A stretch of 64,000 bases of DNA from Conexibacter sp. DBS9H8 (GTDB lineage: Bacteria; Actinomycetota; Thermoleophilia; Solirubrobacterales; Solirubrobacteraceae), in the NCBI RefSeq assembly GCF_023330685.1, contig NZ_CP097128.1:3472001-3536000 (forward strand), in the 5' to 3' direction. The notes beneath the pieces were generated by a model. The model saw only the letters and a program-made list of their open reading frames with translations, did no database searches and had not been told where the DNA came from. The position numbers and the translations under genes were made by a program. This document shows positions 1 to 64,000 of the stretch, in pieces. Numbering within the stretch: the stretch's first letter is position 1; the number at the start of each line of letters is the position of its first letter.

Positions 1-285
1 AACCCCGTATGGGCCAACGAGATCATCGCCCGGGACATACCGAACTTCGAGGACGTGAGCGAGCTGCTCTGGCGCTTTGCCCGGCGGCCGCTCAGCGACT
101 TCCCCGAGCCCTGTCGTCCGGGGCTGGAACGTCGTGGGCGGATCGACGCCGACGGGCAGGCCTACCTCGTGGAATCGCCCGAGGACATCCACATCTTCGT
201 GTGCGGGGGCCTTGGAAGTCTGCACGCGACGATGCTGCCCGGTTTCTCGAACTCCCAGGCGGTCACGCGGGCGGTGACCGCGTGA
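1..285 (+). CDS. C-terminal part of an unrecognised protein (partial, runs off left edge)
   Basis: The frame is open from base 1, so only the last 94 residues are seen. The visible part has a helical stretch (ANEIIARDIPNFEDVSELLW) followed by a hydrophobic segment ending in VCGGLGSLH and then QAVTRAVTA at the C-terminus. A glycine-rich strand followed by a terminal VTR motif resembles the tail of uncharacterised proteins that I associate loosely with UGSC-family neighbourhoods; that match is from memory and weak. The stop codon overlaps the GTG start of the next gene (GTGA), which implies translational coupling and a shared function. No enzyme activity can be assigned from this fragment. Confidence 0.6.
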   Translation, partial: NPVWANEIIARDIPNFEDVSELLWRFARRPLSDFPEPCRPGLERRGRIDADGQAYLVESPEDIHIFVCGGLGSLHATMLPGFSNSQAVTRAVTA

Positions 286-536
286 GTACGTCGCCGAACC
301 TGACCTCGGAGCTGGAACCGCTGCGCGCGATGCTGGCAGCAGACGGCTACGCGCTCGTCGCAGACCTCTCAGCGGACGGACACACAATCCTGCTTGAGGT
401 CACCGCTACCCCCGATGCCTGCGCGGCGTGCCTGGCCCCCGCTGGAGTGATCGCCGCCGTGGCGCGCAGCTGCCTTTCCGAGCACTCCTCACTGGCTGAG
501 CACGAGATCAATGTCCACCTTCCCGCACACAGTTGA
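282..536 (+). CDS. Small CxxC protein coupled to the preceding gene
   Basis: An 84-residue acidic protein starting at a GTG that overlaps the previous stop codon (GTGA). The central motif DACAACLAP contains a Cys-x-x-Cys pair that could bind a metal or iron-sulfur cluster or act as a redox pair. The N-terminal half alternates beta-like segments (ALVADLSADGHTILLEV), and the second half is helical. No signal peptide or membrane segment is visible. The size and the cysteine pair are faintly NifU-like, but I do not recognise the family. Coupling to the upstream frame suggests that the two products form a complex or act in sequence. The start is chosen on the overlap; an in-frame longer reading to position 9 has no support. 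Confidence 0.55.
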   Translation: MSTSPNLTSELEPLRAMLAADGYALVADLSADGHTILLEVTATPDACAACLAPAGVIAAVARSCLSEHSSLAEHEINVHLPAHS

Positions 537-551
537 CGGCCCATCGAGCCG

Positions 552-2042
552 GTGATTGATTCATCCGAGCCGACGGCTGTCGGAAGGAAAGATGACGCCG
601 GGACTCAGCCCAGCGGCTGCTCGCGTGCCCCCTCCACAAGCAGGTCGCCGCCGGTAGGCGCTCCGGCGACCAAATCGCTCGTGTTCGTACTGATGGCGGT
701 GACCATGGTCGTGGGAATCGTCAGCAGCCTGGGTGCTCCGCTGCTGCCCCAAATCGCTCGGACGATGGCGATATCGCTCGACAGTGCGCAGTGGTCCCTG
801 ACCGTCGCGCTCCTGGCGGGCGCCGTGTCGGCACCCACCCTCGGCCGTCTTGGCGATGGTCGCTACCGCCGTGAGGCGATCGTCGGCGAGCTGCTGATCG
901 TGTGTGTCGGCAGCGTCATCGCGGGCTTTGCCACATCACTGCCCGTTCTCATCGTCGGGCGGACCCTGCAGGGCACCGGCCTTGGGCTCGCCCCGGTCGC
1001 AATGGCTGCCGCCCGGGCCCATCTGCCCGCTGCACGCTCACGCGACGTCATTGCGACCTTGTCCGTGATGGCAGCTGCCGGCGTCGGGGCCGGGTATCCG
1101 ATCAGCGGCCTGATCGCGGACGACGTCAGCCTGCACGCCGCGTTCTTCTTCGGTGGCGTCCTGAGCGGTGCCGTGGCCATTGCAGCGATCTTGACGGTGC
1201 CATCGAACCGCCACAGCGAGCCGATCCCGCTTGATGTGCGCGGGGTCATCACGGTCGCGACCGGGTTGACCGCGTTGCTGATTGGCATCGCCCAAGGGCA
1301 GAGCTGGGGCTGGTCGTCCACGCGCACGCTGAGCGCTCTGGCTGTCGCTGTCGTGGTGCTCGGAATATGGGTCTTCACCCAGCTCCATCGCGACCAGCCG
1401 CTCGTGGACCTCAGGCAGTTCCGTCACCACGCTGTGCTCAGCGCCAACGCCGCCGCGCTCACCCTAGGGGTGACGCTCTACATGTACTTCACCATCATCA
1501 CCGAGTTCATCCAGGCGCCCGCGAGTGCCGGCTACGGCTTTGGCGCATCAACGCTGGTTGCGGGGCTCGTCCTCGTTCCGTTCTCGATCATCAGCCTCCT
1601 GGCCAGCCGGTTCACTAGCCGGGTGACCGTACGTTTCGGCGCGAGCTGGGTCTTGTTCGTCGGGGCGATACTGACGGCCGCTTCAGGGGCGTTCTTCGCC
1701 CTCGCTCACGGTGCGCTCTGGGAGGCCTTCGTTGCGACGGCGATCCTCGGTGTCGCCTACGGGTTCAGCTTTGCTGCGATTCCCGGGATCGTCACCCAGG
1801 CGGTCCCAGAACGCGACACCGGCAGCGCAATGGGGCTCTATCAGGTCATCCGGTCAATCGGGTTCTCGGTCGGCAGCGCCCTGACGGCGTCAATTCTCGC
1901 GGGTTACATCGCCTCACCGGGTCATCTGCCGACGCGCCACGGTTACATTGTGGCGCTCTGGATCGGAAGCTCGGTCGCCGTGGCTGCATCGATCATCACC
2001 TCGTTGCTGGGCCGCCGGCCACCGGCCGTTGCCGGCGCGTGA
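552..2042 (+). CDS. MFS transporter, DHA2/EmrB-QacA-like
   Basis: A 496-residue major facilitator protein with a GTG start and a roughly 45-residue hydrophilic N-terminus before the first membrane helix (SLVFVLMAVTMVVGIVSSLG). The loop after helix 2 reads GRLGDGRYRREAIV, an MFS motif A variant, and GAGYPISGLIAD matches the motif C antiporter signature. The number of hydrophobic segments fits the 12-14 TM drug/proton antiporter group. It lies 15 bp after the small CxxC gene on the same strand and may be co-transcribed with it. The substrate is unknown; export of a catabolic intermediate or toxic compound is an inference from context only. Confidence 0.85.
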   Translation: MIDSSEPTAVGRKDDAGTQPSGCSRAPSTSRSPPVGAPATKSLVFVLMAVTMVVGIVSSLGAPLLPQIARTMAISLDSAQWSLTVALLAGAVSAPTLGRLGDGRYRREAIVGELLIVCVGSVIAGFATSLPVLIVGRTLQGTGLGLAPVAMAAARAHLPAARSRDVIATLSVMAAAGVGAGYPISGLIADDVSLHAAFFFGGVLSGAVAIAAILTVPSNRHSEPIPLDVRGVITVATGLTALLIGIAQGQSWGWSSTRTLSALAVAVVVLGIWVFTQLHRDQPLVDLRQFRHHAVLSANAAALTLGVTLYMYFTIITEFIQAPASAGYGFGASTLVAGLVLVPFSIISLLASRFTSRVTVRFGASWVLFVGAILTAASGAFFALAHGALWEAFVATAILGVAYGFSFAAIPGIVTQAVPERDTGSAMGLYQVIRSIGFSVGSALTASILAGYIASPGHLPTRHGYIVALWIGSSVAVAASIITSLLGRRPPAVAGA

Positions 2043-2199
2043 TCCCCTGATGCGCGTACTCAGGTCCCCTCCGGGGAGGCCGGTTGAGCGCGGCCAGGCT
2101 CGTGGGGGTCGAGGGTGAGGAGGCGGACGAGTTTGCCGGTGCCTAGTGCCCGCTCCTGCGGAGAGGGATCGCCAGTGAGGCGGAGAATGGTCATCTCCG

Positions 2200-2602
2200 A
2201 TGGCGGAGCGTCGAGCTTCCGCGGACCAGTATGCGGTGCGGTTCAAGCGGCCGGTGGCGTTGCTCGGGGTGCGCCGGCCGGCGGTCGCGGTTCGAGCGCT
2301 CGGCGGTCGAGCACGGGTTGTCGAAGCCTCAGGCGCGCCGGTATGTGCAGGCGGCGCGCCGCTGCCCGGCGGGTATGCAGGTGCCCGAGCGTGCCGTGGT
2401 GTTCACGGTTCGGCTGCCGGAGTCGCTGATCGTCCGGGTGCGCAGCGCGGCGTCGGCCCGCTGGTGGGGGGGCGCACCGGAACGAAGTTGAGCGATGAGC
2501 AACGGCAAGGAGAACGGTCGCAGGGCGCCGTTGACCGACCCGGCACTCAATCCCGCGACGCAGGACCGCCAGCCGGCGAGTTCTTCACTGCGTTCACATA
2601 GT
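2200..2602 (+). pseudogene. Decayed small DNA-binding gene (HTH plus ribbon-helix-helix-like) and following fragment
   Basis: Pieces of one small protein appear in two frames. Frame 1 from 2200 gives MAERRASADQYAVRFKR, and frame 2 from about 2291 continues with HGLSKPQARRYVQAA (HTH-like) and VVFTVRLPESLIVRVRSAA (ribbon-helix-helix-like strand and helix), then loses sense near 2450. A further short frame begins with ATG 2495 and ends at 2602 (MSNGKENGRRAPLTDPALN). This looks like a frameshifted remnant of a small transcription factor or plasmid-type regulator gene plus the start of its neighbour. The rest of the 2043-2720 gap shows nothing I can identify. Confidence 0.4.
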
Positions 2603-2720
2603 TAAGCGCTCAAATGGCTACAAAACTGCGGGAACTCCACTGTGCCGGGGACGGCCACCAATGGGCGTCCATATCGCGATCCGTTGCCGCCTTTCCGCCT
2701 TTCCGTCGGTGAGGAGGGAT

Positions 2721-3212
2721 TCAAGACCCGAGCTGTTCAGCGGACTCGGCCGCTGCCCACCTCCCGTCGACCGATGCATAGTCATTAGCAAGCTCGACCA
2801 GCACGCCGTGAGAGCGCTCGGGATGCACGAACGTCCATCTCTGGAAAGGCATGTCTGGGTCGTGGCTAATGCCCTGGGGCACGATGTCGACCTCCGCCTG
2901 TTTTAGCTGCTCGACGATATTGTCGACATTTGGCGAGGTGAAGCAGATATGGTGAACGTGTTCACCCCGAGACTGCAGGCGCTCCCAGAGCGGCGTCCCC
3001 GGAGTCTTTGGCTGCATGAACTGGATCTCGCAACCGTCTGAGGGGAACGTCGCAAACGCAAGACGCTCGTTTCCCATGCCGAAGTCCTCGTAGTAGACGA
3101 GTTCGTCCTCAAGTTGTTGGGGGTCGACCACGCCCAAGATCGCGCGGTAGTCCTCGATGGCCTGCTTGATGTCATGAACAAGCAGACAAACGTGGGCGAA
3201 GCGTCTCTCCAT
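2721..3212 (-). CDS. VOC-family protein, methylmalonyl-CoA epimerase-like
   Basis: A 163-residue vicinal oxygen chelate protein with two beta-alpha-beta-beta-beta modules. Probable metal ligands are His7 (FAHVCLLVHD), a His in the second module (EHVHHICFTSPNVD) and a C-terminal Glu (GVLVELAND). HHICF followed by a short helix is typical of the epimerase/glyoxalase branch, and the length fits methylmalonyl-CoA epimerase (about 140-165 residues). The ATG has a good ribosome binding site (AAAGAGAGA). It stands alone on the minus strand, 8 kb from a B12 mutase operon. An epimerase that presents the right stereoisomer to that mutase is a reasonable inference, but glyoxalase or dioxygenase-like activity is not excluded. 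Confidence 0.7.
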   Translation of the reverse strand: MERRFAHVCLLVHDIKQAIEDYRAILGVVDPQQLEDELVYYEDFGMGNERLAFATFPSDGCEIQFMQPKTPGTPLWERLQSRGEHVHHICFTSPNVDNIVEQLKQAEVDIVPQGISHDPDMPFQRWTFVHPERSHGVLVELANDYASVDGRWAAAESAEQLGS

Positions 3213-3451
3213 GGTATCTCTCTTTCCCTCGACGGCGACAGGTGCGCCGCTGAGCGGTGGTAGTGCTGATCCGATTCATCGGAGTGCGCGCAAGTCCTCG
3301 GTACCCAGACTCTACATCCCAAACCGATCGTTTAGCAACCGCCCGGAAATGAGGCAGGCTGGGTCTCACGGAGACTCTAGAGCCGGCGTCGTGCCGGTGC
3401 GTGCGTCGCTCCGCTCCGAACGTGAAGGACTCACAATCTGGCGACGTGGCG

Positions 3452-3565
3452 ATGCCCTGGGCCGCCGCCGGGATGCTCGGCGCCGAAAAGTGGTTCCGAC
3501 GCGTCAAAGGTCGCGCCGAGCTCGTCGCACTCGCCCTGACTGTGGAGCGCCACCTCAACCATCCC
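3452..3565 (+). pseudogene. Possible transposase C-terminal remnant
   Basis: A frame translating to PWAAAGMLGAEKWFRRVKG followed by a short helix resembles the C-terminal tails of some actinobacterial transposases (AAGML-AE-FRRV-G pattern), recalled from memory. It has no start of its own and no upstream DDE region. It lies in the 473-bp gap between the divergent VOC gene and the CoA ligase. The remainder of that gap (3213-3451 and 3566-3685) must hold the promoters of both genes, but no convincing -10/-35 pair can be picked out. Confidence 0.3.
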
Positions 3566-3685
3566 CAACCCAACCCCGTCCCTCCACCAAGACCGCTATG
3601 GTCACCCCCTGACACACCATCCCGGAGAGGCCGTCACCGCACAACGACGACCGGGACATCCTCTTCGCGTGAGGGGAGCCCAAAG

Positions 3686-4108
3686 ATGAGACACACCAAT
3701 TCAATCGAGCCCAAGGCGACTGCTGAGGGCAACGACGCCGTGGCCGATGAGGGACTGTTACGAGGGACAGGCGGAGGATTCGGCCCCCTGTTCAGAAAGT
3801 TCCCTTTTGAGCAGCGGACACTCTTTCACGTGCTTCGCCACCAAGCGGAGCAGATTCCCGATAAGCCGTGGCTCATCTTCGACGACACCGACGTTCTGAC
3901 CTTCCAGGAGGGATATGCGCGTGCCTGCCAGTTCGCCCACGCCATGCGTACCGTCGTCGACGAACCGAATCGAGTCGCGCTGTTGCTGCGCAACCAGGTG
4001 GAGTTCTTCCCCGCCTTCATCGGCGCTATCGCCCACGGTAGCGCTGCCGCACCGCTCAATCCTGAACTGCGTGGGGAGATCCTCGAGCGGGGACTGACTA
4101 AGCCCTGA
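3686..4108 (+). pseudogene. AMP-dependent acyl-CoA synthetase, 5' part, cut by IS1380 copy 1
   Basis: Starts at ATG 3686 after a strong ribosome binding site (GAGGGGAG, 3671-3678) and encodes the N-terminal part of an ANL-superfamily ligase (RTLFHVLRHQAEQIPDKPW, then VALLLRNQVEFFPAFIGAIA). The frame runs into the insertion element at 4102 and stops at TGA 4108 inside it. Joining bases 3686-4101 to 5751-7032, which removes the element and one CTAA copy, gives an uninterrupted 565-residue ligase. Family members activate carboxylic acids to CoA thioesters through an acyl-adenylate. The split product is very unlikely to work, because the ATP-binding loop lies on the other fragment. Confidence 0.85.
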
Positions 4109-4154
4109 TCCACTGATTCTGTGGGGTGGTTCTGTCCGGGGTCGTGTGAAGAAT

Positions 4155-4215
4155 GACCTCCTGAGCAGGTTAAAAGCGACCGATTCCGGCGGTCGCGGCC
4201 TGCGATCAGGAGGTC
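4155..4215 (+). promoter_or_regulatory. Leader hairpin that sequesters the transposase Shine-Dalgarno
   Basis: The leader holds nested inverted repeats: GACCTCCTGA (4155-4164) pairs with TCAGGAGGTC (4206-4215), GCAGG (4165-4169) with CCTGC (4199-4203), and GCGACCG (4176-4182) with CGGTCGC (4190-4196). The 3' arm of the outer stem contains the Shine-Dalgarno AGGAGG (4208-4213), eight bases before the ATG at 4222. Transcripts that start outside the element and run through the whole leader would fold the site shut, as known for IS10 and IS50. The same structure is at 8951-9011 and, inverted, at 26736-26796. Confidence 0.8.
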
Positions 4216-4221
4216 ACCTTC

Positions 4222-5526
4222 ATGGTGAACGATGCCACGACGGTCGGACTGGACGGCGTCCAGGTCGTTTTTGATGATGAGCGGGCGGTGTCTGACGCCG
4301 GGATCGCGCTGGTCAGCACGCTCACGCGGCGCCTTGGGGTCGAGTCACTCGCCGGCCGGCTGATCTCTCTGCGGTCTGACCGTCCGGGGGCGGCGAACGC
4401 GGGCCGCAAGGTCATGGCGGTCCTGTTCGCGATGGTCCTCGGCGCGGACTGCATCGATGATTGTCAGGTGCTGCGGGCGGGCCGGACCGGACGGCTGCTC
4501 GGCGGGTGGATGCCGGCGCCCTCGACGCTGGGCACGTTCCTGCGCGCGTTCACCTTCGGGCATGTTCGCCAGCTCGACAAGCTGCTCGGCGACACGCTGG
4601 CGCGTGCGTGGCGGGCCGGCGCGGGCCCCGGCCACGCCCGGCTGGTGATCGACATCGACAGCTTCGTCGGGGAGGTGTGCGGCCCACTGAAACAGGGAGC
4701 GGGATACGGGTACACCAAGCTGTTTGGATATCACCCGCTGCTGGCGACCCGGGCCGATACCCGCGAGGCGCTGCACATCCGACTGCGCAAGGGATCAGCG
4801 AACACGCAAAAGGGTGTCAAACGGTTCTGTGAGGAACTGATCGCCCGCGTCGAACGCGCCGGTGCGACCGGGCAAAAGCTCGTGCGCGCAGACTCGGGGT
4901 TCTGGAACATGAAGGTGTTCGAGCTGCTGGAGGCCAAGGGCTGGCAGTACTCCATCGGGGTGCGCAACATCAAGGCTGTGACCACAGCGATCCATGGGAT
5001 CGCAGATGGTGACTGGCAGTCGATTGAGTACCCCGACGGCGGTGAAGCCCAGATCGCCGAGACTCTCTACAACAACCGGCGTCTCATCGTGCGCCGCACC
5101 CGCCTGACTGACCCTGAGCAGCTCATGCTCTGGCCGGACTGGCGACACTTCTGCTTCATCACCAACCGCACCGACGCGCTCGCCCTGGTCGAGGCCGAAC
5201 ACCGTGACCACGCCGTCGTGGAGCAGGTCATCGCCGACCTCAAAGACCAGGCTCTTCAGCACTTTCCCTCCGGTCACTTCTACGCGAACGCCGCCTGGAC
5301 CGTGCTCGCCGCACTCGCGCACAACCTGCTCAGATGGACCCAGATCATCGGGCTGCCCAACAGCACCATCCGCGCCGCCCGCACCCTGCGGCGCCGACTG
5401 ATCCAGATCACCGGACGGCTGACCCGACACGCACGCGGCTGGACCCTGCACCTCCCCGCCCGCTGGCCCTGGCACGGCGACTACCTCGCCGCACTCGCAC
5501 GGATACGCGCACTCCCAGCCGCCTGA
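4222..5526 (+). CDS. IS1380-family transposase, copy 1
   Basis: A 434-residue DDE transposase. Likely catalytic acidic residues are Asp in LVIDIDSFVGEV (about residue 145-147), Asp in LVRADSGFWN (about 220) and Glu in VVEQVIADLKDQA (about 330); the last is followed by the HFYANAAWTVLAALAHNLLR segment typical of the family. It catalyses cut-and-paste or copy-type movement of the element by acting on its terminal repeats. The start is fixed by an AGGAGG site that is buried in a leader hairpin. Length and layout match complete IS1380-type transposases, so it is probably active. Confidence 0.93.
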   Translation: MVNDATTVGLDGVQVVFDDERAVSDAGIALVSTLTRRLGVESLAGRLISLRSDRPGAANAGRKVMAVLFAMVLGADCIDDCQVLRAGRTGRLLGGWMPAPSTLGTFLRAFTFGHVRQLDKLLGDTLARAWRAGAGPGHARLVIDIDSFVGEVCGPLKQGAGYGYTKLFGYHPLLATRADTREALHIRLRKGSANTQKGVKRFCEELIARVERAGATGQKLVRADSGFWNMKVFELLEAKGWQYSIGVRNIKAVTTAIHGIADGDWQSIEYPDGGEAQIAETLYNNRRLIVRRTRLTDPEQLMLWPDWRHFCFITNRTDALALVEAEHRDHAVVEQVIADLKDQALQHFPSGHFYANAAWTVLAALAHNLLRWTQIIGLPNSTIRAARTLRRRLIQITGRLTRHARGWTLHLPARWPWHGDYLAALARIRALPAA

Positions 5527-5544
5527 CCGGCCGACCGGCCGGTC
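5525..5544 (+). terminator. Perfect 8-bp hairpin over the transposase stop codon
   Basis: GACCGGCC (5525-5532) and GGCCGGTC (5537-5544) form a G/C-rich stem with a four-base loop that begins inside the TGA stop. There is no T-run after it, so it may end transcription weakly, protect the mRNA 3' end, or be a binding site. It recurs at 10321-10340 and 25407-25426 in the other copies. Confidence 0.4.
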
Positions 5545-5750
5545 CCGGCCTCACTGAACTCCCGCCGACCTTCCGCTCACCCCGGGCGCGATCACCGCCG
5601 CCCCAAACCGACCCCGAAAACCGCTTTGGACCCGATAGCCGAGAGACCTGGCACCCCGTTCAACCCCGCCAGCACCTCCCATCAAGCAAGAACCGGCCCA
5701 GCGACCGCAAAAAAGAACTCTGACCCAGCCCATCGGTGGATCAGGGCTAA

Positions 5751-7032
5751 GAGCGAAGCCCACATCCTTCTCGTTCGCACAGATCTCCTCCCGCTCCTCT
5801 CAGGCCTCCGTTCGCTCGCCACGATCCGCTTGGTCGTCGCCTGTGGTTCGGGGGAGATCCCCGACACCATGCACGGCGTCCGGGTGACCTCCTTCGATCG
5901 CTTCATCGAGGATCAGCCGGCAACCCCCCCGGAACGCATGCCATCGCCAGTGGATCCCGGCGCGATCATATTCACCTCGGGCACAACAGGCGGGTCAAAG
6001 GCAGCGGTGTCCTCAAACCACTACCTCTACCTCTTTTCGGCCGCGGTCTCGGATTCGTTCGCGCACGCCCCCGAGGACGTATTGACCACCCCATTGCAGG
6101 CCTGCCACGTCGCTGGGCTACAGGTGATCGCGAACTCAGCGCTGCAGGTCGGCTGCACCGCGCACATGAAGTCGTTCTTCTCCCCGTCACGGTTCTGGGA
6201 CGACGTCGCCCGGGACGGCGCGACCTTCTGCATGCTCATGGGACAGATGCCGGCGATCCTGCTCAAGACCGTGGAGAGCGTGCCAACTCACCGGCTCGCT
6301 CACATGTACTCCGTGCCCTACCCGGGCCTCGAGTTCGAACAACGCTTCAAGACGACGATAGTTTGGCAGGGCTACGGGCTGACTGAGACGTTCCCACATC
6401 TGCCCTCCAAGCGACGCATCGAGAACAAGGCCCCCACCTGTTGCGGCTTCGCACCGGAGTGGTTCGATTACGGCGTCGTTGACCAGAACGATCGACTCGT
6501 GGGTCCGGGAGAGCCAGGCGAGCTTGTGTACCGACCGCGACTCCCCCACGCGATGTTCAGTGGGTACTACAAGGACGAAGCCGCCACGAACGCCGCGCTC
6601 CGGAATTTCATGTTCCACACAGGCGACATTGGCTTTTACGACGAAGAGGGCGCTGTCCACTACCTCCGTCGCATGACAGACACGATCCGCCGAGGCGGCG
6701 AGAACATCTCAGCTGTCGAGCTTGAGACTGTTGCCGCCAGCCACCCGGCTGTCGTCGAAGCGGCCGCCTATGCCGTGCCCTCGGAGTTGGCCGGTCACGA
6801 AGTCAAGATCGACGTGACCATTAGCGGCGACCTGGACCTCGCGGAGTTCCACGCCTGGCTGGCCGAGAGACTACCCCGGTACATGATCCCACGGTACCTC
6901 GAGGCGCTTGAGGCAATGCCTAAAACTCCCAGCGCCCGCGTGGAAAAGTACAAACTGGCCGCCCGCGGCGTTGACCGGTCCGAGGTTATGGAGTTCGAGC
7001 CTCCGCGGCGCAAACCCCGCGAGCCCGAATGA
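5751..7032 (+). pseudogene. AMP-dependent acyl-CoA synthetase, 3' part
   Basis: Carries the rest of the ligase interrupted by the IS1380 element. It has the adenylate P-loop FTSGTTGGSKAAVSS, the WQGYGLTETFPH A5-type motif, FHTGDIGFYDEEG with the conserved Asp, and the hinge region MTDTIRRGGENISAVELE. The end has KTPSARVEKYKL, where the usual catalytic lysine motif (PKTxxGKxxK) is altered: Arg-Val replaces the Gly-Lys pair and a lysine follows at VEKYK. No start codon or ribosome site supports independent translation. An open frame reading in from the element tail could fuse about 40 foreign residues to this part, but that product would lack the N-terminal domain. Confidence 0.85.
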
Positions 7033-7165
7033 CCACCGGCTCGCGCGGCGAGCTGCCTGAGGGAAGACGGGGTTTCGGCAGCGGAGAGCGCCGCGGGCGT
7101 TTCTTTCACCTTCCTTTCGGTAGGCTAATAAATGATCGATCGCAACAAGAGGGAAGAGGAACCCG

Positions 7166-8329
7166 ATGGATGCCGAGCGTGACGACGAACTCCGTCGGTT
7201 TAAGAGCACCGCTCGTAAGTGGGTTACCCGAGAAGCGCCGAAGGACTATGCGCGTGAACTCGAGGGCAAGGAACACGAGTTTCCCGAGGGCCTGTGGGAC
7301 AGGATGTCTGCCGCGGGGTGGCACGGCGTGGGGATCGATGAGCAATACGGCGGTCAGGGCGGTGACGTCCGCGACCAGACGATCCTCGCTCGCGAGCTAT
7401 CACGAACCCTCGCCGGCCTTTCGTGGGTCTGGGGCCTGACCTCCTTCGCTGGCTCAAAGTCCGTGGGCATCTACGGCACCCCAGAGCAGAAAGAGCGGTT
7501 CTTACCGAAGATCGCCGCAGGGGAACTGCGCTTCTCGATAGGCTTCACCGAACCGACGGGCGGCACCGACCTGCTCGGCGCCATGAACACGTTCGCAACC
7601 CAAATCGACGGCGGGTGGGTGATCAACGGCGACAAGACGTGGTCGACAGGCGCGTCGACGTCGGATTACATCCTGCTCCTCGCTCGAACGGACCGCAGCG
7701 CCAGCAAACGCCACCTTGGTGTGACGCTGTTCCTGCTTCCGCGCAAGAGCGAGGGCGTCAAGGTTACCCCGCTGCCCAAGCTTGGGCTCCGCTGCCTGAG
7801 CTCGTGCCAGATCAGCCTCAAGGACGCGTTCGTGCCGGACGACCTCGTCCTCGGCGAGCCCGGCCAGGCGTGGCACATGCTGCTGCCGACGCTCAACAAC
7901 GAGCGCATTCTCCTAGCGGCGTTCTGTCTAGGGATCATCGACGGGGTCCTCGAGGACGCGCTCGCGTACATGCAGCAACGCGAGGCCTTCGGTCGCCCCA
8001 TCGGATCTTTCCAGGCCCTCCAGCACTACGTCGCCGAAATCGCGATGATGCAGTACCAAATAGATCTCGTCCTCAACGACGTATCCACGCGGTTGAGTCA
8101 GGGCGAGAAGTGCTTCCGCGAGACGACTATGGCTAAGGTCATCGCCTCCGACGCGGCGGTGAAGTCCGCTGACATGGGCATCTCGATCCTCGGCGGCATG
8201 GGCTACTCGGCCGAGACCGACATGCAGCGGTACTGGCGCGACGCACGCCTCTGGCAGATCGGGCCGGTCACCAACGAGATGGGACGCAACATCATCGCTG
8301 AGCAACTTGGACTGCCCCGCTCCTTCTGA
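7166..8329 (+). CDS. Acyl-CoA dehydrogenase
   Basis: A 387-residue FAD-dependent dehydrogenase of standard length. It has the N-terminal helical domain, FSIGFTEPTGGTD (flavin/substrate region), GDKTWSTGASTSDYILLLAR, the REAFGRPIGSFQALQ helix and the C-terminal ILGGMGYSAETDMQRYWRD. The usual catalytic position near the C-terminus reads QIGPVTNE, without the Glu of a YEGT motif, so the base may come from another helix as in isovaleryl-CoA-type enzymes. It should introduce a 2,3-double bond into an acyl-CoA. The ATG is preceded by AGAGGAA. Its stop overlaps the ATG of the next gene. It forms a plus-strand set with the broken ligase and the MaoC genes. Confidence 0.9.
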   Translation: MDAERDDELRRFKSTARKWVTREAPKDYARELEGKEHEFPEGLWDRMSAAGWHGVGIDEQYGGQGGDVRDQTILARELSRTLAGLSWVWGLTSFAGSKSVGIYGTPEQKERFLPKIAAGELRFSIGFTEPTGGTDLLGAMNTFATQIDGGWVINGDKTWSTGASTSDYILLLARTDRSASKRHLGVTLFLLPRKSEGVKVTPLPKLGLRCLSSCQISLKDAFVPDDLVLGEPGQAWHMLLPTLNNERILLAAFCLGIIDGVLEDALAYMQQREAFGRPIGSFQALQHYVAEIAMMQYQIDLVLNDVSTRLSQGEKCFRETTMAKVIASDAAVKSADMGISILGGMGYSAETDMQRYWRDARLWQIGPVTNEMGRNIIAEQLGLPRSF

Positions 8330-8763
8330 TGAATATCCCGCCCACCGATCAGCTCGTTGGCACCGAGCTTCCCAGCGGGGAATTTCGCATCAGGACAGAG
8401 GAGAACGATCGCTTCGTCGCGGCGGTCCACGCTGACCCACTGCCCGACGGCTTCGCGCATCCGGTGTACGTCTACGCGGCAACGCAGCGAGGTATCGGCA
8501 TTAGCCTGGGCGGCATCTTCGCCCAGATCGGCTTCACGATGGAGGAAGGGCCCATGCTTGGCGCCTGCACGATCACAATCTCACAACCGTTGCGGGTCGA
8601 GATCATCTACCACGTGAGCGGGAAGGTCGTCGGCCTTGAGCACAAGGTCGGCGCCAGCACCGGGCCCTTTGATCTGATGACCGTCCAAGAGCAGCTCACC
8701 GCGCCGGACGGCACTCCGACAGCGGAGATCACCAACGTATACGTACTCCCACGACGATGCTAA
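8329..8763 (+). CDS. MaoC-like / FAS1-like dehydratase-domain protein
   Basis: A 144-residue hotdog-fold protein. LPSGEFRIRTEENDRFVAAV, then DPLPDGFAHPVYVYA, and a long central helix (GIGISLGGIFAQIGF) match the N-terminal FAS1-like hydratase domain that often pairs with a separate MaoC domain. The active-site Asp/His motif of a catalytic MaoC half is not obvious here, which fits a partner subunit. Translation is coupled to the dehydrogenase (TGATG overlap). The likely partner is the MaoC protein at 10587, now separated from it by IS1380 copy 2. Together they would hydrate an enoyl-CoA. Confidence 0.65.
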   Translation: MNIPPTDQLVGTELPSGEFRIRTEENDRFVAAVHADPLPDGFAHPVYVYAATQRGIGISLGGIFAQIGFTMEEGPMLGACTITISQPLRVEIIYHVSGKVVGLEHKVGASTGPFDLMTVQEQLTAPDGTPTAEITNVYVLPRRC

Positions 8764-8897
8764 GCCTGGATCCACCGTTGGGTCGGGGTTGGGAGCGAAG
8801 ATCGGGCTCAATTGGCCTGGCCCGGCGGCCGGTCACCGGCGGATGAGCCGATCACGGAAATCCCCCAGCTCTGATAGCCCACTGATGGCGGGTCTAA

Positions 8898-10542
8898 GCC
8901 CTGATCCACTGATTCTGTGGGGTGGTTCTGTCCGGGGTCGTGTGAAGAATGACCTCCTGAGCAGGTTAAAAGCGACCGATTCCGGCGGTCGCGGCCTGCG
9001 ATCAGGAGGTCACCTTCATGGTGAACGATGCCACGACGGTCGGACTGGACGGCGTCCAGGTCGTTTTTGATGATGAGCGGGCGGTGTCTGACGCCGGGAT
9101 CGCGCTGGTCAGCACGCTCACGCGGCGCCTTGGGGTCGAGTCACTCGCCGGCCGGCTGATCTCTCTGCGGTCTGACCGTCCGGGGGCGGCGAACGCGGGC
9201 CGCAAGGTCATGGCGGTCCTGTTCGCGATGGTCCTCGGCGCGGACTGCATCGATGATTGTCAGGTGCTGCGGGCGGGCCGGACCGGACGGCTGCTCGGCG
9301 GGTGGATGCCGGCGCCCTCGACGCTGGGCACGTTCCTGCGCGCGTTCACCTTCGGGCATGTTCGCCAGCTCGACAAGCTGCTCGGCGACACGCTGGCGCG
9401 TGCGTGGCGGGCCGGCGCGGGCCCCGGCCACGCCCGGCTGGTGATCGACATCGACAGCTTCGTCGGGGAGGTGTGCGGCCCACTGAAACAGGGAGCGGGA
9501 TACGGGTACACCAAGCTGTTTGGATATCACCCGCTGCTGGCGACCCGGGCCGATACCCGCGAGGCGCTGCACATCCGACTGCGCAAGGGATCAGCGAACA
9601 CGCAAAAGGGTGTCAAACGGTTCTGTGAGGAACTGATCGCCCGCGTCGAACGCGCCGGTGCGACCGGGCAAAAGCTCGTGCGCGCAGACTCGGGGTTCTG
9701 GAACATGAAGGTGTTCGAGCTGCTGGAGGCCAAGGGCTGGCAGTACTCCATCGGGGTGCGCAACATCAAGGCTGTGACCACAGCGATCCATGGGATCGCA
9801 GATGGTGACTGGCAGTCGATTGAGTACCCCGACGGCGGTGAAGCCCAGATCGCCGAGACTCTCTACAACAACCGGCGTCTCATCGTGCGCCGCACCCGCC
9901 TGACTGACCCTGAGCAGCTCATGCTCTGGCCGGACTGGCGACACTTCTGCTTCATCACCAACCGCACCGACGCGCTCGCCCTGGTCGAGGCCGAACACCG
10001 TGACCACGCCGTCGTGGAGCAGGTCATCGCCGACCTCAAAGACCAGGCTCTTCAGCACTTTCCCTCCGGTCACTTCTACGCGAACGCCGCCTGGACCGTG
10101 CTCGCCGCACTCGCGCACAACCTGCTCAGATGGACCCAGATCATCGGGCTGCCCAACAGCACCATCCGCGCCGCCCGCACCCTGCGGCGCCGACTGATCC
10201 AGATCACCGGACGGCTGACCCGACACGCACGCGGCTGGACCCTGCACCTCCCCGCCCGCTGGCCCTGGCACGGCGACTACCTCGCCGCACTCGCACGGAT
10301 ACGCGCACTCCCAGCCGCCTGACCGGCCGACCGGCCGGTCCCGGCCTCACTGAACTCCCGCCGACCTTCCGCTCACCCCGGGCGCGATCACCGCCGCCCC
10401 AAACCGACCCCGAAAACCGCTTTGGACCCGATAGCCGAGAGACCTGGCACCCCGTTCAACCCCGCCAGCACCTCCCATCAAGCAAGAACCGGCCCAGCGA
10501 CCGCAAAAAAGAACTCTGACCCAGCCCATCGGTGGATCAGGG
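8898..10542 (+). mobile_element. IS1380-family insertion sequence, copy 2
   Basis: A second 1,645-bp copy, same orientation as copy 1, with the same ends and leader hairpin, flanked by CTAA at 8894-8897 and 10543-10546. It inserted in the short gap between two MaoC-type genes. Joining the flanks gives only about 180 bp between them, so the pair was probably co-transcribed before the insertion. Confidence 0.95.
9018..10322 (+). CDS. IS1380-family transposase, copy 2
   Basis: A 434-residue DDE transposase identical in sequence to the product of copy 1, with the same buried Shine-Dalgarno eight bases before the ATG and the same hairpin over the stop codon. Its frame and catalytic motifs are intact. 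Confidence 0.93.
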   Translation: MVNDATTVGLDGVQVVFDDERAVSDAGIALVSTLTRRLGVESLAGRLISLRSDRPGAANAGRKVMAVLFAMVLGADCIDDCQVLRAGRTGRLLGGWMPAPSTLGTFLRAFTFGHVRQLDKLLGDTLARAWRAGAGPGHARLVIDIDSFVGEVCGPLKQGAGYGYTKLFGYHPLLATRADTREALHIRLRKGSANTQKGVKRFCEELIARVERAGATGQKLVRADSGFWNMKVFELLEAKGWQYSIGVRNIKAVTTAIHGIADGDWQSIEYPDGGEAQIAETLYNNRRLIVRRTRLTDPEQLMLWPDWRHFCFITNRTDALALVEAEHRDHAVVEQVIADLKDQALQHFPSGHFYANAAWTVLAALAHNLLRWTQIIGLPNSTIRAARTLRRRLIQITGRLTRHARGWTLHLPARWPWHGDYLAALARIRALPAA

Positions 10543-10586
10543 CTAAATGCAGTCGACATGGAGACCGTCAAAACACCCGTGGCGGC

Positions 10587-10991
10587 ATGATCGGTCCTGG
10601 TGCCACACTGGGACCCTGGGCCCTTGATCACGTCGGCGCCGCCGACATGCGGACGCTGGCAGAGGTCTTCGAGGACCCCAACCCAATCCATCTGGACCGC
10701 GCAGCGGTAGGTGCGCTCGGGATGGGGGATGCCCTGATCAACCAAGGTCCCGCAAACATCGCGTACATCTACAACATGCTCCGGTACACACTTCCGGACG
10801 CAACCGTCGAACAGCTGTCGGTGCGTCTGCTGGCAAACGTGCGAGAGGGGGATCGGGTCATCGCCGGCGGAGAGGTTCTCACTGAGCGACGTGAGGGAGG
10901 TCGGTCGTGGCTCAGCTGTCGGGTCTGGCTCGACGTAGCCAATAGAGCTCGGGCCATCGACGGGACAGCCGAGCTCCTGCTCCCTGCCTGA
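10587..10991 (+). CDS. MaoC-like enoyl-CoA hydratase
   Basis: A 134-residue single hotdog domain. RTLAEVFEDPNPIHLDRAA carries the MaoC/R-hydratase signature (Asp and His of the hydratase-2 motif), and INQGPANIAYIYNML follows as the substrate-tunnel helix. It should hydrate a trans-2-enoyl-CoA to a 3-hydroxyacyl-CoA. The start chosen is ATG 10587; it overlaps (ATGA) the stop of a short frame METVKTPVAA (10558-10590), which may be the tail of a gene lost or cut by IS1380 copy 2. A longer frame that begins inside the element is an artefact. It is probably the partner of the FAS1-like half at 8329. Confidence 0.75.
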   Translation: MIGPGATLGPWALDHVGAADMRTLAEVFEDPNPIHLDRAAVGALGMGDALINQGPANIAYIYNMLRYTLPDATVEQLSVRLLANVREGDRVIAGGEVLTERREGGRSWLSCRVWLDVANRARAIDGTAELLLPA

Positions 10992-11248
10992 TCCAACGCG
11001 GTGGCTCTGCAGGTCGACACGTGCTCGTAGGCCGCCACTCGGCCGTCGGAATGAAATGTGGAACCGGAACGGGAGGCGACCGCACACCCTCACCTCCACG
11101 CTGAGATTCGCCTCTCCTCGCAGCGCCCGCTCAACGAGCGCGTCACCGCATCGTGCCGTGGCAAACGTTGCCCGGATCTTGGCGCTGGGGCGATCCTCAC
11201 TCATCCAAGGCGCCCGTTGAATCGGTGGCGCGATATCGGGGGACGGCA

Positions 11249-12256
11249 TCACGGGTTCGGCGCGGACGTGAGCTGCCGTTGGACGATGGCAGCGGCAGAG
11301 GCGGGATCCAATGTGCGGGCGGCGACCCGGTCCAAAACCTGTCGAGCGACCGGGTCGTTCGCGGCTATCGTCTCAAGGTCATTGCGGAGCCGGCGAACCG
11401 CGATCGCAACCACGGCAGTGGTCAGATTGTGCCGCCTCCGGTCCCGCAAAGTGCCCGCTGCGTCAAGGTGGGCCCGGTGCTCCGCGATCGTGTCGAGCAG
11501 CATCGCAACGCCGACGCCGCTGGCGGCTTGGGTGAGGAGGACCGGGACCTGCCAGCCCTGCCTGGATCGGAGAGCGAGGACGCCCTTGATCTCTCTCACC
11601 ATCGTTTGGGTCAGCGGGTGGTCCGCCTTGTTGACCACGATGACGTCGGGGATCTCCATCACTCCCGCCTTCAGCGCCTGGACCGAATCTCCAGAGCCTG
11701 GCACCAGCACTAGGACTACCGTGTCAGCATGGTGAACGATGTCGACCTCCGCCTGACCGACCCCTACCGTTTCAACGAGCACCGAGTCACAGCCCGACGC
11801 ATCCATCAGGAGTACAGCCTGCAGTGCCGCCTCCGCCAATCCCCCGAGTGCCCCGCGGTTGGCCATGCTGCGGATGAACACTCCGGGGTCGAGGAAGTGC
11901 TCCGTCAGCCGGATCCTGTCCCCGAGCAGCGCCCCGTTCGTGAAAGGGCTCGACGGATCGACACTCAATACCGCGATTGTGCGGTCGCGCTCGCGTTCGA
12001 GCTTGGTGACCGCGCCCACCAGCGTCGACTTGCCAACCCCGGGGGGCCCGGTGAATCCCACGATCGCCGCGTTCCCGGTATGCGGATAGACAATCCGTAC
12101 GATTTCACAGCCCTCGGGCGTGCCGGCCTCCACGAGGGTGATCGCACGGGCCAGCGCAGAGCGGTCGCCCTCAAGGAGACGTCGAGCCAGACCGCTGGCT
12201 CGCGTGGACGCTGAGGCTGTCTCCACAGTGTCAGCGGGCAGTGACGGCGTGCTCAA
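11249..12256 (-). CDS. meaB: MeaB/ArgK-type GTPase, chaperone of a B12-dependent mutase
   Basis: A 335-residue G3E-family GTPase. It shows the Walker A GFTGPPGVGKSTL (about residue 67-79), SVDPSSPFTNGALLGDR (switch/base-specific region of MeaB), the Walker B-like VLVETVGVGQAEVD, and NKAD as the G4 motif. MeaB proteins load adenosylcobalamin onto acyl-CoA mutases and rescue inactivated enzyme. It is the last gene of the mutase operon and overlaps the 3' end of the MmgE/PrpD gene by 26 bp, so its client is almost certainly the mutase at 17560-19299. A helical C-terminal dimerisation region (LRNDLETIAANDPVARQ) is present. Length is usual for the family. Confidence 0.93.
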   Translation of the reverse strand: MSTPSLPADTVETASASTRASGLARRLLEGDRSALARAITLVEAGTPEGCEIVRIVYPHTGNAAIVGFTGPPGVGKSTLVGAVTKLERERDRTIAVLSVDPSSPFTNGALLGDRIRLTEHFLDPGVFIRSMANRGALGGLAEAALQAVLLMDASGCDSVLVETVGVGQAEVDIVHHADTVVLVLVPGSGDSVQALKAGVMEIPDVIVVNKADHPLTQTMVREIKGVLALRSRQGWQVPVLLTQAASGVGVAMLLDTIAEHRAHLDAAGTLRDRRRHNLTTAVVAIAVRRLRNDLETIAANDPVARQVLDRVAARTLDPASAAAIVQRQLTSAPNP

Positions 12257-13637
12257 TCACACGCTTGAGCTGCCCGACGTTCGGCAGATCGCGCAGATCC
12301 CGGGTCAAGGTGGTCAGCTGCGTGGAGAGCTCGGGATCGACGAGATGTTCGAGCAACGTCGCGGCTTTGCGTTCGACGTCCGCCCGAGTCATCGGACAGG
12401 CTCGGCTGCCCTTCGGGTCCTCCACCTCCGCTTGGAACGTCTCCCCGCCTTCAGTGCTCACCGTGACTCGGGTGGGGAAGTGGGCGGGATAGATCCGATC
12501 CATCACAGCGTCATGCTCAAAGGTGACCAGACCGGCAATGCTCAGCAAATCTGGATCGGCCGGCCGCTTGCCGAGGAAATGCTGCACGGTGACATCTCCG
12601 TCGGCAAGCGCCGCGGCAAGGCAGAACTGAAGGCTCATCTGCGCCTCAACCCGGCCGCCGTTGCCGCTGTATTCATAACCGCACTGAAGTAGCACGCTTT
12701 CGGCGTTCGCCACGTTGATCTGGGTCACCGCATGAGGTTCGAGACCGTGCCTCTCACGCAGCGCAAGGAGCGCGTCGATCGACGAATGGGCGCTCCCACA
12801 GCATGGGTATGGCTTGATCGCGACCGAGTCAAGATCAAACCGGTGGCCAAGATCCCGGGTTAGCTCGCCAAACCGCGGAGCGTCAGAGATCGCGCTAAGC
12901 AGACCGCCGTCTGCGGCGTCAAGCGAGAGCAGCGGGCCTTTGAAGCCGCGCTTGCCCAGGCTAGCCGCGAGAATCCCGGCCTCAGCGGCCCGGCCAGCGT
13001 GGAAGCATTTTGTCATCGCCCCCTCAGCGCTGAAGGAGAACGTGCCCGCGGCCGTCGACGCGGCCACCCCGAAGGCACGGGCAAGTTGCTCGGCGTCCAA
13101 CCGAAGTAACCGGCCGGCGGCCGCTGTCGCTCCAAACGGACCGACGAGACCCGTGATATGCCAGCCCCGCGACCGTACCGAGCTACCGCCGGCGGCGATG
13201 CTCACCCTCCCCATGACGTCGTAGGCTGCGACCAAGGTCTCAAGGAGCTCGTGACCGGTCATCTTGTCATCGGCGAGGGCCAAGATGACGGGCGCGATCA
13301 CCGCCCCCACATGGGTTTTGCCCGCGGGGAGGTAGTCGTCGAATTCAAAACCGTGCGCACCCGCCGCATTGATGTTCGCGGCCCCGGCCGGATGCACATC
13401 CGCGCCCGACGCCCAGCTGATCGCAGACCCGCGCCGATACCGGGCTCTCACCTCGGAGTCGATCATCTGCACGGCGTCCTGAGTGGCACCGAACAGGCCG
13501 TTGGCGATCGCGTCAAGCAGCACAGAGCCGGCTCGCTGAACCGTCTCGTCGGAGAGCTGGTCGGCGTGAATCCCGCTCAACACATGTTGGGCGAGGATCT
13601 CGGTCGGAGTGTGGGTATGGGGCGGAGCGATGCTCAT
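12231..13637 (-). CDS. MmgE/PrpD-family protein (2-methylcitrate dehydratase-like)
   Basis: A 468-residue member of the MmgE/PrpD fold. It has the N-terminal helical domain with SVLLDAIANGLFGATQ, the conserved HGFEFDDYLPAGKTHVGAVI near residue 115, the AFGVAASTAAGTFSF helix and KPYPCCGSAHSSIDAL in the lid region. Family members include 2-methylcitrate dehydratase, cis-aconitate decarboxylase and iminodisuccinate epimerase, so dehydration or decarboxylation of a poly-carboxylate is possible. The exact reaction cannot be called. Placement between the aldehyde dehydrogenase and MeaB makes it part of the mutase pathway and, together with the VOC protein, recalls propionate-type metabolism without proving it. 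Confidence 0.85.
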   Translation of the reverse strand: MSIAPPHTHTPTEILAQHVLSGIHADQLSDETVQRAGSVLLDAIANGLFGATQDAVQMIDSEVRARYRRGSAISWASGADVHPAGAANINAAGAHGFEFDDYLPAGKTHVGAVIAPVILALADDKMTGHELLETLVAAYDVMGRVSIAAGGSSVRSRGWHITGLVGPFGATAAAGRLLRLDAEQLARAFGVAASTAAGTFSFSAEGAMTKCFHAGRAAEAGILAASLGKRGFKGPLLSLDAADGGLLSAISDAPRFGELTRDLGHRFDLDSVAIKPYPCCGSAHSSIDALLALRERHGLEPHAVTQINVANAESVLLQCGYEYSGNGGRVEAQMSLQFCLAAALADGDVTVQHFLGKRPADPDLLSIAGLVTFEHDAVMDRIYPAHFPTRVTVSTEGGETFQAEVEDPKGSRACPMTRADVERKAATLLEHLVDPELSTQLTTLTRDLRDLPNVGQLKRVIEHAVTAR

Positions 13638-13647
13638 ACTGGCGACC

Positions 13648-15111
13648 TCACGTCTTCAGCAGGAACGGGTCACGAGCCGCCCCCGAGGTGTCGATCATGG
13701 TGTTCTTGATCCGGGTGTAGCTCTCGATGGCCTCGGTGCCGCGTTCGCGCCCATAACCGCTATGTCCGAACCCACCGAACGGCGCCTGCGTTGCAGTTGC
13801 CCGGTAGGTGTTCACCCAGACCATTCCGCAGGCGAGCTCACGTGAGACGCGATGTGCGCGGCTCAGGTCGGAGGTCCAGACCCCTCCGGCCAAACCAAAC
13901 GGGGTTGCGTTGGCGATCTCGACCGCCTCCGCCTCAGTCGTGAAGCTCTGAATACTGAGGACCGGTCCGAAGATCTCCTCCTGGGCAACCCGCATCTCCG
14001 AGCTCACGCCCGTGAGCACGGTCGGCGGGACGAACAGAGGCTCGCCGTCGACGTTGGCCTCAGCTCCACCCAATGCCAGGGTCGCTCCTTCTGACACAGC
14101 ATCACTGATGGCTTGGCGAATGCGCTCGTATTGCGGCACGGTGGCAATCGGCCCCATCTCCGTGGCTTCGTCCAGCGGGTCACCGAGCTTGATCACAGAC
14201 GCCCGGTTCAACACACCCTCTGTGACCTCGTCGTAGACGCGCTCGTCGACGAGCAGCCGAGAGCCCGCGACACACGTCTGCCCGGCAGCTGCGAAGATGC
14301 CCGCAACGGCGCCGGACACGGCGTTCTCAATCACCGCATCGGCGAAGATGACGTTCGCCGATTTCCCGCCGAGCTCGAGGGCGACCGGGATCAGCGACTC
14401 GGCCGCAGCATGGGCGATCGCCCGCCCGACGCCCACGCTCCCCGTGAAGCTGACCATGTTGATCTTCGGATGGCTGACCAGTGCCCTGCCGACGTCGGCA
14501 GTCCCCGCCAATACGTTGATCACGCCAGCCGGAAAGCCCGCCTCAGCAACGAGCTGTGCCATCGCCAAGGTGCTCACCGAGGCGAACTCCGAAGGTTTGA
14601 TGACGGCTGTGTTGCCACACGCCAGCGCCGGCGGCAGCTTGTTCGACAGCAACGAGATGGGAGAGTTCCATGCGGTGAGGAGAGCGACCGCGCCGTGCGG
14701 CTCACGCACCGTGTAATTGAGCATGTCGACGTTGTCGAGCTGTTTGGTCTCCCCGTACATCTTGTCCGCGAGCCCGGCGTAGTAGCGGTAGTTGCGTGCG
14801 GCGAAGCGGATCTGATTCCGCGTCTCCCGGATGATCTTTCCGTTGTCGAGGGTTTCGATCTCCGCGAGTTCGTCGGCATCCCGCTCAAGCAGCTCGGCCA
14901 GCCGAAACATGAGTGCGGCGCGAGTGACCCCGCTGGATCTGCGCCATTGCGATGACGCAGCCTGCGCCGCGTTCACTGCGGCGTCGACCTGGCCGGTGTC
15001 GGCGGAGTTGAACTCCGCCCAGGTCCGGCGCGAGTACGGATTCTCGCTGGCGATCGTGGGTCCGTTTCCGTCGACGAATTCGCCGCCGATGTACAGCGAG
15101 AAGCGCTTCAC
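13648..15111 (-). CDS. NAD(P)-dependent aldehyde dehydrogenase
   Basis: A 487-residue ALDH. The general-base region reads VALELGGKSANVIF, and the nucleophile Cys lies in AGQTCVAGSRLLVDE. FTGSVGVG binds the dinucleotide, and EEIFGPVLSIQSF closes the domain. The start is taken as GTG 15111, overlapping the stop of the CaiB gene (GTGA); a longer frame to 15222 only copies antisense sequence. It oxidises an aldehyde to an acid or acyl-CoA. In this operon it may handle a semialdehyde released later in the pathway, which the CaiB transferase beside it could turn into a CoA ester. Confidence 0.92.
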   Translation of the reverse strand: MKRFSLYIGGEFVDGNGPTIASENPYSRRTWAEFNSADTGQVDAAVNAAQAASSQWRRSSGVTRAALMFRLAELLERDADELAEIETLDNGKIIRETRNQIRFAARNYRYYAGLADKMYGETKQLDNVDMLNYTVREPHGAVALLTAWNSPISLLSNKLPPALACGNTAVIKPSEFASVSTLAMAQLVAEAGFPAGVINVLAGTADVGRALVSHPKINMVSFTGSVGVGRAIAHAAAESLIPVALELGGKSANVIFADAVIENAVSGAVAGIFAAAGQTCVAGSRLLVDERVYDEVTEGVLNRASVIKLGDPLDEATEMGPIATVPQYERIRQAISDAVSEGATLALGGAEANVDGEPLFVPPTVLTGVSSEMRVAQEEIFGPVLSIQSFTTEAEAVEIANATPFGLAGGVWTSDLSRAHRVSRELACGMVWVNTYRATATQAPFGGFGHSGYGRERGTEAIESYTRIKNTMIDTSGAARDPFLLKT

Positions 15112-16367
15112 ACCACACCATCCTTCTTCAGCTCGTCGAGTTTCTCGGGGCTGACGTTGAGTAGCTCGCCGAGGACCTCGCCCGCATCGCCGCCGATGAT
15201 CGGGGCGCTGCGGTACTCCCACTCGTGGCTGGTCATGCGGATTGGGTTACCGACGAACTTCAGCGTTCCGCCCAGCTTGTTTTCGATCTCGACGGTCATC
15301 CCGCGCGCCTGAACCTGGGGGTCGGCCAGCGCTTCGTCAAGCCGGTTGACCGGGGCACAGAGTAGGTCAGACGCCATCAGATCGGTCAACCACTCCCCAC
15401 TGGTGCGCTCCAGGAAGACGGCGGCGATCAGCTCCATCAGCTCGGACTGGTGGGCGGCCCTCAACCTGGGCTCACTGAAGCGCTCGTCGGTCAGCCACTT
15501 AGGCTGGTTCATCACCTCGACCAGGCGACCCCAGCTCTTCTGGTCGTACACCGCGATCACGATGTAGGCGTCATCAGCGCACTTGTACGCGGCATAGGAC
15601 GGACTGTGTCCGCCCGACCCCTGCGGCCCGGGTATGGCGCCGTCGAGGAAGTAGTACGCCGAGAAGTACGGGACCATCGCGATCTGTCCATCGAGGAGGC
15701 CGATATCGATGGCCGCAGACGGTGGCCCGTCCTGCTCTCGGTCTCGCAGCGCCGCCATGATCGCAATGACCATCCACATCCCACCCGCGAGATCGGCCAC
15801 CGGAAGACCCATGCGGGCGGGCGGCTGCCCCGGATGCCCGGTCATGCTCATGCCGCCCGACAGCGCCTGGGCGATGAGGTCGACCCCCGGCCGATCGCGG
15901 TACGGGCCGGTCTGCCCGAACGCACTGAGCTGGGCGTAGATCAGGTTCGGATTGACCGCCTTCAGAGCCTCGTAGTCCAGACCGAGACGATCCATGACAC
16001 CGGGACGGAAGTTGTTGAAGCAGACGTCAGCCTTGGCCACCAGCCCCAGGAACAGCTCTCGCCCGACATCGGACTTCAGGTTCAGGGTCATGCTCCGCTT
16101 GTTGCGATTCAGCGCCAGGTAATGGGCGTCCTGACCCTTGTAGTAGTGGCGGACCATTCCGCCCGGGTCGTACCCGGCGTTGGAGCCAGGAGCTTCGATC
16201 TTGATGACGTCGGCGCCCAGGTCGGCCAGCAACATCGTGCAGTAGGGGCCGGCCAAGTGCCATGACAGGTCGAGCACGGTCACGCCCGCCAACGGCCCTC
16301 CGCGAGACCTACCGGAGCCTGGACTCTCGCCCGTCTCCCTCCTTGCGTCTGTGCTTTCGTCAAGCAT
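15108..16367 (-). CDS. CaiB/BaiF family CoA-transferase
   Basis: A 419-residue type III CoA-transferase. The N-terminus has VTVLDLSWHLAGPYCTMLLA and LGADVIKIEAPGSNAGYDPG, the CoA-binding Rossmann part. The nucleophilic Asp is in MGLPVADLAGGMW. It moves CoA between carboxylic acids through aspartyl-CoA and anhydride intermediates. The ATG at 16367 follows GGAGGCTGT, and the gene overlaps the B12-binding-subunit gene by 8 bp. In the operon it could activate the pathway acid at the expense of a downstream CoA ester, which would make the neighbouring ligase dispensable. Confidence 0.92.
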   Translation of the reverse strand: MLDESTDARRETGESPGSGRSRGGPLAGVTVLDLSWHLAGPYCTMLLADLGADVIKIEAPGSNAGYDPGGMVRHYYKGQDAHYLALNRNKRSMTLNLKSDVGRELFLGLVAKADVCFNNFRPGVMDRLGLDYEALKAVNPNLIYAQLSAFGQTGPYRDRPGVDLIAQALSGGMSMTGHPGQPPARMGLPVADLAGGMWMVIAIMAALRDREQDGPPSAAIDIGLLDGQIAMVPYFSAYYFLDGAIPGPQGSGGHSPSYAAYKCADDAYIVIAVYDQKSWGRLVEVMNQPKWLTDERFSEPRLRAAHQSELMELIAAVFLERTSGEWLTDLMASDLLCAPVNRLDEALADPQVQARGMTVEIENKLGGTLKFVGNPIRMTSHEWEYRSAPIIGGDAGEVLGELLNVSPEKLDELKKDGVV

Positions 16368-16794
16368 GCAACAGCCTCCTCCGCTCGGATACGGCCTCCT
16401 TGAGGGCCACAACGATTCCGCTGACCGGGGACTCGACGTTGAACACCAGGGCAACACCCGCCTGGAGCATCTCCTGTTCGTCATCGGGCGGTATGAGCCC
16501 GCCCACGACAACGAGCGGCGGCGTGTCAACCGGCTCGAGCAGGTCAAGGATCGCCTTGGAGAAATGACGGTGCCCACCGGCCAGGCTGCTCAGACCGATG
16601 ACGTCAGCGTCCTCCTGCAGTGCGGCGGCAACCACCTGCTCAGGCGTCCTGCGCAGACCGAGGTAGATGACTTCGAATCCGGCATTGCGGAGTCCGTGCG
16701 CGACCACGTGAACCCCGCGCTCGTGGGCGTCGAGTCCTGCCTTGGCGAGGATCACCCGGCCGCGAGGGCCGCTGAGGCCGTCATGCATCGCCAT
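16360..16794 (-). CDS. B12-binding small subunit of an acyl-CoA mutase
   Basis: A 144-residue cobalamin-binding Rossmann domain. ILAKAGLDAHERGVHVVA contains the DxHxxG motif that supplies the lower-axial His ligand; VIGLSSLAGGH (SxL motif) and VVVGGLIPPDDE (GG motif) complete the site. It matches the size of the small subunit of ICM- or archaeal MCM-type mutases. Start ATG 16794 overlaps the crotonase gene by 14 bp; a second ATG at 16788 is also possible. It should pair with the large subunit at 17560-19299, from which it is separated only by the crotonase gene. Confidence 0.93.
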   Translation of the reverse strand: MAMHDGLSGPRGRVILAKAGLDAHERGVHVVAHGLRNAGFEVIYLGLRRTPEQVVAAALQEDADVIGLSSLAGGHRHFSKAILDLLEPVDTPPLVVVGGLIPPDDEQEMLQAGVALVFNVESPVSGIVVALKEAVSERRRLLHA

Positions 16795-17563
16795 GCTCCT
16801 TGTCGCTCGTGGTGACGAAATCTGTGAGCGCTCGTGCCCGCTCCGCAGACCGCGTCGATTCCAGGCGCAGCCGATCCAAGGGCGCCCAGAACTGCTCCGA
16901 CCGGTCAGCTGGCTTGGCGAACTCATCGAGGATGTGCTTGTGCGAGCGCGCGAGCGCTGGGCTGGCGGCAACCCAGTTGTCAACTCGATCGTCCACCGAG
17001 GCCGCCTCGACCAGCTGATCGATCAGGCCGACTCGCAGCGCCTCAGATGCCTCAAGACGGTGGCCGCACATGAAGAGTCGCTTCGCCACCGACGGGCCGA
17101 GGATCGCCTGAAACCGCTCCAGCGAGCGTGGCTCGTAGACGGTGCCCAAGTTCGCTGCGGGCAGCCAGAACGTCGCATCGGCGGTGGCGATGCGGTGATC
17201 GCAGGACATGGCAAGGTCGAGTCCGGCCCCGGCGCAGTATCCGCGCACCAAGGCAAGCGTGGGAACCGGGCATGCGATAAGCGCAGCTGTGACGGCAAAG
17301 AGGATCTGGGACGGAGGCGGCGTCTCGGACTTTGCGATCTGAAGCGCCCGGATGTCGAACCCTGCGCTGAAGGCCTTCGTTCCAGCCCCCGTGACGGCCA
17401 GGAGCCTGAGCGTGGGGTCGGCCGAGGCGGCACGGACAATCTCAAGCAGCTGTCCGAGCTGCTCAGGATGCAGCGCGTTGTGCACCGCCGGCCGATTCAG
17501 GGTGACGGTCAGCACCTCACGCGCACGACGTGTGAACAGCATGTCCGCAGTCTGGGTGCTCAT
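16781..17563 (-). CDS. Crotonase-superfamily protein lacking the two hydratase glutamates
   Basis: A 260-residue enoyl-CoA hydratase/isomerase-fold protein. The oxyanion hole is clear (FSAGFDIRAL, then VRGYCAGAGLDLAMSCDHR). However, the two catalytic Glu positions of ECHS1-type hydratases are changed: GCELA-type Glu reads GLDLA, and the second, normally FGQPE-type, reads FWLPAANLG. It therefore may be an isomerase, hydrolase, decarboxylase or C-C lyase rather than a hydratase. It sits between the mutase large and B12 subunits and overlaps the former by 4 bp, so it probably acts directly on the mutase substrate or product. Confidence 0.85.
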   Translation of the reverse strand: MSTQTADMLFTRRAREVLTVTLNRPAVHNALHPEQLGQLLEIVRAASADPTLRLLAVTGAGTKAFSAGFDIRALQIAKSETPPPSQILFAVTAALIACPVPTLALVRGYCAGAGLDLAMSCDHRIATADATFWLPAANLGTVYEPRSLERFQAILGPSVAKRLFMCGHRLEASEALRVGLIDQLVEAASVDDRVDNWVAASPALARSHKHILDEFAKPADRSEQFWAPLDRLRLESTRSAERARALTDFVTTSDKEHGDA

Positions 17564-19299
17564 GAGTACATGGCCTCACCGAACTGCTCCCGCAGGACGT
17601 GACAGATCTGGCCGATGGTCGCGTAGGCCAAGGCACACTCGATCATCGGCGGGATCAGGTTCGCGCCCGGATCCCGGGCCGCCTGTTTCAGAGCGGTCAG
17701 AGTTGCGGCCACCAGACGGTCGTCGCGCTCGCGCCGGAGCGCCATCAACTCGGCTTTCTGGCGTTCCTCGGCTGTGGCCAAGAGCGCCGGGTCGTACTCG
17801 GGCGTGCGATTGACTTCCACGTCGATCTCCTGGTCAGACGTGTAGCCGTTGACACCAACCCAGACTTCTTGTCCATTTTCCAACTCGCTCTGATGCTCCC
17901 ACGCGGATTGCGCGATGGCGGCGCGATAGTGTCCGCTCTCGACGCCCCAGATAGCACCGCCGCCTTTGGCAACCGTCTCCATCTCGGCCAGGGTCCGTTC
18001 TTCGATCTCGCGCGTCAGCTTCTCAACCGCGTAGGAACCACCCAGCGGGTCGAGCGTCCGTCCCAGCTTGGCCTCGTGAAAGATGATCCGCTTGATATCG
18101 CGGCTGACCTGCTGGGCCTCGATGCTGTGGCCGAGACCGAGCGGCTCGTCGAACGGCGACAGACCCCCGGTCACCTCACCTGAAGCCGTTGCCTGGATCA
18201 TCGCTTCAATCGTGGCTCGCACGATGTTGTTGATGTACCGGTGGGCGGTCATCTTCGTATATGCGTTTCCCCAGGCGTGCTCGCCTCCCCGCAGCAGACA
18301 GGTCCGATCCAGCTTCGCACCGAACTCCTCCCGCATGATGCGTGCCCAGATGCGTCGCGCCGCACGGGGGGCAGCAACTCCCGGGAGGAAGGCGAGCGAC
18401 GAGTCGCCGAAGCCGCGAAACGTGAAGCGCTGGACGAAGCGATCGACATCCAGCCCGGCCTCGATCCCGAGCTGAACGTACTCACGCGCGTTGCAGAAGC
18501 CGAAGGCGAGGGACTGTTCGGTGCTCGCTCCGGCGTAACGCATGTGCTCGGCGCAGATGCTGATGCTGTTGGCCCGCGGCATGTACTCGTCCATGAACAC
18601 GATGGTGTCCCGGACCAATCGCAGTGACTCACGCACCGGAAAGATGTAGAGCCCGCGGGCGACAAATTCTTTGAGAATGTCGTTCTGGGGCGTGCAGCGG
18701 AGCGCCTGGGTGCTCACTCCCCGCTTTGCCGCAAGCGCGCAGTAGAACGCGATGTAGACGCTCGCCGGCGCGTTGATCGTCCAGTTGGACGCGACCTTAT
18801 CCAAACCGTGGTCGCCCGTGAACGACTCGTAAATGATCTCGAAATCACGTAGCGAATCGATCGCGACCCCAACCTGGCCGACCTCACCTGCGGCACGCGG
18901 GTCGTCAGAGTCCCACCCGAGTTGGGACGGCAGATCGGAGGCGATGTTCGCCCCGCCAATCCGCATCCCCTGGTCGCGCATGCTGCGGTAGTAGTCACGG
19001 CAGTCCACGGAGGCGCCGAATCCCGAGTACCGGCCGGCCCGGTGGCGGTGCATTGTCTCTCCGCCGAGCACCTGTGCCGGTGTGGGGTACAGCCAACTGG
19101 TGAACGGGTACTCCCCCGGCAGGCCGACGTCACGGAGAAAATCGAAATCCTCGAGGCCGAGAGGGGAATTTGGCTCCGCGGTCACCTCGTGCGGCTGTAC
19201 TCCCATGCGCTTGACGGACGGCTCCAGGGTGTCTGTGCGCCACCGCTCCACGCGGACGCACAAGTCGGACGTGCTGCTTGTGCTGCTGGTGGTGCTCAC
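17560..19299 (-). CDS. Divergent B12-dependent acyl-CoA mutase, large (substrate-binding) subunit
   Basis: A 579-residue TIM-barrel subunit of the methylmalonyl-CoA mutase family. Shared landmarks are YPFTSWLYPTPAQ, GRYSGFGAS (Tyr as in MCM), GWDSDDPRAAGEVGQVGVAID, WTINAPASVYIAFYCALA, QNDILKEFVARGLYIFP (Arg as in MCM) and ISICAEHMRYAGAS (His kept). The stretch that normally reads FFNAHNDFFEE is FRGFGDSSLAFLP here, and the HTQTAG region reads GGEHAWGNAYTKMTA, so the active site is strongly remodelled. IcmA has Phe/Gln in place of the Tyr/Arg pair, so this is not a standard ICM; nor is it a standard MCM. It has no B12 domain of its own and should use the subunit at 16360. It likely rearranges a carbon skeleton of an unidentified acyl-CoA. 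Confidence 0.9.
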   Translation of the reverse strand: MSTTSSTSSTSDLCVRVERWRTDTLEPSVKRMGVQPHEVTAEPNSPLGLEDFDFLRDVGLPGEYPFTSWLYPTPAQVLGGETMHRHRAGRYSGFGASVDCRDYYRSMRDQGMRIGGANIASDLPSQLGWDSDDPRAAGEVGQVGVAIDSLRDFEIIYESFTGDHGLDKVASNWTINAPASVYIAFYCALAAKRGVSTQALRCTPQNDILKEFVARGLYIFPVRESLRLVRDTIVFMDEYMPRANSISICAEHMRYAGASTEQSLAFGFCNAREYVQLGIEAGLDVDRFVQRFTFRGFGDSSLAFLPGVAAPRAARRIWARIMREEFGAKLDRTCLLRGGEHAWGNAYTKMTAHRYINNIVRATIEAMIQATASGEVTGGLSPFDEPLGLGHSIEAQQVSRDIKRIIFHEAKLGRTLDPLGGSYAVEKLTREIEERTLAEMETVAKGGGAIWGVESGHYRAAIAQSAWEHQSELENGQEVWVGVNGYTSDQEIDVEVNRTPEYDPALLATAEERQKAELMALRRERDDRLVAATLTALKQAARDPGANLIPPMIECALAYATIGQICHVLREQFGEAMYS

Positions 19300-20462
19300 C
19301 GGTCTTGCTCCCGATATCCGAGCGCGTACTCGGCGATCATGGCGGTATGCAATTCGTTGTTCCCTTCAACGATCTGGAAGACCTTCGCGTCGCGAAAGTA
19401 CCGGGCGACCGGATAATCCTCAGAGATTCCATAGGCTCCGTGGATCTGCACGGCGCTGGTCGCAGCGGCCATGGCGACGTTGGAGGCATGCATCTTGGCA
19501 AGGCTGGCCCTGCGTCGCGGACGCTCAATGCCGGCATCCTTATCAGCCGCGAGATCCGCGATCAGGTGGCGTGCGGACTCCACTCCCGTGACCATCTCGG
19601 TGATCTTGCCCTGAACCAGTTGGTAGCGGCCGATCTGCTGACCCATCACCGTGCGTTCGGTGGCGTATTTGACTGACGCATCGAGGCTCGCCTGGGCGAG
19701 TCCGAGTGCGCGGGCCGCGACCGACAGCCGGCCAGTCTCCACGGCGGCCATCGCCACCGCGTAGCCCTGCCCCTCCTCCCCGACGCGGTTGGCCGCCGGA
19801 ACGAACACGTCATCGAGCACCAGGTCGCCGGTTGACAGAGGGCGGAAGCCGAGCTTGTTCTTGTAGGGCACCCGGCCCAGGCCATCACTATCGGCCTCCA
19901 CAACAAACGCGCAGACCCCCTGGCGTCCAGTGGTCCCTTCGAGCCGCGCGAACGTGAGGAACCAGGCGGCGTGTTCGAGCATGCTGATCCATGCCTTGGC
20001 CCCCCTAATCACGTATCCCCCGTCGATATGGCGGCAGGTTGTGGTCATATCAGCCACCGCAGTGCCGCTGCCAGGTTCGGTGACGCCAGCCCCGGCGAAT
20101 GTCTCACCGGCGACGAGCGGCCGGATGTAGGTCTGCTTCTGCGCCTCGCTGCCATACCGGAGAATCCCGCCTCCCACGAGCCCGCTCGGCATCGACACCG
20201 CGAGCCCGATGATGTGACAGACGCGCGACAACTCCTCGATCAGGCTCGCGAAGGAGACCCAGTCCAGACCCGAACCCCCATATTGCTCCGGGACCGCCGC
20301 CCCGAGCCATCCGGGACCCGCCGTCGCTCTGATCAGGTCGGCCGGGAGCCGCTCCTCGCGATCATACGTGCCCACCTGTGGCGCGACTTCCTTGCGGGCA
20401 AAGTCGCGCGCGCTCTCAATCAGAACCGCGCGCTCTCGACTGTCGAGAACCGCGGTGCTCAT
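19296..20462 (-). CDS. Acyl-CoA dehydrogenase
   Basis: A 388-residue acyl-CoA dehydrogenase. It has FAGAGVTEPGSGTAVADM for the flavin/substrate site, GAKAWISMLEHAAWFL, the ERTVMGQQIGRYQLVQ helix and VFQIVEGNNELHTAMIAEY, in which Glu sits at the classical catalytic-base position. Start ATG 20462 is chosen because it overlaps the stop of the epimerase gene (ATGA); a longer open frame to 21005 only mirrors the epimerase gene. It probably desaturates an acyl-CoA just before or after the rearrangement performed by the adjacent mutase, whose ATG overlaps its stop. Confidence 0.92.
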   Translation of the reverse strand: MSTAVLDSRERAVLIESARDFARKEVAPQVGTYDREERLPADLIRATAGPGWLGAAVPEQYGGSGLDWVSFASLIEELSRVCHIIGLAVSMPSGLVGGGILRYGSEAQKQTYIRPLVAGETFAGAGVTEPGSGTAVADMTTTCRHIDGGYVIRGAKAWISMLEHAAWFLTFARLEGTTGRQGVCAFVVEADSDGLGRVPYKNKLGFRPLSTGDLVLDDVFVPAANRVGEEGQGYAVAMAAVETGRLSVAARALGLAQASLDASVKYATERTVMGQQIGRYQLVQGKITEMVTGVESARHLIADLAADKDAGIERPRRRASLAKMHASNVAMAAATSAVQIHGAYGISEDYPVARYFRDAKVFQIVEGNNELHTAMIAEYALGYREQDR

Positions 20463-21364
20463 CTCGCGACCTGCTGCTGGGACACGAGTGCGTCCCTTGC
20501 CCAGCCAAGAAAGCTGCGAGGCTCGATGCCGAACTCGTCCCGGATGCGCGAGAAATCGATGAGCGAAACGTGAGGGATACGTTGGTCCTCTGGACCCAGC
20601 TCGATTTCGACGTCGGGGTGGACTGACCGAATGACGTCCGCCAACTGCCCGATGGTGGAGAACTCGCCGCCGGCGTTGTACACGTCGTACTGAGGCGCTG
20701 GCGCGGTCGCCAGGGTGGCAAACTCCACGCCGACGTCGTCGACGTTGATCATGCACGAGTCGGCGTTGGGTCCGAACGGGCATGTGGCGTGCCCGGTCAA
20801 CGCCGTCTCGAGCATCGCGTTGACCGGTGCGGAGAACCCTGTCTTGCGACCGGGCCCCCACACGGTTGAAATCCGCAGGCCCACGCAGCGGATCCCCAGT
20901 GTCGCCTGGTAGGCGGCAGCCGTGGCCTCGTTTAATTGCTTGTGGTAGCCGTAGAGGAAGAACGGCTGGCCGTGGTCCTCCTCGGTGACGGCGTGTTCGC
21001 CCCATTGAGGCTGGTCTCCGTACACCGCTATCGAGCTCGCATAGACAAACCGCCGGACCCCCGCCTGCGCTGCCGCGTCTAGGACGTTCTGCATCCCGAC
21101 CACGTTGATCTCGAGGCCGGCGTTCAGGTCGGCGAGGGTGTCGGAGGCGAGCAGAGCCGCCAGATGGATCACCGCGTCTGGCTTGACCTCATCGATCGCT
21201 TTCCGTACCGCCTGCTTGTTGCTGATGTCGCCTTGGATCGCCGCTCCGGCGAAGCTGTCCGGAATGAAGCGATCGAAGGCGACCGGCTCATGTCCCAGCT
21301 CGGCCAGGGCCTTGCAGGTGCTGCGCCCGATAAATCCGGCACCACCGGAGACCAGCACGATCAT
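20459..21364 (-). CDS. NAD-dependent epimerase/dehydratase (extended SDR)
   Basis: A 301-residue extended short-chain dehydrogenase. The N-terminal VSGGAGFIGRS is the GxxGxxG NAD site, and AVIHLAAL and VYASSIAVYGDQ (Ser) precede FLYGYHKQLNEA, which gives the YxxxK catalytic pair. Members act on nucleotide sugars, but many oxidise or dehydrate small hydroxy substrates. Here the setting in an acyl-CoA operon argues for a dehydrogenase or dehydratase of a pathway alcohol. It overlaps both neighbours by 4 bp. Confidence 0.85.
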   Translation of the reverse strand: MIVLVSGGAGFIGRSTCKALAELGHEPVAFDRFIPDSFAGAAIQGDISNKQAVRKAIDEVKPDAVIHLAALLASDTLADLNAGLEINVVGMQNVLDAAAQAGVRRFVYASSIAVYGDQPQWGEHAVTEEDHGQPFFLYGYHKQLNEATAAAYQATLGIRCVGLRISTVWGPGRKTGFSAPVNAMLETALTGHATCPFGPNADSCMINVDDVGVEFATLATAPAPQYDVYNAGGEFSTIGQLADVIRSVHPDVEIELGPEDQRIPHVSLIDFSRIRDEFGIEPRSFLGWARDALVSQQQVAR

Positions 21365-23040
21365 CGTGTGACCTCGCTCAACTTCGCCAGATCCGGTCCG
21401 CCAGGGCTTCGCCCAGGGAAGTAGCCCTCGACCCTGTCGCGATCTACAGCCTCGGGATCACGGTCGCACGGGTCGCCGTAGCCGCCGCCGCCGGGTGAAC
21501 GAACCTCTAGGCGATCGCCTCTCTTCATCACTACTCCAGTGCATTTGGTGGTGTGTGGCGGAATAAAAGCTTGGCCCTCGAGCTCCCACTCGATCTCGGT
21601 CATTGCCGCATCGTGGCCACCCATCACGCCCCGGGGAGCGAAGCGGCCGCGATCAGCCAGAACGGTGGACGTCGCTTCATCGGCGAGCATCCGGACACTG
21701 AGATCCACGCCAAATCCGCCCCGGTGCCGGCCCAGGCCGGCCGAGTCCTCGCGAAGTGCATAACGCTCGAACAGCACCGGGTTCTGGCTCTCCAGCACCT
21801 CGACAGGTGAGGAGCGGGCAATGCTGATGGGGGGCGGAGCATTCGTCAGCCCGTCACCGTGCTCGTGGCCTCCGTAGCCGCCGCCCGTAAAGCAGAACAT
21901 GATGAACGGCCGGTCACGGCGTTCGTCGTAACCGGAGATCGTAAAGTTGCAAATCGTGCCGTACGCCCCGGCTCCGATCCGCCCCGGCAGGATTGGTTGC
22001 AATGCCCCAAACACCGCATCGCCGATCCGGACAGTTACCTCAGAAGCGCAGCCGCTCACCGCCCGGGGATACGCGGCGTCGAGGAAAGTGCCCAGGGCAC
22101 GCTTGACTTCCAGCGGCCGGAAGCAACCTCCGTTGTTGGGCACCTCGGGGAAGATGTGCTTCATGTAGAGGTAGACCGCCGATGCCGCGGCAGCGTAAGA
22201 GGTATTCAACGGGCCGCGCACCGGGGGAGAGCTCCCCGCGAAGTCGAACGTCATGAGTTCGCCGGCCACGGTGATCGTGATCGCACACGTCAAGGGCTCC
22301 TGGTTCACACCGTCACTGTCGAGATGTTCGACATGGCTATAGGTGCCATCGGGGACCGTCGCGATCATCGCCCGCATCTGCGCCTCTGAGCGATCAGCAA
22401 GCTGATTAATGGCTTCACGCACCGTGCCGGCGCCGTAACGGGCAAGGATCGCTCGCAGGCGTGTCTCCCCCACCGCCATGGCGCTCAACTGCGCACGTAG
22501 GTCGGCCTCACGCTCGTGCGGAATGCGGATGTTCGCCATCAACAGCCGGCGCACGCCAGGCTGCAGAACTCCCCGCTCATACAGCTTGATCGGAGGTACC
22601 CTGATGCCTTCCTGGAATACCTCGGTGGCGGTGGGGGCGAACCCGCCTGGAACCATTCCGCCGATGTCGGTCCAGTGCGCGGTGTCGGCCAGGAAGCAGA
22701 ACAGGCGACCATCGACGAAGATCGGCTTCACGAGCTTCATGTCCATGAGGTGGGTGCCCGAGGTGTAGGGGTCGTTGATCATCACGACGTCACCCTCGTG
22801 CCATTCGTCGATGTCGGCCAGCGCTGCCTCAACGGCGAACTGCATCGAGCCGACGAACAGCGGCAACCCGGTCTCTCCCTGGGAGATCAGCTCGCCGTCG
22901 ACATCATAGATCCCACTGGACCGGTCACGAGACTCCGAGACGATCGGGCAGAGCGATGTCCGCTCAATCGTGATGTCCATCTCATTGCAGACCTGCTGCA
23001 AGCCGTTGGTAATCACCGTCAGTGTCGTCGTGTCGATCAC
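21361..23040 (-). CDS. Hydantoinase B/oxoprolinase-family protein, operon 1
   Basis: A 559-residue HyuB-family subunit. The start MIDTTTLTVITNGLQQVCNEM, the ISQGETGLPLFVGSMQFAV region, DVVMINDPYTSGTHLMDMKL and the glycine-rich HEHGDGLTNAPP segment are typical. The C-terminal SPGGGGYGDP is a family hallmark. With HyuA these enzymes couple ATP hydrolysis to opening of cyclic imides, 5-oxoproline or hydantoins; relatives are acetone and acetophenone carboxylases. No gamma subunit gene of the acetone carboxylase type is present. It overlaps both neighbours by 4 bp, so it belongs to the mutase operon. Confidence 0.9.
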   Translation of the reverse strand: MIDTTTLTVITNGLQQVCNEMDITIERTSLCPIVSESRDRSSGIYDVDGELISQGETGLPLFVGSMQFAVEAALADIDEWHEGDVVMINDPYTSGTHLMDMKLVKPIFVDGRLFCFLADTAHWTDIGGMVPGGFAPTATEVFQEGIRVPPIKLYERGVLQPGVRRLLMANIRIPHEREADLRAQLSAMAVGETRLRAILARYGAGTVREAINQLADRSEAQMRAMIATVPDGTYSHVEHLDSDGVNQEPLTCAITITVAGELMTFDFAGSSPPVRGPLNTSYAAAASAVYLYMKHIFPEVPNNGGCFRPLEVKRALGTFLDAAYPRAVSGCASEVTVRIGDAVFGALQPILPGRIGAGAYGTICNFTISGYDERRDRPFIMFCFTGGGYGGHEHGDGLTNAPPPISIARSSPVEVLESQNPVLFERYALREDSAGLGRHRGGFGVDLSVRMLADEATSTVLADRGRFAPRGVMGGHDAAMTEIEWELEGQAFIPPHTTKCTGVVMKRGDRLEVRSPGGGGYGDPCDRDPEAVDRDRVEGYFPGRSPGGPDLAKLSEVTR

Positions 23041-25085
23041 GCCCCACCTCCGGTCACATCGATCACCAAGTTGCCGAGCCGGTCTACCTCGATGGCACAG
23101 CCAGCGTCGATCACCGTTGTCCCGTCATCCTGCTCCACCACCGCGGGTCCGCCGAACCGCGCCCCGATCGGGATCAGCTCTCGCCTCAGGATCGTCGCGT
23201 CGAGCCAGCTCTCACCGAAGGCCACCTGCCGGGTTCCTGTGACAGCGCCCTGAAGATCTGCCGCGGGGCGGCCGGCACGGGGGATCAATTCCAAGTCCAC
23301 CGGCTGTCCTTCGCCGATGACGGCACACCTCACGTTCACGAGCTTTCTGGCGATCGCGCCCGGAGCCGCGAAGGCGAAGGAGGCCTCGTGCAACTCCTCA
23401 AATCGAGTCTCCAGGGCCTCCCAATCATCTCCGTCGAGGAATGGCACCTCGACGACGTGGGTCTGGCCGTCGTACTGCATGTCCAGCACGCGCCGAACAC
23501 GGATCTTCTCCGGCTCGATTCCCTGGTCGTGGAGCAGAGCCAGTCCTTCGACCGATAGCCGTTCGGCGATCGCCGTGACCTCTTGCACCTCAACCGCGGC
23601 TGTAAGACGGTTGACGGTCTGCACGTAGTCGTAGCGCGACTGGGCCACCAGCGTCCCGAGCGCAGAGGTGATGCCCAGCCGGTAGGGAACGATGACGGTC
23701 GGAATCGCCAGTTCGCGGGCGATCTCAACTGCGTTGAGCGCTCCCCCGCCGCCAAAGGCGAAGTACCCGAAATCTCGCGGATCGTGTCCGCGGGACAGAA
23801 GCACAGAGCGCACAGCGCCCGCCATCAGGTCGTTGGCCACGCGAATGATGGCTTGCGCCGACTGAACGGCGTCGAGACCCAGATGCTGTCCGACGTCGCG
23901 TTGCATGGCGGCCTCCACCAACTCCACGTCAACGGCTCCGGACATGCCGATGAGGTGTTCCGGATTCAGTCGGCCCAACAGGAGATTTGCGTCGGTGAGC
24001 GTCGCCCGGTCTCCGCCACGGCCGTAACAGACTGGCCCGGGCGTCGCACCGGCACTCTCGGGGCCGACCTGCAGGAGGCCCTGGCTGGAGATCCGGGCGA
24101 TGCTGCCTCCACCGGCGCCGATCGTGTGAATATCGATCATCGGAAGCTGGACCGGCACGTTGTAGGCCAGCTCGTGACGCGATGTCGTGATCGCCTCACC
24201 ATCGACGATCAGGGCGACGTCGAAGCTCGTGCCACCGACGTCGGCGGTGACACATCGCATGTGCCCGGTCTCCGAGCAGATCCGCGCAGCGGCCGTCACC
24301 CCAGCGGCTGGTCCGCTCAGGACGGTCTGAACCGGAGCTCGTGACGCGATCCGCTCGGTGGTCACTCCACCGTTTGATCTCATGATCAGAAGCTCTTTCT
24401 GATATCCGGCGGCAGCCAACCGCGCGACCAGGTGGGAGAAGTATTTGTCGATCGCGGGCTGCACGTATGAGCTCACCGCCGCCGTGCTGAGCCGCTCGAA
24501 CTCTCGATGTTCCGCGAGGATCTCGTGAGAGGCGGTCACATAGTCGGTCGGCCAGAGCTCACGTATCACCGCAGCCGCGCGGCGTTCGTGCACCGGGTTC
24601 GCGTAGCAGTGCAAAAACATGACCAGGACGGATTCGGCTCCGAGCCTCAGCAGATGTCTCGCCGCGTCGCGTACGCCGTCCTCATCAAGCGGGATCACGA
24701 CTTCCCCCGCCGCATTCACACGTTCATCAACCTCAACGCGGAGATGGCGCGGGATGAGCGGAACGTACTCCCCGGTCAGGCCGTAGTTGTGGGGCCGAGT
24801 TCGGGGTCCGATCTCCATGGTATCCCGAAAGCCCCGTGTGGTGATCAAACCGCAAACGGCGCCTTTGCGCTCGAGAACCGCGTTTGTCCCGACCGTGGTG
24901 CCGTGTGAAATGAGGTCGACGGTCGACAGGTCGTCATATCCGAGTGACGAGAGGCCTGCCATGAATGCGGCTGATTGATCGGCCACGCTCGTCGGGACCT
25001 TGCTCGTCCTGACCTCGCCCGCGTCGTTGATCGAGATGATGTCCGTAAACGTGCCACCGACATCGACTCCAATGGCCAGCGTCAT
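23037..25085 (-). CDS. Hydantoinase A/oxoprolinase-family protein, operon 1 (first gene)
   Basis: A 682-residue HyuA-family subunit with ASKHA ATPase features. GVDVGGTFTDIISI is phosphate loop 1, ISHGTTVGTNAVLERKG follows, RCVTADVGGTSFDVAL is loop 2, and YFAFGGGGALNAVEIARE lies near the adenosine site. It probably forms the ATP-using half of a complex with the HyuB protein encoded next. Start ATG 25085 lies 57 bp downstream of a 14-bp palindrome and a good promoter. A longer in-frame reading begins inside IS1380 copy 3 and is not real. Whether the substrate is a cyclic amide or a ketone to be carboxylated cannot be told from sequence. Confidence 0.9.
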   Translation of the reverse strand: MTLAIGVDVGGTFTDIISINDAGEVRTSKVPTSVADQSAAFMAGLSSLGYDDLSTVDLISHGTTVGTNAVLERKGAVCGLITTRGFRDTMEIGPRTRPHNYGLTGEYVPLIPRHLRVEVDERVNAAGEVVIPLDEDGVRDAARHLLRLGAESVLVMFLHCYANPVHERRAAAVIRELWPTDYVTASHEILAEHREFERLSTAAVSSYVQPAIDKYFSHLVARLAAAGYQKELLIMRSNGGVTTERIASRAPVQTVLSGPAAGVTAAARICSETGHMRCVTADVGGTSFDVALIVDGEAITTSRHELAYNVPVQLPMIDIHTIGAGGGSIARISSQGLLQVGPESAGATPGPVCYGRGGDRATLTDANLLLGRLNPEHLIGMSGAVDVELVEAAMQRDVGQHLGLDAVQSAQAIIRVANDLMAGAVRSVLLSRGHDPRDFGYFAFGGGGALNAVEIARELAIPTVIVPYRLGITSALGTLVAQSRYDYVQTVNRLTAAVEVQEVTAIAERLSVEGLALLHDQGIEPEKIRVRRVLDMQYDGQTHVVEVPFLDGDDWEALETRFEELHEASFAFAAPGAIARKLVNVRCAVIGEGQPVDLELIPRAGRPAADLQGAVTGTRQVAFGESWLDATILRRELIPIGARFGGPAVVEQDDGTTVIDAGCAIEVDRLGNLVIDVTGGGA

Positions 25086-25141
25086 GGATGGACGACCCTG
25101 TGGATTCTCACGTCCTCGACCCTCTCTCCGAACCACGATCC

Positions 25142-25184
25142 GGTACGATCGTACCACCATACAGTACAACTGCTGGGCGGTCAA
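25142..25184 (-). promoter_or_regulatory. Promoter and operator of the mutase (hyu) operon
   Basis: Read on the minus strand, TTGACC (25179-25184) and TATGGT (25156-25161) are separated by 17 bp, a near-consensus sigma-70-type promoter. The perfect palindrome GGTACGATCGTACC (25142-25155) abuts the -10 box and would cover the transcription start, the classical place for a repressor. The IclR-family gene at 26923 is the nearest regulator candidate. IS1380 copy 3 begins 20 bp upstream of the -35 box, so the promoter itself is intact. Confidence 0.65.
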
Positions 25185-25204
25185 GTGCGGATGCGCTGAT
25201 TTAG

Positions 25205-26849
25205 CCCTGATCCACCGATGGGCTGGGTCAGAGTTCTTTTTTGCGGTCGCTGGGCCGGTTCTTGCTTGATGGGAGGTGCTGGCGGGGTTGAACGGGGTGC
25301 CAGGTCTCTCGGCTATCGGGTCCAAAGCGGTTTTCGGGGTCGGTTTGGGGCGGCGGTGATCGCGCCCGGGGTGAGCGGAAGGTCGGCGGGAGTTCAGTGA
25401 GGCCGGGACCGGCCGGTCGGCCGGTCAGGCGGCTGGGAGTGCGCGTATCCGTGCGAGTGCGGCGAGGTAGTCGCCGTGCCAGGGCCAGCGGGCGGGGAGG
25501 TGCAGGGTCCAGCCGCGTGCGTGTCGGGTCAGCCGTCCGGTGATCTGGATCAGTCGGCGCCGCAGGGTGCGGGCGGCGCGGATGGTGCTGTTGGGCAGCC
25601 CGATGATCTGGGTCCATCTGAGCAGGTTGTGCGCGAGTGCGGCGAGCACGGTCCAGGCGGCGTTCGCGTAGAAGTGACCGGAGGGAAAGTGCTGAAGAGC
25701 CTGGTCTTTGAGGTCGGCGATGACCTGCTCCACGACGGCGTGGTCACGGTGTTCGGCCTCGACCAGGGCGAGCGCGTCGGTGCGGTTGGTGATGAAGCAG
25801 AAGTGTCGCCAGTCCGGCCAGAGCATGAGCTGCTCAGGGTCAGTCAGGCGGGTGCGGCGCACGATGAGACGCCGGTTGTTGTAGAGAGTCTCGGCGATCT
25901 GGGCTTCACCGCCGTCGGGGTACTCAATCGACTGCCAGTCACCATCTGCGATCCCATGGATCGCTGTGGTCACAGCCTTGATGTTGCGCACCCCGATGGA
26001 GTACTGCCAGCCCTTGGCCTCCAGCAGCTCGAACACCTTCATGTTCCAGAACCCCGAGTCTGCGCGCACGAGCTTTTGCCCGGTCGCACCGGCGCGTTCG
26101 ACGCGGGCGATCAGTTCCTCACAGAACCGTTTGACACCCTTTTGCGTGTTCGCTGATCCCTTGCGCAGTCGGATGTGCAGCGCCTCGCGGGTATCGGCCC
26201 GGGTCGCCAGCAGCGGGTGATATCCAAACAGCTTGGTGTACCCGTATCCCGCTCCCTGTTTCAGTGGGCCGCACACCTCCCCGACGAAGCTGTCGATGTC
26301 GATCACCAGCCGGGCGTGGCCGGGGCCCGCGCCGGCCCGCCACGCACGCGCCAGCGTGTCGCCGAGCAGCTTGTCGAGCTGGCGAACATGCCCGAAGGTG
26401 AACGCGCGCAGGAACGTGCCCAGCGTCGAGGGCGCCGGCATCCACCCGCCGAGCAGCCGTCCGGTCCGGCCCGCCCGCAGCACCTGACAATCATCGATGC
26501 AGTCCGCGCCGAGGACCATCGCGAACAGGACCGCCATGACCTTGCGGCCCGCGTTCGCCGCCCCCGGACGGTCAGACCGCAGAGAGATCAGCCGGCCGGC
26601 GAGTGACTCGACCCCAAGGCGCCGCGTGAGCGTGCTGACCAGCGCGATCCCGGCGTCAGACACCGCCCGCTCATCATCAAAAACGACCTGGACGCCGTCC
26701 AGTCCGACCGTCGTGGCATCGTTCACCATGAAGGTGACCTCCTGATCGCAGGCCGCGACCGCCGGAATCGGTCGCTTTTAACCTGCTCAGGAGGTCATTC
26801 TTCACACGACCCCGGACAGAACCACCCCACAGAATCAGTGGATCAGGGC
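25205..26849 (-). mobile_element. IS1380-family insertion sequence, copy 3 (inverted)
   Basis: The third 1,645-bp copy, in the opposite orientation to copies 1 and 2. It is flanked by TTAG at 25201-25204 and 26850-26853, which is CTAA on the element's coding strand. It separates the IclR regulator gene from the promoter of the mutase operon; without it the gap would be about 190 bp. Ends, leader hairpin (26736-26796) and tail hairpin (25407-25426) match the other copies. Confidence 0.95.
25425..26729 (-). CDS. IS1380-family transposase, copy 3
   Basis: A 434-residue transposase identical to the products of the other two copies, transcribed toward the mutase operon. The reading frame is intact. 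Read-through from this element could add transcription to the hyuA promoter region, though the hairpin over its stop may limit that. Confidence 0.93.
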   Translation of the reverse strand: MVNDATTVGLDGVQVVFDDERAVSDAGIALVSTLTRRLGVESLAGRLISLRSDRPGAANAGRKVMAVLFAMVLGADCIDDCQVLRAGRTGRLLGGWMPAPSTLGTFLRAFTFGHVRQLDKLLGDTLARAWRAGAGPGHARLVIDIDSFVGEVCGPLKQGAGYGYTKLFGYHPLLATRADTREALHIRLRKGSANTQKGVKRFCEELIARVERAGATGQKLVRADSGFWNMKVFELLEAKGWQYSIGVRNIKAVTTAIHGIADGDWQSIEYPDGGEAQIAETLYNNRRLIVRRTRLTDPEQLMLWPDWRHFCFITNRTDALALVEAEHRDHAVVEQVIADLKDQALQHFPSGHFYANAAWTVLAALAHNLLRWTQIIGLPNSTIRAARTLRRRLIQITGRLTRHARGWTLHLPARWPWHGDYLAALARIRALPAA

Positions 26850-26922
26850 TTAGGCAGGGTCCAGCCTGCCTTTCGACCGTAGAACCGGGGGCGAGGTGTC
26901 GTCAAGCGGTGCTGGGGGCCGG

Positions 26923-27669
26923 TCAGATACTGCTCAGTCGCTGGGCTACCAGGCCAGCAACGTCTTGCATCGGCGCAACGAGCCCGAGTCGAACCGACTC
27001 CGTCATCCGAGACTCTGGACCGAGCACGCTCAGAGCCATCACCTGATGTTCCGGAACCTGAACAGGCACGGCGATTCCGGCTGCTCCGGCAAGTCTCTCG
27101 CCCGCGCTGACGGCCCACCCGCATTTATGGATTTCATCGAGGGCGCGGCGCAAAGCGGTCCCGTCGGCCGCGGGCGTCTCACCCGTGCAGAGAGCTCGAA
27201 CGAGTTTTTCCCGCTGGGGCTCAGGAGTGAAGGCCAGCAGGGTCTTTCCGGAGGCGCCAACCTGCAGTCGGATCCTCGATCCGATGCCGGTCTTGTAGAG
27301 CAGGGGCAGCGGCGACTGATGCTCGACGATGCACACCCGATCAAGACCCATCCGGATGTTGAGCGTGATGGTTTCCTCGGTGAATTCGCGCAACTGCCCC
27401 AGGATCGGTCCAGCCAGCGCGGACATCATTCCGACCTCGTCGACGGCGTTCTGGCCGAATCGCCAGAGCCCCGGTCCCAGCAGGTAGCGATTGTCGACCG
27501 GATCTTTGATGACCAGCCCACGGTAGGAGAGGTTCTGCAGGATCCGGAACACAGTGCCCTTGGGCAACGCGGTCCGCTGGACGACCTCAGTCAGCGTCCG
27601 AGGCCCAGACGCGAGAAAGTCGATGATGTCGATCGCCCTCTCGATGACTTGTATTCGGTCGTTGTTCAT
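26923..27669 (-). CDS. IclR-family transcriptional regulator
   Basis: A 248-residue regulator. Residues about 5-70 form a winged HTH (ERAIDIIDFL, TLTEVVQRTALPKGTVFRIL, YRGLVIKDPVDNRYLLG). The rest is the IclR effector domain with GSRIRLQVGASGKTLLAF and AGIAVPV. Such proteins bind small aromatic or carboxylic effectors and act as repressors or activators on short palindromes. Start ATG 27669 is chosen on domain content; the much longer open frame is antisense to the SDR gene. Its nearest targets are the mutase operon promoter downstream and the divergent SDR gene. Confidence 0.9.
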   Translation of the reverse strand: MNNDRIQVIERAIDIIDFLASGPRTLTEVVQRTALPKGTVFRILQNLSYRGLVIKDPVDNRYLLGPGLWRFGQNAVDEVGMMSALAGPILGQLREFTEETITLNIRMGLDRVCIVEHQSPLPLLYKTGIGSRIRLQVGASGKTLLAFTPEPQREKLVRALCTGETPAADGTALRRALDEIHKCGWAVSAGERLAGAAGIAVPVQVPEHQVMALSVLGPESRMTESVRLGLVAPMQDVAGLVAQRLSSI

Positions 27670-27807
27670 CGTGACTTGGCCGAGCATAAGCTCTTGAACA
27701 CAGAGACCAGCCCGCGCCAGGCCTGCCTTTCGGTGGTTCGGGATAATCGCCTCCGGCTCGATCGCCCAGGGTGACGAGACAGACACCAGCTGAGGGAGAC
27801 GCACATC

Positions 27808-28569
27808 ATGACCGGGACAGATCGGACCACGACTCGTCTCATCGGTAAACGCGTGCTGATCACGGGCGCCGCCAGCGGAATCGGTGCGGCGATCGCCCGG
27901 AGGCTCGCCTCCGAGGGGGGCCGTGTGGCGCTGGTCGACCGGGACCCGGTCGTGCCGGAGTACGCGGCCTCCCTCGACGGTGTGGGCTATGTCGTCGACG
28001 TGGCCGCGCGCGGCGCGGCCGAGACGGCCGTCGCACAGATCCTCAGCGACCTCGGCGGACTGGACGGACTCGTCAACTGCGCCGCGATCCAGCGCAACGG
28101 GAGCGCGCTCGACGTTGACGACGCGGCCTGGGAGGAGGTTCTGGCGATCAACCTCAGCGCACCGCTGGCGTGGATCCGCGCTGCACTGCCGCCGCTGCTG
28201 GACAGCGGCGCGGCCGCGATCGTCAACCTGACCTCGGTTGCCGCCCGCCATGCGCTTCCGAACAACGTCTCCTACGTGGCGACCAAACACGGCCTTTTGG
28301 GGGTCACCCGCAGCGTGGCCGTCGATTTCGGTCGACGAGGGGTCCGCTGCAACGCGATCTCGCCCGGCTCGATCAACACCCCGATGTTCGCGGAATATGT
28401 GCGGCGCAACCCGGAGAAGGCCAGCGGCCTGATGGATCAGAACTTCGCCGGGCGCTTCGGCGAAGCGGACGAGGTCGCCGCCCTGTGTGCCTACTTACTG
28501 TCTGACGAGGCCGGCTTCACCAACGGTGCAGAGTTCCTCATCGACGGCGGCAGGACCGCTGCGACGTGA
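27808..28569 (+). CDS. Short-chain dehydrogenase/reductase
   Basis: A 253-residue classical SDR. VLITGAASGIGAAIA is the NAD(P) site, LVNCAAIQRNG the NAG-type turn, IVNLTSVAARH supplies Ser and YVATKHGLL the Tyr and Lys; the C-terminus FTNGAEFLIDGG is typical. Asp in ALVDRDP after the second strand favours NAD over NADP. It is divergently transcribed from the IclR gene, with a GATAAT box at 27741-27746 in the gap but no clear -35. Likely oxidises a secondary alcohol or 3-hydroxyacyl-CoA. Confidence 0.88.
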   Translation: MTGTDRTTTRLIGKRVLITGAASGIGAAIARRLASEGGRVALVDRDPVVPEYAASLDGVGYVVDVAARGAAETAVAQILSDLGGLDGLVNCAAIQRNGSALDVDDAAWEEVLAINLSAPLAWIRAALPPLLDSGAAAIVNLTSVAARHALPNNVSYVATKHGLLGVTRSVAVDFGRRGVRCNAISPGSINTPMFAEYVRRNPEKASGLMDQNFAGRFGEADEVAALCAYLLSDEAGFTNGAEFLIDGGRTAAT

Positions 28570-28578
28570 CACGCGCCG

Positions 28579-29346
28579 TCAGTCCATGAGATAGCCCCCG
28601 TTGACATCCATGACCTCGCCGGTCATGTATCCGGCCGCCGTCGAACACAGGAACGTGACCGCGGCGGCCACGTCCGCGGGAGTTCCCATCCGTCCCACCG
28701 GGATCGCCTTCTCGAATCCGGTGACATCGGCGAGCATCTCGGTATCGATAGCCGCCGGCGCTACGACGTTGCACGTGATCCCGTACTCAGCGTTTTCGGT
28801 CGCAAGCCACTTGGCGAACCCCATCACCCCGGCCTTCGAGGCGCCGTAGGCCGAGAGGAGCCCGTAACCACCCGACTGGCCGGCGCTGGATCCGATGAAC
28901 ACGATACGGCCGTAGCGCTCACGTTGCATCGCCGGCAGTGCCCGCCGGCTGCACAGCATCCCGCCGGTCAGATTCACGCGGAGAATCTCATCCCAACTCG
29001 CGAGATTCTGATCAACCACCGCGGCTCGCCGCAGGATTCCCGCGTTGTTAACCAGAATCGAGACCAGACCTTCAACCGCTTCGACATCAGCAAACGCCCG
29101 CTCAACTGTGGCTTCATCACCGACATCACAGTGCACGAATCGGCAGCCCTCAATCGCCGCGTCGTCCGGCGCAGCCACGTCGAACACAACCACGCGCGCA
29201 CCTTGGCGGCGAAGTTCCCGGGCGATCTCAGCCCCGATGCCCTGGCGAGCCCCCGTGACCACAGCGACGCGACCCTCCATCCCCGGCAGACTCAGGATCG
29301 TCCCCGGGTCGGTCATGTCCGTGCGACGTGAGTGGATGTCATGCAC
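28579..29346 (-). CDS. Short-chain dehydrogenase/reductase
   Basis: A 255-residue classical SDR with VAVVTGARQGIGAEIAR, VVVFDVAAP (Asp, NAD preference), LVNNAGILRRA, IVFIGSSAGQSG and AYGASKAGVMGFAKWLA for the Tyr/Lys pair. The end YMTGEVMDVNGG is standard. GTG 29346 has the better ribosome site (GAAAGGA); ATG 29316 would give 245 residues. It is convergent with the SDR at 27808 and lies 33 bp downstream of the HIT-like gene in the same direction. Substrate unknown. Confidence 0.87.
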   Translation of the reverse strand: MHDIHSRRTDMTDPGTILSLPGMEGRVAVVTGARQGIGAEIARELRRQGARVVVFDVAAPDDAAIEGCRFVHCDVGDEATVERAFADVEAVEGLVSILVNNAGILRRAAVVDQNLASWDEILRVNLTGGMLCSRRALPAMQRERYGRIVFIGSSAGQSGGYGLLSAYGASKAGVMGFAKWLATENAEYGITCNVVAPAAIDTEMLADVTGFEKAIPVGRMGTPADVAAAVTFLCSTAAGYMTGEVMDVNGGYLMD

Positions 29347-29379
29347 AGATCCTTTCAGGGTCGAGCTTCGCGGCTGCGC

Positions 29380-29811
29380 TCACAACGCCGCCGCGGCGAG
29401 CCGATCCCGAATCTCCGAGGCGACCAACACCGCCTGCTCTTGGTCGCGATAGCGCTCACGATCATCGAAGTAATGCCCGTGCCGGGCCTCCTCGGGAAGG
29501 TCGGCAGCGCGAGGCGCTAAGAGGACATGCCAGTGGGGTGCTCCGTCCCCGAAGGCGTAGAGATAGACGCGCTCGGCATGTGTGACGGTCTTGATCGCTT
29601 GACTGAGGGCGACCAGCCGTGGCCCGAAAGTGGCGGCTTCCTCAGCGTTCATGCCGGTGACTTGCTCGGTATGACGCGCAGCCTGGAGGGTGATCCACCC
29701 GGGCACCTCGAGTCCGGGCAGAATCCCGGCGTGCCACAGCTCATCAGAGTAGACGACCGGCTGACCATCACGAACTGTCTGACACACGATGCAATCCGCC
29801 TGCACGCTCAT
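29380..29811 (-). CDS. HIT-like domain protein
   Basis: A 143-residue protein with an N-terminal zinc-type CxxC (ADCIVCQTV) and PHWHVLLAPR, which matches the HxHxxL part of the histidine-triad motif. The HIT superfamily hydrolyses or transfers nucleoside monophosphates; some members occur in catabolic clusters without a known role. The final His of a complete triad is replaced (HVLLAPR in place of HVHVH-type), so activity may differ. It is followed by the SDR gene at 28579. Confidence 0.6.
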   Translation of the reverse strand: MSVQADCIVCQTVRDGQPVVYSDELWHAGILPGLEVPGWITLQAARHTEQVTGMNAEEAATFGPRLVALSQAIKTVTHAERVYLYAFGDGAPHWHVLLAPRAADLPEEARHGHYFDDRERYRDQEQAVLVASEIRDRLAAAAL

Positions 29812-29908
29812 CCGCCTGCCTTTCGTAGTCGCCCCATGTTCGGCAGTTGACCAAGCCCCCCGAGTGCTGTCAATGGCACCGACCTCGGTCCTGCGGAGCC
29901 CTCTGTCG

Positions 29909-29964
29909 GTTGTTACAACGCCGGCTGTCGGACGAGGAGCGGCGACGGGTTGTCGTTGCTACAA
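29909..29964. promoter_or_regulatory. Paired short inverted repeats in a divergent gap (possible operators)
   Basis: Within the 297-bp gap between the HIT-like gene and the GST-like gene, GTTGTTACAAC (29909-29919) is a perfect 5-bp-arm inverted repeat around one base. A close relative, GTTGCTACAAG, lies 45 bp away (29954-29964). Two similar sites in a divergent promoter region may bind a dimeric regulator. The rest of the gap shows nothing recognisable. Confidence 0.3.
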
Positions 29965-30108
29965 GTCTCAGGTCAGGGGGTGGTCGGGGTGTTCACAAGG
30001 CCCGCCGAGTCCACCCCAGGAGTCCGCACGCGGGTACATGAAGGAGAGGGACGCTCATATGATTGCTGGCCTCCAGCCTGAGACGATCCAAACGGTTGCG
30101 AGTTGCCC

Positions 30109-30831
30109 ATGCACCTGACGCTCTACTTCGTGCCGCGTTCCCATCCCGTCGAGGCGGTGCGGCGCATGCTCGACTTCAAGAGCCTCCAGTACGACGAAGT
30201 GGAACTGGTTCCCGGCATCCACTCCGTTCGGCTGCGGCTGATGGGCTTTCCCGCGACGACGGTTCCGGCGATGACAATCGACGGCGAGAAGATCCAGGGC
30301 TCCACCCGTATCTCGCGGCGACTTGAGCAGCTTGTCCCCGATCCGCCGCTGTTTAGCAGGGACCCTGCCGCCCGCCGTGCCATCGAGGCGGCCGAACTGT
30401 GGGCGGATCAGGAGCTACAGAGCATCAATCGCAATGCGCTGCGCTGGATCCTGCCGCGCCGCGGGGGCATGCGAGTCCGTTTTGCGCCCAAGGCGCTGCA
30501 GCCCTACCCTCACCTCGCCGCCGCAGCCGCCTGGCCCCAGGCGGCGCTGCTGGCTTGGCTTCCGCGCGCAACCGCAGCCAACGTGCGACGCGATCTGGCC
30601 ACCCTGCCCGCCAAGTTGGATCACGTCGACGCGCTGATCGCCGAGGGCACCATCGGCAACGAGGTGCCCAACGCCGCCGACTTTCAGATCGGCTCGATCG
30701 TCTGGGCGATTCGCTCGTTCGAGGACCTCCGTCCCCTGTTGGCGAACCGCCCCTGCGCCCACCTGGGGGAGCTGATGGGAAACGAGCGGCCACGCGTGCC
30801 GGCGTTTCTCCCAGCCGACTGGCTGCCCTGA
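30109..30831 (+). CDS. Glutathione S-transferase-like protein
   Basis: A 240-residue protein with a thioredoxin-like N-terminal domain (LTLYFVPRSHPVEAVRRML, then VPAMTIDGEKIQGSTRISRRLEQ, the GST proline and SxR-type motif) followed by an all-helical domain (RAIEAAELWADQELQSI). GST-fold proteins in Actinomycetota often serve other thiols or act as lyases or isomerases, since glutathione is rare there. ATG 30109 is preferred over TTG 30103; neither has a strong ribosome site. It stands alone on the plus strand. Confidence 0.75.
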   Translation: MHLTLYFVPRSHPVEAVRRMLDFKSLQYDEVELVPGIHSVRLRLMGFPATTVPAMTIDGEKIQGSTRISRRLEQLVPDPPLFSRDPAARRAIEAAELWADQELQSINRNALRWILPRRGGMRVRFAPKALQPYPHLAAAAAWPQAALLAWLPRATAANVRRDLATLPAKLDHVDALIAEGTIGNEVPNAADFQIGSIVWAIRSFEDLRPLLANRPCAHLGELMGNERPRVPAFLPADWLP

Positions 30832-30871
30832 ACCGAGCGGAGGCAGTGGCGACCGGAGGCAGTGGCGACCG

Positions 30872-32068
30872 TTACAGGAGGAGCGCTGCCGGTTGTTCGA
30901 GTGTTACGCGAAGGTGCTGAACGAACCGGGCGGCCTCGGCGCCGTAGAGGATTCGATGATCGCTGGAGAGCGTGACTGACATCAGCGATCCGACCGTGAG
31001 CTCGCCGTCACGGACGATCGGGGCCTCGCGCACGGCTCCGATCGCGAGAATCGCCGCCTGGGGCGGCGTGACGACGGCAGTGAAGCGCGTCACTCCGAAC
31101 ATCCCGAGGTTCGAGACGGTGAACGTCGCTCCCGATAGCTGACCGGGCTCGATCGTGGCGTCCTTGATCCTGTCGATGAGCGAACGCGCGGTGCGAGCGA
31201 TCTCGCCCAGGGACCTCTGATCAGCGTCGAAGACGACCGGCGCGAACAAGTCGTCGCTGATCGACACCGCGAAGGCGACGTTGACGCTGTTATGCAGGCT
31301 GATGGCCATATCACCGTCCATCGAGCTGTTCGCCCGCGGAAAGGCTCTCAATGCGAGTGCCGCGGCCTTGATCACCATGTCGTTGTAGGACGGAACGGGA
31401 TCGCGATTGAGAGTGAGCATCTGCTCTCGCAGTGCGCGACAGGCGGTCATGTCGACTTCGGCCTCTACGCTGAAGTCGGGGATGGTCGTGTTCGACTCGA
31501 CCATGCGCCGCGAGACGAGCTGACGCCGGCAACTCATCGGCTCCGTACGCGCTCGCGCTGAGTCCGCCGGAGAACTCCGCTTGAGCGCTGAAGCGTTGGT
31601 CACAGCATCCTCGACCCGCGCGGGAGACCCACGTTGGGCGACCCCGAATGCCACGGCGTCCACATCGCGTTTGAGGATCCGGCCCCTCGGACCGCTGCCC
31701 TCGACCGTATCGAGGTTGATTCCCGACGATGCTGCGAGGCGCCGGGCGACAGGACTTGCTTCCCGCCGTCCTCGTGCCTGGGGCACGGGCAACTCCATCT
31801 CGGCCGCACCATCGGAAACCAGAGCCGGCGCCGGCCCGCGGACACCGATCGTCGCGACCGCGGCGCCCACAGCGACCGTTTCACCCTCCTGCACGAGAGT
31901 GACGAGCGTTCCGCTCGCGTCAGCCTGTAGGACGCTGACTGCCTTGTCGGTCTCCACCTCAACGAGGTCGTCTCCGACCTCGACGCTATCCCCGTCCTTC
32001 CGCAACCACGCCGTGATTACCGCCGAGGTTGTGTGCTCGGCCAGAGCCGGAAGGATGAAGTCAGACAT
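30872..32068 (-). CDS. Dihydrolipoamide acyltransferase (E2) of a 2-oxo acid/acetoin-type dehydrogenase
   Basis: A 398-residue E2. The single lipoyl domain has VGDDLVEVETDKAVSVLQ with the lipoylated Lys, a peripheral-subunit-binding domain is at about residue 105-140 (ASPVARRLAASSGINL, GSGPRGRILKRDV), and the catalytic domain ends in LSSDHRILYGAEAARF. The usual HxxxDG motif reads HRILYG, so Tyr replaces the catalytic Asp; I recall the same change in some other bacterial E2 lineages, so activity is not excluded. ATG 32068 overlaps the E1 stop by 8 bp. No E3 gene lies in the window. Confidence 0.88.
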   Translation of the reverse strand: MSDFILPALAEHTTSAVITAWLRKDGDSVEVGDDLVEVETDKAVSVLQADASGTLVTLVQEGETVAVGAAVATIGVRGPAPALVSDGAAEMELPVPQARGRREASPVARRLAASSGINLDTVEGSGPRGRILKRDVDAVAFGVAQRGSPARVEDAVTNASALKRSSPADSARARTEPMSCRRQLVSRRMVESNTTIPDFSVEAEVDMTACRALREQMLTLNRDPVPSYNDMVIKAAALALRAFPRANSSMDGDMAISLHNSVNVAFAVSISDDLFAPVVFDADQRSLGEIARTARSLIDRIKDATIEPGQLSGATFTVSNLGMFGVTRFTAVVTPPQAAILAIGAVREAPIVRDGELTVGSLMSVTLSSDHRILYGAEAARFVQHLRVTLEQPAALLL

Positions 32069-34079
32069 CGGGGTTCGCCGGTCCGCTACCGACAACCGAT
32101 CGGACCGCGTTCACGATGTCGTCGTAGCCGGGAAGCACCTCCCGCTCCAGATCCTTCTGGTACGGCATCGGAATTGACGGTGCGCCAACACGAACCACCG
32201 GCGCGTCGAGGTCCCAGAAGGCCCGTTCGCCGATCTGGGCCGCGACCTCACCCCCGTAGCCCCCGAAGGTCACCGCTTCGTGTGCGACAACAGCTCGGCT
32301 GGTCTTAGCCACCGACTCCAGAATGGAGTCGATGTCAAGCGGCGCCAGAGTGCGTGGGTCGATCACCTCGACGCTGATCCCGTCCCGGGCGAGCTCCCGC
32401 GCGGCGCGGACCGCCGCCGGAACCATGCTGCCGATTGCCACGACGGTCACGTCGTCCCCCCCGCGCACGACATGCGACTTCCCGAGCTCGATCGCGTAAC
32501 GCTCGACGGGAACCGGTTCGGGCTGGAGGACGAAGAGCCCCTTGGGCTCGAGAAAGATCGTCGGCCGGTCGTCCTGGATCGCCGCGGCCAGCAGGCCCTT
32601 GGCGTCATACGGGCTCGAGGGCATGACGACCACCAGCCCGGGAAAGTGCGCGAACACGCCCTCAAGACTCTGGGAGTGCTGAGCGCCGAGACGCATGCCA
32701 CCGCCGGAGGGCATCCGGATGACGAGCGGGAGCGATTGATCGCCTCCCACCATGAACGGGAGCTTTGCGGCCTGGTTGACGATCTGGTCGAACGCGACGG
32801 CGGAAAAGTCCGAGAACTGGATTTCGACGATTGGCCGCAGGCCGGTGAGTGCGGCACCGACCCCGGCCCCAAGGAAACCGGTCTCCGACAGCGGCGTATC
32901 GCGGATTCGAGCCGCACCAAAGCGTTCATACAAGCCCGCCGTGACGCGGTATAGGCCCCCAACCCGTCCGATGTCCTCGCCCATGATGAACGTCCGGGTG
33001 TCGGCCTCGAGTTCATGCTCGAGCGCCTCCCGCAACGCGTCGTTGAACCCGATCGTACGGTCACCCGTGGGCGGCGGTGCGGGGTGCTGGAGAACCGTCG
33101 AGCTCATGGCCGCTCGGACACTGTCCATCGTCGTGTCGGGGGCGGCGAACGCCGTTTGGACCGCAGCCGCGACGAGCGCCTTGACGTCGGAGAAGATCTC
33201 GGCGTCCACTTCATCGGTGAGCGCTCCCCGCTCGCGCAGCATTCGGCCGAGGCGCTCGATCGGATCGTTGGCCTCCCACAATGCCACGATCGCCGGATCC
33301 CGCACGTCCGGCAGGTTGCTGCGCATCGAGTGCTGCATCCGCCGGAAGGTCTTCATCTCCAGCAGCGTCGGACCGCTCCCCCCGCGGGCCTGCTCAATAG
33401 CCTCGGCTGCGGCCGACGAGACGGCTTGGACGTCGTTGCCGTCGACGATCTCCGCGGGGATGCCGTAGCCCCTGCCCCAGGTGGCGATGTCTTCCACGGC
33501 CCGAGTCGAACGCCAGTCAACCGAGAGCGAGAACTGGTTGTTCTCGCACACGAAGACAACCGGAAGCTTCCAGGTGGCCGCCAGGTTCAGTGCCTCGTGC
33601 GCGGCCCCTTCACCTGCTGCGCCGTCACCGAAGAACGCCACCGCTACGGCGTTGCTGCCGGTCAGCTTGGCCCCTAGCGCCGCTCCGCACGCATGCGGCA
33701 GGCCCGCCGCCAGGATGCCGTTGGAGCCGACGATACCGAGACTCGGCGCAGCGATGTGCATGGACCCGCCAAGCCCCCGGCAGTATCCGTTCTCCTTGCC
33801 AAACATCTCGGCCATCATTCGGCCGATGTCCGCGCCGCGCGCGATCAGATGACCATGGGAGCGGTGGTTCCCAACGAGAAAGTCGCCGGGCGCCATCGCC
33901 GCGCACGTGCCGACGGCCACCGCCTCTTGGCCGATGCAACTGTGTGCGGTGCCCGTGATCGAACCGCTGACGAACAGGTTCGTGGTCTCGGTCTCAAACT
34001 CGCGGATGAGCTGCATCTGGCGGTACCAGTCCAGCAGCCGTACCTTGTCGCCGACGTTCGGATTGCTGAGCGTGCTCAC
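32061..34079 (-). CDS. Fused E1 alpha-beta subunit of a thiamine-diphosphate 2-oxo acid/acetoin-type dehydrogenase
   Basis: A 672-residue protein joining both E1 subunits. Residues 1 to about 330 are E1-alpha (HSCIGQEAVAVG, NHRSHGHLIARGADIGRMMA, and the ThDP motif FFGDGAAGEGAAHEALN with CENNQFS). After a Pro-rich linker, E1-beta follows (RTIGFNDALREALEHELEAD, GEDIGRVGGLYRVT, TPLSETGFLGAGVGAAL). The alpha part resembles AcoA/PDH-alpha. It decarboxylates a 2-oxo acid or cleaves acetoin and passes the acyl group to the lipoyl E2 encoded next. GTG 34079 has a ribosome site (GAGGCAGGGA). Confidence 0.9.
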   Translation of the reverse strand: MSTLSNPNVGDKVRLLDWYRQMQLIREFETETTNLFVSGSITGTAHSCIGQEAVAVGTCAAMAPGDFLVGNHRSHGHLIARGADIGRMMAEMFGKENGYCRGLGGSMHIAAPSLGIVGSNGILAAGLPHACGAALGAKLTGSNAVAVAFFGDGAAGEGAAHEALNLAATWKLPVVFVCENNQFSLSVDWRSTRAVEDIATWGRGYGIPAEIVDGNDVQAVSSAAAEAIEQARGGSGPTLLEMKTFRRMQHSMRSNLPDVRDPAIVALWEANDPIERLGRMLRERGALTDEVDAEIFSDVKALVAAAVQTAFAAPDTTMDSVRAAMSSTVLQHPAPPPTGDRTIGFNDALREALEHELEADTRTFIMGEDIGRVGGLYRVTAGLYERFGAARIRDTPLSETGFLGAGVGAALTGLRPIVEIQFSDFSAVAFDQIVNQAAKLPFMVGGDQSLPLVIRMPSGGGMRLGAQHSQSLEGVFAHFPGLVVVMPSSPYDAKGLLAAAIQDDRPTIFLEPKGLFVLQPEPVPVERYAIELGKSHVVRGGDDVTVVAIGSMVPAAVRAARELARDGISVEVIDPRTLAPLDIDSILESVAKTSRAVVAHEAVTFGGYGGEVAAQIGERAFWDLDAPVVRVGAPSIPMPYQKDLEREVLPGYDDIVNAVRSVVGSGPANPDV

Positions 34080-34098
34080 GTCCCTGCCTCGCTGTGCC

Positions 34099-35328
34099 TC
34101 AGCGCACCGGCTGTTCGCGCGGCGGGGCGTACTTACCAAGCTCCAGACGGCCGAGCATGTGGCGGTGTACCTCATCTGGTCCGTCGAGGATCCTGAGCGC
34201 GCGCTGCCAGGCGTACATCCCCGCGAGGGGGAAGTCCTGACTCAGACCCCCGCCGCCGTGCAACTGAATCGCGCGGTCGACCACCCGGCAGGCCATGGCC
34301 GGCACAGCGATCTTGATCGCCGCGATCTGCCCCCGCGCCACGCGATTGTCATAGCGATCCATCAGCCAGGCAGCGTGAAGGGTCAGCAGGCGCGCCTGAT
34401 CGATCTCGATCCGGCTGTCGGCGATCCACTCTCGAATCACGCCCTTTTCAGCCAACGGGCCCCCGAATGCCGAGCGGGCATGAGCACGGCGGCACATCAG
34501 CTCTAGTGCCCGCTCGGCCGCACCGATCGAGCGCATACAGTGGTGAATGCGGCCCGGCCCCAGGCGCGACTGAGCGATCGCGAAGCCGGACCCCTCCTCC
34601 CCCAACAAGCTCTCGCGCGGCACGCGGACGTCGGTGAAGACCATCTCGCAGTGGCCCTCCTGGTCGTTGTAGCCGAACACGAGGAGGTCGCGGGCGACCG
34701 TCACACCCGGAGTGTCCATCGGGACGAGGATCATGCTCTGCTGCCGGTGGGTGGGTGCCTCCAAGTCGGTCTTGCCCATCACGATCGCCACCTTGGCGGA
34801 AGCCCGGGCGGCGCCGGAAATCCACCACTTGCGCCCGTTGATGACGTAGTCGTCACCGTCGGCGTCGATGCGGCACTCAACGTTAGTGGCATCGGAGCTG
34901 GCCACGGCAGGCTCGGTCATCGCAAACACGGAGCGAATCTCGCCAGCCATCAACGGAGCGAGCCACCGCCGTTTCTGCTCATCGCTGCCGAAGCGGCTGA
35001 GGATCTCCATGTTGCCAGAGTCCGGTGAGTTGCAGTTGAACACCTCGGGCGCAATCGGGCTACGGCCGGTCACCTCGGCGACCGGCGCGTAGTCGAGGTT
35101 GCTCAGCCCTCCACCCCACTCGCTCTTCTCCGGCAGGAACAAGTTCCAGAGATCGCGTTGACGCGCGGCCGCCTTGAGGTCGTTCATGACCGGCGGCTCG
35201 AAGTGAGGATCGCCCGAAGCCGCCAGCTGCGCGTGGTAGACCGACTCGGCGGGATAGACCCATTCCTCCATGAAGGCGGTCAGCTTGTCCCGGAGCTCCT
35301 GGGCTCGGTTGCTCAGTTCAAAGTCCAT
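34099..35328 (-). CDS. Acyl-CoA dehydrogenase (ACAD10/11-like)
   Basis: A 409-residue acyl-CoA dehydrogenase of the longer ACAD10/11-type. It has SVFAMTEPAVASSDATN, INGRKWWISGAARASAK, MVFTDVRVPRESLLGEEG, and ILDGPDEVHRHMLGRLELG, where the DGPDEVH motif is typical of that branch. ACAD10/11 relatives are linked to oxidation of 4-hydroxy or long-chain acyl-CoAs. The ATG is preceded by GAGGAG inside the end of the luciferase-like gene, 10 bp away, so it belongs to the AtuA set. Confidence 0.9.
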   Translation of the reverse strand: MDFELSNRAQELRDKLTAFMEEWVYPAESVYHAQLAASGDPHFEPPVMNDLKAAARQRDLWNLFLPEKSEWGGGLSNLDYAPVAEVTGRSPIAPEVFNCNSPDSGNMEILSRFGSDEQKRRWLAPLMAGEIRSVFAMTEPAVASSDATNVECRIDADGDDYVINGRKWWISGAARASAKVAIVMGKTDLEAPTHRQQSMILVPMDTPGVTVARDLLVFGYNDQEGHCEMVFTDVRVPRESLLGEEGSGFAIAQSRLGPGRIHHCMRSIGAAERALELMCRRAHARSAFGGPLAEKGVIREWIADSRIEIDQARLLTLHAAWLMDRYDNRVARGQIAAIKIAVPAMACRVVDRAIQLHGGGGLSQDFPLAGMYAWQRALRILDGPDEVHRHMLGRLELGKYAPPREQPVR

Positions 35329-35338
35329 TCGTGGCTCC

Positions 35339-36694
35339 TCAGGTCGTCGGGACCGGCTGGCTTCCCAGCCGGGTTCGCACTTCTGCCAGCCCGTCGAGCT
35401 GGCCAGCGTCCGGCCCCAGGGGGGTCAGGACATAAGCATCGATCCGATCGATGTGGGCGGCCTGCTCGGCAATCCTGGCGGCAACATCCTCGGCGCTGCC
35501 GATGAGATAGGTCGCCTGGGCCTCCTCCCAGCTGCCGTCGAAGAAACCGTCGAGCGCCGCGCGGCAGTTGGCCTCATCGGCGGCATCCTCGATCACGTAG
35601 ACCCAGTCGGAGTAGACGAAGTCGATGTCCCTGCGCCCGCGTCCGGCGGCGTGCGCAGCCTCGAGCACGCGCTCCCAGGCGCGGCCGAGCACGACCGGTT
35701 CGAGCCGTCGCTTGCCTGACGCCGAGTAGACAAGCGGCACGTAGCCGTCAGCGAGGCGCCCGATCCGATCCAACGGCCGCCGTGCTGATTCGGGCACATC
35801 ACCGGACCAGTCGAGCTTGCTGCCTGGTGAAAAGGAGGCCATCCACACCGGCGGCCCGCCCGGCTGCACCGGCAGGGGCGACAGAGCAACGTCATCGAAG
35901 GCCCAGGTGCCCGCGTGGCTGACGCACTCGCCCCGCCACAGAGCACGACACAGGGACAGCGACTCCTCGAAGCGCCGCCCGCGTTCGCTGCGCGGCAGTT
36001 CCAGAGCCGCGAACTCGGCGTCGTTCCAACCCAGGCCCGCGCCGAGGATCAGCCGGCCGTCAGAGATCACGTCAAGGGTCGACAGGGTCTTGGCCATCTG
36101 GATCGGATGGCGGTAGGGCAGGACCAACACAAGCGGACCGAGGAGCAGACGCTCGGTATCGCCCGCCAGAGCGGCAAGCGTCGTGGTGACCTCGAGCATC
36201 GACGCGCCATACACGATGCTCGTCGAATGCTCGGACCCACGGGCCGAGGCGAGCATCCGGTCGCCGAGGAACAGGCCGTCAAAGCCCAGTTCCTCCGCCC
36301 GGCGGGCCCAATTGCGGATGCCAGCGAACAGGCCGCCGCTGTGAGGGGCTGTCCAGCCGGGCGGGCGCACGCAGACCAGCGGGATGCCCGGGTTCCGCCG
36401 GGGCAGCTCGACGTCGAGCAGGGCCGAGATCGCCGTCTTCTGCCAGTGCATGCCGGCCTTCATTGAGGAGTAGATCCCCTCACCGAGAATTCCGGGCACA
36501 ACGAACTTCAGCGCCCACAAGCCCGGCAGCTCATAGCGCGTCACAGCGGAGGCGCCGAGGGCCCGCATGACCGCGGTGTCCGTGAGCTCCCGGGCGATCA
36601 GCTCATAGGCGACGGCGTCACGAGCGACGACGGAGAGGTCGAGCGTCGGACCCTTGTCCCCCGCCCGGCCGATGGCGATGTCTCCGACCCTCAT
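35339..36694 (-). CDS. AtuA C-terminal domain fused to a luciferase-like monooxygenase
   Basis: A 451-residue two-domain protein. Residues 1 to about 100 match the C-terminal domain of AtuA-type proteins (IGRAGDKGPTLDLSVVARD, then VTRYELPGLWALKFVVPGIL). From about residue 105 a luciferase-like (LLM, often F420- or FMN-dependent) monooxygenase follows: GIRNWARRAEELGFDGLFLG, LALAGDTERLLLGPLVLVLP, HPIQMAKTLSTLDVISDGR and LGAGLGWNDAEFAAL. There is no Met between about residues 85 and 145 that could start a separate LLM protein, so the fusion looks genuine. It overlaps the AtuA N-terminal gene by 4 bp; the two would reconstitute AtuA. Confidence 0.88.
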   Translation of the reverse strand: MRVGDIAIGRAGDKGPTLDLSVVARDAVAYELIARELTDTAVMRALGASAVTRYELPGLWALKFVVPGILGEGIYSSMKAGMHWQKTAISALLDVELPRRNPGIPLVCVRPPGWTAPHSGGLFAGIRNWARRAEELGFDGLFLGDRMLASARGSEHSTSIVYGASMLEVTTTLAALAGDTERLLLGPLVLVLPYRHPIQMAKTLSTLDVISDGRLILGAGLGWNDAEFAALELPRSERGRRFEESLSLCRALWRGECVSHAGTWAFDDVALSPLPVQPGGPPVWMASFSPGSKLDWSGDVPESARRPLDRIGRLADGYVPLVYSASGKRRLEPVVLGRAWERVLEAAHAAGRGRRDIDFVYSDWVYVIEDAADEANCRAALDGFFDGSWEEAQATYLIGSAEDVAARIAEQAAHIDRIDAYVLTPLGPDAGQLDGLAEVRTRLGSQPVPTT

Positions 36695-37995
36695 GCCGCC
36701 TGCCCCCAGACGACCTCGGTCCGCACGCGGTCGCGGTCGATCAGGCCGTCGACCACCTCAATCCTCGGACGGCGCTCTGATCGCATGCCACCGCCCGAAG
36801 ACGGCCCGCTCAGGGTCAGCGCGAACACTTCGTCCTCGACGGCGAGCGCCATCTCGTCTGAGTCACACACGGCCGAGACGTGGGCGCGTGCCTCCGGCGG
36901 CGGGTGCCGGATCAGGCGGGAGGAACCGCCGAGCAGGGAGTCCTGGCCGACAATATCGACCCCGAAGCGGGAGATCCCGAGGCGCTCCATGCGCAGGCTC
37001 AGGGTCTCGGCGGCGATGCGGGCGCGCCGTAGTGCCCCGGTGCCGGCGAATCCGATCTCCACGTCCGCCACCGCACCGGGCTGGATGCTGAAGCCAGACA
37101 CCTTGAGGCTGTCCGGGACACCCAGGTGCCGTGCGCCGCTCACGCGCACGCGGTCGCGTCCGATCTGGTCGAAGCTGACCCCTGAGAAGTCGACGATTGC
37201 GTCAGGGGTCAGGTAGCGGGCCGGATCGTGGACCTCATAGAGCAGCTGGAGAGTGCAGGTCATGCGGTCAATGCGACCACCGGTCCCCGGCAGCTTGGAG
37301 ATCTCCGCACTGCCGTCCGATGACACGCTGGCAATCGGGAAACCCAGCTCGGCGAACTCCGCAGCGGTCGGCGGCGGCTCGCCGGGGGCTTCGAAGTTGC
37401 CGCCGGTCACCTGGCCCGAGCACTCGAGCAGGTGTCCCACCGCCAGCGCACCGGCCAGCGCGTCGGGGCTGCCGTCCAGGTCGGCATAGGCGGGGCCGGC
37501 GAACAGTGCAGCGTCGGCGGCCCGCCCAGTGATCACGACGTCGGCTCCCTCGGCCAGAGCCTTGGCGATTGACTCCAGGCCGATGTATGCGTGGGCTCCC
37601 AGCCACGTTCCTCCGGCGGGTCGGCTCCAGATGACGTCATCGGCGATCGCGGCGACGTCATCGCCGAGTACCGCTGCCACCTTGAGAGGGCGCAAGCCGA
37701 GCTCGCGGGCGAGCTCGGCGATCGCGCGGGCAGCCCCAGCGGGATTGGCCGCGCCAAGGTTGCTCACCAGCTTGCAGCCGTCGGCCACCGCGGGGAGCAG
37801 TGGCGTCAGGCGCCGACGGAGGCGGCGGTCGTACCCCAGCTCTGGGTTCACGGCCCGGAGTTGGAGGCCGTTGACGATCGTGCGCTCGGCCAGGCACTCC
37901 AGCGACAGGCAATCGACGAGGCCTGATTCCGCCAGCGCCACCGCGGGATCGATGCGATCTCCCGCGAATCCCGCACCGCAGGCGACGACAGTCAT
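36691..37995 (-). CDS. AtuA-like protein, N-terminal portion (acyclic terpene utilisation family)
   Basis: A 434-residue protein of the AtuA/DUF1446 family. It has VACGAGFAGDRIDPAVAL, LSLECLAERTI, LLPAVADGCKLVSNLGAANP, VVITGRAADAALFAGPAY, HLLECSGQVTGGNFE and FPIASVSSDGSAEISKLPGT, all typical conserved segments. In Pseudomonas the atu genes serve degradation of citronellol and geranylate; AtuA's own reaction is not established. The C-terminal domain is encoded by the next, overlapping gene as a fusion. This supports a terpenoid or other branched hydrocarbon acid as substrate of the cluster. Confidence 0.88.
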   Translation of the reverse strand: MTVVACGAGFAGDRIDPAVALAESGLVDCLSLECLAERTIVNGLQLRAVNPELGYDRRLRRRLTPLLPAVADGCKLVSNLGAANPAGAARAIAELARELGLRPLKVAAVLGDDVAAIADDVIWSRPAGGTWLGAHAYIGLESIAKALAEGADVVITGRAADAALFAGPAYADLDGSPDALAGALAVGHLLECSGQVTGGNFEAPGEPPPTAAEFAELGFPIASVSSDGSAEISKLPGTGGRIDRMTCTLQLLYEVHDPARYLTPDAIVDFSGVSFDQIGRDRVRVSGARHLGVPDSLKVSGFSIQPGAVADVEIGFAGTGALRRARIAAETLSLRMERLGISRFGVDIVGQDSLLGGSSRLIRHPPPEARAHVSAVCDSDEMALAVEDEVFALTLSGPSSGGGMRSERRPRIEVVDGLIDRDRVRTEVVWGQAA

Positions 37996-38017
37996 CGCTG
38001 AGGCCGGCCCGCCGGCC

Positions 38018-39136
38018 TCATGCCTGACCGCCCGATGGTTTCGCTGTGGGCTCGTTCACCATTAGTGTGGGCGTCGCCGCCTGGGGCACCTCATCGACCA
38101 TCTGTGCACCTCCAGCCGAGGGCGTGACGTCGGCCGAAGCCTGCCGGTTGCCGAACCGGTTGCGCAGCGAGCGCAGCGGGTTGAGGCCATGGGCGTGGGT
38201 GAGCGAGACCGCGGTGATCAGCAGCAGTCCCTCGAAGATGCTCGGGGTCCAGGCCGGCGCGCCGACGATGAGCAGGCCGACGTCACCGGTGCCGAGCAGC
38301 AGCACTGCAACCACGGTGCCCCACGGGTTGAAGCGTCCGCCGCGGAACTGTGTTGCGCCGAGAAAGGCGGCGGCGAAGGCAGGCAGCAGGTAGGCCGGCC
38401 CCACAGTGGGGTCGCCCGCGCCGAGGGAGGCGGCCTCACACACGCCGGCGAGGCCCGCGAACAGCGAGGAGCCGAGCAGGGTCGCCATGCGCAGGCGGTC
38501 GACGTTGACACCGCCGAGGCGCGCAACCTCGGTCTCATATCCGGTTGCGTAGAGCCGCCGGCCGACGGCCGTCTTCTCCATCAGGTAGGCGAGCAGAAGC
38601 ATTCCCACCAGCATCAGACCGACGGGCAGGGTCATACCCAGCACGCTCTTGATGCCGAAGTCAACCTGGAACGAGCCGTTGACGTTCTGGGTGATGACGT
38701 TGTCCCCGGCAATCGCGGTCACCACTGCGGTGATGATGGAGCCGGTAGCGAGGGTGCCGATGAAGGAATCGACCTTCATCCCGATGACGACGATGATGTT
38801 CACTCCGCCGGCCAGCAGGGCGGCGACAAGCCCGGCGAGCAGAGCGAGAAACGGGTTCGCGCTGACGTGAGCGAGAAACCAGGCAGAGCCGATCCCCGAC
38901 AGTCCAGCGATGGCGCCGACTGACAGGTCATACAGGCCCGCCGCCAAGGGCAGAATGAGACCTAGCGCGACAAGTCCGGTCACCGCGTATTCGTTGAGCA
39001 CCTGCTTGACGGTGCCGTAATTGAAGAAGGTTGCCGGCTGGAGAATCGCAAACAACACGATCAGGGCGATCCACACGTAGATCGCGCCAATGACACGCAC
39101 GCTGAGCTTGGATTTGAGTTGATTTGGAAGTTTCAC
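38018..39136 (-). CDS. ABC transporter permease, RbsC/ribose-type
   Basis: A 372-residue inner-membrane permease with about ten hydrophobic helices. VTGLVALGLILPLAAGLYDLSVGAIAGLSG is the conserved helix pair of the BPD_transp_2 family, and the EVARLGGVNVDRLRMATLLGS loop contacts the ATPase. The GTG start follows AAAGGTAAA. A 40-residue polar C-terminal tail is unusual. It works with the ATPase at 39360 and the lipoprotein at 46257 as an importer. The 223-bp gap upstream suggests its own promoter or processing. Confidence 0.9.
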   Translation of the reverse strand: MKLPNQLKSKLSVRVIGAIYVWIALIVLFAILQPATFFNYGTVKQVLNEYAVTGLVALGLILPLAAGLYDLSVGAIAGLSGIGSAWFLAHVSANPFLALLAGLVAALLAGGVNIIVVIGMKVDSFIGTLATGSIITAVVTAIAGDNVITQNVNGSFQVDFGIKSVLGMTLPVGLMLVGMLLLAYLMEKTAVGRRLYATGYETEVARLGGVNVDRLRMATLLGSSLFAGLAGVCEAASLGAGDPTVGPAYLLPAFAAAFLGATQFRGGRFNPWGTVVAVLLLGTGDVGLLIVGAPAWTPSIFEGLLLITAVSLTHAHGLNPLRSLRNRFGNRQASADVTPSAGGAQMVDEVPQAATPTLMVNEPTAKPSGGQA

Positions 39137-39359
39137 AGCACTTTACCTTTCTCGGCGTGAGAACAGCGAGACGCAACGAGCTTCGCTCCCACCGCGGCCC
39201 GATCTTGGATCAACCAGACTACTGTGGGCGAGCCTATTGCCGGTGGTGACTGGTGCAACTGGTTTGTCATTACTGGTTCAGCTCCAACTGAACATAACGG
39301 CGACAGAGTCCAGCAAGCTTTCTTGAGGCCAGTCCCATTTTGTGTTATCGGCGCAGGCA
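39137..39359. other. Gap between ABC permease and ATPase genes with three ACTGG repeats
   Basis: A 223-bp gap, unusually long for adjacent ABC genes. It holds ACTGG at 39249, 39258 and 39272, and no clear promoter or terminator can be named. Confidence 0.25.
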
Positions 39360-41000
39360 TTACCCGGCGGTGACGGTATTGGAGCTGGGCACCACCGTCG
39401 AATCGGTGGCGGGGGAGCCCTCGACCATTGCCAGCAGCAGAGAAGTCTCGGTGATCTCGTCGGTTCCGCGGATCAGCTCACGGATGACGCGTCCTTCGTT
39501 CAACACGATCACCCGGTCGGCAAGCGCCAGCGCATCATCCAGCTCGGATGTCGAGAACAGCAGAGAGCCACCCTCGGCTACATAGGTGCGCAGGGTGTCG
39601 AACAGCATCGCCACCGCGCCAACGTCGACACCGGCGATCGGCTCGTCGATGAGCATCGCTTGAGGGCCGATCGACAGCCATTTGGCGATGATCAGCTTCT
39701 GTTTGTTGCCGCCGCTGAGGTAGCGGGAGCCGTAGTCGGTGTCGTCGGGCTTGATGTCAAAGCGCCTGATCCACTCTCGGGCCTTAGCCCGTTCACGCTG
39801 CTTGTTGATGAAGCTTCCTCTACCGCTGAGCTCCTCAAGTGAGACGAGCGTCAAATTCTCTCGGAGGGAGAAGTCGTTGATCAGCGTCCCGGGCAAACGG
39901 TTGCCCGGCGCCAACGCCACTCTGTGTTGGCGTGCGACCTTCGGAGAGATCTTGGATACCGGGCTGCCCCCCACCATCATCGAGTCAAAGCCGATCGGGA
40001 TCGCACCCGCCAAGGCATAGGTGATCTCCTCGCGGCCCGATCCGGCGAGCCCAACAACAGCAACGCATTCACCCTTGTGGAGGGTAAGGTCGACACCGTG
40101 CAGCGAGATCGAGGTCAGATTCTTAACGTCGACGACCGGCGCCGCTGACGCGCTGTGGTGGCGGCGCTCGACCACCTTGGCGGACTCGCGCTCGGCCGCG
40201 GCGGTCTCGGCGCCGAGCATCGCCTCGACGAGCATCGACCGGGTCGCCGTCTGGCAATCAAAGGTGCCGATGTGGTATCCGTCACGGAGGACGTGAACGC
40301 CCGAGCACAGGTTGAGGACATCCTTGAGGTGATGGGAGATGAACAGGGCGCCGATGCCAGCACCGACCATCGTGTTGACGACCCGGAACAGCTGCTCGGC
40401 CTCAGCGGCCTCGAGCGTGGTGGTCGGCTCGTCGAGCACGATGAAACGGGCTGCATCTTCTGAGCTGGCGTCGCCCGGACGCGCGCGCACCGCCCGGGCG
40501 ATGGCGATCAGGCTCCGCTCGACGGCAGCCAGTTTCGAGATCGGCTTATTCGGCGGCACCGGGCAATCGAGCAGGTCATAGACGTCCTCCATCCGGCGAC
40601 GCTGCTCCTTCCAGTCGACGCTCCCGACCCTGGTCTGGGAGTAGGTCCCGCCGATCCCGAAGTTCTCTACCGGGGTGAACTCCGGAATGAGACCGAGGTC
40701 TTGGTGGACGAAGCGCAGGCCAAGACGGGCGGCGGTGACGGGGGAGTCAACCCGCTCGCCCCCCAGCCAGGCCGATCCCCAAACAGGCTTGTGGTAGCCG
40801 GCGATGATCCGCACGAGCGTGGACTTGCCTGAGCCGTTGTGGCCGATGAGGCCGGTGACGGTCGCGGCCGGGAAGGTCATGCTCACGTCATGGAGGACGT
40901 TGCGGCCAGCGAAGGCCATCGTTACGTGGTCGATGATGATTCCGCTGTCCACTGCGGATGTTGCGGCCGATGTCGTGGTTGTGGCGGTGGGATCAGCCAT
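39360..41000 (-). CDS. ABC transporter ATP-binding protein, RbsA-type, two ATPase domains
   Basis: A 546-residue tandem ATPase of the sugar-import type. Domain 1 has GHNGSGKSTLVRIIAGYH, a shortened signature (ISKLAAVERSLIAIARA) with an inserted ARPGDASSEDAA loop before the Walker B FIVLDEPTTTLE. Domain 2 has the degenerate Walker A VGLAGSGREEITYAL, the intact signature YLSGGNKQKLIIAKWL and LIDEPIAGVD. In this family domain 1 carries normal hydrolysis and domain 2 has a degenerate P-loop, as seen here. The neighbours imply import of a hydrophobic acid or alcohol rather than a sugar. Confidence 0.9.
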   Translation of the reverse strand: MADPTATTTTSAATSAVDSGIIIDHVTMAFAGRNVLHDVSMTFPAATVTGLIGHNGSGKSTLVRIIAGYHKPVWGSAWLGGERVDSPVTAARLGLRFVHQDLGLIPEFTPVENFGIGGTYSQTRVGSVDWKEQRRRMEDVYDLLDCPVPPNKPISKLAAVERSLIAIARAVRARPGDASSEDAARFIVLDEPTTTLEAAEAEQLFRVVNTMVGAGIGALFISHHLKDVLNLCSGVHVLRDGYHIGTFDCQTATRSMLVEAMLGAETAAAERESAKVVERRHHSASAAPVVDVKNLTSISLHGVDLTLHKGECVAVVGLAGSGREEITYALAGAIPIGFDSMMVGGSPVSKISPKVARQHRVALAPGNRLPGTLINDFSLRENLTLVSLEELSGRGSFINKQRERAKAREWIRRFDIKPDDTDYGSRYLSGGNKQKLIIAKWLSIGPQAMLIDEPIAGVDVGAVAMLFDTLRTYVAEGGSLLFSTSELDDALALADRVIVLNEGRVIRELIRGTDEITETSLLLAMVEGSPATDSTVVPSSNTVTAG

Positions 41001-41177
41001 TGAGGATCAACCTTGTCTCGAGGAACACGCCGAGGCCCTTCACGCCGCCTGCCAACCCGGGGCCTGCCTGCTGGGGGCAAACGGTCTCGGGCGAACGCTG
41101 TGGCGGCACGATGTGTGACTAATGTCGCAGTCCGCACGCGAACTTTCAGGTTTGCGGAGGTCGTCCACTGTAGGTCG

Positions 41178-42557
41178 CTACAAGCCGAAACCGAGCGTCC
41201 CGTCGGGAGCTCCGCTGAGGAACCCGGCTTCCCTGTGGCCAGGCACAGGCTCGACCGACGGTTCACGGGACCCCGGTGGGCGCCGGAGTTCGTTGTTGAC
41301 GTCCCTCGGATAACGGGACGGGTCGAGCTCCAGCCCGTACCGCTCAGCGGACGGATAACGCTCGGCGATCAAGCGCTTCTCCTCCTCGATGTCCTGGCGC
41401 ATCTCGGCCGGACTGGGAACTCCGGCCCGCCCGCTGACGATCGCCGCCACCCAGCGCGACTGCACGTCCATCATGCGAATGTTCGCGCCGCCGCTGACGT
41501 TGAAGAAGCCCACGAAGTAGAGCCCGGGTCGGTTGGGGTGAATGACACGCTTGTACGCCTCCACGCGCCGGCCGACGACGGGCGACACGTCAGGCTCCAG
41601 AAACGGCAGGTCGATCTCATACCCCGTCGCGGCAATCAGGACGTCGACCTCGTCGGTGCGCCCATCCTCGAACGTGACGGTCTTGCCGTGGATCGAGCGG
41701 ATTCCCGGCCTGATCCCGATCCGGTCATAGAAGACGTGGGCCATGAAGGTTGGGTGCCCAGCGGGATGGGTCCGCGTCCGCGGTGCACGCATCCCCCACT
41801 GCTCCATGCGGCCGTGCGCGATCCACGCCAGCGTCCGCATCCATGTCCGCTGCACGGGCCAGGGAACCCAGGGCTTGTTCAGCTTGGCCAACAGGCGTGA
41901 CGCCGGCACCCCGAACAACATCCGCGGCATGATCAGAACCGGGGAACGCACCGCCACCAGACACCGTTCCGTGACGGTGCAGAGGTCGGCGGCGATGTCT
42001 AGGCCGCTGTTGCCGACGCCGACCACAAGCACGCGCTTCCCGGCGAAGGTTGCGGGTTCGCGGTAGGTGAAGGAGTGGTGATACTCCCCGGCGAAGTCCG
42101 GGGCGAAGGGCGGATGAGCCGGGGCCGCCTGGTGGCCGCTGGCGATGACGACAGCATCAAAGTCCTCGACGCCAGCCGCCGTCACGACCGTCCACCCTCC
42201 CCCGACCCGGGGCGAAACGGCGGTGACCGACGTGCGGAAGCGAATCCGCTCATAAACGCCGAAGTGCCGCGCGTAGGACTCGAGGTAGGCGGCGACCTCA
42301 CGATGACCGGGATACAGCGACGCTCCCGGCGGAAAGGGAAAGTCCGGGTAGCTGGTGATCTTGGCCTCTGAATTGATCCGTAACGAGCCATAGGCAACGC
42401 TGCGCCCGTTGTCGTTGTTGTAGACCCACAGGCCTCCGACCCGTGATCCAATCTCAAAAACGACGACATCGACTCCGCTCGCGAGCAGGTGCTTGGCCGC
42501 GCACAGGCCGCCGGCGCCGGCACCCACAACCGCCGCCCTTCGTTGATTCGAACCCAT
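41178..42557 (-). CDS. Flavin-containing monooxygenase (FMO/Baeyer-Villiger-like)
   Basis: A 459-residue FAD/NADPH enzyme. VVGAGAGGLCAAKHL binds FAD, DFAGEYHHSFTYREP matches the FxGxxxHS/TxxY FMO fingerprint, and VVGVGNSGLDIAADL binds NADPH. VLIAATGYEIDLPFL is the ATG-type motif. Members oxidise heteroatoms, and some act as Baeyer-Villiger enzymes on ketones. With a P450 and an SDR upstream, an alcohol-to-ketone-to-ester route is conceivable. ATG 42557 is chosen because the FAD motif starts soon after; an upstream start at 42593 adds 12 residues. Confidence 0.88.
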   Translation of the reverse strand: MGSNQRRAAVVGAGAGGLCAAKHLLASGVDVVVFEIGSRVGGLWVYNNDNGRSVAYGSLRINSEAKITSYPDFPFPPGASLYPGHREVAAYLESYARHFGVYERIRFRTSVTAVSPRVGGGWTVVTAAGVEDFDAVVIASGHQAAPAHPPFAPDFAGEYHHSFTYREPATFAGKRVLVVGVGNSGLDIAADLCTVTERCLVAVRSPVLIMPRMLFGVPASRLLAKLNKPWVPWPVQRTWMRTLAWIAHGRMEQWGMRAPRTRTHPAGHPTFMAHVFYDRIGIRPGIRSIHGKTVTFEDGRTDEVDVLIAATGYEIDLPFLEPDVSPVVGRRVEAYKRVIHPNRPGLYFVGFFNVSGGANIRMMDVQSRWVAAIVSGRAGVPSPAEMRQDIEEEKRLIAERYPSAERYGLELDPSRYPRDVNNELRRPPGSREPSVEPVPGHREAGFLSGAPDGTLGFGL

Positions 42558-42657
42558 GCGATGACCGTAGGCCCGCCGCTCCGGCCCTGTCAAGGTCTAG
42601 CGCCTGGCTCATGAAACCATTCTCCAGCGGTTCTTACAACTTGTACGTCCACTGGTA

Positions 42658-43895
42658 GACGTGGCCGTTCGTTCTGGTCATTAGGCGGCGAGTACGAGCC
42701 CGGGTTTGTGTTGGCTGATCTTGGCCAGGATGCGGTCGAGGTCAGCCCGGGTGAAGGTCCAGTCAAACGGGCGTGCGATCTGGCGGTAGTGCTCCTCGAA
42801 GGTGGTGATGCGGGCCTGGAGGGCGCTGAGGTCGGTGAAGTCGTTGGGGGTCAGTGCTTTGCGTTGGAGGATCGAGAAGTAGATCTCGATCTGGTTCAGC
42901 CACGAGGCGTGGATCGGGAGATGGATCAGCCGCAGGTTCGGCCACTGGCTTTGGAGGCGGTCGATGCTGGCTTGTCCGTTGTGGCTGGAGCCGTGGTCCA
43001 CGATCCAGAACACGCGACGTGCGGAGGTGTAGGGCTCTTGACTCATCACCTGTTCCACGAGACGGCCGAACGGTTCGATCCCGGTCTTCTCTTCACAGCG
43101 TCCGTAGATCCGGGCGTGGTGGACGTCCCAGGCGGCGAGATAAGCCAGGGTGCCGCCACGTCGGTAATCGAACTCGCGTCGCAACGCACGCCCCGGTCCC
43201 GGCGCGAGGCTTGGGTGCCGGCGATGGAGCGCTTGGAGCTGGGACTTCTCATCGGCGCTGATCACCAGCTCATCCGGGCACAAGCGTTTGCCGTCAAAGA
43301 CGCGGGCGTAGAGATCGAGAACGCGGTGAGCTTTCTCGGCGAAGTTCTTGTCGCGAACAAACAGCCAGGATCGGGTCTGCCACGGTTTGATGGCGTCCTC
43401 AGACAGCCACCGCCAGATCGTGGTCGCCGACGCGTCCGTCACGCCGCGCTCGATGACGAGACGGTGCAGCTCAGCGCGGGAGAAGCGCCCCAGCGGCAGA
43501 CCGTGCTCGATCGGCAGCTGACAGGCGATCGCCTTGACCTCGGCGACCTGCTCCGGGGGGAAAACGCCGCGGCCGACCCGGCCGCGGTTGATCAACCAGA
43601 CCCTCAAGGCGATGTTCGGCAAATCTTCGCCGCCACCGGCCGACCAGCCCGGCTGTGGTGTCCAGCCGCGCAGCGATCTCGGTGTCCGCCAGTCCGTTAG
43701 CGGCGTGCAACACGATCCGTGCTCGCTGCACATCCTGAAACGGAAGCTTCTCCGCCCGTGCGACACGCTCAAGCTCGCGACGCTCTACGTCGCTGAGTTC
43801 GATCTGGTGACGGGGCCGCCGGGCCATCACCTCAGAATTCAACCCGCGCGGCCGGACTCCTTCACATAATTCCGCCCAATACTTCCGGCCACGTC
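42658..43895 (-). mobile_element. IS630-family insertion sequence
   Basis: A 1,238-bp element bounded by GACGTGGCCG at both ends (left 42658-42667; right, reverse complement, 43886-43895) and flanked by the dinucleotide TA (42656-42657 and 43896-43897), the usual IS630 target. It inserted directly after the stop codon of the SDR gene at 43898, separating it from the monooxygenase gene. Only one copy lies in the window. Confidence 0.85.
42681..43827 (-). pseudogene. IS630-family transposase with a frameshift
   Basis: The first frame (from ATG 43827) encodes the helix-turn-helix part (RRELERVARAEKLPFQDVQR, DTTAGLVGRWRRRFAEHRLE). A second frame, offset by one base, continues with VFPPEQVAEVKAIACQL and carries the DDE catalytic domain: Asp in ISADEKSQLQAL, Asp in WIVDHGSSHNG, and Glu in ASWLNQIEIYFS. 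The switch falls at the TTTTCCCCCC run (43555-43564 on the forward strand), where one extra base breaks the frame. This may be an inactivating indel or a programmed frameshift; sequence alone does not decide. Confidence 0.85.
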
Positions 43896-43897
43896 TA

Positions 43898-44680
43898 CTA
43901 GCTCCCCAGAGCCAAATACCCGCCGTCGACCGGGTAGTAGGCGCCGGTGGTGAACGAAGCCGCGTCGCTCACCAGCCATGAAACGAGCGCGGCCACCTCC
44001 TGGGGCTGACCGAGCCGTTTCAAGGGTGCGTGATCGCCGAGGGCCTGCAGCCTCTCCGCGGAGTGTCGCCCCAGCAGTAGTGACGTCCCGATAAATCCGG
44101 GGCCGACCGCGTTGACGCGGATGTTGTCCTCCCCATGGTCGACGGCGGCCCCCAGCGTGAGCCCGATCACCGCATGCTTCGCAGCGGCGTAGGGCGCCGA
44201 TCCCAACCGGGCAATGCGACCCAGCACCGACGAGATGTTGACGATCGCACCGCCCCCATGGTCTCGCATCGACCTACACTCCGCTCGTAGGCAGTGGAAG
44301 ACGCCGGCGAGGTTGACGGACATCAGTCTCGCCCAGTCTTCGTCGGGCACGTCAGCCAGTACCCGGAACGGCAGCGCGATGCCCGCGTTGTTGACGGCGA
44401 TCTTCACTGGGCCGAGTTCCTCTTCGATCTGCGCGAAGCCGATCTCGACACTCTCGCAGTCAGTGACGTCGATCGGCCACGACGTCGCACGCCCGCCGGT
44501 GTCAGTGATGCGAGCCGCGACCGCTTTGGCCGCTGACTCAGAGACATCGGTCACGGCCACGACCGCTCCGCGCTGGGCAAGGCCCAGCGCGCAGGCCTCT
44601 CCGATTCCAGAGCCCGCACCGGTGATGAATGCGACCCGGCCGTTAAGTTCACTGTCGCTCGCCACTGTCTCAACCCTCAT
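43898..44680 (-). CDS. Short-chain dehydrogenase/reductase
   Basis: A 260-residue classical SDR with VAFITGAGSGIGEACAL, VAVTDVSES (Asp, NAD preference), VNNAGIALPFRV, IVNISSVLGRI and YAAAKHAVIGLTLG. It ends FTTGAYYPVDGGYLALGS, with the stop next to the IS630 element. It likely oxidises the alcohol made by the P450 encoded upstream, or a later hydroxy intermediate. Confidence 0.88.
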   Translation of the reverse strand: MRVETVASDSELNGRVAFITGAGSGIGEACALGLAQRGAVVAVTDVSESAAKAVAARITDTGGRATSWPIDVTDCESVEIGFAQIEEELGPVKIAVNNAGIALPFRVLADVPDEDWARLMSVNLAGVFHCLRAECRSMRDHGGGAIVNISSVLGRIARLGSAPYAAAKHAVIGLTLGAAVDHGEDNIRVNAVGPGFIGTSLLLGRHSAERLQALGDHAPLKRLGQPQEVAALVSWLVSDAASFTTGAYYPVDGGYLALGS

Positions 44681-44794
44681 TCGTCGTGGTGTACACCTCG
44701 GAACACCCCGGTGGAGAATCCCGTGCCTGCGCTGAAGTCTGCGGGAATCTCGACCATGTCCGGAAGCTCACCCCCGTGGCTGGGTCGATCCTCC

Positions 44795-46084
44795 TCACGG
44801 TTGCCGTGTGACGACCGGGGAGGTGGCTAGCCCCAATGATTGTGTGTGCTGAGCGAAAACGATGAACTCGAGAAAGTGTGCCGCGCCGTGCGCGGCCCGT
44901 ACCGGGCCCGTTCCGGGATGAGGGCTGACCTGATGAGCAATGAGATCCCGAACCATCATCAGCTCCACGCCCTGGGTCGGCAGCGAGGCGGCGGCCCCGA
45001 GAACGAGCTGTTTCCCTGGGCAGGTGTGAGCTCCGTCCCCGAACGCCGCGCCATAGGACCGCTTGGCCGTATCGACTCTGCGAGGCCGATGTGGGTCATA
45101 CCGATCGGCGTCCGCACCGAAGACGGCCTCGTCTCGATTGGCGTCGACGAGCGACAGAGCAACCTTGTCGCCTTGGCGGAACTGCAATGGCCGTCCAGCC
45201 ACGACGACAGTGACGTCCTCAGCGGCCTGGCGGATGAGGACCGGCGAGCTGTTAATGTGCAGCCGCATTGTCTCGACGATGGCGTCCCGGAGGAATGCGT
45301 CGTCGTGGATCCGCAGGGTGTCTTCCGGATGGTGCTCAAGCCAATCCCAGAGGTCGACAAACACGTTTGCCACCTGTGTCGGCAGGTTGCGCGTAATGGC
45401 AGCGAAAAACTGGAAGGCGTCACGCAGAGCCAGCTCATCCGCGAGGCCGCCGCGTCCGGCGTACTTCCGGGCTAGCAGCGTCAGAAGATCGACGGGCAGA
45501 TCGGCGCACCGTGCCTCGTCGCCGCCGGCGGCGCGGACCAGCGTGCTGCGTCGCTCCCAGGCCGGACCTGCGTAGTTATTCCAGTAGTTCGCGATGTCCG
45601 CTTCTCCGGCGGCGATCGCCGCATCGAGATCCCCTTCAACGTATTCCAGGATCGTCGCTTGGCCCAGCGGTTCGCTGAGGTTGGACAGCGCGCCTAGCGC
45701 GTCGTCGTCTTCGATATCCAGGCCGATGACCCGGGCGGCAAGACGCACAGTGACCACCGTCGCATAGCGCGTAATATCGAGCAAGACCCCACCGTCACGC
45801 TCTCCGACGATCGCGCGCCGGAATGCCTCTGACAGAAACGACTCCGCGACCTCCTGTTCGAGAGTGGCGATGTAGTCCGGCCGAGAGAACGGCATATACA
45901 AGCGCCGGCGATCGAGGTGCTCCGGCCCGTCGGTCACCACCAGCGTGTGGCGCAAGAACAACGGAGCGGTCAGCGGACGACCGCCGCTGGAGAGAAATCG
46001 ACGGTCACGGAGGATCGCCTGGATCTCGGCGTACGAGGTCAGGGTGTCCATCGACGCCAAGATCGCTTCCATTGGATATGCCAT
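44795..46084 (-). CDS. Cytochrome P450
   Basis: A 429-residue soluble P450. The heme-binding loop reads YGAAFGDGAHTCPGKQL with the proximal Cys, and the K-helix ExxR is in VETMRLHINSSPVLIRQ. The I-helix region DAFQFFAAITRNLPTQ lacks the usual (A/G)GxxT acid-alcohol pair, so proton delivery may differ from standard hydroxylases. The N-terminus is short, as in bacterial class I enzymes. It has a GAGAGGGGG ribosome site. No ferredoxin or reductase gene is adjacent. Expected role: first hydroxylation of the imported compound. Confidence 0.85.
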   Translation of the reverse strand: MAYPMEAILASMDTLTSYAEIQAILRDRRFLSSGGRPLTAPLFLRHTLVVTDGPEHLDRRRLYMPFSRPDYIATLEQEVAESFLSEAFRRAIVGERDGGVLLDITRYATVVTVRLAARVIGLDIEDDDALGALSNLSEPLGQATILEYVEGDLDAAIAAGEADIANYWNNYAGPAWERRSTLVRAAGGDEARCADLPVDLLTLLARKYAGRGGLADELALRDAFQFFAAITRNLPTQVANVFVDLWDWLEHHPEDTLRIHDDAFLRDAIVETMRLHINSSPVLIRQAAEDVTVVVAGRPLQFRQGDKVALSLVDANRDEAVFGADADRYDPHRPRRVDTAKRSYGAAFGDGAHTCPGKQLVLGAAASLPTQGVELMMVRDLIAHQVSPHPGTGPVRAAHGAAHFLEFIVFAQHTQSLGLATSPVVTRQP

Positions 46085-46256
46085 CCATCAACCCCCTCTC
46101 TCGTCGGGCTGACAGCCGACGCTCACCTCGACGGCATCCCGGGCGTGGCCCGCGCCGACAACGACGGCCGTTGGACAGTTGAAGCGACTAACGGTTCGTT
46201 GTCGGGCACGGGCCATCCTCATGACCTATTCGCTGAGCGTCGCACCCGCGAGCGGG

Positions 46257-47438
46257 TCAGCCGACATGCCACGCCTTCTTGAACACCGACTGGTAGTCGG
46301 ACACGAGCGGGAAGATGCCTTGGGTGGCAACCGCTGGAATGTCGGACTGGGTCAGGATCATGGCGGGCAGGGTGATGTTGGCCGCTGGCGCGACCGGCTG
46401 CCCCGAGTTGACTCGGAGAATCACATCAAAGGCGTTCCACAACGCCTCCGGCCAGGGGACGTCGATCGCGGCCGCCTCCTCTCCCTCCTTGATGTACGTC
46501 GATTCAGTGGCGCCGGTATCGGTGGTGATGAGCTTCACCTTGCCCGCGAGTCCGGCGTTCTTCAGCTGGGCGGGAAGACCGTCCAACTCGTTGGCGAAGT
46601 CCGCGGCCACGTAGTTGACGTTCGGGTGCGAGCGGAGGTAGGAGACGATGTCCCCCGGGAGAGTCGTGCCGATCTCGGTTTCGGGGAAGGAGAAAGTCGA
46701 GACCGAACAACCCGAACAGGCCGAGGAGTTGATTACCTTCGCCAGGGCGGCGTGAAGGGACGAGTACACAGGTGTCGACGGAGTCGTCGCGATGACGACA
46801 TTTGCATTCTTGCCTCCTGACGTGCTGAGGATGTAGTCCCCCATATCCGTTCCGGCCTGAGCCTCCCAGGCGCCGCCGATGGCAACCCAGGGGATGCCGG
46901 GCTGTGTGGTGGCAATCGATGTCGCAACCACGGGAATGTTTTCCGCTTTCAGCTCGCTCAACTGACGAGCGTACAGGCTCGGCGGAAACCCGCCGGCGGC
47001 AATGACACCGGCCGGCTTGTCACGAACCGCCTGGTCAAACGCCGCCGAAATGGTGATCGGGGTCAGGCCGGCGTTGACGAGCTTGTAGTGCCACCCCACT
47101 GCCGCTGCTGCGGACTGAACCGCCGCGCCGAAGCTGAGGCAGACCGGGAGGCCGCAAGCCACGAAGTCAACCGTCCGCCCCGGGGTTGGCCTCTTGGCCA
47201 GGGGTGCCACGACCAGACTCGTCGGTCGTACTTCAAGTGCCTTGACTGCAGCCGTCGCGGCGGCGACCGCCTTGGCATTCGACCCCGAAGCTGACGGGGA
47301 CGATGACGTTGACGTTGAGCCTCCATTGCTGCTCGTTGAGGTCGACGACGAGCCACAGCCGGCGGCCACAGCCGCGCAGACAAGAGCCAGTGCAGCGACC
47401 AGCAGCACACGACCTCTCACAAACCTTCGATAAACCAC
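46257..47438 (-). CDS. ABC transporter substrate-binding lipoprotein
   Basis: A 393-residue exported lipoprotein. Positive residues (VYRRFVRGR) precede a hydrophobic helix and the lipobox VAAGC near residue 25, followed by a Ser/Thr-rich linker (SSSTSTSSNGGSTSTSSSP). The mature part is a type I periplasmic-binding fold, RbsB-like (PAGVIAAGGFPPSLYARQL, AENIPVVATSIATTQPG). GTG 47438 has an excellent ribosome site (GAGGAGAGG). It is the first gene of the P450/AtuA cluster and supplies substrate specificity for the permease and ATPase 6-8 kb downstream. Confidence 0.88.
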   Translation of the reverse strand: MVYRRFVRGRVLLVAALALVCAAVAAGCGSSSTSTSSNGGSTSTSSSPSASGSNAKAVAAATAAVKALEVRPTSLVVAPLAKRPTPGRTVDFVACGLPVCLSFGAAVQSAAAAVGWHYKLVNAGLTPITISAAFDQAVRDKPAGVIAAGGFPPSLYARQLSELKAENIPVVATSIATTQPGIPWVAIGGAWEAQAGTDMGDYILSTSGGKNANVVIATTPSTPVYSSLHAALAKVINSSACSGCSVSTFSFPETEIGTTLPGDIVSYLRSHPNVNYVAADFANELDGLPAQLKNAGLAGKVKLITTDTGATESTYIKEGEEAAAIDVPWPEALWNAFDVILRVNSGQPVAPAANITLPAMILTQSDIPAVATQGIFPLVSDYQSVFKKAWHVG

Positions 47439-47587
47439 AGACCTCTCCTCAATGTTGGACCAGATGGAAACGACTTCTGCGAACGTTCCAGGCGTACAGC
47501 TGGTTCTTAAGCTCCCAAACGGCGCCCGGCTTCTCAGGTATGTTCTTTTGGTTATCTGTAGGTCGGCACAACGCATCCCCCCGGGGG

Positions 47588-49195
47588 TCAGATCGTCTCC
47601 CGTTGGGTGGCCAGAGCCCGGAGTTCGCGCCGGAGGATCTTCCCGTTCGTCGTCTTGGGCAGCTCGTCGAGCACGTGGACGACCCTTGGGTATTTGTACG
47701 CGGCCAAACGCGCTTTGCAGTGGGCGATCAGCTCGGGTTCCTCGACGCACATTCCCGCTTTGAGACTCACATAGGCCCACACCGTCTCACCTCGGTACTT
47801 GTCCGGCGCGCCGATTACGGCGGCCTCGCGGACAGCCGGATGCTCATAGAGGACATCCTCCACCTCCCGCGGCCAGACCTTGAAACCGGAGGCGACGATC
47901 ATGTCCTTGCTGCGATCCACGACGTAGAGCCAGCCATCGGCGTCGAGCACGCCGATGTCACCGGTATGCAGCTCGCCGCCGGGGATCGCGCGTGCGGTTT
48001 CCTCGGGCTGACGCCAGTAGCCGGCCACCACCTGGGGGCCCTTGATGGCGATCTCCCCAGTCTCACCGGGCTTCAGCGGGCGCCCGTCGCCATCCAGGAT
48101 GCGGGTGGTCGTCTTCGGCACGGTCTTACCGACCGCCAGCGCCCCGGTCTCGCGGTTGGTTGGGGGGGAGTCATCAAGCGGGCAGATGTGGGTCGGTCCA
48201 GTGGTCTCGGTCAACCCGTACACCGGGCGAATCCGGACGCCGAGGCGGCGATCCAGGTCGTCCACGACCGCGGGCGGGATCGGGGCTCCGCCGCTGAAGG
48301 CGCGCGTGAGCTTGGCCAGTGAGTCAGGTGTGACGTCCGGCTGGGCGGCGAGTGCCATGTACGCCGTGATTGCCGCGATGCAGACCGTCGCTCCGTGATG
48401 TTGCGCAAGGCGGATCGACGCGGCCGCATCAAAGCGGTGGGCCAGGATGATCGGGATTCCCGCGGCGAGCGCGAGACCGATGTGACCGATCAGTCCGGTG
48501 ACGTGATAGAGCGGTGCGATCCCGAGAATGACGTCGTCGTCGCTGATGCGAAACGCGCTGCGATAGGTCTCAGAGCCAAAGGCGACGTTGGCGTGCGTGC
48601 TCATCGCCCCCTTGGGCGGCCCGGTGGTGCCCGAGGTGTAGGTGAGGACTGCGGTATCGCCGGGCCCGGGAGCCGGTGGGGGCGTCCAACCATCGCGCGG
48701 GGACCGGGCGAGAGTGAGCAGGTCGTGCGTGGTCCGCTCGCTGACGAACGGCTCGGCTGCCCGCGCCGCACGCTCGGCGCACAGGTCATAGGCGTTGGTG
48801 GTGACAACAACGGTGATGTCGGTCTGGTCGACGGCGGTGGCGGCCACATCGCGCCACAGTTCATCGAGGACGATGAGCGCCTTAGCGCCGGCGTCGTGCA
48901 TGTGATGGGACAGTTCGCGTTCGCGCAACATCGGGTTGGCCGGGACGGTGATGGCGCCCAGCCGCCAGACGGCGAGGGTCGCGATCACGAACTGGGGATC
49001 GTTCTGGAGGAAGAGGCCGACGCGGTCACCGGCGCCGATTCCCAGCTCCGCGAGGCCGGCAGCGAGACCGTCCACGAGCTCAGAACATTCCCGGGCGCCG
49101 ATCGGCGTCTCAAAGGAGTACAACAGCGGGGCGTTGTGAAGACGACGTACGGCGGCATCGAACATCTCGAGGGGGAGTTCCGCGATGGCGCTCAT
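47588..49195 (-). CDS. AMP-dependent acyl-CoA synthetase
   Basis: A 535-residue ANL ligase. VLTYTSGTTGPPKGAMS is the P-loop, VYGLTETTGPT the A5 motif, ELHTGDIGVLDADGWLYVVDRSKDMI the A7/A8 hinge, and LPKTTNGKILRREL holds the catalytic Lys. All core motifs are intact, unlike the interrupted ligase at 3686-7032. It is the last gene of operon 2, overlapping the SDR gene by 4 bp, and probably activates the free acid that enters this beta-oxidation-like set. Confidence 0.93.
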   Translation of the reverse strand: MSAIAELPLEMFDAAVRRLHNAPLLYSFETPIGARECSELVDGLAAGLAELGIGAGDRVGLFLQNDPQFVIATLAVWRLGAITVPANPMLRERELSHHMHDAGAKALIVLDELWRDVAATAVDQTDITVVVTTNAYDLCAERAARAAEPFVSERTTHDLLTLARSPRDGWTPPPAPGPGDTAVLTYTSGTTGPPKGAMSTHANVAFGSETYRSAFRISDDDVILGIAPLYHVTGLIGHIGLALAAGIPIILAHRFDAAASIRLAQHHGATVCIAAITAYMALAAQPDVTPDSLAKLTRAFSGGAPIPPAVVDDLDRRLGVRIRPVYGLTETTGPTHICPLDDSPPTNRETGALAVGKTVPKTTTRILDGDGRPLKPGETGEIAIKGPQVVAGYWRQPEETARAIPGGELHTGDIGVLDADGWLYVVDRSKDMIVASGFKVWPREVEDVLYEHPAVREAAVIGAPDKYRGETVWAYVSLKAGMCVEEPELIAHCKARLAAYKYPRVVHVLDELPKTTNGKILRRELRALATQRETI

Positions 49196-49950
49196 CCCAT
49201 CACCACCCCGGAGGAGACGACGAGCTCGGCGCCCGTGATGCCCTTGGAGGCTTCCCCCGCGAGGTAGGCCACCGCGTTGGCGATGTCCTCTGACTCGGTG
49301 AGGCGGCGCAGAGGCGACTGGGCCAGGAACTCCGATCGGACGCGCTCCGGGGTCGAGCCCCGGGCCACGGCCTGACCGTTGAGGACCGCGTCAAGGCGGT
49401 CACCGGCCACCGGCCCGGGGGTGACAAGGTTGACCCTGACGCCGAAAGGACCCGCGTCCAGCGCAGTAGACCTGACGAGGCCGACGAGACCGCTCTTGGA
49501 CGCAGCGTAGGCGGCCCGTCCGGGCATCGGACGGGTGGCGGTAGTCGAACCCACGAACACGACACTTCCCGAGCCGCGCTCGAGCATGTCCGGGAGGATG
49601 GCTCGGGCCAGCAGGAATCCGCCGGTGAGGTTGACCCGGAGGGTCGCCTCCCATTCGTCCGGGTCGATTTCCCAGACGGGAGCCCGGGGCCCGGCGATGC
49701 CGCTGTTGGCGACCAGTGCGTCGATGTGCCCGCAGCGCTTGGGCAACTCAGCGACTGCCGCGGCGTCACGCAGGTCCAGGCGCAGAACGCTGGCGAGACC
49801 GCCTCCGGCGGTGATCGCTTCCACGGTCTCCTCCAAGGCGGCGACCGTACGACCGGCACAGAAAACGTTGGCACCGTCTGCGGCGAGCCGTAAGGCGATC
49901 GCCCGTCCGATGCCGCTGCCTGCTCCGGTGACAAGGGCGCTCCTGATCAT
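49192..49950 (-). CDS. Short-chain dehydrogenase/reductase
   Basis: A 252-residue classical SDR with SALVTGAGSGIGRAIAL, FCAGRTVAALEE (Arg after strand 2, NADP-leaning), LVANSGIAGPRAP, VVFVGSTTATRP (Ser) and AYAASKSGLVGLV (Tyr/Lys). ATG 49950 overlaps the DUF35 stop (ATGA). A longer open frame to 50262 is antisense noise. It fits a 3-hydroxyacyl-CoA dehydrogenase step of the operon. Confidence 0.9.
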   Translation of the reverse strand: MIRSALVTGAGSGIGRAIALRLAADGANVFCAGRTVAALEETVEAITAGGGLASVLRLDLRDAAAVAELPKRCGHIDALVANSGIAGPRAPVWEIDPDEWEATLRVNLTGGFLLARAILPDMLERGSGSVVFVGSTTATRPMPGRAAYAASKSGLVGLVRSTALDAGPFGVRVNLVTPGPVAGDRLDAVLNGQAVARGSTPERVRSEFLAQSPLRRLTESEDIANAVAYLAGEASKGITGAELVVSSGVVMG

Positions 49951-50360
49951 GACAGGCGAAACCGCGCCACGGGCACGTCGCCCTCCGTCTCCACGGCCAG
50001 AGCCAGGGGTGTGTCGATCGCCAGCCCATCGGCGGCGCTGATGCCGACGACGTTGGAGATCAGCCGCGGCCCCTCCGCCAGTTCGACGACCGTCACGTTG
50101 TAGGGCACGCGGTCGGCAAACGCGGGATGAAAAGCGCGGTGGTAGACCACCCAAGACACCACGCGGGCGCGCCCTGAGGCGTCCTCCCACGTGAAGGCGG
50201 GGGACAGGCAGTGCGGGCAGTGATCGCGTGGAGGGAGCCACGCGTCGTGGCACTCGTCGCACCGCTGGAAGCTCAGGCGTCCCGCACTGAGGCGGTTTCG
50301 GAACCGGGTGAGGTCCGGCGAAGGCTCGGGGAGGTCGATCTGGCTGTTCGTTCCGATCAT
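49947..50360 (-). CDS. DUF35 zinc-ribbon/OB-fold protein
   Basis: A 137-residue protein with a rubredoxin-like zinc ribbon (QRCDECHDAWLPPRDHCPHC, four Cys) followed by an OB-fold (VVSWVVYHRAF, VPYNVTVVELAEGPRL). Such proteins bind acyl-CoA and form complexes with thiolase-like partners, for example in the steroid side-chain aldolases. It overlaps the thiolase-like gene by 4 bp, which supports a complex. Confidence 0.92.
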   Translation of the reverse strand: MIGTNSQIDLPEPSPDLTRFRNRLSAGRLSFQRCDECHDAWLPPRDHCPHCLSPAFTWEDASGRARVVSWVVYHRAFHPAFADRVPYNVTVVELAEGPRLISNVVGISAADGLAIDTPLALAVETEGDVPVARFRLS

Positions 50361-51493
50361 CGGCCGAGAACGAGCGTTGAGTGGGTATGCATCACGCCTC
50401 CCTGGTTGGCCACCACACAGGGCCCGTCCCCGGGCACCTGTGAAGTTGAGGTTCCGCGGACCTGGCGGACGCCTTCGATCACTAGCTGCATGCCGGGCAT
50501 TCCGGTCTCTGCGAGCAGTCCGCCGCTGGTGTTGATCGGCAGTTGCCCGCCGACTTCGATGTTGCCGTTCTCCACAAAGGCACCACCCTGACCCTTCTTG
50601 CAGAACCCGTAGTCCTCGAGAATCATCAGCGGGGTGATCGTGAAGCAGTCATAGAGCTGAGCGACCCTGATGTCAGAGGGCGTGACGCCCGCCATCGTGA
50701 AGGCTGTCTGCGCCGACGCGGACGCGGCGGTGGTCGTCAGGTCTGGTCGCAACGCGACCTCCCAGGACTCCTGGCCCTGTCCGAAGCCGAGGATCGGGAC
50801 CGGGTCAGCCACCCCAAGCTCGGCGGCGCGCCGGGCACTCATCACCACGACGGCGGCGCCGCCGTCGGAGATGAGACAGCAGTCCGCGCGGCGTAGGGGT
50901 TCGACGACCCATTCCGACGCCTGATGGTCCTGAAGTGTCAGCGGGGTTCGCTTCGCGGCGAGAGGATTGGCGGCCCCATGCCGGGCGCAGGCCACCGCAA
51001 TCGCGCCCAGCTGCTCGCTCGTCGTCCCGTACTGGGCCATGTGGCGCTGTGCGATCATCGCGTAACCGGCGGGTGTGCTGAACCAGCCGTACGCTGCATC
51101 GTCGCCCCACGCCCGCTCGTAGGCCTGTCGCGTACCGGTCCGCGGATTGTCGGCGGTGGTGACGATGGCAACCTCACACTGGCCGTTCTCGATGCACATC
51201 GCGGCAAAGGAGATCATCGAGATGTTCGTGGCCCCGCCCTGATCCCAGACCCCACCGACCCTGGGACGCATTCCAAGCGCCTCGGCGACCTGCTGGCCAT
51301 ACATCGACGCGAACGTCGACGTTGGGTACTTGCAGAACACCCCATCCACGGCGTCCTTCTCAACGCCCGCGTCCCTGAGAGCGCTACGGACCGCCTCAAC
51401 GGTCATCGAGAGCGGCGTGCGCCCAGGGAGCTTGCCGTGGGCGGTCTGTCCAATCCCGGCGATCACCGCCGCGCCGCGCATCGAATGGGCCAT
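50357..51493 (-). CDS. Thiolase-like protein (SCP-x/Ltp2 type), partner of DUF35
   Basis: A 378-residue thiolase-fold protein. The N-terminus AAVIAGIGQTAHGKLPGRTP and the VAQLYDCFTITPLMILEDYG segment are typical of the SCP-x/Ltp branch; the C-terminus reads VVANQGGVMHTHSTLVLG. The nucleophilic Cys motif of classical thiolases and the GHP-type loop are not evident, whereas a Tyr in the YDCFT motif is kept as in Ltp2-type retro-aldolases. With its DUF35 partner it may cleave a C-C bond by retro-aldol rather than thiolysis. Function inferred, not proven. Confidence 0.85.
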   Translation of the reverse strand: MAHSMRGAAVIAGIGQTAHGKLPGRTPLSMTVEAVRSALRDAGVEKDAVDGVFCKYPTSTFASMYGQQVAEALGMRPRVGGVWDQGGATNISMISFAAMCIENGQCEVAIVTTADNPRTGTRQAYERAWGDDAAYGWFSTPAGYAMIAQRHMAQYGTTSEQLGAIAVACARHGAANPLAAKRTPLTLQDHQASEWVVEPLRRADCCLISDGGAAVVVMSARRAAELGVADPVPILGFGQGQESWEVALRPDLTTTAASASAQTAFTMAGVTPSDIRVAQLYDCFTITPLMILEDYGFCKKGQGGAFVENGNIEVGGQLPINTSGGLLAETGMPGMQLVIEGVRQVRGTSTSQVPGDGPCVVANQGGVMHTHSTLVLGR

Positions 51494-52743
51494 CAGAGGA
51501 CCTCCTGGGCGATCAACTCGTCGATCTGCTCGTCGCCGAAGCCAAGCATGTCGCGCAGGATTTCCGCGTTGTGCTCACCCAGGCGCGGGCTCGGTTTCAG
51601 CGGTATCGGCTCGACGCCCTCGTAGCGCAACGGACTGTGCGGCAGCGTGATGGGGCCCAGGTCGGGATGATCGAACTCCTGAAGCATTCCCCGCTCATGA
51701 AGGTGCTCGTCCGTCACCACCTCGCCGATGTCACGCACCGGGGCACAGGGGACCCGCGCTCCGCGCAGCAGTTCCAGCAGCTCGTCCCGGGCGTAACGGG
51801 CGGTGAAATCTGAGACGACGTCGTCAACGTCGTCCATGCGGGCAACCCGCTCGCGACGGGTTCCCCAACCCGGTGCATCAGCCAGGTCTTCGCGTCCCAT
51901 GACCTCGGCGAGCGAACGCCAGTGCTGGTCTGAGACACCGATGATCGCGACGTACCCATCGCTGGTGGGATACACGTTGTAGGGAGCCTCGGCCAAGCCG
52001 GCGTGACGGTTGCCGGTCCGTGTGGGCGCCTCCCCGCCCGAGCCGAAGTACAGCCCGAGGCTCGACATCAGCGACGGGTAGACGGACTCAAACATCGACA
52101 CTTCGATCGCCCGTCCGACACCGGTGCGCTCGCGCTCATACAGGGCCGTGGTGATGGCACCGTAGAGATGAACGCCACCGAAGAAATCACAGAGCGCGGG
52201 ACCGGCCTTCACCGGTGGCCGGTCCGGATAGCCGGTGACGCTCATGATCCCTGCGATCGCCTGGACGGTCAGGTCCATCGCCGCAAAGTCCCGATAGGGA
52301 CCAGTCTTGCCAAAGCCGGAGCCAGAGGCATAGATCAGGCGCGGGTTGCGGGCCTGGACGACCTCGGCGCCGATGCCCAGACGATCGGTGACGCCGGGCC
52401 GGAAATTCTCGACGAACACGTCGGCACGATCAGCCAGCTCGAGGACGATCTCGCGTCCGCGGTCACTGCGCAGGTCAAGGGTGATCGCCCGCTTGTTGGA
52501 GTTGAGCATCGCAAAGGGCGCGCCCGCTCCGCTGGCCTGAGTACGCCCGCGCAGGTTCTCCCCGGTGCGCGGTTCGACCTTGATCACGTCGGCACCGGCC
52601 ATCGCCATCAGGAAGGTGGCGTACGGAGCGTTGTAGATCTGGCCCAGATCCAGCACGATCACGCCCTCGAGAGGCTGGCGGGACGCGGCGTGCGCGCCAT
52701 CGGGCGTCAAGGCGACAGGCGGGTCCAGGGGAGCCGGGCTCAT
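51493..52743 (-). CDS. CaiB/BaiF family CoA-transferase
   Basis: A 416-residue type III CoA-transferase with VIVLDLGQIYNAPYATFLMA, AGADVIKVEPRTGENLRGR and the nucleophilic Asp in AGPALCDFFGGVHLYGA. ATG 52743 follows the crotonase stop directly; an upstream ATG at 52782 would overlap that gene. Its stop shares one base with the thiolase ATG. It may recycle CoA from a product to the incoming acid alongside the ligase in the same operon. Confidence 0.9.
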   Translation of the reverse strand: MSPAPLDPPVALTPDGAHAASRQPLEGVIVLDLGQIYNAPYATFLMAMAGADVIKVEPRTGENLRGRTQASGAGAPFAMLNSNKRAITLDLRSDRGREIVLELADRADVFVENFRPGVTDRLGIGAEVVQARNPRLIYASGSGFGKTGPYRDFAAMDLTVQAIAGIMSVTGYPDRPPVKAGPALCDFFGGVHLYGAITTALYERERTGVGRAIEVSMFESVYPSLMSSLGLYFGSGGEAPTRTGNRHAGLAEAPYNVYPTSDGYVAIIGVSDQHWRSLAEVMGREDLADAPGWGTRRERVARMDDVDDVVSDFTARYARDELLELLRGARVPCAPVRDIGEVVTDEHLHERGMLQEFDHPDLGPITLPHSPLRYEGVEPIPLKPSPRLGEHNAEILRDMLGFGDEQIDELIAQEVL

Positions 52744-52744
52744 C

Positions 52745-53518
52745 TCAGCGTCCCAGAAAGTTCGGGGTTCGCTTCTCGGCAAAGGCGGCCGGACCCTCTC
52801 TGGCGTCCTCGGAGAACTGCAGAAGCCGGTTCATCGTCTGCTCGAGACGCAAGCCGCTGACGAGATCCATGTCACGCGAACGCAGGGCCAGCTCCTTGGC
52901 GGCCTGCACCGCCAGCGGCGCGTTGGCTGCGATCCGCGTGGCGTACTCCCTTGCCGTGTCCAGCAACCGGTCCATCGGCACCACCTGGTTGACAAGCCCC
53001 CAGCGCGCAGCCGTCGCCGCGTCGAAGCGGTCGCCGGTCAGCAGCACCTCCATCGCCACGGCATAGGGAAGCTGGGCAAGCACGCGCTGGGTTCCGCCGT
53101 TACCGGGAATGACCCCACGTTTGACCTCGCTGAGGCCGAAGGATGCATGCTCGGCGGCGATGCGGATATCGGTGGCGAGCAGCAGCGTCATTCCGCCGCC
53201 TAGGCAGTAGCCGTTGATCGCCGCGATGATCGGCTTGAACACCTCCAGCCCGCGGTTGAGCAGCTGCTCGCGTTGGGTCATCCAAAAGTCCGACAGGTCC
53301 GCCGGATCGGTGAGGAAGCTCTTGATGTCGGCACCCGTGGTGAACGCGCGGTCGCCGGCCCCCGTGATCACCGCAGCCCGGATAGCCGTGTCATCGCGAA
53401 CCTGGACCCATGCCGCACTGAGCGCCGCGTAGGCGTCCGCGTCCATCGCGTTCATTCGCTCGGGCCGGTTGATCGTGATCGTCGCCACGCCCTCCGCGAT
53501 CTCAATGTCGATCGGCAT
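52745..53518 (-). CDS. Enoyl-CoA hydratase/isomerase family protein
   Basis: A 257-residue crotonase with oxyanion-hole segments FTTGADIKSFL and INGYCLGGGMTLLLATD. The second catalytic Glu is present (FGLSEVKRGVIPGNGGTQR), while the first position (normally CELA) reads MTLL. One Glu is enough for some isomerases and hydratases. It lies 6 bp after the dehydrogenase gene, in the order expected for beta-oxidation. Confidence 0.9.
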   Translation of the reverse strand: MPIDIEIAEGVATITINRPERMNAMDADAYAALSAAWVQVRDDTAIRAAVITGAGDRAFTTGADIKSFLTDPADLSDFWMTQREQLLNRGLEVFKPIIAAINGYCLGGGMTLLLATDIRIAAEHASFGLSEVKRGVIPGNGGTQRVLAQLPYAVAMEVLLTGDRFDAATAARWGLVNQVVPMDRLLDTAREYATRIAANAPLAVQAAKELALRSRDMDLVSGLRLEQTMNRLLQFSEDAREGPAAFAEKRTPNFLGR

Positions 53519-53524
53519 CGGCGC

Positions 53525-54724
53525 TCAGTCCCGCGCGGCAGCGCCCAGCAGGTTGCGCGCGACGACGAGTCGGTGCACCTCGGAGGGACCCTCCCCGATC
53601 CGCTTGATGCGCATTTCCCGATACCAACGCTCAAACGGCATCTCCTTGGCCACCCCCATGCCCCCGAAGATCTGGATACAGCGATCGACCACCCGGCCCG
53701 CCGTCTCGGTCGCATACACCTTGGCGATGGAGGCGTCCATCTTGAAGTCCTGGCCAAGGTCGGCTTTCCAGGCGGCCGCGTACGTGAGCATCCGAGCGGC
53801 CCGGAGTTCGATCTCGGAGTCGGCGATCATCCACTGGATGGCCTGGCGGGTCGCCAGCTTCTTGCCGAAGGTGTCACGGTCCTTGGCGTAATCGATCGCC
53901 ATCTTCAGGGCAGCCGTCCCGACTCCGATCGTGCCGGCCGCGTAGGGGACGCGTTCGTGAACGAGCCAGCTCTCGGCGACGGCAAAGCCCTGGCCCTCCT
54001 CACCGATACGGTTCTCGGCCGGCACCCTGACGTTGTCGAAGAACAGCTGGTTCGGGGAGAGCGGGCGGATGACCGGGATCGGCTGCATGCTCAAGCCTGG
54101 CGTGGGGTTCTCGACGATGAAGGCGCTGACGCCCGTGCGCCCGGGCCCGCCGGTGCGCGCGAATACGATGCCCCAGTTGGCCTTGTCCGCACCGGTGATC
54201 CAGGTCTTCGAGCCGTTGATGACGTAGGAGTCGCCGTCACGCACCGCCGTGGTCCGGATGGCACGACCCGGGTCGGCACCACCACTGGGCTCGGAGATCG
54301 CGACGAAGGTCTTGCTGCCCGCCTCGATCGTCGGCACGGCGTAGCGCTGGATCATCTCCTCCGACGCCTCGAAGATGATGTTCGGCGGGTCCCAGCCAAA
54401 GGCCGCCGCCGCGGGCACGTAGGCGCCCATCCGGCACTGGGCGGCCTCCTCGGCCACGACCACCTGGGCCAGAAGGCTGAGCCCGGCGCCGCCGTACTCC
54501 TCTGGGGATGCAACACACCAGATGCCGGCGTCCCGGGCGATCGCCTGAACGCGGGCAAGCGCCTCGAGCGGCAGAGAGTACGCCTCAGAGTCGAGCTTGG
54601 CCTCCTCCGGGAGGATCTCCTTGCGAACGAAGTCAGCCACGGTCTTGCGCAGCAGCTTGAGGTCTTTGGGCAGCTCCCAGGCGCCGGTCTCGGCCGGGGA
54701 CTTCACGGGATGAGTGGTAGGCAT
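53525..54724 (-). CDS. Acyl-CoA dehydrogenase
   Basis: A 399-residue acyl-CoA dehydrogenase with FVAISEPSGGADPGRAI, INGSKTWITGADKANWG, LFFDNVRVPAENRIGEEG and RIGEGPSEVHRLVVARNLL, whose GEG Glu is at the catalytic-base position. The ATG has a strong ribosome site (AAGGAGAG). It should perform the first oxidation in the operon-2 pathway. Confidence 0.92.
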   Translation of the reverse strand: MPTTHPVKSPAETGAWELPKDLKLLRKTVADFVRKEILPEEAKLDSEAYSLPLEALARVQAIARDAGIWCVASPEEYGGAGLSLLAQVVVAEEAAQCRMGAYVPAAAAFGWDPPNIIFEASEEMIQRYAVPTIEAGSKTFVAISEPSGGADPGRAIRTTAVRDGDSYVINGSKTWITGADKANWGIVFARTGGPGRTGVSAFIVENPTPGLSMQPIPVIRPLSPNQLFFDNVRVPAENRIGEEGQGFAVAESWLVHERVPYAAGTIGVGTAALKMAIDYAKDRDTFGKKLATRQAIQWMIADSEIELRAARMLTYAAAWKADLGQDFKMDASIAKVYATETAGRVVDRCIQIFGGMGVAKEMPFERWYREMRIKRIGEGPSEVHRLVVARNLLGAAARD

Positions 54725-54744
54725 TGCGCTCTCCTTGTAACCGT

Positions 54745-56523
54745 CTAGTGGGTGCCCGCGGTCAGCGCGGTCGCCCCGCGCGCCGCACGTAGCTGCTCGC
54801 TGCGCTCGGGATCGAGCCGGAAGCGGTCATGTCCCCCGACGCTCCAGCGTTGGGCGATGGCGACGCCAAATTGCTCTTCGGCACTCTCGGCGGTGATGTA
54901 GCCGAAGTTCAGATCCTGCTCCACCAGCTCGAGCGGCCGGGTCAGGGGATCGCCATGCCCACCGCCCCCTGGTGATGAGGCGGTCAGGGAATCGCCGGGG
55001 CCGATCTCCTGTTTGGCGAGCTTGGTCCGCATGGCCGGGATCCACTCCTCGCCGTGCAGCTCGAGCGTGAGCTCGTTGGCCAAGGCCGGACCGCCGCCGT
55101 TGAGCCCAAAGGGCACACTGTCATGGCGGTCCCCCATCACCGATATGACCAGGGGAGCCCGGGGCACGATCTTGTAGGTCGTACCGTCGCCACCGCGAAA
55201 ATGCCCGGCGCCACCGGAGTTCTCGCGCAACGCGAAGTATTCGAACATCAGCGGATACCTATGCTCGGAGGCCTCGAGAGCCACGAAGTTGGCCATCGAG
55301 ATCGGCGGCGTGCCGTTGACGAGCCCGTCACCGCTACCGGTCGCGCCATAGCCACCCGGATACGGGAAGACACCGACGTAGTAGCGGCCCGTCTCCGGGT
55401 GCACGCCACCGACGGTGACCACTCCGATGGTGCCGAACGGTGCGGCCGGCACCAGCTCGGGGATCGCCTGAGCGAGCGCACCGAGCATGACGTCGAAGAC
55501 CCGGTTGGCCACCTCCAGGTAGCCGCTGACCGGCCGCGGGTACTCCGCCGCGGTGACCGTGCCGGCGGGCACGTGCACCGTCGCGGGCCGGAAGGTCCCG
55601 CCGTTGATGGGGACGTCCGGGTAGATGTGCTTGAGGGCCACGTAACAGGTTGAGATCGTCGAGTTCGCCGCCAGGTTGAGGGGGCCTCGCGCGGCAGCCG
55701 ACGTGCCGGAGAAGTCGATCGACATCGAGTCACCGGCAACGGTGACCTCGACCGCGATGCGCAACGGTTCGTCGACGACGCCATCGTTGTCTATCGTGTC
55801 CGAGTAGGCGTAGACCCCGTCGGGGATCTCAGCTATGTGCGCCCGCATCTGGCGCTCGGAGCGCTCGACGAGCTCGACGAGACATTCGCCGAGCGTCGCC
55901 TGGCTATAGCGGTCGACCAGTTCCCTCAGCCGGCGCTCGCCCATCTGCACCGCGCTGCTCATGGCGACCAGGTCCCCGAGCATGTCGCGCGGCAACCGGA
56001 CGTTGGCGATGATCATGGCCACAAGCGCGTCGTTGCGCTTTCCGTCCTCCCAAAGGCGCACAGGCGGGATGACAATGCCCTCTTGGTGGATCTCGGTGGC
56101 CTCCGGGTTCCAGCCGCCCGGCGCGTTGCCGCCGATGTCCATCCAGTGCCCGGTGCTCGCGATGAGTGCGAACAACTCGCCGTCGACGAACACAGGCGCG
56201 ACGAGGTTGACGTCGTTCAGGTGCGTCCCGCCGCGGTAGACCTCGTTGAGGATCCAGACCTCCCCGGGGCGGAAGCCGCCGGAGGCGTTGGCCTCAGCCA
56301 GCACGGACTGGACCGCGAACTGCATATTCGCAAGGAAGACCGGTAGCCCGACCGCCCCTTGGGCGATCGTCTCGCCGTTGCGGGGGTCGTAGATGCCGTG
56401 AGCGCAGTCGTTGGTCTCGGAGATGATCGGTGACATCGACGACCGGATCAGGTGCTGATCCATCTCATTGCAGATCTGCTCGAGACCGCTGCGAACGACC
56501 GACAGCGTGATGGGATCAATCAT
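54745..56523 (-). CDS. Hydantoinase B/oxoprolinase-family protein, operon 2
   Basis: A 592-residue HyuB-family subunit. Family segments are MIDPITLSVVRSGLEQICNE, IAQGAVGLPVFLANMQFAV, EVWILNEVYRGGTHLNDVNL and TASSPGGGGHGDP. It is parallel to the operon-1 protein at 21361 and overlaps its HyuA partner by 4 bp. It is again linked to an acyl-CoA dehydrogenase and a CaiB transferase rather than to amino acid or pyrimidine genes. Confidence 0.9.
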   Translation of the reverse strand: MIDPITLSVVRSGLEQICNEMDQHLIRSSMSPIISETNDCAHGIYDPRNGETIAQGAVGLPVFLANMQFAVQSVLAEANASGGFRPGEVWILNEVYRGGTHLNDVNLVAPVFVDGELFALIASTGHWMDIGGNAPGGWNPEATEIHQEGIVIPPVRLWEDGKRNDALVAMIIANVRLPRDMLGDLVAMSSAVQMGERRLRELVDRYSQATLGECLVELVERSERQMRAHIAEIPDGVYAYSDTIDNDGVVDEPLRIAVEVTVAGDSMSIDFSGTSAAARGPLNLAANSTISTCYVALKHIYPDVPINGGTFRPATVHVPAGTVTAAEYPRPVSGYLEVANRVFDVMLGALAQAIPELVPAAPFGTIGVVTVGGVHPETGRYYVGVFPYPGGYGATGSGDGLVNGTPPISMANFVALEASEHRYPLMFEYFALRENSGGAGHFRGGDGTTYKIVPRAPLVISVMGDRHDSVPFGLNGGGPALANELTLELHGEEWIPAMRTKLAKQEIGPGDSLTASSPGGGGHGDPLTRPLELVEQDLNFGYITAESAEEQFGVAIAQRWSVGGHDRFRLDPERSEQLRAARGATALTAGTH

Positions 56524-58559
56524 GGTTGGCTCACAATCAGGTTGGACGCGTCGTCGACGCGAACGTGCATGTCGGGCTCGATGATCACCGTGGTATCGGG
56601 CTGGTCAATCACGAGCGGTCCGTCCAGCTGACACCCCGGCCGCAGGTCCGCGCGGCTGTAGACCGGGGTCTCGATCCACTCCTCAAAGCAGACGCGACGG
56701 CTGCCGAGCGGCTCAGGCACCTCACCGCCGCCCGCCGGAGGCAGCGCCGAGTCGGTGTCCCGGCGGCCGGTGACCACCGTCCGTGCGTTGACGATCACTA
56801 CGTCCAAGTCGCCAAGCTCGGTTCCGTACTCCGTCCGGTATTTGGCGATGAACGCCTCCCGGAGGCTCTCGGCATCCGCGTCTCCGGAGACGTGCACCCG
56901 CAGCCGGTGGATCTGGCCGGTGTAGGCCATGTCGGCGAAGTGCTGAACCTCGACGGAGGCGAAGTCGAGATTATCGAGGGCCAGTTGGTGCTCACCCTCC
57001 GTGCGTTGCGCGGCGAACATCGCCGTCAGCTCGCTGACGTCGAGACGCCCCTCAGCACCGGCCCCCGGCCGCGGCAGCGTCCGCTCGACCGTCCGCGACA
57101 GGTCATGGCGGACGTCGGCCACCACGCAGCCCATGGCACACAGCACCCCGGGGGACGGCGGGACCAGCATCGACCCGAGCTGCATCTCGCGCATCAATGC
57201 GGCCCCGTGCAGGGGTCCCCCGCCGCCGAAGGCAACAAAGGCGAAGTCACGCGGGTCGTGGCCCTGCTCGACGGTGATCAGCCGAATCTCCCCGGCCATC
57301 CGCGTGTTGACGACGGTGAGCACCGCGCGCGCCGCGCTCTCGGCGTCCAGTCCCAACTGCTCTCCGAGCTTGGCAAACGCCCGGCGCGCACCATCGATGT
57401 CGAGCTTCTGGCCCTCGGCGCCGATGGAACGGTCCGGGTTGATGCGCCCGAGCACGACGTTGGCGTCGGTTACCGTCGGCTCGGTCCCGCCTCGCCCGAA
57501 GGCGATCGGGCCCGGATAGGAGCCGGCGCTGCGCGGTCCGACGGTGAGGATTCCGCCGAGATCGACAGACGCGATCGAACCGCCGCCCGCCCCGATCGTC
57601 CGAACGTCGAGCATCGGGACGCGGACCGGCAGGCGAAAATCGAGCAGTGTCGTCTCAGCCTCGGAGGGGCGTCCGTCGAGTGAGATCGCGACGTCGAAGC
57701 TGGTTCCGCCCATGTCACCAGTGATGACGCGGTCAAAGCCCGCCCTCTGGGCGATCTGCGCGGCGGCGATCACCCCTGCGGCCGGGCCGGAGCGAAGCAT
57801 GTGCCCGGCCCGCTCGCCGGCGCGGGTCGCCGGGATGAGACCGCCGTTGGACTGCATGATCAAAGCGTCCTGGGCAAAGCCCCACTCTTGCAGGCGCGCC
57901 ACGAGGTTGGCGGCGTAGTTGGTGACCAGCGGCTGTAGATAGCCCTGGATCACCGCGGTGCTGGTTCGCTCGAACTCGTAGTATTCACGAAGCACCGAGC
58001 TTGAGGTGACGACGTGCCAGTCCGGGTTGACGTCCACCAGCAGCTCGCGCGTCCGATCCTCATGAGCGGCGTTTACGTAGGAGTGGAGGTAGGACACGAT
58101 GACCGTCGCAACATCCTCCTCCAGCAGCGCCGCGGCGAGCTCGCATACCCCGTCCTCGTCAAGCGGGATGAGAACCTTTCCCCGATAGTCGATCCGCTCG
58201 GTGATCTCCCAGCGCCGGTCGCGCGGCACGAGCGGTTGATGCTTGCCGCTGAGGCCGTAGATATGCGGCCGGTCACGACGCCCTAGTTCGAGGACGTCAC
58301 GAAAACCCCGCGTAGTCAGTAACGCGCAGCGAGCTCCGCGGCGCTCGATCAGCGCGTTCGTGGCAATAGTCGTCCCGTGCAGGAACTGGATCAGCTGGGT
58401 CGGGTCGACGCCCGCCGCAACCAGCGCATCCATGACGGCCAAGGACGGGTCATCTGGGCGCGACGGCACCTTGACCACCAGCGGCGGCCCACCGTTGACG
58501 CCGGGCTGGAACAGGTCGGTGAATGTGCCACCGACGTCAACTCCTACGAGCGTGCTCAT
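56520..58559 (-). CDS. Hydantoinase A/oxoprolinase-family protein, operon 2 (first gene)
   Basis: A 679-residue HyuA subunit with GVDVGGTFTDLFQPG, FLHGTTIATNALIERRG, RVITGDMGGTSFDVAISLDG and FVAFGGGGPLHGAALMRE, the ASKHA ATPase motifs. Start ATG 58559 is fixed by the family N-terminus; an upstream frame from 58709 crosses the regulator gene. Tandem repeats 56-86 bp upstream probably control it. It would supply ATP-driven activation for the HyuB half. Confidence 0.9.
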   Translation of the reverse strand: MSTLVGVDVGGTFTDLFQPGVNGGPPLVVKVPSRPDDPSLAVMDALVAAGVDPTQLIQFLHGTTIATNALIERRGARCALLTTRGFRDVLELGRRDRPHIYGLSGKHQPLVPRDRRWEITERIDYRGKVLIPLDEDGVCELAAALLEEDVATVIVSYLHSYVNAAHEDRTRELLVDVNPDWHVVTSSSVLREYYEFERTSTAVIQGYLQPLVTNYAANLVARLQEWGFAQDALIMQSNGGLIPATRAGERAGHMLRSGPAAGVIAAAQIAQRAGFDRVITGDMGGTSFDVAISLDGRPSEAETTLLDFRLPVRVPMLDVRTIGAGGGSIASVDLGGILTVGPRSAGSYPGPIAFGRGGTEPTVTDANVVLGRINPDRSIGAEGQKLDIDGARRAFAKLGEQLGLDAESAARAVLTVVNTRMAGEIRLITVEQGHDPRDFAFVAFGGGGPLHGAALMREMQLGSMLVPPSPGVLCAMGCVVADVRHDLSRTVERTLPRPGAGAEGRLDVSELTAMFAAQRTEGEHQLALDNLDFASVEVQHFADMAYTGQIHRLRVHVSGDADAESLREAFIAKYRTEYGTELGDLDVVIVNARTVVTGRRDTDSALPPAGGGEVPEPLGSRRVCFEEWIETPVYSRADLRPGCQLDGPLVIDQPDTTVIIEPDMHVRVDDASNLIVSQP

Positions 58560-58614
58560 GCAGGCCAACCTACGGCGTCGCCGCAGGCTTGCAATCGACG
58601 CCCGCCCAGCCTTT

Positions 58615-58645
58615 AGGAGGTTTGCACAGTCAGGAGGTTTGCACA
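58615..58645 (-). repeat. Tandem 14-bp direct repeats upstream of hyu operon 2
   Basis: On the minus strand TGTGCAAACCTCCT occurs twice (58645-58632 and 58628-58615) with a 17-bp period. The upstream copy covers the last codons and stop of the PucR-like regulator gene. The core TGCAAACC also occurs at 60653-60660, in the divergent gap before that regulator's own start. Direct repeats next to a regulator gene and an operon start suggest a binding site for it. Confidence 0.5.
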
Positions 58646-60606
58646 ATCGCCGGATCGCGCCGCAGGAAGTGGACGTCGACCCGACTGTCATCCCCGGCCT
58701 CTGGGGCACCCTGATGGCTGGCCGCGATCCGGTTCGGCTCGGGGCACACTTCCCCGCCGGGCGACACCTTCAGACGCCAGGGCCGGAGTCCCTGCAACTG
58801 GAGGACCCGAAGGGCCAGCAACGCGGTTGTCTGATCATCCGCGTCCGCGTAGATGTCCAGACCGGTCAACTCCTTGACCTTGGCGAAGCGGTACCGGATC
58901 GTGTTCTCATGCACAGCCAGAGAGCTTGCCGTCAGGCGGATACCCCGTCCACAGGCGAAGAACTCCTGCACGGTGTCCATCAATTCTCCACCCACTTCGG
59001 GAACCAACAGCGGCCCAAGCCAGCGCCGTGCGAACTGATCCGCCTCGCGGCGGTCGACCGAGGACAGGAACAGGCTGCCGGCCCCGAGGTCTTTGGCGGT
59101 CAGGACTCGTGCTGAGCCCGCTGCCCAGACCGTGCGTTGACAGCGCAGGATCTGGGTTGCCTCCCCGTGGGCGTGGTGGACGTCCCCGGGGCCGGCGACG
59201 GGGTCGGAGATCGCCGCCACCAAACCGGATCCCTCCCCGCCGAGGATTCCGAGCGTGTGGCTGACCACGTTACGTATAGCGTCGATTCCCACCCGCCCCG
59301 GGCCCTGCAGGGGCAGCAACAGAACCGTGGTGTCATCCACGGCAATGCTGGCGATTGCCGCGACGCCAAGCGCTGCGGCGAGCGTCCCGGCGAGCCCGCC
59401 GTGCTCCGGCGGTGCGGCGGGAGCGATGCCGGCCATCACACAGACGGCATGGGGCTGGTCCAGGTCTAGGCCCAGCTGAGCTCCGCGCCGCAGCAGCCAG
59501 GATGCGTCGCGGTCCCCGCGAATCAGATCGGAGAGGAGCGCCTCTCGACTGTCGCGCTCCGCCTCCACGACGCGACGTTGAGCAGTCAGCTCCAGGGCTG
59601 CGATCACCGCCGCGCGACGTAGCGCATGGCGGTCCAGAGCAGTCAGCTGACTGCCGATCTCCGTCATGACGAGATGGCCCAGCATGTCGCCACGTGCCTG
59701 GATATTTGTGACCAGCAGCCGGTTGTGGATCCCCACCGCGGGGAACGGGCCGATGATCGACGGCTCTGCCCCGAGCCCATCCAGAGCGTGGCAGAGTTCG
59801 CGGTGCCCCCACTGGTCGAGGTGCGCGCGCAGGGCCTCGGCGTGTTTGCCGCATGGCGCGACCAGCAAGGGTCTCTGGTGCTCGTCGAGCACCGCCACCG
59901 GCTTACCGGTCCGTTCAGCCACCACCGACAGGATCGCGCCCAATCCGCCGCCTTCGACGGCCAGGCGCGTGAGCCGCTCGTCGAGGGCAGCGGCGCGGCG
60001 CAGCAACTCGTTCTGTCGGGTGACGACCCGCAGGTCCTCACGGGCCCCGACGGTCGAGAGCGCGTGGGTGATCGCGCCACCAGCAAGTTCTCCGAATGCG
60101 GTGACGCTCTCGAGGTCGACCTCCGTGAAACGGTGGGTGCCCTGTTCGTCGTCGACAAAGGCCAGCCCGATCACCTCGGCGTCGCGTACCAGCGGAAGGC
60201 CGAGCATCGATCGCACCCCCCAGGCGCGCATCGTCGCGCGGACCGGACGCGGGTCCAAGCGGGCGTCCTGCAGCAGCACGGGCCGCCCCGTCTCGAGAAT
60301 CTCCCGGGTGAACCGGTCTGCCTCCACGCCGGCGATGAGCTGGCGCACCCGTCCGTTGATGTCGACGGAAGCCAAGCCGACGCGCCCCCGGAACACGCCC
60401 GTCGTCCCATCCTTGAGATAGACGCTGCAGCGGGTGGCGCCGACCAGGCGACACAGCTCACCCGCGACGACGTGCAGCACGTCATCGACGGTGGTCATGT
60501 TCTTGAGCGCACGAACCACCGACGCGTGCGCGTCAATCGCCCGACGGTGTGGCTCCGCGTCGATCGGCATGTCCTGCGGACCAGACAAACCGCTCTCCTC
60601 TCTCAC
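58630..60606 (-). CDS. GAF-domain transcriptional regulator with PucR-type C-terminal HTH
   Basis: A 658-residue regulator. An N-terminal GAF domain spans about residues 25-175 (LCRLVGATRCSVYLKDG, RSMLGLPLVRDAEVIGLAFV), a middle region resembles the GGDEF-like part of CdaR/PucR proteins, and the C-terminal HTH lies near residue 580-630 (LAVHENTIRYRFAKVKELTG). Such proteins usually activate catabolic operons in response to a small effector. GTG 60606 is preferred because GGAGAGGAAG lies just before it; ATG 60570 is an alternative. It sits 70 bp upstream of hyu operon 2 in the same direction. Confidence 0.87.
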   Translation of the reverse strand: MREESGLSGPQDMPIDAEPHRRAIDAHASVVRALKNMTTVDDVLHVVAGELCRLVGATRCSVYLKDGTTGVFRGRVGLASVDINGRVRQLIAGVEADRFTREILETGRPVLLQDARLDPRPVRATMRAWGVRSMLGLPLVRDAEVIGLAFVDDEQGTHRFTEVDLESVTAFGELAGGAITHALSTVGAREDLRVVTRQNELLRRAAALDERLTRLAVEGGGLGAILSVVAERTGKPVAVLDEHQRPLLVAPCGKHAEALRAHLDQWGHRELCHALDGLGAEPSIIGPFPAVGIHNRLLVTNIQARGDMLGHLVMTEIGSQLTALDRHALRRAAVIAALELTAQRRVVEAERDSREALLSDLIRGDRDASWLLRRGAQLGLDLDQPHAVCVMAGIAPAAPPEHGGLAGTLAAALGVAAIASIAVDDTTVLLLPLQGPGRVGIDAIRNVVSHTLGILGGEGSGLVAAISDPVAGPGDVHHAHGEATQILRCQRTVWAAGSARVLTAKDLGAGSLFLSSVDRREADQFARRWLGPLLVPEVGGELMDTVQEFFACGRGIRLTASSLAVHENTIRYRFAKVKELTGLDIYADADDQTTALLALRVLQLQGLRPWRLKVSPGGEVCPEPNRIAASHQGAPEAGDDSRVDVHFLRRDPAIVQTS

Positions 60607-60786
60607 AGCACTTCCTCTCCGGATACATAGAGTGCCACCGTCGGGCCAACACTGCAAACCAGAACCGGGATGGGCTCTGGGCGCTCGTTGGGCCGGCGCC
60701 GTGGCGCGCAGTCCCTTGGAGCTATCGACAGAGCCGATCCGCGGACGGTTTGGCCTCACGGCCGCGAGCGACCATATTCGTCGCCG

Positions 60787-61764
60787 ATGCAAGCGCTGCG
60801 ACTCACCACCTATGAGGGTCCCCAAGCCCTTGAGCTCTGCGAGGTGCCGGAGCCGTCTCCCGGACCATCTGAGGTCCTGCTCGAGATCGGCGCGATCGGG
60901 ATCAACTTTCCGGACCTGCTGATCACCACGGGCACCTATCAACACAAGCCAGAGGTCCCGTTCGTTCCCGGCTGTGAAGTGGCCGGCAAGGTGCTCTCAG
61001 CGCCCGACGACTCCGGCTGGCAGGTCGGTGACCGCGTCGCTGCGTTCATCTGGGCCGGCTCCTACGCGGAGCGAGCCGTGGTTCCGCTCAATGCCCTGAT
61101 GCGCCTGCCAGAGGGAACTGATTTCGCCACGGGCGCCGGAATGGTAGTCAACTACCACACCGCGCATTTCGCACTGATCCGCCGCGGTCACCTGCGTCCG
61201 GGCGAGACCGTGCTCGTGTTGGGAGCCGCCGGGGGCATAGGCACGGCTGCGGTCCAGATCGCCAAGGGCAACGGGGCGAATGTCATCGGCGGGGTCGCCG
61301 ATGAATCCCAGCTGGAAACAGCCAAGAAGGCCGGGGCCGATCACGCGATCGTGCTCGAGCACGGGTTTGCGACGCAGGTCCGTGAACTGAGCGGCGGCCG
61401 AGGCGTTGATATCGTGCTCGACCCGCTTGGGAGTTGGCTGTTCCTCGAGGGAGTGCGGGCGCTGGAACCCGAGGGCCGGATCCTCGTGGTCGGCTTCGCC
61501 GCCGGCGAGATTCCCGAGATCAAGGTCAACCGTTTGCTGTTGCGCAACGTGGCCGCCGTCGGCGTCGCCTGGGGAGCGTTCCTAGACGTCGACCCGACGA
61601 TGATGGCCACGACCGCAGTCGATCTCGCTTCCCTGTTAGCCCGTGGCTATGTCTCTCGCGATCTCATTGCGCGCTGTAAGTTCGAGCAGATTCCCGAAAC
61701 GTTGGAGCGCCTCAGCCGCGGAGAGATCCGCGGCAAGGTGGTTGCGACGCCCCCCGCAGGGTGA
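60787..61764 (+). CDS. Zinc-free MDR oxidoreductase, NADPH:quinone reductase-like
   Basis: A 325-residue medium-chain dehydrogenase/reductase. The GroES-like N-domain has INFPDLLITTGTYQ and PFVPGCEVAGKVL; the nucleotide site is VLVLGAAGGIGTAAVQIAKG. No zinc-ligand Cys/His set is present, as in quinone reductases and enoyl-thioester reductases. It is divergent from the regulator gene, and its last 53 bp overlap the convergent MaoC gene. Likely reduces a quinone or an activated double bond with NADPH. Confidence 0.88.
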   Translation: MQALRLTTYEGPQALELCEVPEPSPGPSEVLLEIGAIGINFPDLLITTGTYQHKPEVPFVPGCEVAGKVLSAPDDSGWQVGDRVAAFIWAGSYAERAVVPLNALMRLPEGTDFATGAGMVVNYHTAHFALIRRGHLRPGETVLVLGAAGGIGTAAVQIAKGNGANVIGGVADESQLETAKKAGADHAIVLEHGFATQVRELSGGRGVDIVLDPLGSWLFLEGVRALEPEGRILVVGFAAGEIPEIKVNRLLLRNVAAVGVAWGAFLDVDPTMMATTAVDLASLLARGYVSRDLIARCKFEQIPETLERLSRGEIRGKVVATPPAG

Positions 61765-62605
61765 GCCGGCCGCGGTCGAGGACTACCCGGCCGTCGGCAC
61801 CGAAGGTCTGGAACACCACGATCTCCGGATCCTCGTGATCCACCCAGGCGTGGACGGTGAGCGACTCGCCGGGAACAACGGGAGCGGAGAATCGGGCCGA
61901 CAGGCTCGCCAGAGCCTCGGGGTCAGAGCCGCAGACCGCATGCAACAACAGTCGCGCGCTCATTCCGTAGGTGCACAGACCGTGCAGGATCGGCCGGTCG
62001 AATCCGGCCGCCCGCGCGAAGGCAGGATCGGCATGCAGGGGATTGCGGTCCCCGCTCAGTCGGTAGAGCAGCGCCTGATCCGGCCGGGTATCGGCCATGA
62101 GGACGTGATCGGGCGTCCGTTCCGGGACGGCCCACGCTTCGCTTGGCCCACGATCTCCGCCAAAGCCGCCGGCATCGCGCACGAACACCGAGGTCCGTGC
62201 GCGCATCCGCACGACCCGGGTCCGCGTATCGGAGACGACGGTCTCACTCACCATCAGCGCGCCCGCGCCCTTGTCATAGACGTCGGTCACCGTCGACTCA
62301 ATGCGGACGGTGGCGGCTGCCGGCAGAGCCCCGCTCCAAGTCAGCGATTGCTCAGCGTGGACGACCTTTGTCAGATCGAGTTCGCGGTAGGCCAGTTCAG
62401 CGACCTGGTGGGAGACGGCGACGCCGAAGGTCGGCAACACGAGCGGGACGCCTGCCGGGTCTTCCAGCGTGAAGGCGAGCTCGCGCTCGTCGTAAGGGTC
62501 GTGCTGTCCGGCCCCAACCCCGAGGGCGTAGATGAGTACGTCGCGGTCGTTCCAGGTGTGTGCGGGGACAACGTAGGTGCGGCCAACCAGCTGGGTGGGT
62601 TCCAT
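61712..62605 (-). CDS. MaoC-type enoyl-CoA hydratase with two hotdog domains
   Basis: A 297-residue hydratase-2 protein of the MFE-2/Hsd4B type. The N-terminal hotdog half starts VVPAHTWNDRDVLIYALGVG; the C-terminal catalytic half has YRLSGDRNPLHADPAFARAA with the Asp/His motif and FDRPILHGLCTYG. It hydrates trans-2-enoyl-CoA to the 3R-hydroxy form. The last 18 codons lie over the end of the convergent oxidoreductase gene. It is 6 bp downstream of the phosphotransferase-like gene. Confidence 0.92.
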   Translation of the reverse strand: MEPTQLVGRTYVVPAHTWNDRDVLIYALGVGAGQHDPYDERELAFTLEDPAGVPLVLPTFGVAVSHQVAELAYRELDLTKVVHAEQSLTWSGALPAAATVRIESTVTDVYDKGAGALMVSETVVSDTRTRVVRMRARTSVFVRDAGGFGGDRGPSEAWAVPERTPDHVLMADTRPDQALLYRLSGDRNPLHADPAFARAAGFDRPILHGLCTYGMSARLLLHAVCGSDPEALASLSARFSAPVVPGESLTVHAWVDHEDPEIVVFQTFGADGRVVLDRGRLTLRGASQPPCRGSLRG

Positions 62606-62611
62606 GCTCAG

Positions 62612-63667
62612 CTACCGGCTCTCGAGAAGTTCCAGACACGCTTCGGCCAAGGCCGTGACCTTCTGCCGGAGGTCGTCTTCGCGCTGCTCGGCCAGGAGGT
62701 CGCCCATCGCTCCAGCCTCGAGTCGCGCACGGATGCCCTCTGCGATGCAGGCCAACTTCCACAGGCTGAAGGCGACAAAGTACGGCACGTCGCTCACGTC
62801 GACGTCACAGCGGCTGGCATAACGGCTCAGCAGGTCGTCGCGACTTGCGAACCCGCCGGCGGCCGTCGGAGTGCCACTGAGCAGATGTCCGGTCGATTCG
62901 CCCGGATCAACCCAGTTGACGAAAAGCATTCCGAGGTCAGCGAGCGGGTCGCCCAGCGTACAGAGTTCCCAGTCGAGAACGGCGGACACGTGGCCGTCAG
63001 GCGCCAGAACGACGTTGTCCATCCGGAAATCCCCGTGGACGATCGAGGTTCGGCGCTGGGCGGGTATCCGAGCGGCCAGCAGCGCGTGACTGGCCCTCAC
63101 GGCCGGGAGTTCCTGATCCGCCGAGGCACGCCACTGCCCGGACCACCGCCGCAACTGACGGGCGATGTAATCCTCGTGACGACTGAGGTTCATCAGCCCG
63201 ACGTCACCGGGCACCACCGTGTGCAGGTCCGCCAGGGTGTCGATCATTGACGCTCCGACCGCGGCGCGGGCGGTCGGAGCGAGCAGACGCTCGCAGTCCG
63301 CCTGATCGCGGATGATCAGCCCGTCGACGAACGCCATGACGTAAAAGGGCGATCCAGTGATCTCAGGATCATCGCAGCGCCCCAGCGCGTCGGGGACCGG
63401 CACGGGCGTTGGAGAGAGCGCCTCGATGATCCGGTGCTCCCGCGCCATATCGTGGGCTGACTCCAGCAGCTCCCCGACTGGTGGACGGCGGAGGACGAAC
63501 TCGGCCCCGGCCGTATCGGTCCCGAGAAAGGTGAGGTTGGACTGGCCCCCCGAGATGAGCCGGAACGAGCATGGCGGGGTCAGCGTCCGAACGTGATCGC
63601 TCAACCATGCGTCAACTGCCTGCTCATCGAGGCCGAAGATTCCGGCCGAGGTGCTCTCAATGCCCAT
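62612..63667 (-). CDS. Phosphotransferase-family protein (ACAD10-like kinase)
   Basis: A 351-residue APH-fold kinase. LISGGQSNLTFLGTD is the nucleotide loop, FVLRRPPVGELLESAHDM the Lys strand, SIVHGDFRMDNVVLAPDG the Brenner-type catalytic loop with Asp, and VLDWELCTLGDPLADLG the metal-binding Asp. The group matches the kinase part of ACAD10, which phosphorylates 4-hydroxyacyl-CoAs ahead of phosphate elimination; this is a family-based inference. ATG 63667 is used, although GTG 63694 is possible. With ACAD10/11-like dehydrogenases in the window, a hydroxy-acid role fits. Confidence 0.88.
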   Translation of the reverse strand: MGIESTSAGIFGLDEQAVDAWLSDHVRTLTPPCSFRLISGGQSNLTFLGTDTAGAEFVLRRPPVGELLESAHDMAREHRIIEALSPTPVPVPDALGRCDDPEITGSPFYVMAFVDGLIIRDQADCERLLAPTARAAVGASMIDTLADLHTVVPGDVGLMNLSRHEDYIARQLRRWSGQWRASADQELPAVRASHALLAARIPAQRRTSIVHGDFRMDNVVLAPDGHVSAVLDWELCTLGDPLADLGMLFVNWVDPGESTGHLLSGTPTAAGGFASRDDLLSRYASRCDVDVSDVPYFVAFSLWKLACIAEGIRARLEAGAMGDLLAEQREDDLRQKVTALAEACLELLESR

Positions 63668-63856
63668 GCCGATGATGTTCGTGAAGTTTCCCACCGATAC
63701 CCAGCGACCGCCGAGGCAACACTGTGGCTTCCTCCAAAGCTTCCCGTCACGGCACAGGAACCGGGCGCCAGCCGACGGCTCCACACCCCGGATCGAGCCG
63801 CGTCCCGCTCGGGTGTGCCAGCGGCGGGCGTCAGACGGGAGCGGCCCGGAACGTCC

Positions 63857-64000
63857 TTACTTACCGTGTGACGACGCCTGACTGGACACCGCCCCCGCGG
63901 CCCGCAGGCGCGCGATCTCCTCGGCGCCGATGCCCCAGGCCGCGAGGGCGGCGTCGGTGTCGGCCCCGATCTCCCGCGGGGGCAGCCCGAGCTCGCCGGG
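63857..64000 (-). CDS. C-terminal end of a CaiB/BaiF-like CoA-transferase (partial)
   Basis: The frame enters from the right edge and its last 47 residues are visible (GADTDAALAAWGIGAEEIAR, then LRAAGAVSSQ). Alternating acidic helices with LAAWGI..EEIARLRAAGA are typical of CaiB/BaiF C-termini. The stop is TAA 63857-63859. It lies 189 bp upstream of the phosphotransferase gene on the same strand. Confidence 0.6.
   Translation of the reverse strand, partial: PGELGLPPREIGADTDAALAAWGIGAEEIARLRAAGAVSSQASSHGK

Follow-up and report, generated by a model that had tools for sequence, protein, structure and literature searches.

The window analyzed here, a 64,000-nucleotide stretch of the Conexibacter sp. 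DBS9H8 genome, carries eleven co-directional genes on its minus strand, running from position 25085 to 11249 in the order hyuA, hyuB, epi, acdh, mutL, ech, the B12 subunit gene, caiB, aldh, prpD, and meaB. Start codons were refined by Shine–Dalgarno position before the junctions were measured, giving nine overlaps and one 10-bp gap. The hyuA/hyuB, hyuB/epi, epi/acdh, acdh/mutL, mutL/ech, and caiB/aldh junctions each overlap by 4 bp, ech/B12 by about 8 or 14 bp, B12/caiB by 8 bp, and prpD/meaB by up to 26 bp (at a TTG start without a clear Shine–Dalgarno sequence); the gap separates aldh from prpD. From this spacing, the eleven genes are inferred to be co-transcribed. The original prediction of eleven genes on one strand, overlapping by 4–26 bp or separated by 10 bp, agreed with the refined starts over the whole span, and all eleven family names were upheld by Pfam and NCBIfam with strong E-values. 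Motifs read from the sequence were intact, namely DAHERG (DxHxxG) in the B12 subunit, GPPGVGKST in MeaB, QTC in the aldehyde dehydrogenase, and VEG in the acyl-CoA dehydrogenase (ACAD). An open reading frame at 10347–11252 was considered as a twelfth gene but belongs to no family, has a GC3 of 0.69, and is probably spurious. A literature search on the combined gene names found nothing on this operon.

The ATP-dependent hydantoinase/oxoprolinase alpha subunit (ASKHA type; PF01968/PF05378/PF19278) encoded by hyuA (23037–25085, minus strand, as are all genes of the operon) matched N-methylhydantoinase in the PDB at E = 1e-129, and the 559-aa beta subunit encoded by hyuB (21361–23040; PF02538, E = 3e-165) matched it at E = 7e-83. 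Both subunits resemble those of caprolactamase and N-methylhydantoinase in family and size but fall below the equivalog cut-offs, with scores of 492 (caprolactamase alpha) and 315 of 1000 bits. Relatives of HyuB on alphaproteobacterial plasmids were at most 50% identical, and no match at E ≤ 1e-170 was found in 348 other genomes of the class. The neighborhoods of the plasmid hydantoinases pointed to no common substrate; one adjoins 6-hydroxynicotinate reductase. By published criteria, a hydantoinase (Hyd) is told from a ketone carboxylase by two genes, order AB, and Hyd-sized subunits (PMC5214803). Only two genes, in the order AB and encoding ~681 and 559 aa, are present here, so hydrolysis of a cyclic amide is favored over ketone carboxylation. 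HyuAB had been proposed either to open a ring or to carboxylate a ketone; the former function is thus retained and the latter disfavored, and HyuAB probably spends ATP to open a cyclic amide, with a diacid as the product. Two more enzymes are an extended SDR of the NAD-dependent epimerase-dehydratase type (epi, 20459–21364; PF01370, E = 3e-39), which resembles OleD and erythronate dehydrogenase weakly and below the cut-offs, and a BADH-like NAD(P)-dependent aldehyde dehydrogenase (aldh, 13648–15111; PF00171, E = 2e-167), for which BADH was the best NCBIfam model, also below cut-off.

The mutase is encoded as a large subunit (mutL, 17560–19299; PF01642, E = 2e-116) and a small subunit with a base-off/His-on B12 domain containing DAHERG (16360–16794; PF02310, TIGR00640 above cut-off), accompanied by the mutase-protecting GTPase MeaB (11249–12256; PF03308 and TIGR00750 above cut-off). 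The view that MeaB and the B12 subunit serve a divergent acyl-CoA mutase was borne out, and in trees MutL fell in an alkylsuccinate-associated group designated clade X. It retains Tyr89, Arg207, and His244 of the carboxylate site. H328, Q330, and N366 are missing, as they are from the mutase of an iaa (indoleacetate)-like operon; this loss fits a bulky substituent. MutL also carries the signatures of clade X: an insertion replacing RxWTxRQ, TPQNDILKE, and DEPLGLG[HW]S. It has Tyr and Ala where Hcm has Ile (methylmalonyl-CoA mutase (MCM) position 89) and Asp (HcmA 117), and it has Tyr and Arg instead of Phe89 and Gln207, the diagnostic residues of isobutyryl-CoA mutase-like enzymes (non-carboxylate acyl group). 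Structure modeling confirmed only that MutL is predicted to have the MCM fold; model confidence was low exactly in the clade-specific loop, residues 38–93. A distinct MCM of two subunits (L002/L006) is encoded in the genome, as are other loci of the mutase family (L003, L004, and L005/L007).

Clade X was monophyletic, with an SH-aLRT of 100 in a tree of 62 rows and 100/100 in a more careful tree. MutL was 65% identical to the mutase of a Marmoricola MAG (RYN_199, locus L072), 45–65% to clade X, and 36% to that of the iaa-like operon (L212). Within clade X, the window and Marmoricola mutases form a long-branched sister lineage and, among the rows compared, alone have Glu at MCM position 243, which is Tyr in MCM and residue 251 in MutL; their substrate may therefore differ from that of the other members. 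Relatives were found by an alignment scan of genome contigs; a single-protein scan gave no match. In Smithella SCADC, Ca. Solincola, and a Desulfobacteraceae MAG, mutases of clade X (45–50% identical to MutL) share a contig with AssA/MasD-type glycyl radical enzymes, of which those of Smithella and Ca. Solincola scored 1208 and 1118 bits, respectively, against the (1-methylalkyl)succinate synthase MasD 9o8u. The Smithella order is B12-mutL-MeaB-PrpD-activase-MasD, and the published ass cluster of Desulfoglaeba alkanexedens likewise combines MmgE/PrpD with mutase large and small subunits and an ATPase labeled "LAO/AO transport" (PMC7180275); membership of the mutase in clade X was shown for Smithella.

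The neighbors that recur around clade X mutases are the B12 subunit, MeaB, MmgE/PrpD, and a crotonase. In the same scan, PrpD was present at 28 of 50 clade X loci versus 0 of 28 other mutase loci and crotonase at 24 of 50 versus 1 of 28, counts drawn from loci that are not phylogenetically independent. CaiB was not enriched at clade X loci relative to the others, and HyuAB, SDR, and ALDH were missing from nearly all clade X loci, so the proposal that HyuAB supplies the succinate comes from this operon only. The closest counterpart is the Marmoricola locus, where mutL-ech-B12-caiB-meaB-prpD (mutase 65%, B12 subunit 61%, and CaiB 59% identical) lies directly behind a DctP-DctQ-DctM dicarboxylate transporter. 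It differs from the window operon in this transporter, in a thiolase and an acetyl-CoA hydrolase/transferase after the module, in a prpD product only 27% identical, in the reversed order of meaB and prpD, and in having no HyuAB, SDR, or ALDH nearby. A search of 376 additional genomes from the order of Marmoricola found no further members. The search for conserved gene order returned a six-gene module in Marmoricola and B12-mutL-MeaB-PrpD beside MasD in anaerobic alkane degraders: the full eleven-gene order occurred at no other examined locus, in keeping with the original prediction, but six of the eleven genes recur. Because they recur, including beside MasD, the substrate class can be predicted as 2-substituted succinyl-CoA. 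A PF02901 glycyl radical enzyme was found neither in the Conexibacter genome nor in that of Marmoricola, and the operon was consequently not assigned to the ass/mas pathway of alkane fumarate addition. It further differs from the ass/mas clusters in its separate deep mutase lineage with Glu at position 243, in the added HyuAB, SDR, and ALDH, and in its host, an oxygen respirer with three COX1 (heme-copper oxidase) genes.

The crotonase-fold protein (ech, 16781–17563; PF00378), previously cast as a finishing enzyme, has residues that suggest a decarboxylase of the malonyl-CoA type, not a hydratase. The second hydratase Glu is replaced by Ala, and the Tyr of E. coli ScpB, a methylmalonyl-CoA decarboxylase, is kept (NLGxxY); Tyr140 has a role in this decarboxylase. 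By eye, Phe occupies the position of the ScpB His. The family III (CaiB/Frc) CoA-transferase (caiB, 15108–16367; PF02515, E = 9e-118) probably acts on a dicarboxylate; its closest solved relatives are succinate-hydroxymethylglutarate and formyl-CoA transferases and also benzylsuccinate CoA-transferase. The ACAD (acdh, 19296–20462; PF00441 etc.) matched short-chain/butyryl-type enzymes in the PDB, and its VEG motif retains the catalytic Glu and has lost the Tyr. The MmgE/PrpD protein (prpD, 12231–13637; N- and C-terminal domains PF03972/PF19305) matched, in the PDB, iminodisuccinate (IDS) epimerase at E = 4e-39 and 2-methylcitrate dehydratase at E = 2e-5. A profile of the module proteins gave 384 bits on the IDS-epimerase side versus 103 bits on the 2-methylcitrate dehydratase side; the window protein itself is only 23–31% identical to other module PrpDs. 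An "unknown epimerase" has been postulated in research on (1-methylalkyl)succinate synthase (PMC12358834), and the PrpD protein is, by its sequence, a candidate for it; the recurrent gene makes the epimerase question of anaerobic alkane breakdown directly testable.

Taken as one route, the operon would start with the opening of a cyclic amide (a lactam, imide, or oxindole-like ring) by HyuAB and ATP, which together with the SDR and ALDH would yield a diacid. MmgE/PrpD may epimerize this diacid at the substituent-bearing carbon, and the CaiB-type enzyme would transfer CoA to it. The adenosylcobalamin-dependent MutL/MutS mutase, kept active by MeaB, would shift the CoA-carbonyl group, and the resulting substituted malonyl-CoA would be decarboxylated by the crotonase-fold protein to a chain-extended acyl-CoA, and the VEG dehydrogenase would begin β-oxidation. 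The mutase substrate class and the decarboxylation are the best-supported of these steps; ring opening, epimerization, and dehydrogenation are assigned by protein family. Transfer of CoA, rearrangement, and decarboxylation parallel the E. coli ScpA-ArgK-ScpB-ScpC (Sbm) cycle, in which mutase, G-protein, crotonase-fold decarboxylase, and CoA-transferase also share an operon (scpA-argK-scpB-scpC), but the E. coli system uses unsubstituted succinate, a single-chain mutase, and a propionyl-CoA:succinate CoA-transferase, lacks PrpD and HyuAB, and does not have a mutase of the alkylsuccinate synthase-adjacent clade. The earlier reading as a catabolic cluster is supported, and we lean toward degradation of a compound whose entry point into metabolism is a 2-substituted succinate, followed by conversion to a substituted malonyl-CoA, decarboxylation, and β-oxidation. 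The more specific proposal of a new aerobic pathway, with a lactam hydrolase that uses ATP and feeds a 2-substituted succinate to an alkylsuccinate-type mutase module with PrpD as alkylsuccinate epimerase, is put forward tentatively, as a possibility. On the preferred reading, a clade of the MCM family usually annotated only as methylmalonyl-CoA mutase would be linked to 2-substituted succinyl-CoA and given recognition marks, and this mutase chemistry would appear outside strict anaerobes.

Two co-transcribed neighboring pathways with no shared intermediate might instead be present, with HyuAB-SDR-ACAD acting on a cyclic amide and mutase-crotonase-B12-CaiB-PrpD-MeaB on an imported dicarboxylate. 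The module does occur without HyuAB in Marmoricola and anaerobes, and Alphaproteobacteria have relatives of HyuAB but not the module beside them; however, the genes from hyuA by way of acdh to mutL and beyond are coupled by 4-bp overlaps, and acdh and aldh are interleaved with the module, which makes this arrangement unlikely. Production by HyuAB of a β-keto acid for the mutase, as a ketone carboxylase of the acetone/acetophenone carboxylase kind, is very improbable: the enzymes share a superfamily, and HyuA matched the acetophenone carboxylase gamma subunit at E = 2e-85, but no gene for a gamma, alpha', or epsilon subunit lies alongside hyuAB, HyuA (~680 aa) and HyuB are Hyd-sized (PMC5214803), and the best matches of both are N-methylhydantoinase and caprolactamase.

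The operon was also weighed as the actinobacterial counterpart of the anaerobic indoleacetate pathway, in which HyuAB would open 2-oxindole-3-acetyl(-CoA), CaiB and the mutase would act on (2-aminophenyl)succinyl-CoA, and the ACAD would oxidatively decarboxylate (2-aminobenzyl)malonyl-CoA. The logic of that pathway is similar, and the claim of no described pathway holds only in part: the same six functional classes (HyuA, HyuB, CaiB, mutase large and small subunits, and ACAD) are combined in one operon (PMC8360864), the published pathway uses a hydantoinase-family γ-lactamase (PMC5214803), the iaa-like operon L212 holds ACAD-B12-mutase-CaiB-HyuA-HyuB, and its mutase shares the loss of H328, Q330, and N366. 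The window ACAD, however, has VEG where IaaF orthologues (PMC8360864) and L212 have GGG, and MutL belongs to another clade (36% versus 45–65% identity); with one iaa-type reference only, an AU test rejected a clade of the window, Marmoricola, and L212 mutases (p = 9e-11). The window operon also has an extra PrpD, SDR, ALDH, and crotonase, and since IaaF itself decarboxylates, the iaa pathway needs no decarboxylase-type crotonase. ACAD motif and mutase phylogeny together rule out membership of the iaa operons, and indoleacetate degradation is accordingly a rather improbable function. Least credible is a known activity (methylmalonyl-, ethylmalonyl-, isobutyryl-, or 2-hydroxyisobutyryl-CoA mutase) in an unusual neighborhood: family membership is certain and Tyr89 and Arg207 are as in MCM, but the genome has its own MCM and further mutase-family loci, MutL has lost HxQ, N366, and the RxWTxRQ loop, the Hcm and Icm diagnostic residues are absent, and MutL lies outside those lineages.

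Upstream of hyuA, the only sigma-70-like site between 10400 and 26000 (TTGACC-17-TATGGT, 25156–25184, minus strand) lies between hyuA and an insertion sequence; it is weak evidence, since one site was found versus 1.9 expected by chance. Near-identical IS1380-family elements, absent from the original prediction, end ~110 bp upstream of hyuA (copy C, 25199–26857, minus strand, from repeat coordinates; PF13701) and ~700 bp downstream of meaB (copy B, 8894–10555, plus strand, inverted relative to copy C). A composite transposon was considered and rejected, as no single target duplication spans both outer ends and each copy has its own 4-bp CTAA duplication. The IS1380 elements inserted independently three times, each time with a CTAA duplication of its own.

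The operon occupies positions 25085–11249 of the minus strand in a host genome of 3.64 Mb assembled as one contig. Its eleven genes are, in order, hyuA, hyuB, SDR/epimerase, acyl-CoA dehydrogenase (ACAD), mutase large subunit, crotonase, B12 subunit, CaiB, ALDH, MmgE/PrpD and MeaB. The host was placed in Actinomycetota because genomes of its phylum carry mutases identical to those recorded for Ca. Solincola and Ca. Geothermincola. All of the families were identified and nine of the ten junctions overlap, mostly by 4 bp, the tenth being a 10-bp gap; the co-directional, tightly joined arrangement of the original prediction was thereby borne out. The ORF next after meaB (10347–11252) was considered as an extra gene and discarded, as it matched no family and looks spurious. 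The sole sigma-70-like site found in the region scanned lies upstream of hyuA (25184–25156), with about two expected there by chance.

No close relatives of the mutase were found in 398 other genomes of the host's class (best 44% identity) or in plasmids (best 39%); relatives 44–65% identical were recovered from genomes of the phylum and a wider contig collection. In a 126-row tree, the window mutase, that of Marmoricola MAG RYN_199 and 60 other rows formed one group, clade X (SH-aLRT 100), and the same group received 100/100 support in a careful 33-row tree. Clade X has several derived features in common: an insertion takes the place of the RxWTxRQ loop, the HxQ pair (H328/Q330) and N366 (methylmalonyl-CoA mutase numbering) are lost, and the stretches TPQNDILKE and DEPLGLG[HW]S are present. 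Tyr89, Gln197, Arg207, His244 and Glu370 of methylmalonyl-CoA mutase are kept. This pattern of kept and lost residues argues for a predicted substrate that bears a carboxylate and a bulky substituent. Among the rows compared, Glu replaces Tyr243 only in the window and Marmoricola mutases, and their Ser in place of Phe117 recurs only in L048, a locus just outside clade X.

Clade X mutases came from Smithella sp. SCADC, Desulfosarcina alkanivorans, other Desulfobacterota, Chloroflexota and Geothermincolaceae. Gene order in Smithella SCADC is B12-mutL-MeaB-PrpD-activase-MasD, and its glycyl radical enzyme scored 1208 bits against the (1-methylalkyl)succinate synthase MasD (9o8u). A MasD relative (1118 bits) lies ~8 kb from the clade X mutase of Ca. 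Solincola, and a PF02901 enzyme ~11 kb from that of a Desulfobacteraceae MAG. The alkylsuccinate synthase cluster of a published genome likewise holds both mutase subunits, an MmgE/PrpD protein and an "LAO/AO transport" ATPase (PMC7180275), the old annotation of MeaB. Within one scan, whose loci are not independent, PrpD lay close to 28 of the 50 clade X mutases and to 0 of the 28 others, and crotonase to 24 and 1 respectively; neither HyuA nor HyuB was near any mutase of that scan. The cluster of a radical SAM-PDZ-DUF512 protein is found in ten clade X loci, and in the Geothermincolia loci L063 (11662–13893) and L060 (2119–3939) the protein is encoded between mutase and B12 subunit; a long ORF in L059 (6520–8544) is similarly placed. 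Four clade X operons of Desulfobacterota (L076, L078, L098 and L120) carry, in fixed order, an extra thiolase, an ECH/3HCDH fusion, a nitronate-monooxygenase-like protein and a small protein of ~100 aa.

The most similar operon found, that of Marmoricola (L072), reads mutL (65% identity to the window), crotonase (45%), B12 subunit (61%), CaiB (59%), MeaB (42%) and PrpD (27%). The gene order had been taken as novel, which holds for the full eleven genes among the loci examined; six of the families adjoin each other here. The Marmoricola module lies directly behind DctP-DctQ-DctM and is followed by a thiolase and an acetyl-CoA hydrolase/transferase; because a dicarboxylate transporter feeds it, this context supports a substituted dicarboxylate as the predicted module substrate. 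No other matches at E ≤ 1e-130 were found in 376 further genomes of Marmoricola's order, and this type of module is rare.

Anaerobic indoleacetate (iaa) breakdown works along similar lines, employing the CoA-transferase IaaL, the mutase IaaGH and the decarboxylating dehydrogenase IaaF with its GGG motif (PMC8360864), together with a hydantoinase-family lactamase (PMC5214803). One iaa-like operon was found, in Desulfobacterota (L212, 1306–10723), encoding ACAD (GGG), B12 subunit, mutase, CaiB, HyuA and HyuB. Membership of the window operon in this pathway fails: its ACAD has VEG where that of L212 has GGG, the mutases are 36% identical, and a clade of window, Marmoricola and L212 was rejected by the AU test (p = 9e-11).

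The second catalytic Glu of hydratases is missing from the module crotonases, which have in the same place (NLGxxY or equivalent) the Tyr that has a role in E. coli methylmalonyl-CoA decarboxylase, ScpB; the window crotonase has Phe where ScpB has His. The plan of E. coli scpA-argK-scpB-scpC is repeated in the window by mutase, MeaB, crotonase and CoA-transferase. The module PrpD profile scored highest with iminodisuccinate epimerase (384 bits), followed by cis-aconitate decarboxylase-type proteins (273–342 bits), and matched 2-methylcitrate dehydratase poorly (103 bits). According to a 2025 structural paper, the second diastereomer of (1-methylpentyl)succinate may come from "an unknown epimerase" (PMC12358834). 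The PrpD protein beside the mutase is a natural candidate for that putative enzyme. HyuAB had been proposed either to open a ring or to carboxylate a ketone. By the subunit criteria that separate the two groups (PMC5214803), its two genes in AB order, Hyd-sized subunits and lack of an extra subunit fit a predicted cyclic amidohydrolase, and ketone carboxylation does not fit. Outside the host genome, the closest HyuAB relatives found reach no more than about 50% identity and lie on alphaproteobacterial plasmids in varied neighbourhoods; one (49%), on a Pleomorphomonas plasmid (L238, 3874–10746), adjoins 6-hydroxynicotinate reductase, which suggests a lactamase in nicotinate breakdown.

The host genome encodes no PF02901 glycyl radical enzyme and has three COX1 proteins; a succinate would therefore not arise from fumarate addition of that kind. 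In the reaction order that we infer, HyuAB would supply the diacid, the PrpD protein would act as epimerase, and the IaaF step would be replaced by a separate decarboxylase, the crotonase, acting on the mutase product, followed by a normal VEG dehydrogenase. From the window operon comes one idea of broader use that can be tested directly.

Three near-identical IS1380-family elements lie inside 23 kb of the window, at about 4094–5750 (plus), 8894–10555 (plus) and 25199–26857 (minus, copy C), among six near-full-length copies across the genome. No mark of movement of the operon as a composite transposon was seen; each window copy has its own separate 4-bp CTAA target duplication (GTTA or TTTA at the remaining copies), so the operon is flanked by independent insertions. 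An AMP-dependent ligase, an acyl-CoA dehydrogenase and a 144-aa protein (5626–8763) lie between the two directly repeated copies. An IclR-family regulator and an SDR (26923–29346), on the same strand as hyuA, are separated from it by copy C, and the IclR-family protein may be a former regulator of the operon. Farther upstream on that strand, a cluster at 30872–42593 encodes 2-oxoacid dehydrogenase E2 and E1, an acyl-CoA dehydrogenase, a luciferase-like/AtuA-ferredoxin protein, AtuA (acyclic terpene utilisation), ABC transporter parts and an FMO-like monooxygenase, and is possibly a terpenoid catabolic operon.

Follow-up and report, generated by a model that had tools for sequence, protein, structure and literature searches.

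The window analysed here, a 64,000-nt stretch of the genome of the actinobacterium Conexibacter sp. DBS9H8 (contig NZ_CP097128.1), carries an operon flanked by two identical insertion sequence (IS) copies that encodes an AdoCbl-dependent acyl-CoA mutase with an altered pocket. From sequence comparison, we consider it likely that this mutase catalyses the rearrangement between a 2-substituted succinyl-CoA and its substituted malonyl-CoA isomer within the pathway that we propose for the operon. It nests within the (1-methylalkyl)succinyl-CoA mutase superclade, and is most likely adapted to a substrate other than alkane-derived succinates. The sequence and its residues, the gene order, the phylogeny, and the IS boundaries are direct observations; the features are summarized in Table 1.

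Table 1. Features of the operon and its IS borders, in window coordinates.
Feature	Coordinates	Strand	Evidence and remarks
Left IS copy, transposase ORF 9018-10322	8894..10548	+	Exact 1655-nt inverted repeat with right copy
Weak MaoC-like ORF adjoining left IS copy	10549..10991	+	PF01575 E 6e-4, 19.9 bits against a cut-off of 27
MeaB-type GTPase (mutase chaperone)	11249..12256	-	PF03308 E 2.7e-83
MmgE/PrpD protein	12231..13637	-	PF03972, PF19305; closest solved structure IDS-epimerase, E 4e-39
Aldehyde dehydrogenase (ALDH), betaine/aminobutyraldehyde DH-like	13648..15111	-	TIGR01804 E 2e-143, under cut-off; ORF extends to 15222
CaiB/BaiF class III CoA-transferase	15108..16304	-	NF052585 E 6.3e-78 and NF041294 E 4.6e-71, both under curated cut-offs; PDB 9br7; ORF extends to 16577
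B12-binding small subunit, DxHxxG = DAHERG	16360..16770	-	PF02310 E 1.3e-24, TIGR00640 E 2.8e-35; ORF extends to 16983, homology begins ~16770
Crotonase-fold protein, ScpB (methylmalonyl-CoA decarboxylase)-like	16781..17563	-	PF00378, alignments
AdoCbl-dependent acyl-CoA mutase large subunit, (substituted succinyl)-CoA mutase type	17560..19299	-	Domain, residue mapping, tree, AF2 model
Acyl-CoA dehydrogenase (ACAD), VEG	19296..20465	-	PF00441, PF02771, PF02770, sequence; ORF extends to 21005, homology begins ~20465
Extended SDR (NAD-dependent epimerase/dehydratase family)	20459..21364	-	PF01370 E 3.4e-39
Hydantoinase/oxoprolinase B subunit (HyuB, caprolactamase beta-like)	21361..23040	-	PF02538 E 3e-165
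Hydantoinase/oxoprolinase A subunit (HyuA, caprolactamase alpha-like)	23037..25088	-	PF01968, PF05378, PF19278; ORF from 25325, likely start MTLAIGVDVGG ~25088
Right IS copy, identical transposase ORF 25425-26729	25199..26853	-	Exact 1655-nt inverted repeat with left copy

The mutase fold and its pocket residues

The mutase is a 579-aa protein in an intact frame, and it matches the MM_CoA_mutase family (PF01642, E 1.8e-116; TIGR00641, E 3.3e-119). The structures 4r3u, 2xij, and 1req align over most of its length—HCM 4R3U, which likewise has a separate large subunit, is the best PDB sequence match (E 7.7e-81). An AF2 model built from 29 sequences (pLDDT 86.6, pTM 0.90) is, in fold, an ordinary mutase barrel, and VIA-align places it at Z 40.4 to human MCM and Z 40.0 to HCM. 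Together with the nearby PF02310 protein carrying DAHERG, the family match and the barrel identify the protein as an AdoCbl acyl-CoA mutase large subunit. Its likeness to MCM (1REQ, 2XIJ) extends to a fold Z of 38-40; however, identity in the structural alignment is 31-33%, the B12 subunit of the window is separate, and pocket residues are replaced.

Mapped onto P. shermanii MCM 1REQ, the mutase keeps Tyr89 (Y91), Arg207 (R215), His244 (H252), and Glu370 (E385); the first three had been aligned in this way by the earlier note. ICM would be expected to have Phe/Gln at positions 89 and 207, and HCM 4R3U has Ile/Gln, whereas the window mutase has Tyr/Arg; both identities were rejected, as the earlier note had anticipated for a simple ICM. 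MCM was rejected as well, since Tyr243, Phe287, and Gln330 are replaced and the protein is placed outside the MCM clade. The replacements are Tyr243 to E251, Phe117 to S121, Phe287 to R295, Ser329 to E340, and Gln330 to H341. In terms of motifs, SGYH of MCM becomes C249-A-E251-H, SFFWGIGMNFFMEV becomes TFRGFGDSSLAFLPGV with a 2-residue insertion, and LRTHSQTSGWSLT becomes LRGGEHAWGNAYTKMT with a 3-residue insertion; both insertions are located in substrate-side loops. The earlier note had aligned CAEH and the two loops correctly, and the same motifs recur in a 65%-identical Marmoricola protein.

Three of the MCM positions—Tyr243, Gln330, and Asn366—we take to protect the adenosyl group or to keep it in place, and because the change of Tyr243 to Glu and the losses of Gln330 and Asn366 touch these residues, mutase activity is not to be presumed. 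Such unusual losses, along with the composite IS structure described below, could be expected of a decaying or inactive transposon passenger. We regard this as very unlikely; the frame is intact, the gene overlaps are tight, the partner set (subunit, MeaB) is complete, and a conserved homologue is found in Marmoricola at a different locus, without Hyu genes.

Relatives, phylogeny, and a shared signature

A single-protein query found no relatives of the mutase, but an alignment query run against 84,980 species genomes returned at least 80 loci. Among the matches listed, the closest relative is the protein of a Marmoricola MAG (Nocardioidaceae), with 65% identity and the same CAEH, FRGFG, and GGEHAWGN; since it has the same motifs, the pocket changes are not chance. 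It is also the only protein besides the window mutase with the AEH motif among the matches listed, and we refer to the two as the AEH pair; no characterised mutase with this motif was found in the literature searched. A large group at ~44-53% identity among the matches listed spans Thermodesulfobacteriota, Chloroflexota, Geothermincola-type Actinomycetota, and others. An identical protein of a Geothermincola genome is found in L034 and L065. At the strong threshold, the 146 genomes of the host family yielded one 39% match beyond the window gene, the 299 genomes of the host class yielded no mutase match, and 2 of 294 Nocardioidaceae genomes had a match, one of them AEH. Plasmid records searched held no mutase with at least 60% identity to that of the window; three plasmid hits (two haloarchaeal, one Streptomyces) had neither Hyu genes nor PrpD nearby.

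In a 45-row IQ-TREE analysis (LG+C20), the window and Marmoricola mutases form a pair at 100/100 that is nested at 100/100 in the superclade, with MCM, HCM, and generic mutases outside. A 96-row quick tree agrees with this placement. The branch leading to the AEH pair is long, and in the 45-row tree the remaining superclade members are recovered as one side at only 73/83. The host also encodes an MCM pair and other mutases elsewhere; one of these, L003, is 34% identical to the window mutase, carries a TYAGHS motif that we take to mark it as ECM-like, and is placed with MCM on a long branch in the quick tree. It is highly improbable, in our judgment, that the window mutase is an ordinary MCM, ICM, or HCM variant changed by neutral drift. 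Fold and Pfam family are the same, as drift would have it; however, the protein falls outside the groups formed by MCM, HCM, and generic mutases, the host has an MCM pair of its own and further mutases elsewhere, and the private changes are conserved in the Nocardioidaceae homologue.

How much of the pocket is private was addressed with an alignment of 118 mutases, in which rows are related to each other and group labels are based on gene context, so that the following counts are to be read with both in mind. Mutases were labelled iaa-type where they adjoin HyuA, and were recovered from the overlap of mutase hits with HyuA hits across 192 genomes of the class to which Desulfosarcina alkanivorans belongs; in L129, L130, L134, and L135 an ACAD with GGG is also nearby. 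Position 114 is Ser in all 29 generic mutases and Asn in 9/9 iaa-type, 70/74 superclade, and 2/2 AEH rows. Pro at position 196 follows the same pattern (9/9, 70/74, and 2/2, against 0/29 generic). Phe287, Gln330, and Asn366 are lost in nearly all iaa-type, superclade, and AEH rows, where Tyr89, Arg207, His244, and Glu370 are nearly invariant. The superclade and iaa-type mutases thus have a common signature: N114, N/G164, and P196, with F287, Q330, and N366 lost and Y89, R207, H244, and E370 kept. The set of Tyr243 to Glu, Phe117 to Ser, and Phe287 to Arg is found only in the window and Marmoricola proteins among the 118.

As N114, P196, and the loss of F287, Q330, and N366 are common to the groups, much of the pocket 'rebuilding' is a group feature. 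The earlier note, which saw a rebuilt active site, was right that the changes are real, but the window mutase has part of them in common with the entire superclade. It had also held that nesting within a characterised clade with the same substitutions would tell against its reading; the mutase does nest in the superclade and shares Asn114, Pro196, long loops, and the Gln330/Asn366 loss, but its three-residue set is common only to one uncharacterised protein. The pocket signature is thus a group trait of mutases that probably act on substituted succinyl-CoAs.

Operon partners and the proposed pathway

The operon reads, on the minus strand, HyuA, HyuB, SDR, ACAD, mutase, crotonase, B12 subunit, CaiB, ALDH, PrpD, MeaB. 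Short overlaps at 17560-17563, 19296-19299, 21361-21364, and 23037-23040 suggest that the genes are co-translated. The MaoC-like ORF beside the left IS copy could be part of the pathway or an unrelated neighbour. Mutase, GTPase, decarboxylase, and CoA-transferase also occur together in the E. coli scp operon, which follows the same logic. The B12 subunit, MeaB, and PrpD are found in mas/ass loci too, with an ScpB-like crotonase or a CoA-transferase in some of them.

We propose that the crotonase is a substituted-malonyl-CoA decarboxylase. It lacks both hydratase Glu residues, at the alignment positions that we take to be theirs, and retains (as LGTVY) the Tyr of LGVPY, which has a role in ScpB. 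This Tyr is also present in the Marmoricola crotonase and in two superclade-linked crotonases, and absent in that of L073. CaiB is nearest to succinate-glutarate and succinyl-CoA:mesaconate transferases. HyuAB, ALDH, and SDR name, by their presence, no single substrate. The closest plasmid homologue of HyuAB adjoins a 6-hydroxynicotinate reductase—a lead for the HyuAB substrate only.

The indoleacetate (iaa-type) pathway was our first idea for the operon. Here HyuAB would open the oxindole lactam, CaiB would give (2-aminophenyl)succinyl-CoA, and the mutase would form (2-aminobenzyl)malonyl-CoA, with E251 binding the amino group. The set of HyuAB, CaiB, ACAD, mutase large and small subunits, and MeaB resembles that pathway (PMC8360864, PMC5214803), the new acidic residues of the mutase would suit an amino substituent, and IaaGH, a benzylmalonyl-CoA/phenylsuccinyl-CoA mutase, has an aryl-succinyl substrate class and Hyu, CaiB, ACAD, and MeaB neighbours. 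Iaa-type mutases also share N114, P196, and the loss of F287, Q330, and N366. The recovered iaa-type operons, however, led us to drop it: their mutases form a separate clade at 100/100, are ~35-39% identical to the window mutase, and keep Tyr243, and a topology grouping the AEH pair with them was rejected (p-AU 0.00068). The window ACAD retains its catalytic Glu (VEG), unlike the GGG-type ACADs of the four loci named above and the GGG motif of IaaF (PMC8360864), and identity between the HyuA of the window and iaa-type HyuA is just 33-37%. We therefore hold the indoleacetate reading to be improbable.

About equally improbable is that the operon serves methylsuccinate utilisation, with the protein as a methylsuccinyl-CoA/ethylmalonyl-CoA mutase, so that mutase and decarboxylase would lead to butyryl-CoA. 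A similar set of CaiB, PrpD, and ACAD has been published for methylsuccinate (PMC12290011), and methylsuccinate is the smallest 2-substituted succinate; however, a methyl group should not need large changes to the substituent wall, and the ECM-like host protein L003 is distinct. PrpD also bears on this reading. An MmgE/PrpD protein isomerises (S)/(R)-methylsuccinate, with the free acid rather than the CoA ester as its substrate, and its residues have been listed (PMC12290011). The window PrpD retains H95, E98, H109, H160, K210, and K275 (the 1,4-dicarboxylate-binding set), but the second-base Tyr that is part of the methylsuccinate isomerase/IDS-epimerase type is replaced, in SVRSRGWH; assignment to that type was rejected, and because the Tyr base is missing an epimerase role in the window operon is doubtful. 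At the level of chemistry, the indoleacetate and methylsuccinate readings remain rivals to the one we prefer.

Our preferred reading is a pathway for a substituted succinate, in which the reactions, their direction, the order of steps, and the substrate are what we infer from the genes. HyuAB, ALDH, and SDR would convert a ring compound further upstream to the substituted succinate, and PrpD would work on a free 1,4-dicarboxylate. CaiB would transfer CoA from a donor, e.g., succinyl-CoA, to the substituted succinate; the mutase, together with the B12 subunit and its chaperone MeaB, would rearrange the carbon skeleton. The ScpB-like crotonase would then remove CO2 from the substituted malonyl-CoA, and ACAD would begin beta-oxidation. 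Within the mutase, Arg215 and Tyr91 may bind the free carboxylate and His252 the thioester; the wall of E251, R295, E340, H341, and S121 would give room to, and contact, a substituent R that is probably polar and not a plain alkyl chain. The earlier note had suggested a carboxylated but larger substrate, such as a substituted succinyl- or malonyl-CoA, and as a class this appears to fit the phylogeny, CaiB, the ScpB-like crotonase, and the PrpD residues.

The superclade, the transposon, and the host

The superclade is likely an alkylsuccinyl-CoA mutase type, based on gene linkage and published pathway chemistry. Of 60 superclade loci, 11 have a gene matching the glycyl radical enzyme of L044 in the flanking sequence retrieved, at most 10 kb on either side; the L044 enzyme scores 1126 bits against solved MasD 9o8u and 542 bits against benzylsuccinate synthase, and in the 45-row tree the L044 mutase, at 41%, branches as an outlier from the superclade base. 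A published ass cluster holds mutase large and small subunits, an LAO/AO-type gene, and MmgE/PrpD (PMC7180275). MmgE/PrpD genes are near 34/60 superclade mutases versus 0/28 controls (Fisher p 4e-8, a guide only because the loci are related and the flanks vary).

This linkage bears on n-hexane degradation, for which studies call for an unidentified epimerase before rearrangement (PMC4561516, PMC12358834), which makes the Mas-linked PrpDs good epimerase candidates. They and the Marmoricola PrpD have a nearly full residue set, with the Tyr in most and Phe in L074 and L089; IDS-epimerase is the best solved-structure match for the window PrpD and for the Mas-linked L034 PrpD (the one tested). The MmgE/PrpD proteins beside alkane-type mutases are thus sequence-based candidates for the alkylsuccinate epimerase, and no paper stating this was found in the literature searched, which does not imply its absence elsewhere. 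The proposal is in tension with the expectation that epimerisation follows CoA-ester formation (PMC4561516), as the known PrpD enzyme acts on the free acid.

The window mutase resembles the (1-methylalkyl)succinyl-CoA mutases of mas/ass clusters in its superclade placement, N114, N164, P196, and long substrate loops; in contrast, it has the private three-residue set and HyuAB, ALDH, and SDR partners. The hosts differ as well: heme-copper oxidases are encoded by three genes of the window genome (93.6% complete), whereas neither it nor the Marmoricola MAG gave a match to PF02901, the family of PFL-like glycyl radical enzymes. From these genes we infer that host life is aerobic and that the operon does not serve alkane-fumarate addition; (1-methylalkyl)succinyl-CoA mutase function was rejected, as no alkane-fumarate addition enzyme was found in the same genome.

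The two IS copies are 1655 nt long, 100% identical, inverted, and 14,650 nt apart, flanking the operon. A PF13701 match belongs to a 434-aa ORF at 4222-5526, elsewhere in the window and apart from both copies. Two full IS copies around a cargo are the mark of a composite transposon, and the arrangement here conforms to it; target-site duplications were sought by eye at the IS ends and none was clear. The two copies are also consistent with the gene's absence from relatives. A bolder proposal, which we hold as possible rather than probable, is that the AEH pair may have a specificity new among these mutases, as part of a mobile module for aerobic degradation acting on a succinyl-CoA with a polar or amino substituent from hydantoinase-type ring opening, the change of Tyr243 to Glu remodelling the substituent pocket and adenosyl-radical control.

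The conserved signature provides a sequence test for mutases whose substrates are bulky and carboxylated, which is of use both in annotation and in B12-mutase engineering. Alkylsuccinyl-CoA rearrangement is already known from anaerobic hydrocarbon degradation, and the module described here resembles both the mutase stage of anaerobic alkane degradation and the E. coli scp operon. The same mutase type between IS copies, in a host that has heme-copper oxidases and shows no fumarate-addition enzyme, suggests that a 'substituted succinate' module has been put to new use on other compounds.

Catabolic genes and a transposase outside the operon

Beyond the paired inverted IS copies that flank the catabolic operon, the window holds a second catabolic stretch, and a further transposase ORF equals in length the transposase ORFs of those copies.

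Coordinates of features in the window and in two mutase-bearing loci from elsewhere
Feature	Location	Remarks
Lipoyl E2 acyltransferase, ACAD, AtuA-family protein, branched-chain ABC permease, ABC ATPase, FMO-like protein	window 30872-42593	
DDE transposase ORF, 434 aa	window 4222-5526	PF13701
Radical-SAM/PDZ protein gene	L034:2119-3939	adjoins mutase
Radical-SAM/PDZ protein gene	L036:6994-9045	adjoins mutase

Relatives of the window HyuA

Among the matches listed, the first-ranked plasmid homologue of the window HyuA (47.7%) lies in L140, accompanied by a gene of HyuB type, with a 6-hydroxynicotinate reductase encoded close by. This context hints that a reduced pyridine ring could be opened at its lactam. 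HyuA also occurs near a mutase in about two dozen genomes from the class of Desulfosarcina; in four of the nine loci taken from these (L129-L137), an ACAD with the GGG motif of IaaF (PMC8360864) is nearby, and such loci are likely indoleacetate operons.

Mutases of the Mas-linked superclade and their neighbours

Because scattered superclade mutases (L055, L093, L096, L109) carry Ala, Gly, Asp or another residue at the Tyr243 position, this site is variable in several lineages. A radical-SAM/PDZ protein of ~600-680 aa adjoins the mutase in 15 of 60 superclade loci, comprising many Geothermincola-type loci and some of other kinds. The MmgE/PrpD proteins adjoining Mas-type mutases (superclade loci including L034, L058, L070, L073 and L094) keep the His and Lys residues, and mostly the Tyr, of methylsuccinate isomerase (PMC12290011); on their sequences, these proteins are candidates for an alkylsuccinate C2 epimerase.

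Follow-up and report, generated by a model that had tools for sequence, protein, structure and literature searches.

A split AtuA in Conexibacter sp. DBS9H8 whose C-terminal domain, a putative small lyase subunit, is fused to an LLM-class oxidoreductase

In Conexibacter sp. DBS9H8, the C-terminal domain of an AtuA protein (AtuC) runs directly into a complete oxidoreductase of the luciferase-like monooxygenase (LLM) class, within a gene that overlaps a separate gene for the AtuA N-terminal part (AtuN). The fusion is real in the sequence, and its frame would be translated as one 451-aa protein. On balance, we favor a reading in which the two genes encode a two-subunit AtuA-type lyase, with the small subunit tethered to an LLM oxidoreductase of the same CoA pathway. 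A gene fusion is a pointer to proteins that cooperate, and here the partners are an LLM oxidoreductase and a subunit of the AtuA-type lyases, a large and little-studied catabolic family. The locus lies within the window, by which we mean the whole 64,000-nucleotide stretch of DNA analyzed here, taken from a genome that consists of one 3.64-Mb contig. Its features, in window positions, are as follows.

36691–37995, minus strand: AtuN, the AtuA N-terminal domain protein, 434 aa, predicted large lyase subunit (PF07287)
35339–36694, minus strand: fusion gene, a single uninterrupted frame of 451 aa with the AtuC domain and the LLM domain (PF23544, PF00296, TIGR03619)
36404–36694, minus strand: AtuA C-terminal (ferredoxin-like) domain, fusion residues 1–97, predicted small-subunit part of the lyase (PF23544, AtuC model, tree)
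36377–36403, minus strand: junction, fusion residues 98–106 (PRRNPGIPL), practically without a linker (aligned against unfused AtuC and LLM genes)
35342–36376, minus strand: complete LLM-class oxidoreductase domain, fusion residues 107–451 (TIGR03619), followed by the stop codon at 35339–35341

The domain assignments are clear. AtuN matches PF07287 over residues 4–429 with 366 bits (Pfam cut-off 22.8), and its stop and the fusion gene's start share the bases ATGA. Within the fusion, residues 1–96 match PF23544 (AtuA_ferredoxin) with 54.2 bits against a Pfam cut-off of 27 (57.4 bits in the genome search), residues 115–291 match PF00296 with 133.6 bits (Pfam), and the LLM part scores 178.1 bits with TIGR03619, over the NCBIfam cut-off of 166.9. 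An earlier note on this DNA had placed the AtuA N-terminal part and C-terminal domain on separate overlapping genes and had described the latter as continuing unbroken into an LLM; both statements hold, with no in-frame stop codon at the junction. The AtuC domain is complete when aligned with the separate AtuC proteins of relatives, and the alignment of the LLM domain with separate LLMs of three other genomes (G101, G106, and G012) begins at their first residues; the two are therefore joined end to end with hardly any linker. In structural alignments (VIA-align), residues 102–450 form a complete barrel that aligns with LLM enzymes at Z 28–32, the first residues of the solved chains standing opposite model residues 101–106. 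The AtuC and LLM parts of the fusion have similar codon GC3 values, 0.88 and 0.83.

The LLM domain is probably F420-dependent, going by the family name of TIGR03619 and by the genes for F420 synthesis in this genome, where CofD and F420 ligase genes lie within 1 kb of each other (the CofD model also matches 10 of 14 control genomes and the F420 ligase model 3, all archaea). The domain may possibly depend on FMN instead, as solved FMN and F420 enzymes match its fold about equally. The label of monooxygenase, which the earlier note had attached to this step, is not established by a family named for F420-dependent oxidoreductases and by folds that match both kinds of enzyme.

The proposed role of AtuN and AtuC draws on their likeness to lyases of related build. 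By sequence, AtuN matches PDB chain 9erq_A, named "AtuA family protein / citramalate lyase subunit A," at E 2.6e-8 (phmmer), and a profile of 18 AtuN sequences matches citramalate lyase subunit A of 9erq/9evf at E 4.8e-13. For AtuC the likeness is one of fold only, its sequence profiles having found no match in the PDB. This domain was folded alone, as the structure rows for the whole fusion named LLMs only and held no information on AtuC. The resulting model (pLDDT 93.6, pTM 0.86) superposes on 9evf_B, from the "Citramalate lyase - ADP - pyruvate complex," with 95 residues aligned (Z 11.5, 2.3 A, 15% identity), the next row standing at Z 8.2 (VIA-align). Foldseek with the same model gave chance-level rows, with nothing at E ≤ 0.001 and 9evf absent among the best 50 rows. 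Chain B of 9evf is presumably the CmlB of a CmlA/CmlB pair; a literature search turned up no open article about CmlA. For ThnQ/ThnS, a pair of the split AtuA kind, a review reports C–C lyase activity on a tertiary 3-hydroxyacyl-CoA, citing unpublished results in part (PMC12016498). Taken together, the match of AtuN to citramalate lyase subunit A, the shared fold of AtuC and 9evf_B, and the ThnQ/ThnS precedent make AtuN and AtuC best read as the two subunits of an AtuA-type C–C lyase. The earlier note's view that the AtuA reaction is unknown is thus outdated, and a split AtuA should be taken for a pair of lyase subunits, no longer for a protein whose reaction is unknown.

Conservation was examined in both subunits. 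Thirty-one AtuN columns are identical in all 18 aligned sequences, that of the window included, and R10, G12, D13, K14, G15, L70, G73, and K86 are identical in 56 of 56 C-domains; the near-invariant D81 of the C-domain is replaced in the AtuC clade of the window. AtuN, the large subunit, and AtuC, the small one, would together form the lyase, with AtuC docking on AtuN as the corresponding domain does inside a one-chain AtuA, whose C-terminal end is free. Because the end of AtuC corresponds to this chain end, a domain added at this point could presumably leave the lyase undisturbed.

Splitting as such is ordinary. One chain is the commonest form of AtuA, and a second AtuA of the Conexibacter genome, at about 707 kb, is of this full-length kind. 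PF23544 occurs in 22 of 232 genomes of the order and in 72 of 396 genomes of the phylum sample. Among 100 distinct AtuC domains, 75 share a frame with AtuN, 20 are split from it, and 5 lie at contig ends; this count sets aside 5 of the 29 order-level places (the second in G106, G141, G128 C25, the second in G189, and that at 324674 in G204), and AtuC matches with E > 1e-5 were dropped before it was made. An LLM lies directly downstream of 3 of the 100, namely, in the window, G101, and G213, and is fused in the window alone; at one further locus (L187) an LLM lies within 3 kb of AtuC, not directly downstream. These counts therefore make a split AtuA ordinary, an LLM neighbor rare, and the fusion a form so far seen once.

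Among 80 LLM loci from the genome contig collection, one has AtuC beside the LLM (the G101 contig) and none has the two fused. Queries with the fusion yielded none spanning both domains among the matches listed, either from 61 relatives or from 396 genomes of the phylum; the latter search, with at most four candidates scored per genome, was centered on G708 and covers the window's own phylum. An exact-peptide scan of genome contigs with the whole fusion returned 23 stretches, none of them a relative. In a plasmid search, 625 records matched the fusion, all below 60% identity; the only match covering at least 80% of it, hit H10, starts at residue 81 and is therefore no fusion, and hit H25 (residues 2–320, 26%) was left out of the inspection. 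Other candidates were likewise set aside: the long frames in G184, G188, and G189, which resemble fusions, prove to be full-length AtuA genes whose frames stay open because of the high GC content, and a 483-aa frame in G106 is a separate AtuC. A literature search found no paper combining AtuA with an LLM term.

The unfused state is seen in a relative, the Solirubrobacterales bacterium Dino_bin17 (G101; WHSW01000138), where the order of genes is AtuN, AtuC, LLM, a quinone-type oxidoreductase (QOR), an SDR, a MaoC-like ORF assigned by reading its translation rather than by a Pfam scan, and an acyl-CoA ligase. Identity to the window counterparts is 57–58% for AtuN, 56% for AtuC, 57% for the LLM, 51% for the QOR, 49% for the SDR, and 53% for the ligase. 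Read from its translations, a branched-chain-type ABC transporter precedes the cluster, and AtuN and the LLM in this bin carry apparent frameshifts. Its AtuC and LLM are separate genes sharing 14 nt, and a GGAGG stands six bases upstream of the LLM's ATG. In G213, AtuC and the LLM overlap by GTGA at a contig end, and this LLM falls in a different clade from that of the window in a tree of 36 sequences, so that AtuC has perhaps met LLMs twice. G106 holds the AtuN closest to that of the window (59%) and a separate AtuC that is not followed by an LLM; an orthologous LLM, 57% identical to that of the window, lies unlinked 740 kb away. The genes thus accompany one another from genome to genome, whether unlinked, overlapping, or fused.

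The window, G101, and G106 form one clade of the AtuC tree with support 0.993 (95 sequences). LLM relatives at E ≤ 1e-30 occur in 3 of 110 genomes of the order, a sample that excludes G106: the Conexibacter genome, G101, and G012. The last has an LLM of 46% identity without the AtuA pair, with no PF23544 match, no AtuN at E ≤ 1e-60, and no AtuA near the LLM; like the unlinked genes of G106, this case counts against the preferred reading. The LLM clade is thus present in all three genomes with the window's AtuN/AtuC clade and in one other among the 110, a co-occurrence from which AtuN/AtuC and the LLM probably belong to one pathway. The window would then hold an end-to-end fusion of two genes that probably serve the same breakdown pathway. 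The tie between AtuA and an LLM that the earlier note had drawn from the fusion is accordingly borne out in part, by the overlapping genes of G101 and G213 and the unlinked orthologue of G106; the part that would make the LLM a piece of AtuA chemistry is taken up below.

Further genes of the window fit a CoA-thioester setting, with counterparts of the Dino_bin17 cluster among them.

34099–35328, minus strand: acyl-CoA dehydrogenase, 10-nt gap downstream of the fusion gene and in the same operon by spacing (PF00441/PF02770/PF02771)
32061–34175, minus strand: 2-oxoacid dehydrogenase E1 with its alpha and beta halves in a single frame, the annotated start probably lying too far upstream (PF00676, PF02779, PF02780)
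30872–32095, minus strand: 2-oxoacid dehydrogenase E2, lipoyl acyltransferase (PF00198, PF00364, PF02817)
47588–49195, minus strand: acyl-CoA ligase, counterpart of the Dino_bin17 ligase (53% identity)
49192–49998, minus strand: SDR dehydrogenase, counterpart of the Dino_bin17 SDR (49% identity), the listed ORF extending upstream to 50262 (PF13561/PF00106)
60670–61764, plus strand: zinc-type/quinone oxidoreductase, counterpart of the Dino_bin17 gene after the LLM (51% identity over 319 aa; PF00107, PF08240)

The ligase of the window is the best match of the Dino_bin17 ligase in the Conexibacter genome (553 bits, the runner-up scoring 248), and other neighbors of the CoA-pathway kind comprise SDRs, a P450, an FMO-like monooxygenase, a thiolase-like protein, and hydratases. 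The setting would be a CoA-thioester pathway with acyl-CoA ligase, SDR, MaoC hydratase, acyl-CoA dehydrogenase, and thiolase. In it, the lyase would cleave a tertiary 3-hydroxyacyl-CoA in a reaction of the retro-aldol/Claisen type, and the tethered LLM, complete and encoded in a relative by a neighboring gene of the same catabolic module, would act in a redox step either on the substrate of this cleavage or on its product, before or after the C–C bond is broken. The continuous frame, the intact domains, the gene order of relatives, and the fold matches are observations; production as a single protein, the lyase activity and substrate of this pair, the F420 cofactor, and the sequential action of the two domains are inferences. 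A stronger version, in which the 451-aa protein and AtuN form a bifunctional lyase-oxidoreductase whose LLM hands an oxidized or oxygenated CoA thioester directly to the lyase, appears doubtful to us; if true, this hand-over would provide a redox entry into AtuA chemistry without the carboxylase and hydratase steps of the Atu pathway. The analysis names a concrete candidate module of ligase, LLM, SDR, QOR, and lyase that can be expressed and assayed.

The strongest rival, which shares the lyase-subunit reading and to which we give not quite an even chance, is that the fusion is neutral: overlapping operon genes would have lost a stop and a start, leaving independent halves and a tether without catalytic meaning. 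The zero-linker join, at a place where the genes overlap by 14 nt in G101 and by 4 nt in G213, speaks for such an origin, as do the separation of AtuN and AtuC from the orthologous LLM in G106 and the restriction of the fused form to one genome among the matches listed. Against it, both domains stayed intact after fusion, and the presence of the LLM clade in all three genomes of the AtuN/AtuC clade argues for one pathway, although a tether without catalytic meaning would be compatible with both points. The tethered lyase subunit, acting in one pathway with its LLM, is the reading that we prefer.

Another possibility is that the LLM supplies a flavin or F420 step belonging to the AtuA reaction itself. 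The fusion here and the adjacency of AtuC and LLM in G101 and G213 would agree with it; however, in 97 of the 100 distinct AtuC domains the search showed no LLM immediately downstream (4 of these had less than 900 nt of downstream sequence), and the structures 9erq/9evf, whose chain A resembles AtuN and chain B AtuC, are titled as citramalate lyase. We regard such an obligate role as improbable.

Even less credible is a sequencing or assembly error near residue 100, a concern of the earlier note, by which two separate genes would be misread as one. In its favor, the locus is known from a single assembly, and G101 itself has apparent frameshifts. Yet the first stop past the junction falls at residue 138 in one of the other two frames and beyond 200 in the other, and separate AtuC proteins of relatives measure about 102–120 aa; these stops come too late for a normal AtuC, so a one-base indel cannot restore two genes. 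A substitution, which we judge unlikely, would restore a stop and still leave no good start: the only in-frame starts near the junction are ATG82 (inside AtuC), GTG109, and ATG147 (inside the barrel), with none in the LLM frame between residues 82 and 109 and no Shine-Dalgarno sequence. That GTG109 yields a separate LLM besides the fusion protein is just as implausible: this internal start, likewise anticipated in the earlier note, is in frame and close to where LLM relatives begin, yet it has no Shine-Dalgarno sequence in the 20 bases upstream, and a protein begun there would lack most of the first barrel strand, which comprises residues 106–109 in the AlphaFold2 model of the whole fusion (mean pLDDT 88.5, pTM 0.82) and whose aligned residues are present in the separate LLMs of G101, G106, and G012.

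Set beside known systems, AtuC–LLM is a new combination of known parts. AtuA of acyclic terpene utilization shares the PF07287 N-domain, the PF23544 C-domain, and a CoA-catabolic neighborhood, whereas the window system is laid out on two genes and has an LLM attached to its C-domain; among the window ORFs scanned, none showed a biotin carboxylase domain. The "AtuA-like lyase" ThnQ/ThnS of anaerobic naphthalene degradation, to which we liken the pair by description, is likewise encoded by two neighboring genes in a CoA pathway, and differs in that the thn cluster table, as far as considered, lists no LLM (PMC12016498). Citramalate lyase, compared here by PDB titles and chain names, has a subunit A resembling AtuN by sequence and a chain B of 105 aa with the fold of AtuC; it differs in that this chain is unfused and shows no sequence match to AtuC, and in its titled substrate, citramalate. 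Among the F420-dependent LLM oxidoreductases of TIGR03619 (the Rv2161c group), the window LLM is a member with a score over the cut-off and a complete barrel, distinguished by its N-terminal AtuC domain. The Dino_bin17 cluster holds closely related AtuN, AtuC, LLM, ligase, SDR, and QOR genes; in it, AtuC and the LLM overlap as two distinct genes, the LLM start having a ribosome-binding site of its own, where the Conexibacter genome has one continuous frame.

The genes around AtuN, the AtuA N-terminal domain protein and putative large lyase subunit, comprise mobile elements, transporter genes and catabolic enzymes:

4222-5526, +, DDE transposase copy 1, 434 aa
9018-10322, +, DDE transposase copy 2, 434 aa
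11249-19299, -, row of CoA-metabolism and related genes, described below
21361-25325, -, hydantoinase/oxoprolinase A-B gene pair 1
25425-26729, -, DDE transposase copy 3, 434 aa
32061-34175, -, single 704-aa frame with both the alpha and the beta part of 2-oxoacid dehydrogenase E1
38018-41000 and 46257-47780, -, ABC transporter genes of the sugar type (Rbs-like): permease, ATPase, binding protein
42681-43842, -, DDE_3 transposase, in two frames of 123 and 363 aa that overlap
44795-46084, -, P450, matched weakly by Pfam at 45 bits, best over residues 264-360
54745-58709, -, hydantoinase/oxoprolinase A-B gene pair 2

The three 434-aa transposases have identical translations, and the first copy lies between the two pieces (3401-4108 and 5626-7032) of an acyl-CoA ligase gene. 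The DDE_3 transposase, which we take to be IS630-like, is located within the catabolic island, flanked by an FMO-like monooxygenase and an SDR. The P450 is a member of a divergent family. The row at 11249-19299 combines a methylmalonyl-CoA-mutase-like large subunit, a separate B12-binding protein and MeaB with an enoyl-CoA hydratase, a CoA transferase, MmgE/PrpD and an aldehyde dehydrogenase. Genes of CoA catabolism surround the Rbs-like transporter genes; the AtuN start lies 22 nt from the permease stop, with the start codon side of the permease pointing away.

In the relative Dino_bin17, AtuN and the oxidoreductase LLM carry apparent frameshifts (contig L038, 2476-3770 and about 4970), which are probably assembly errors; the contig name gives a coverage of 4.8. 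The Dino_bin17 cluster has a branched-chain-type transporter at the position taken in the window by the sugar-type one. In G106, the relative with the closest AtuN, genes similar to the two hydantoinase/oxoprolinase pairs of the 64-kb window surround the unlinked LLM.
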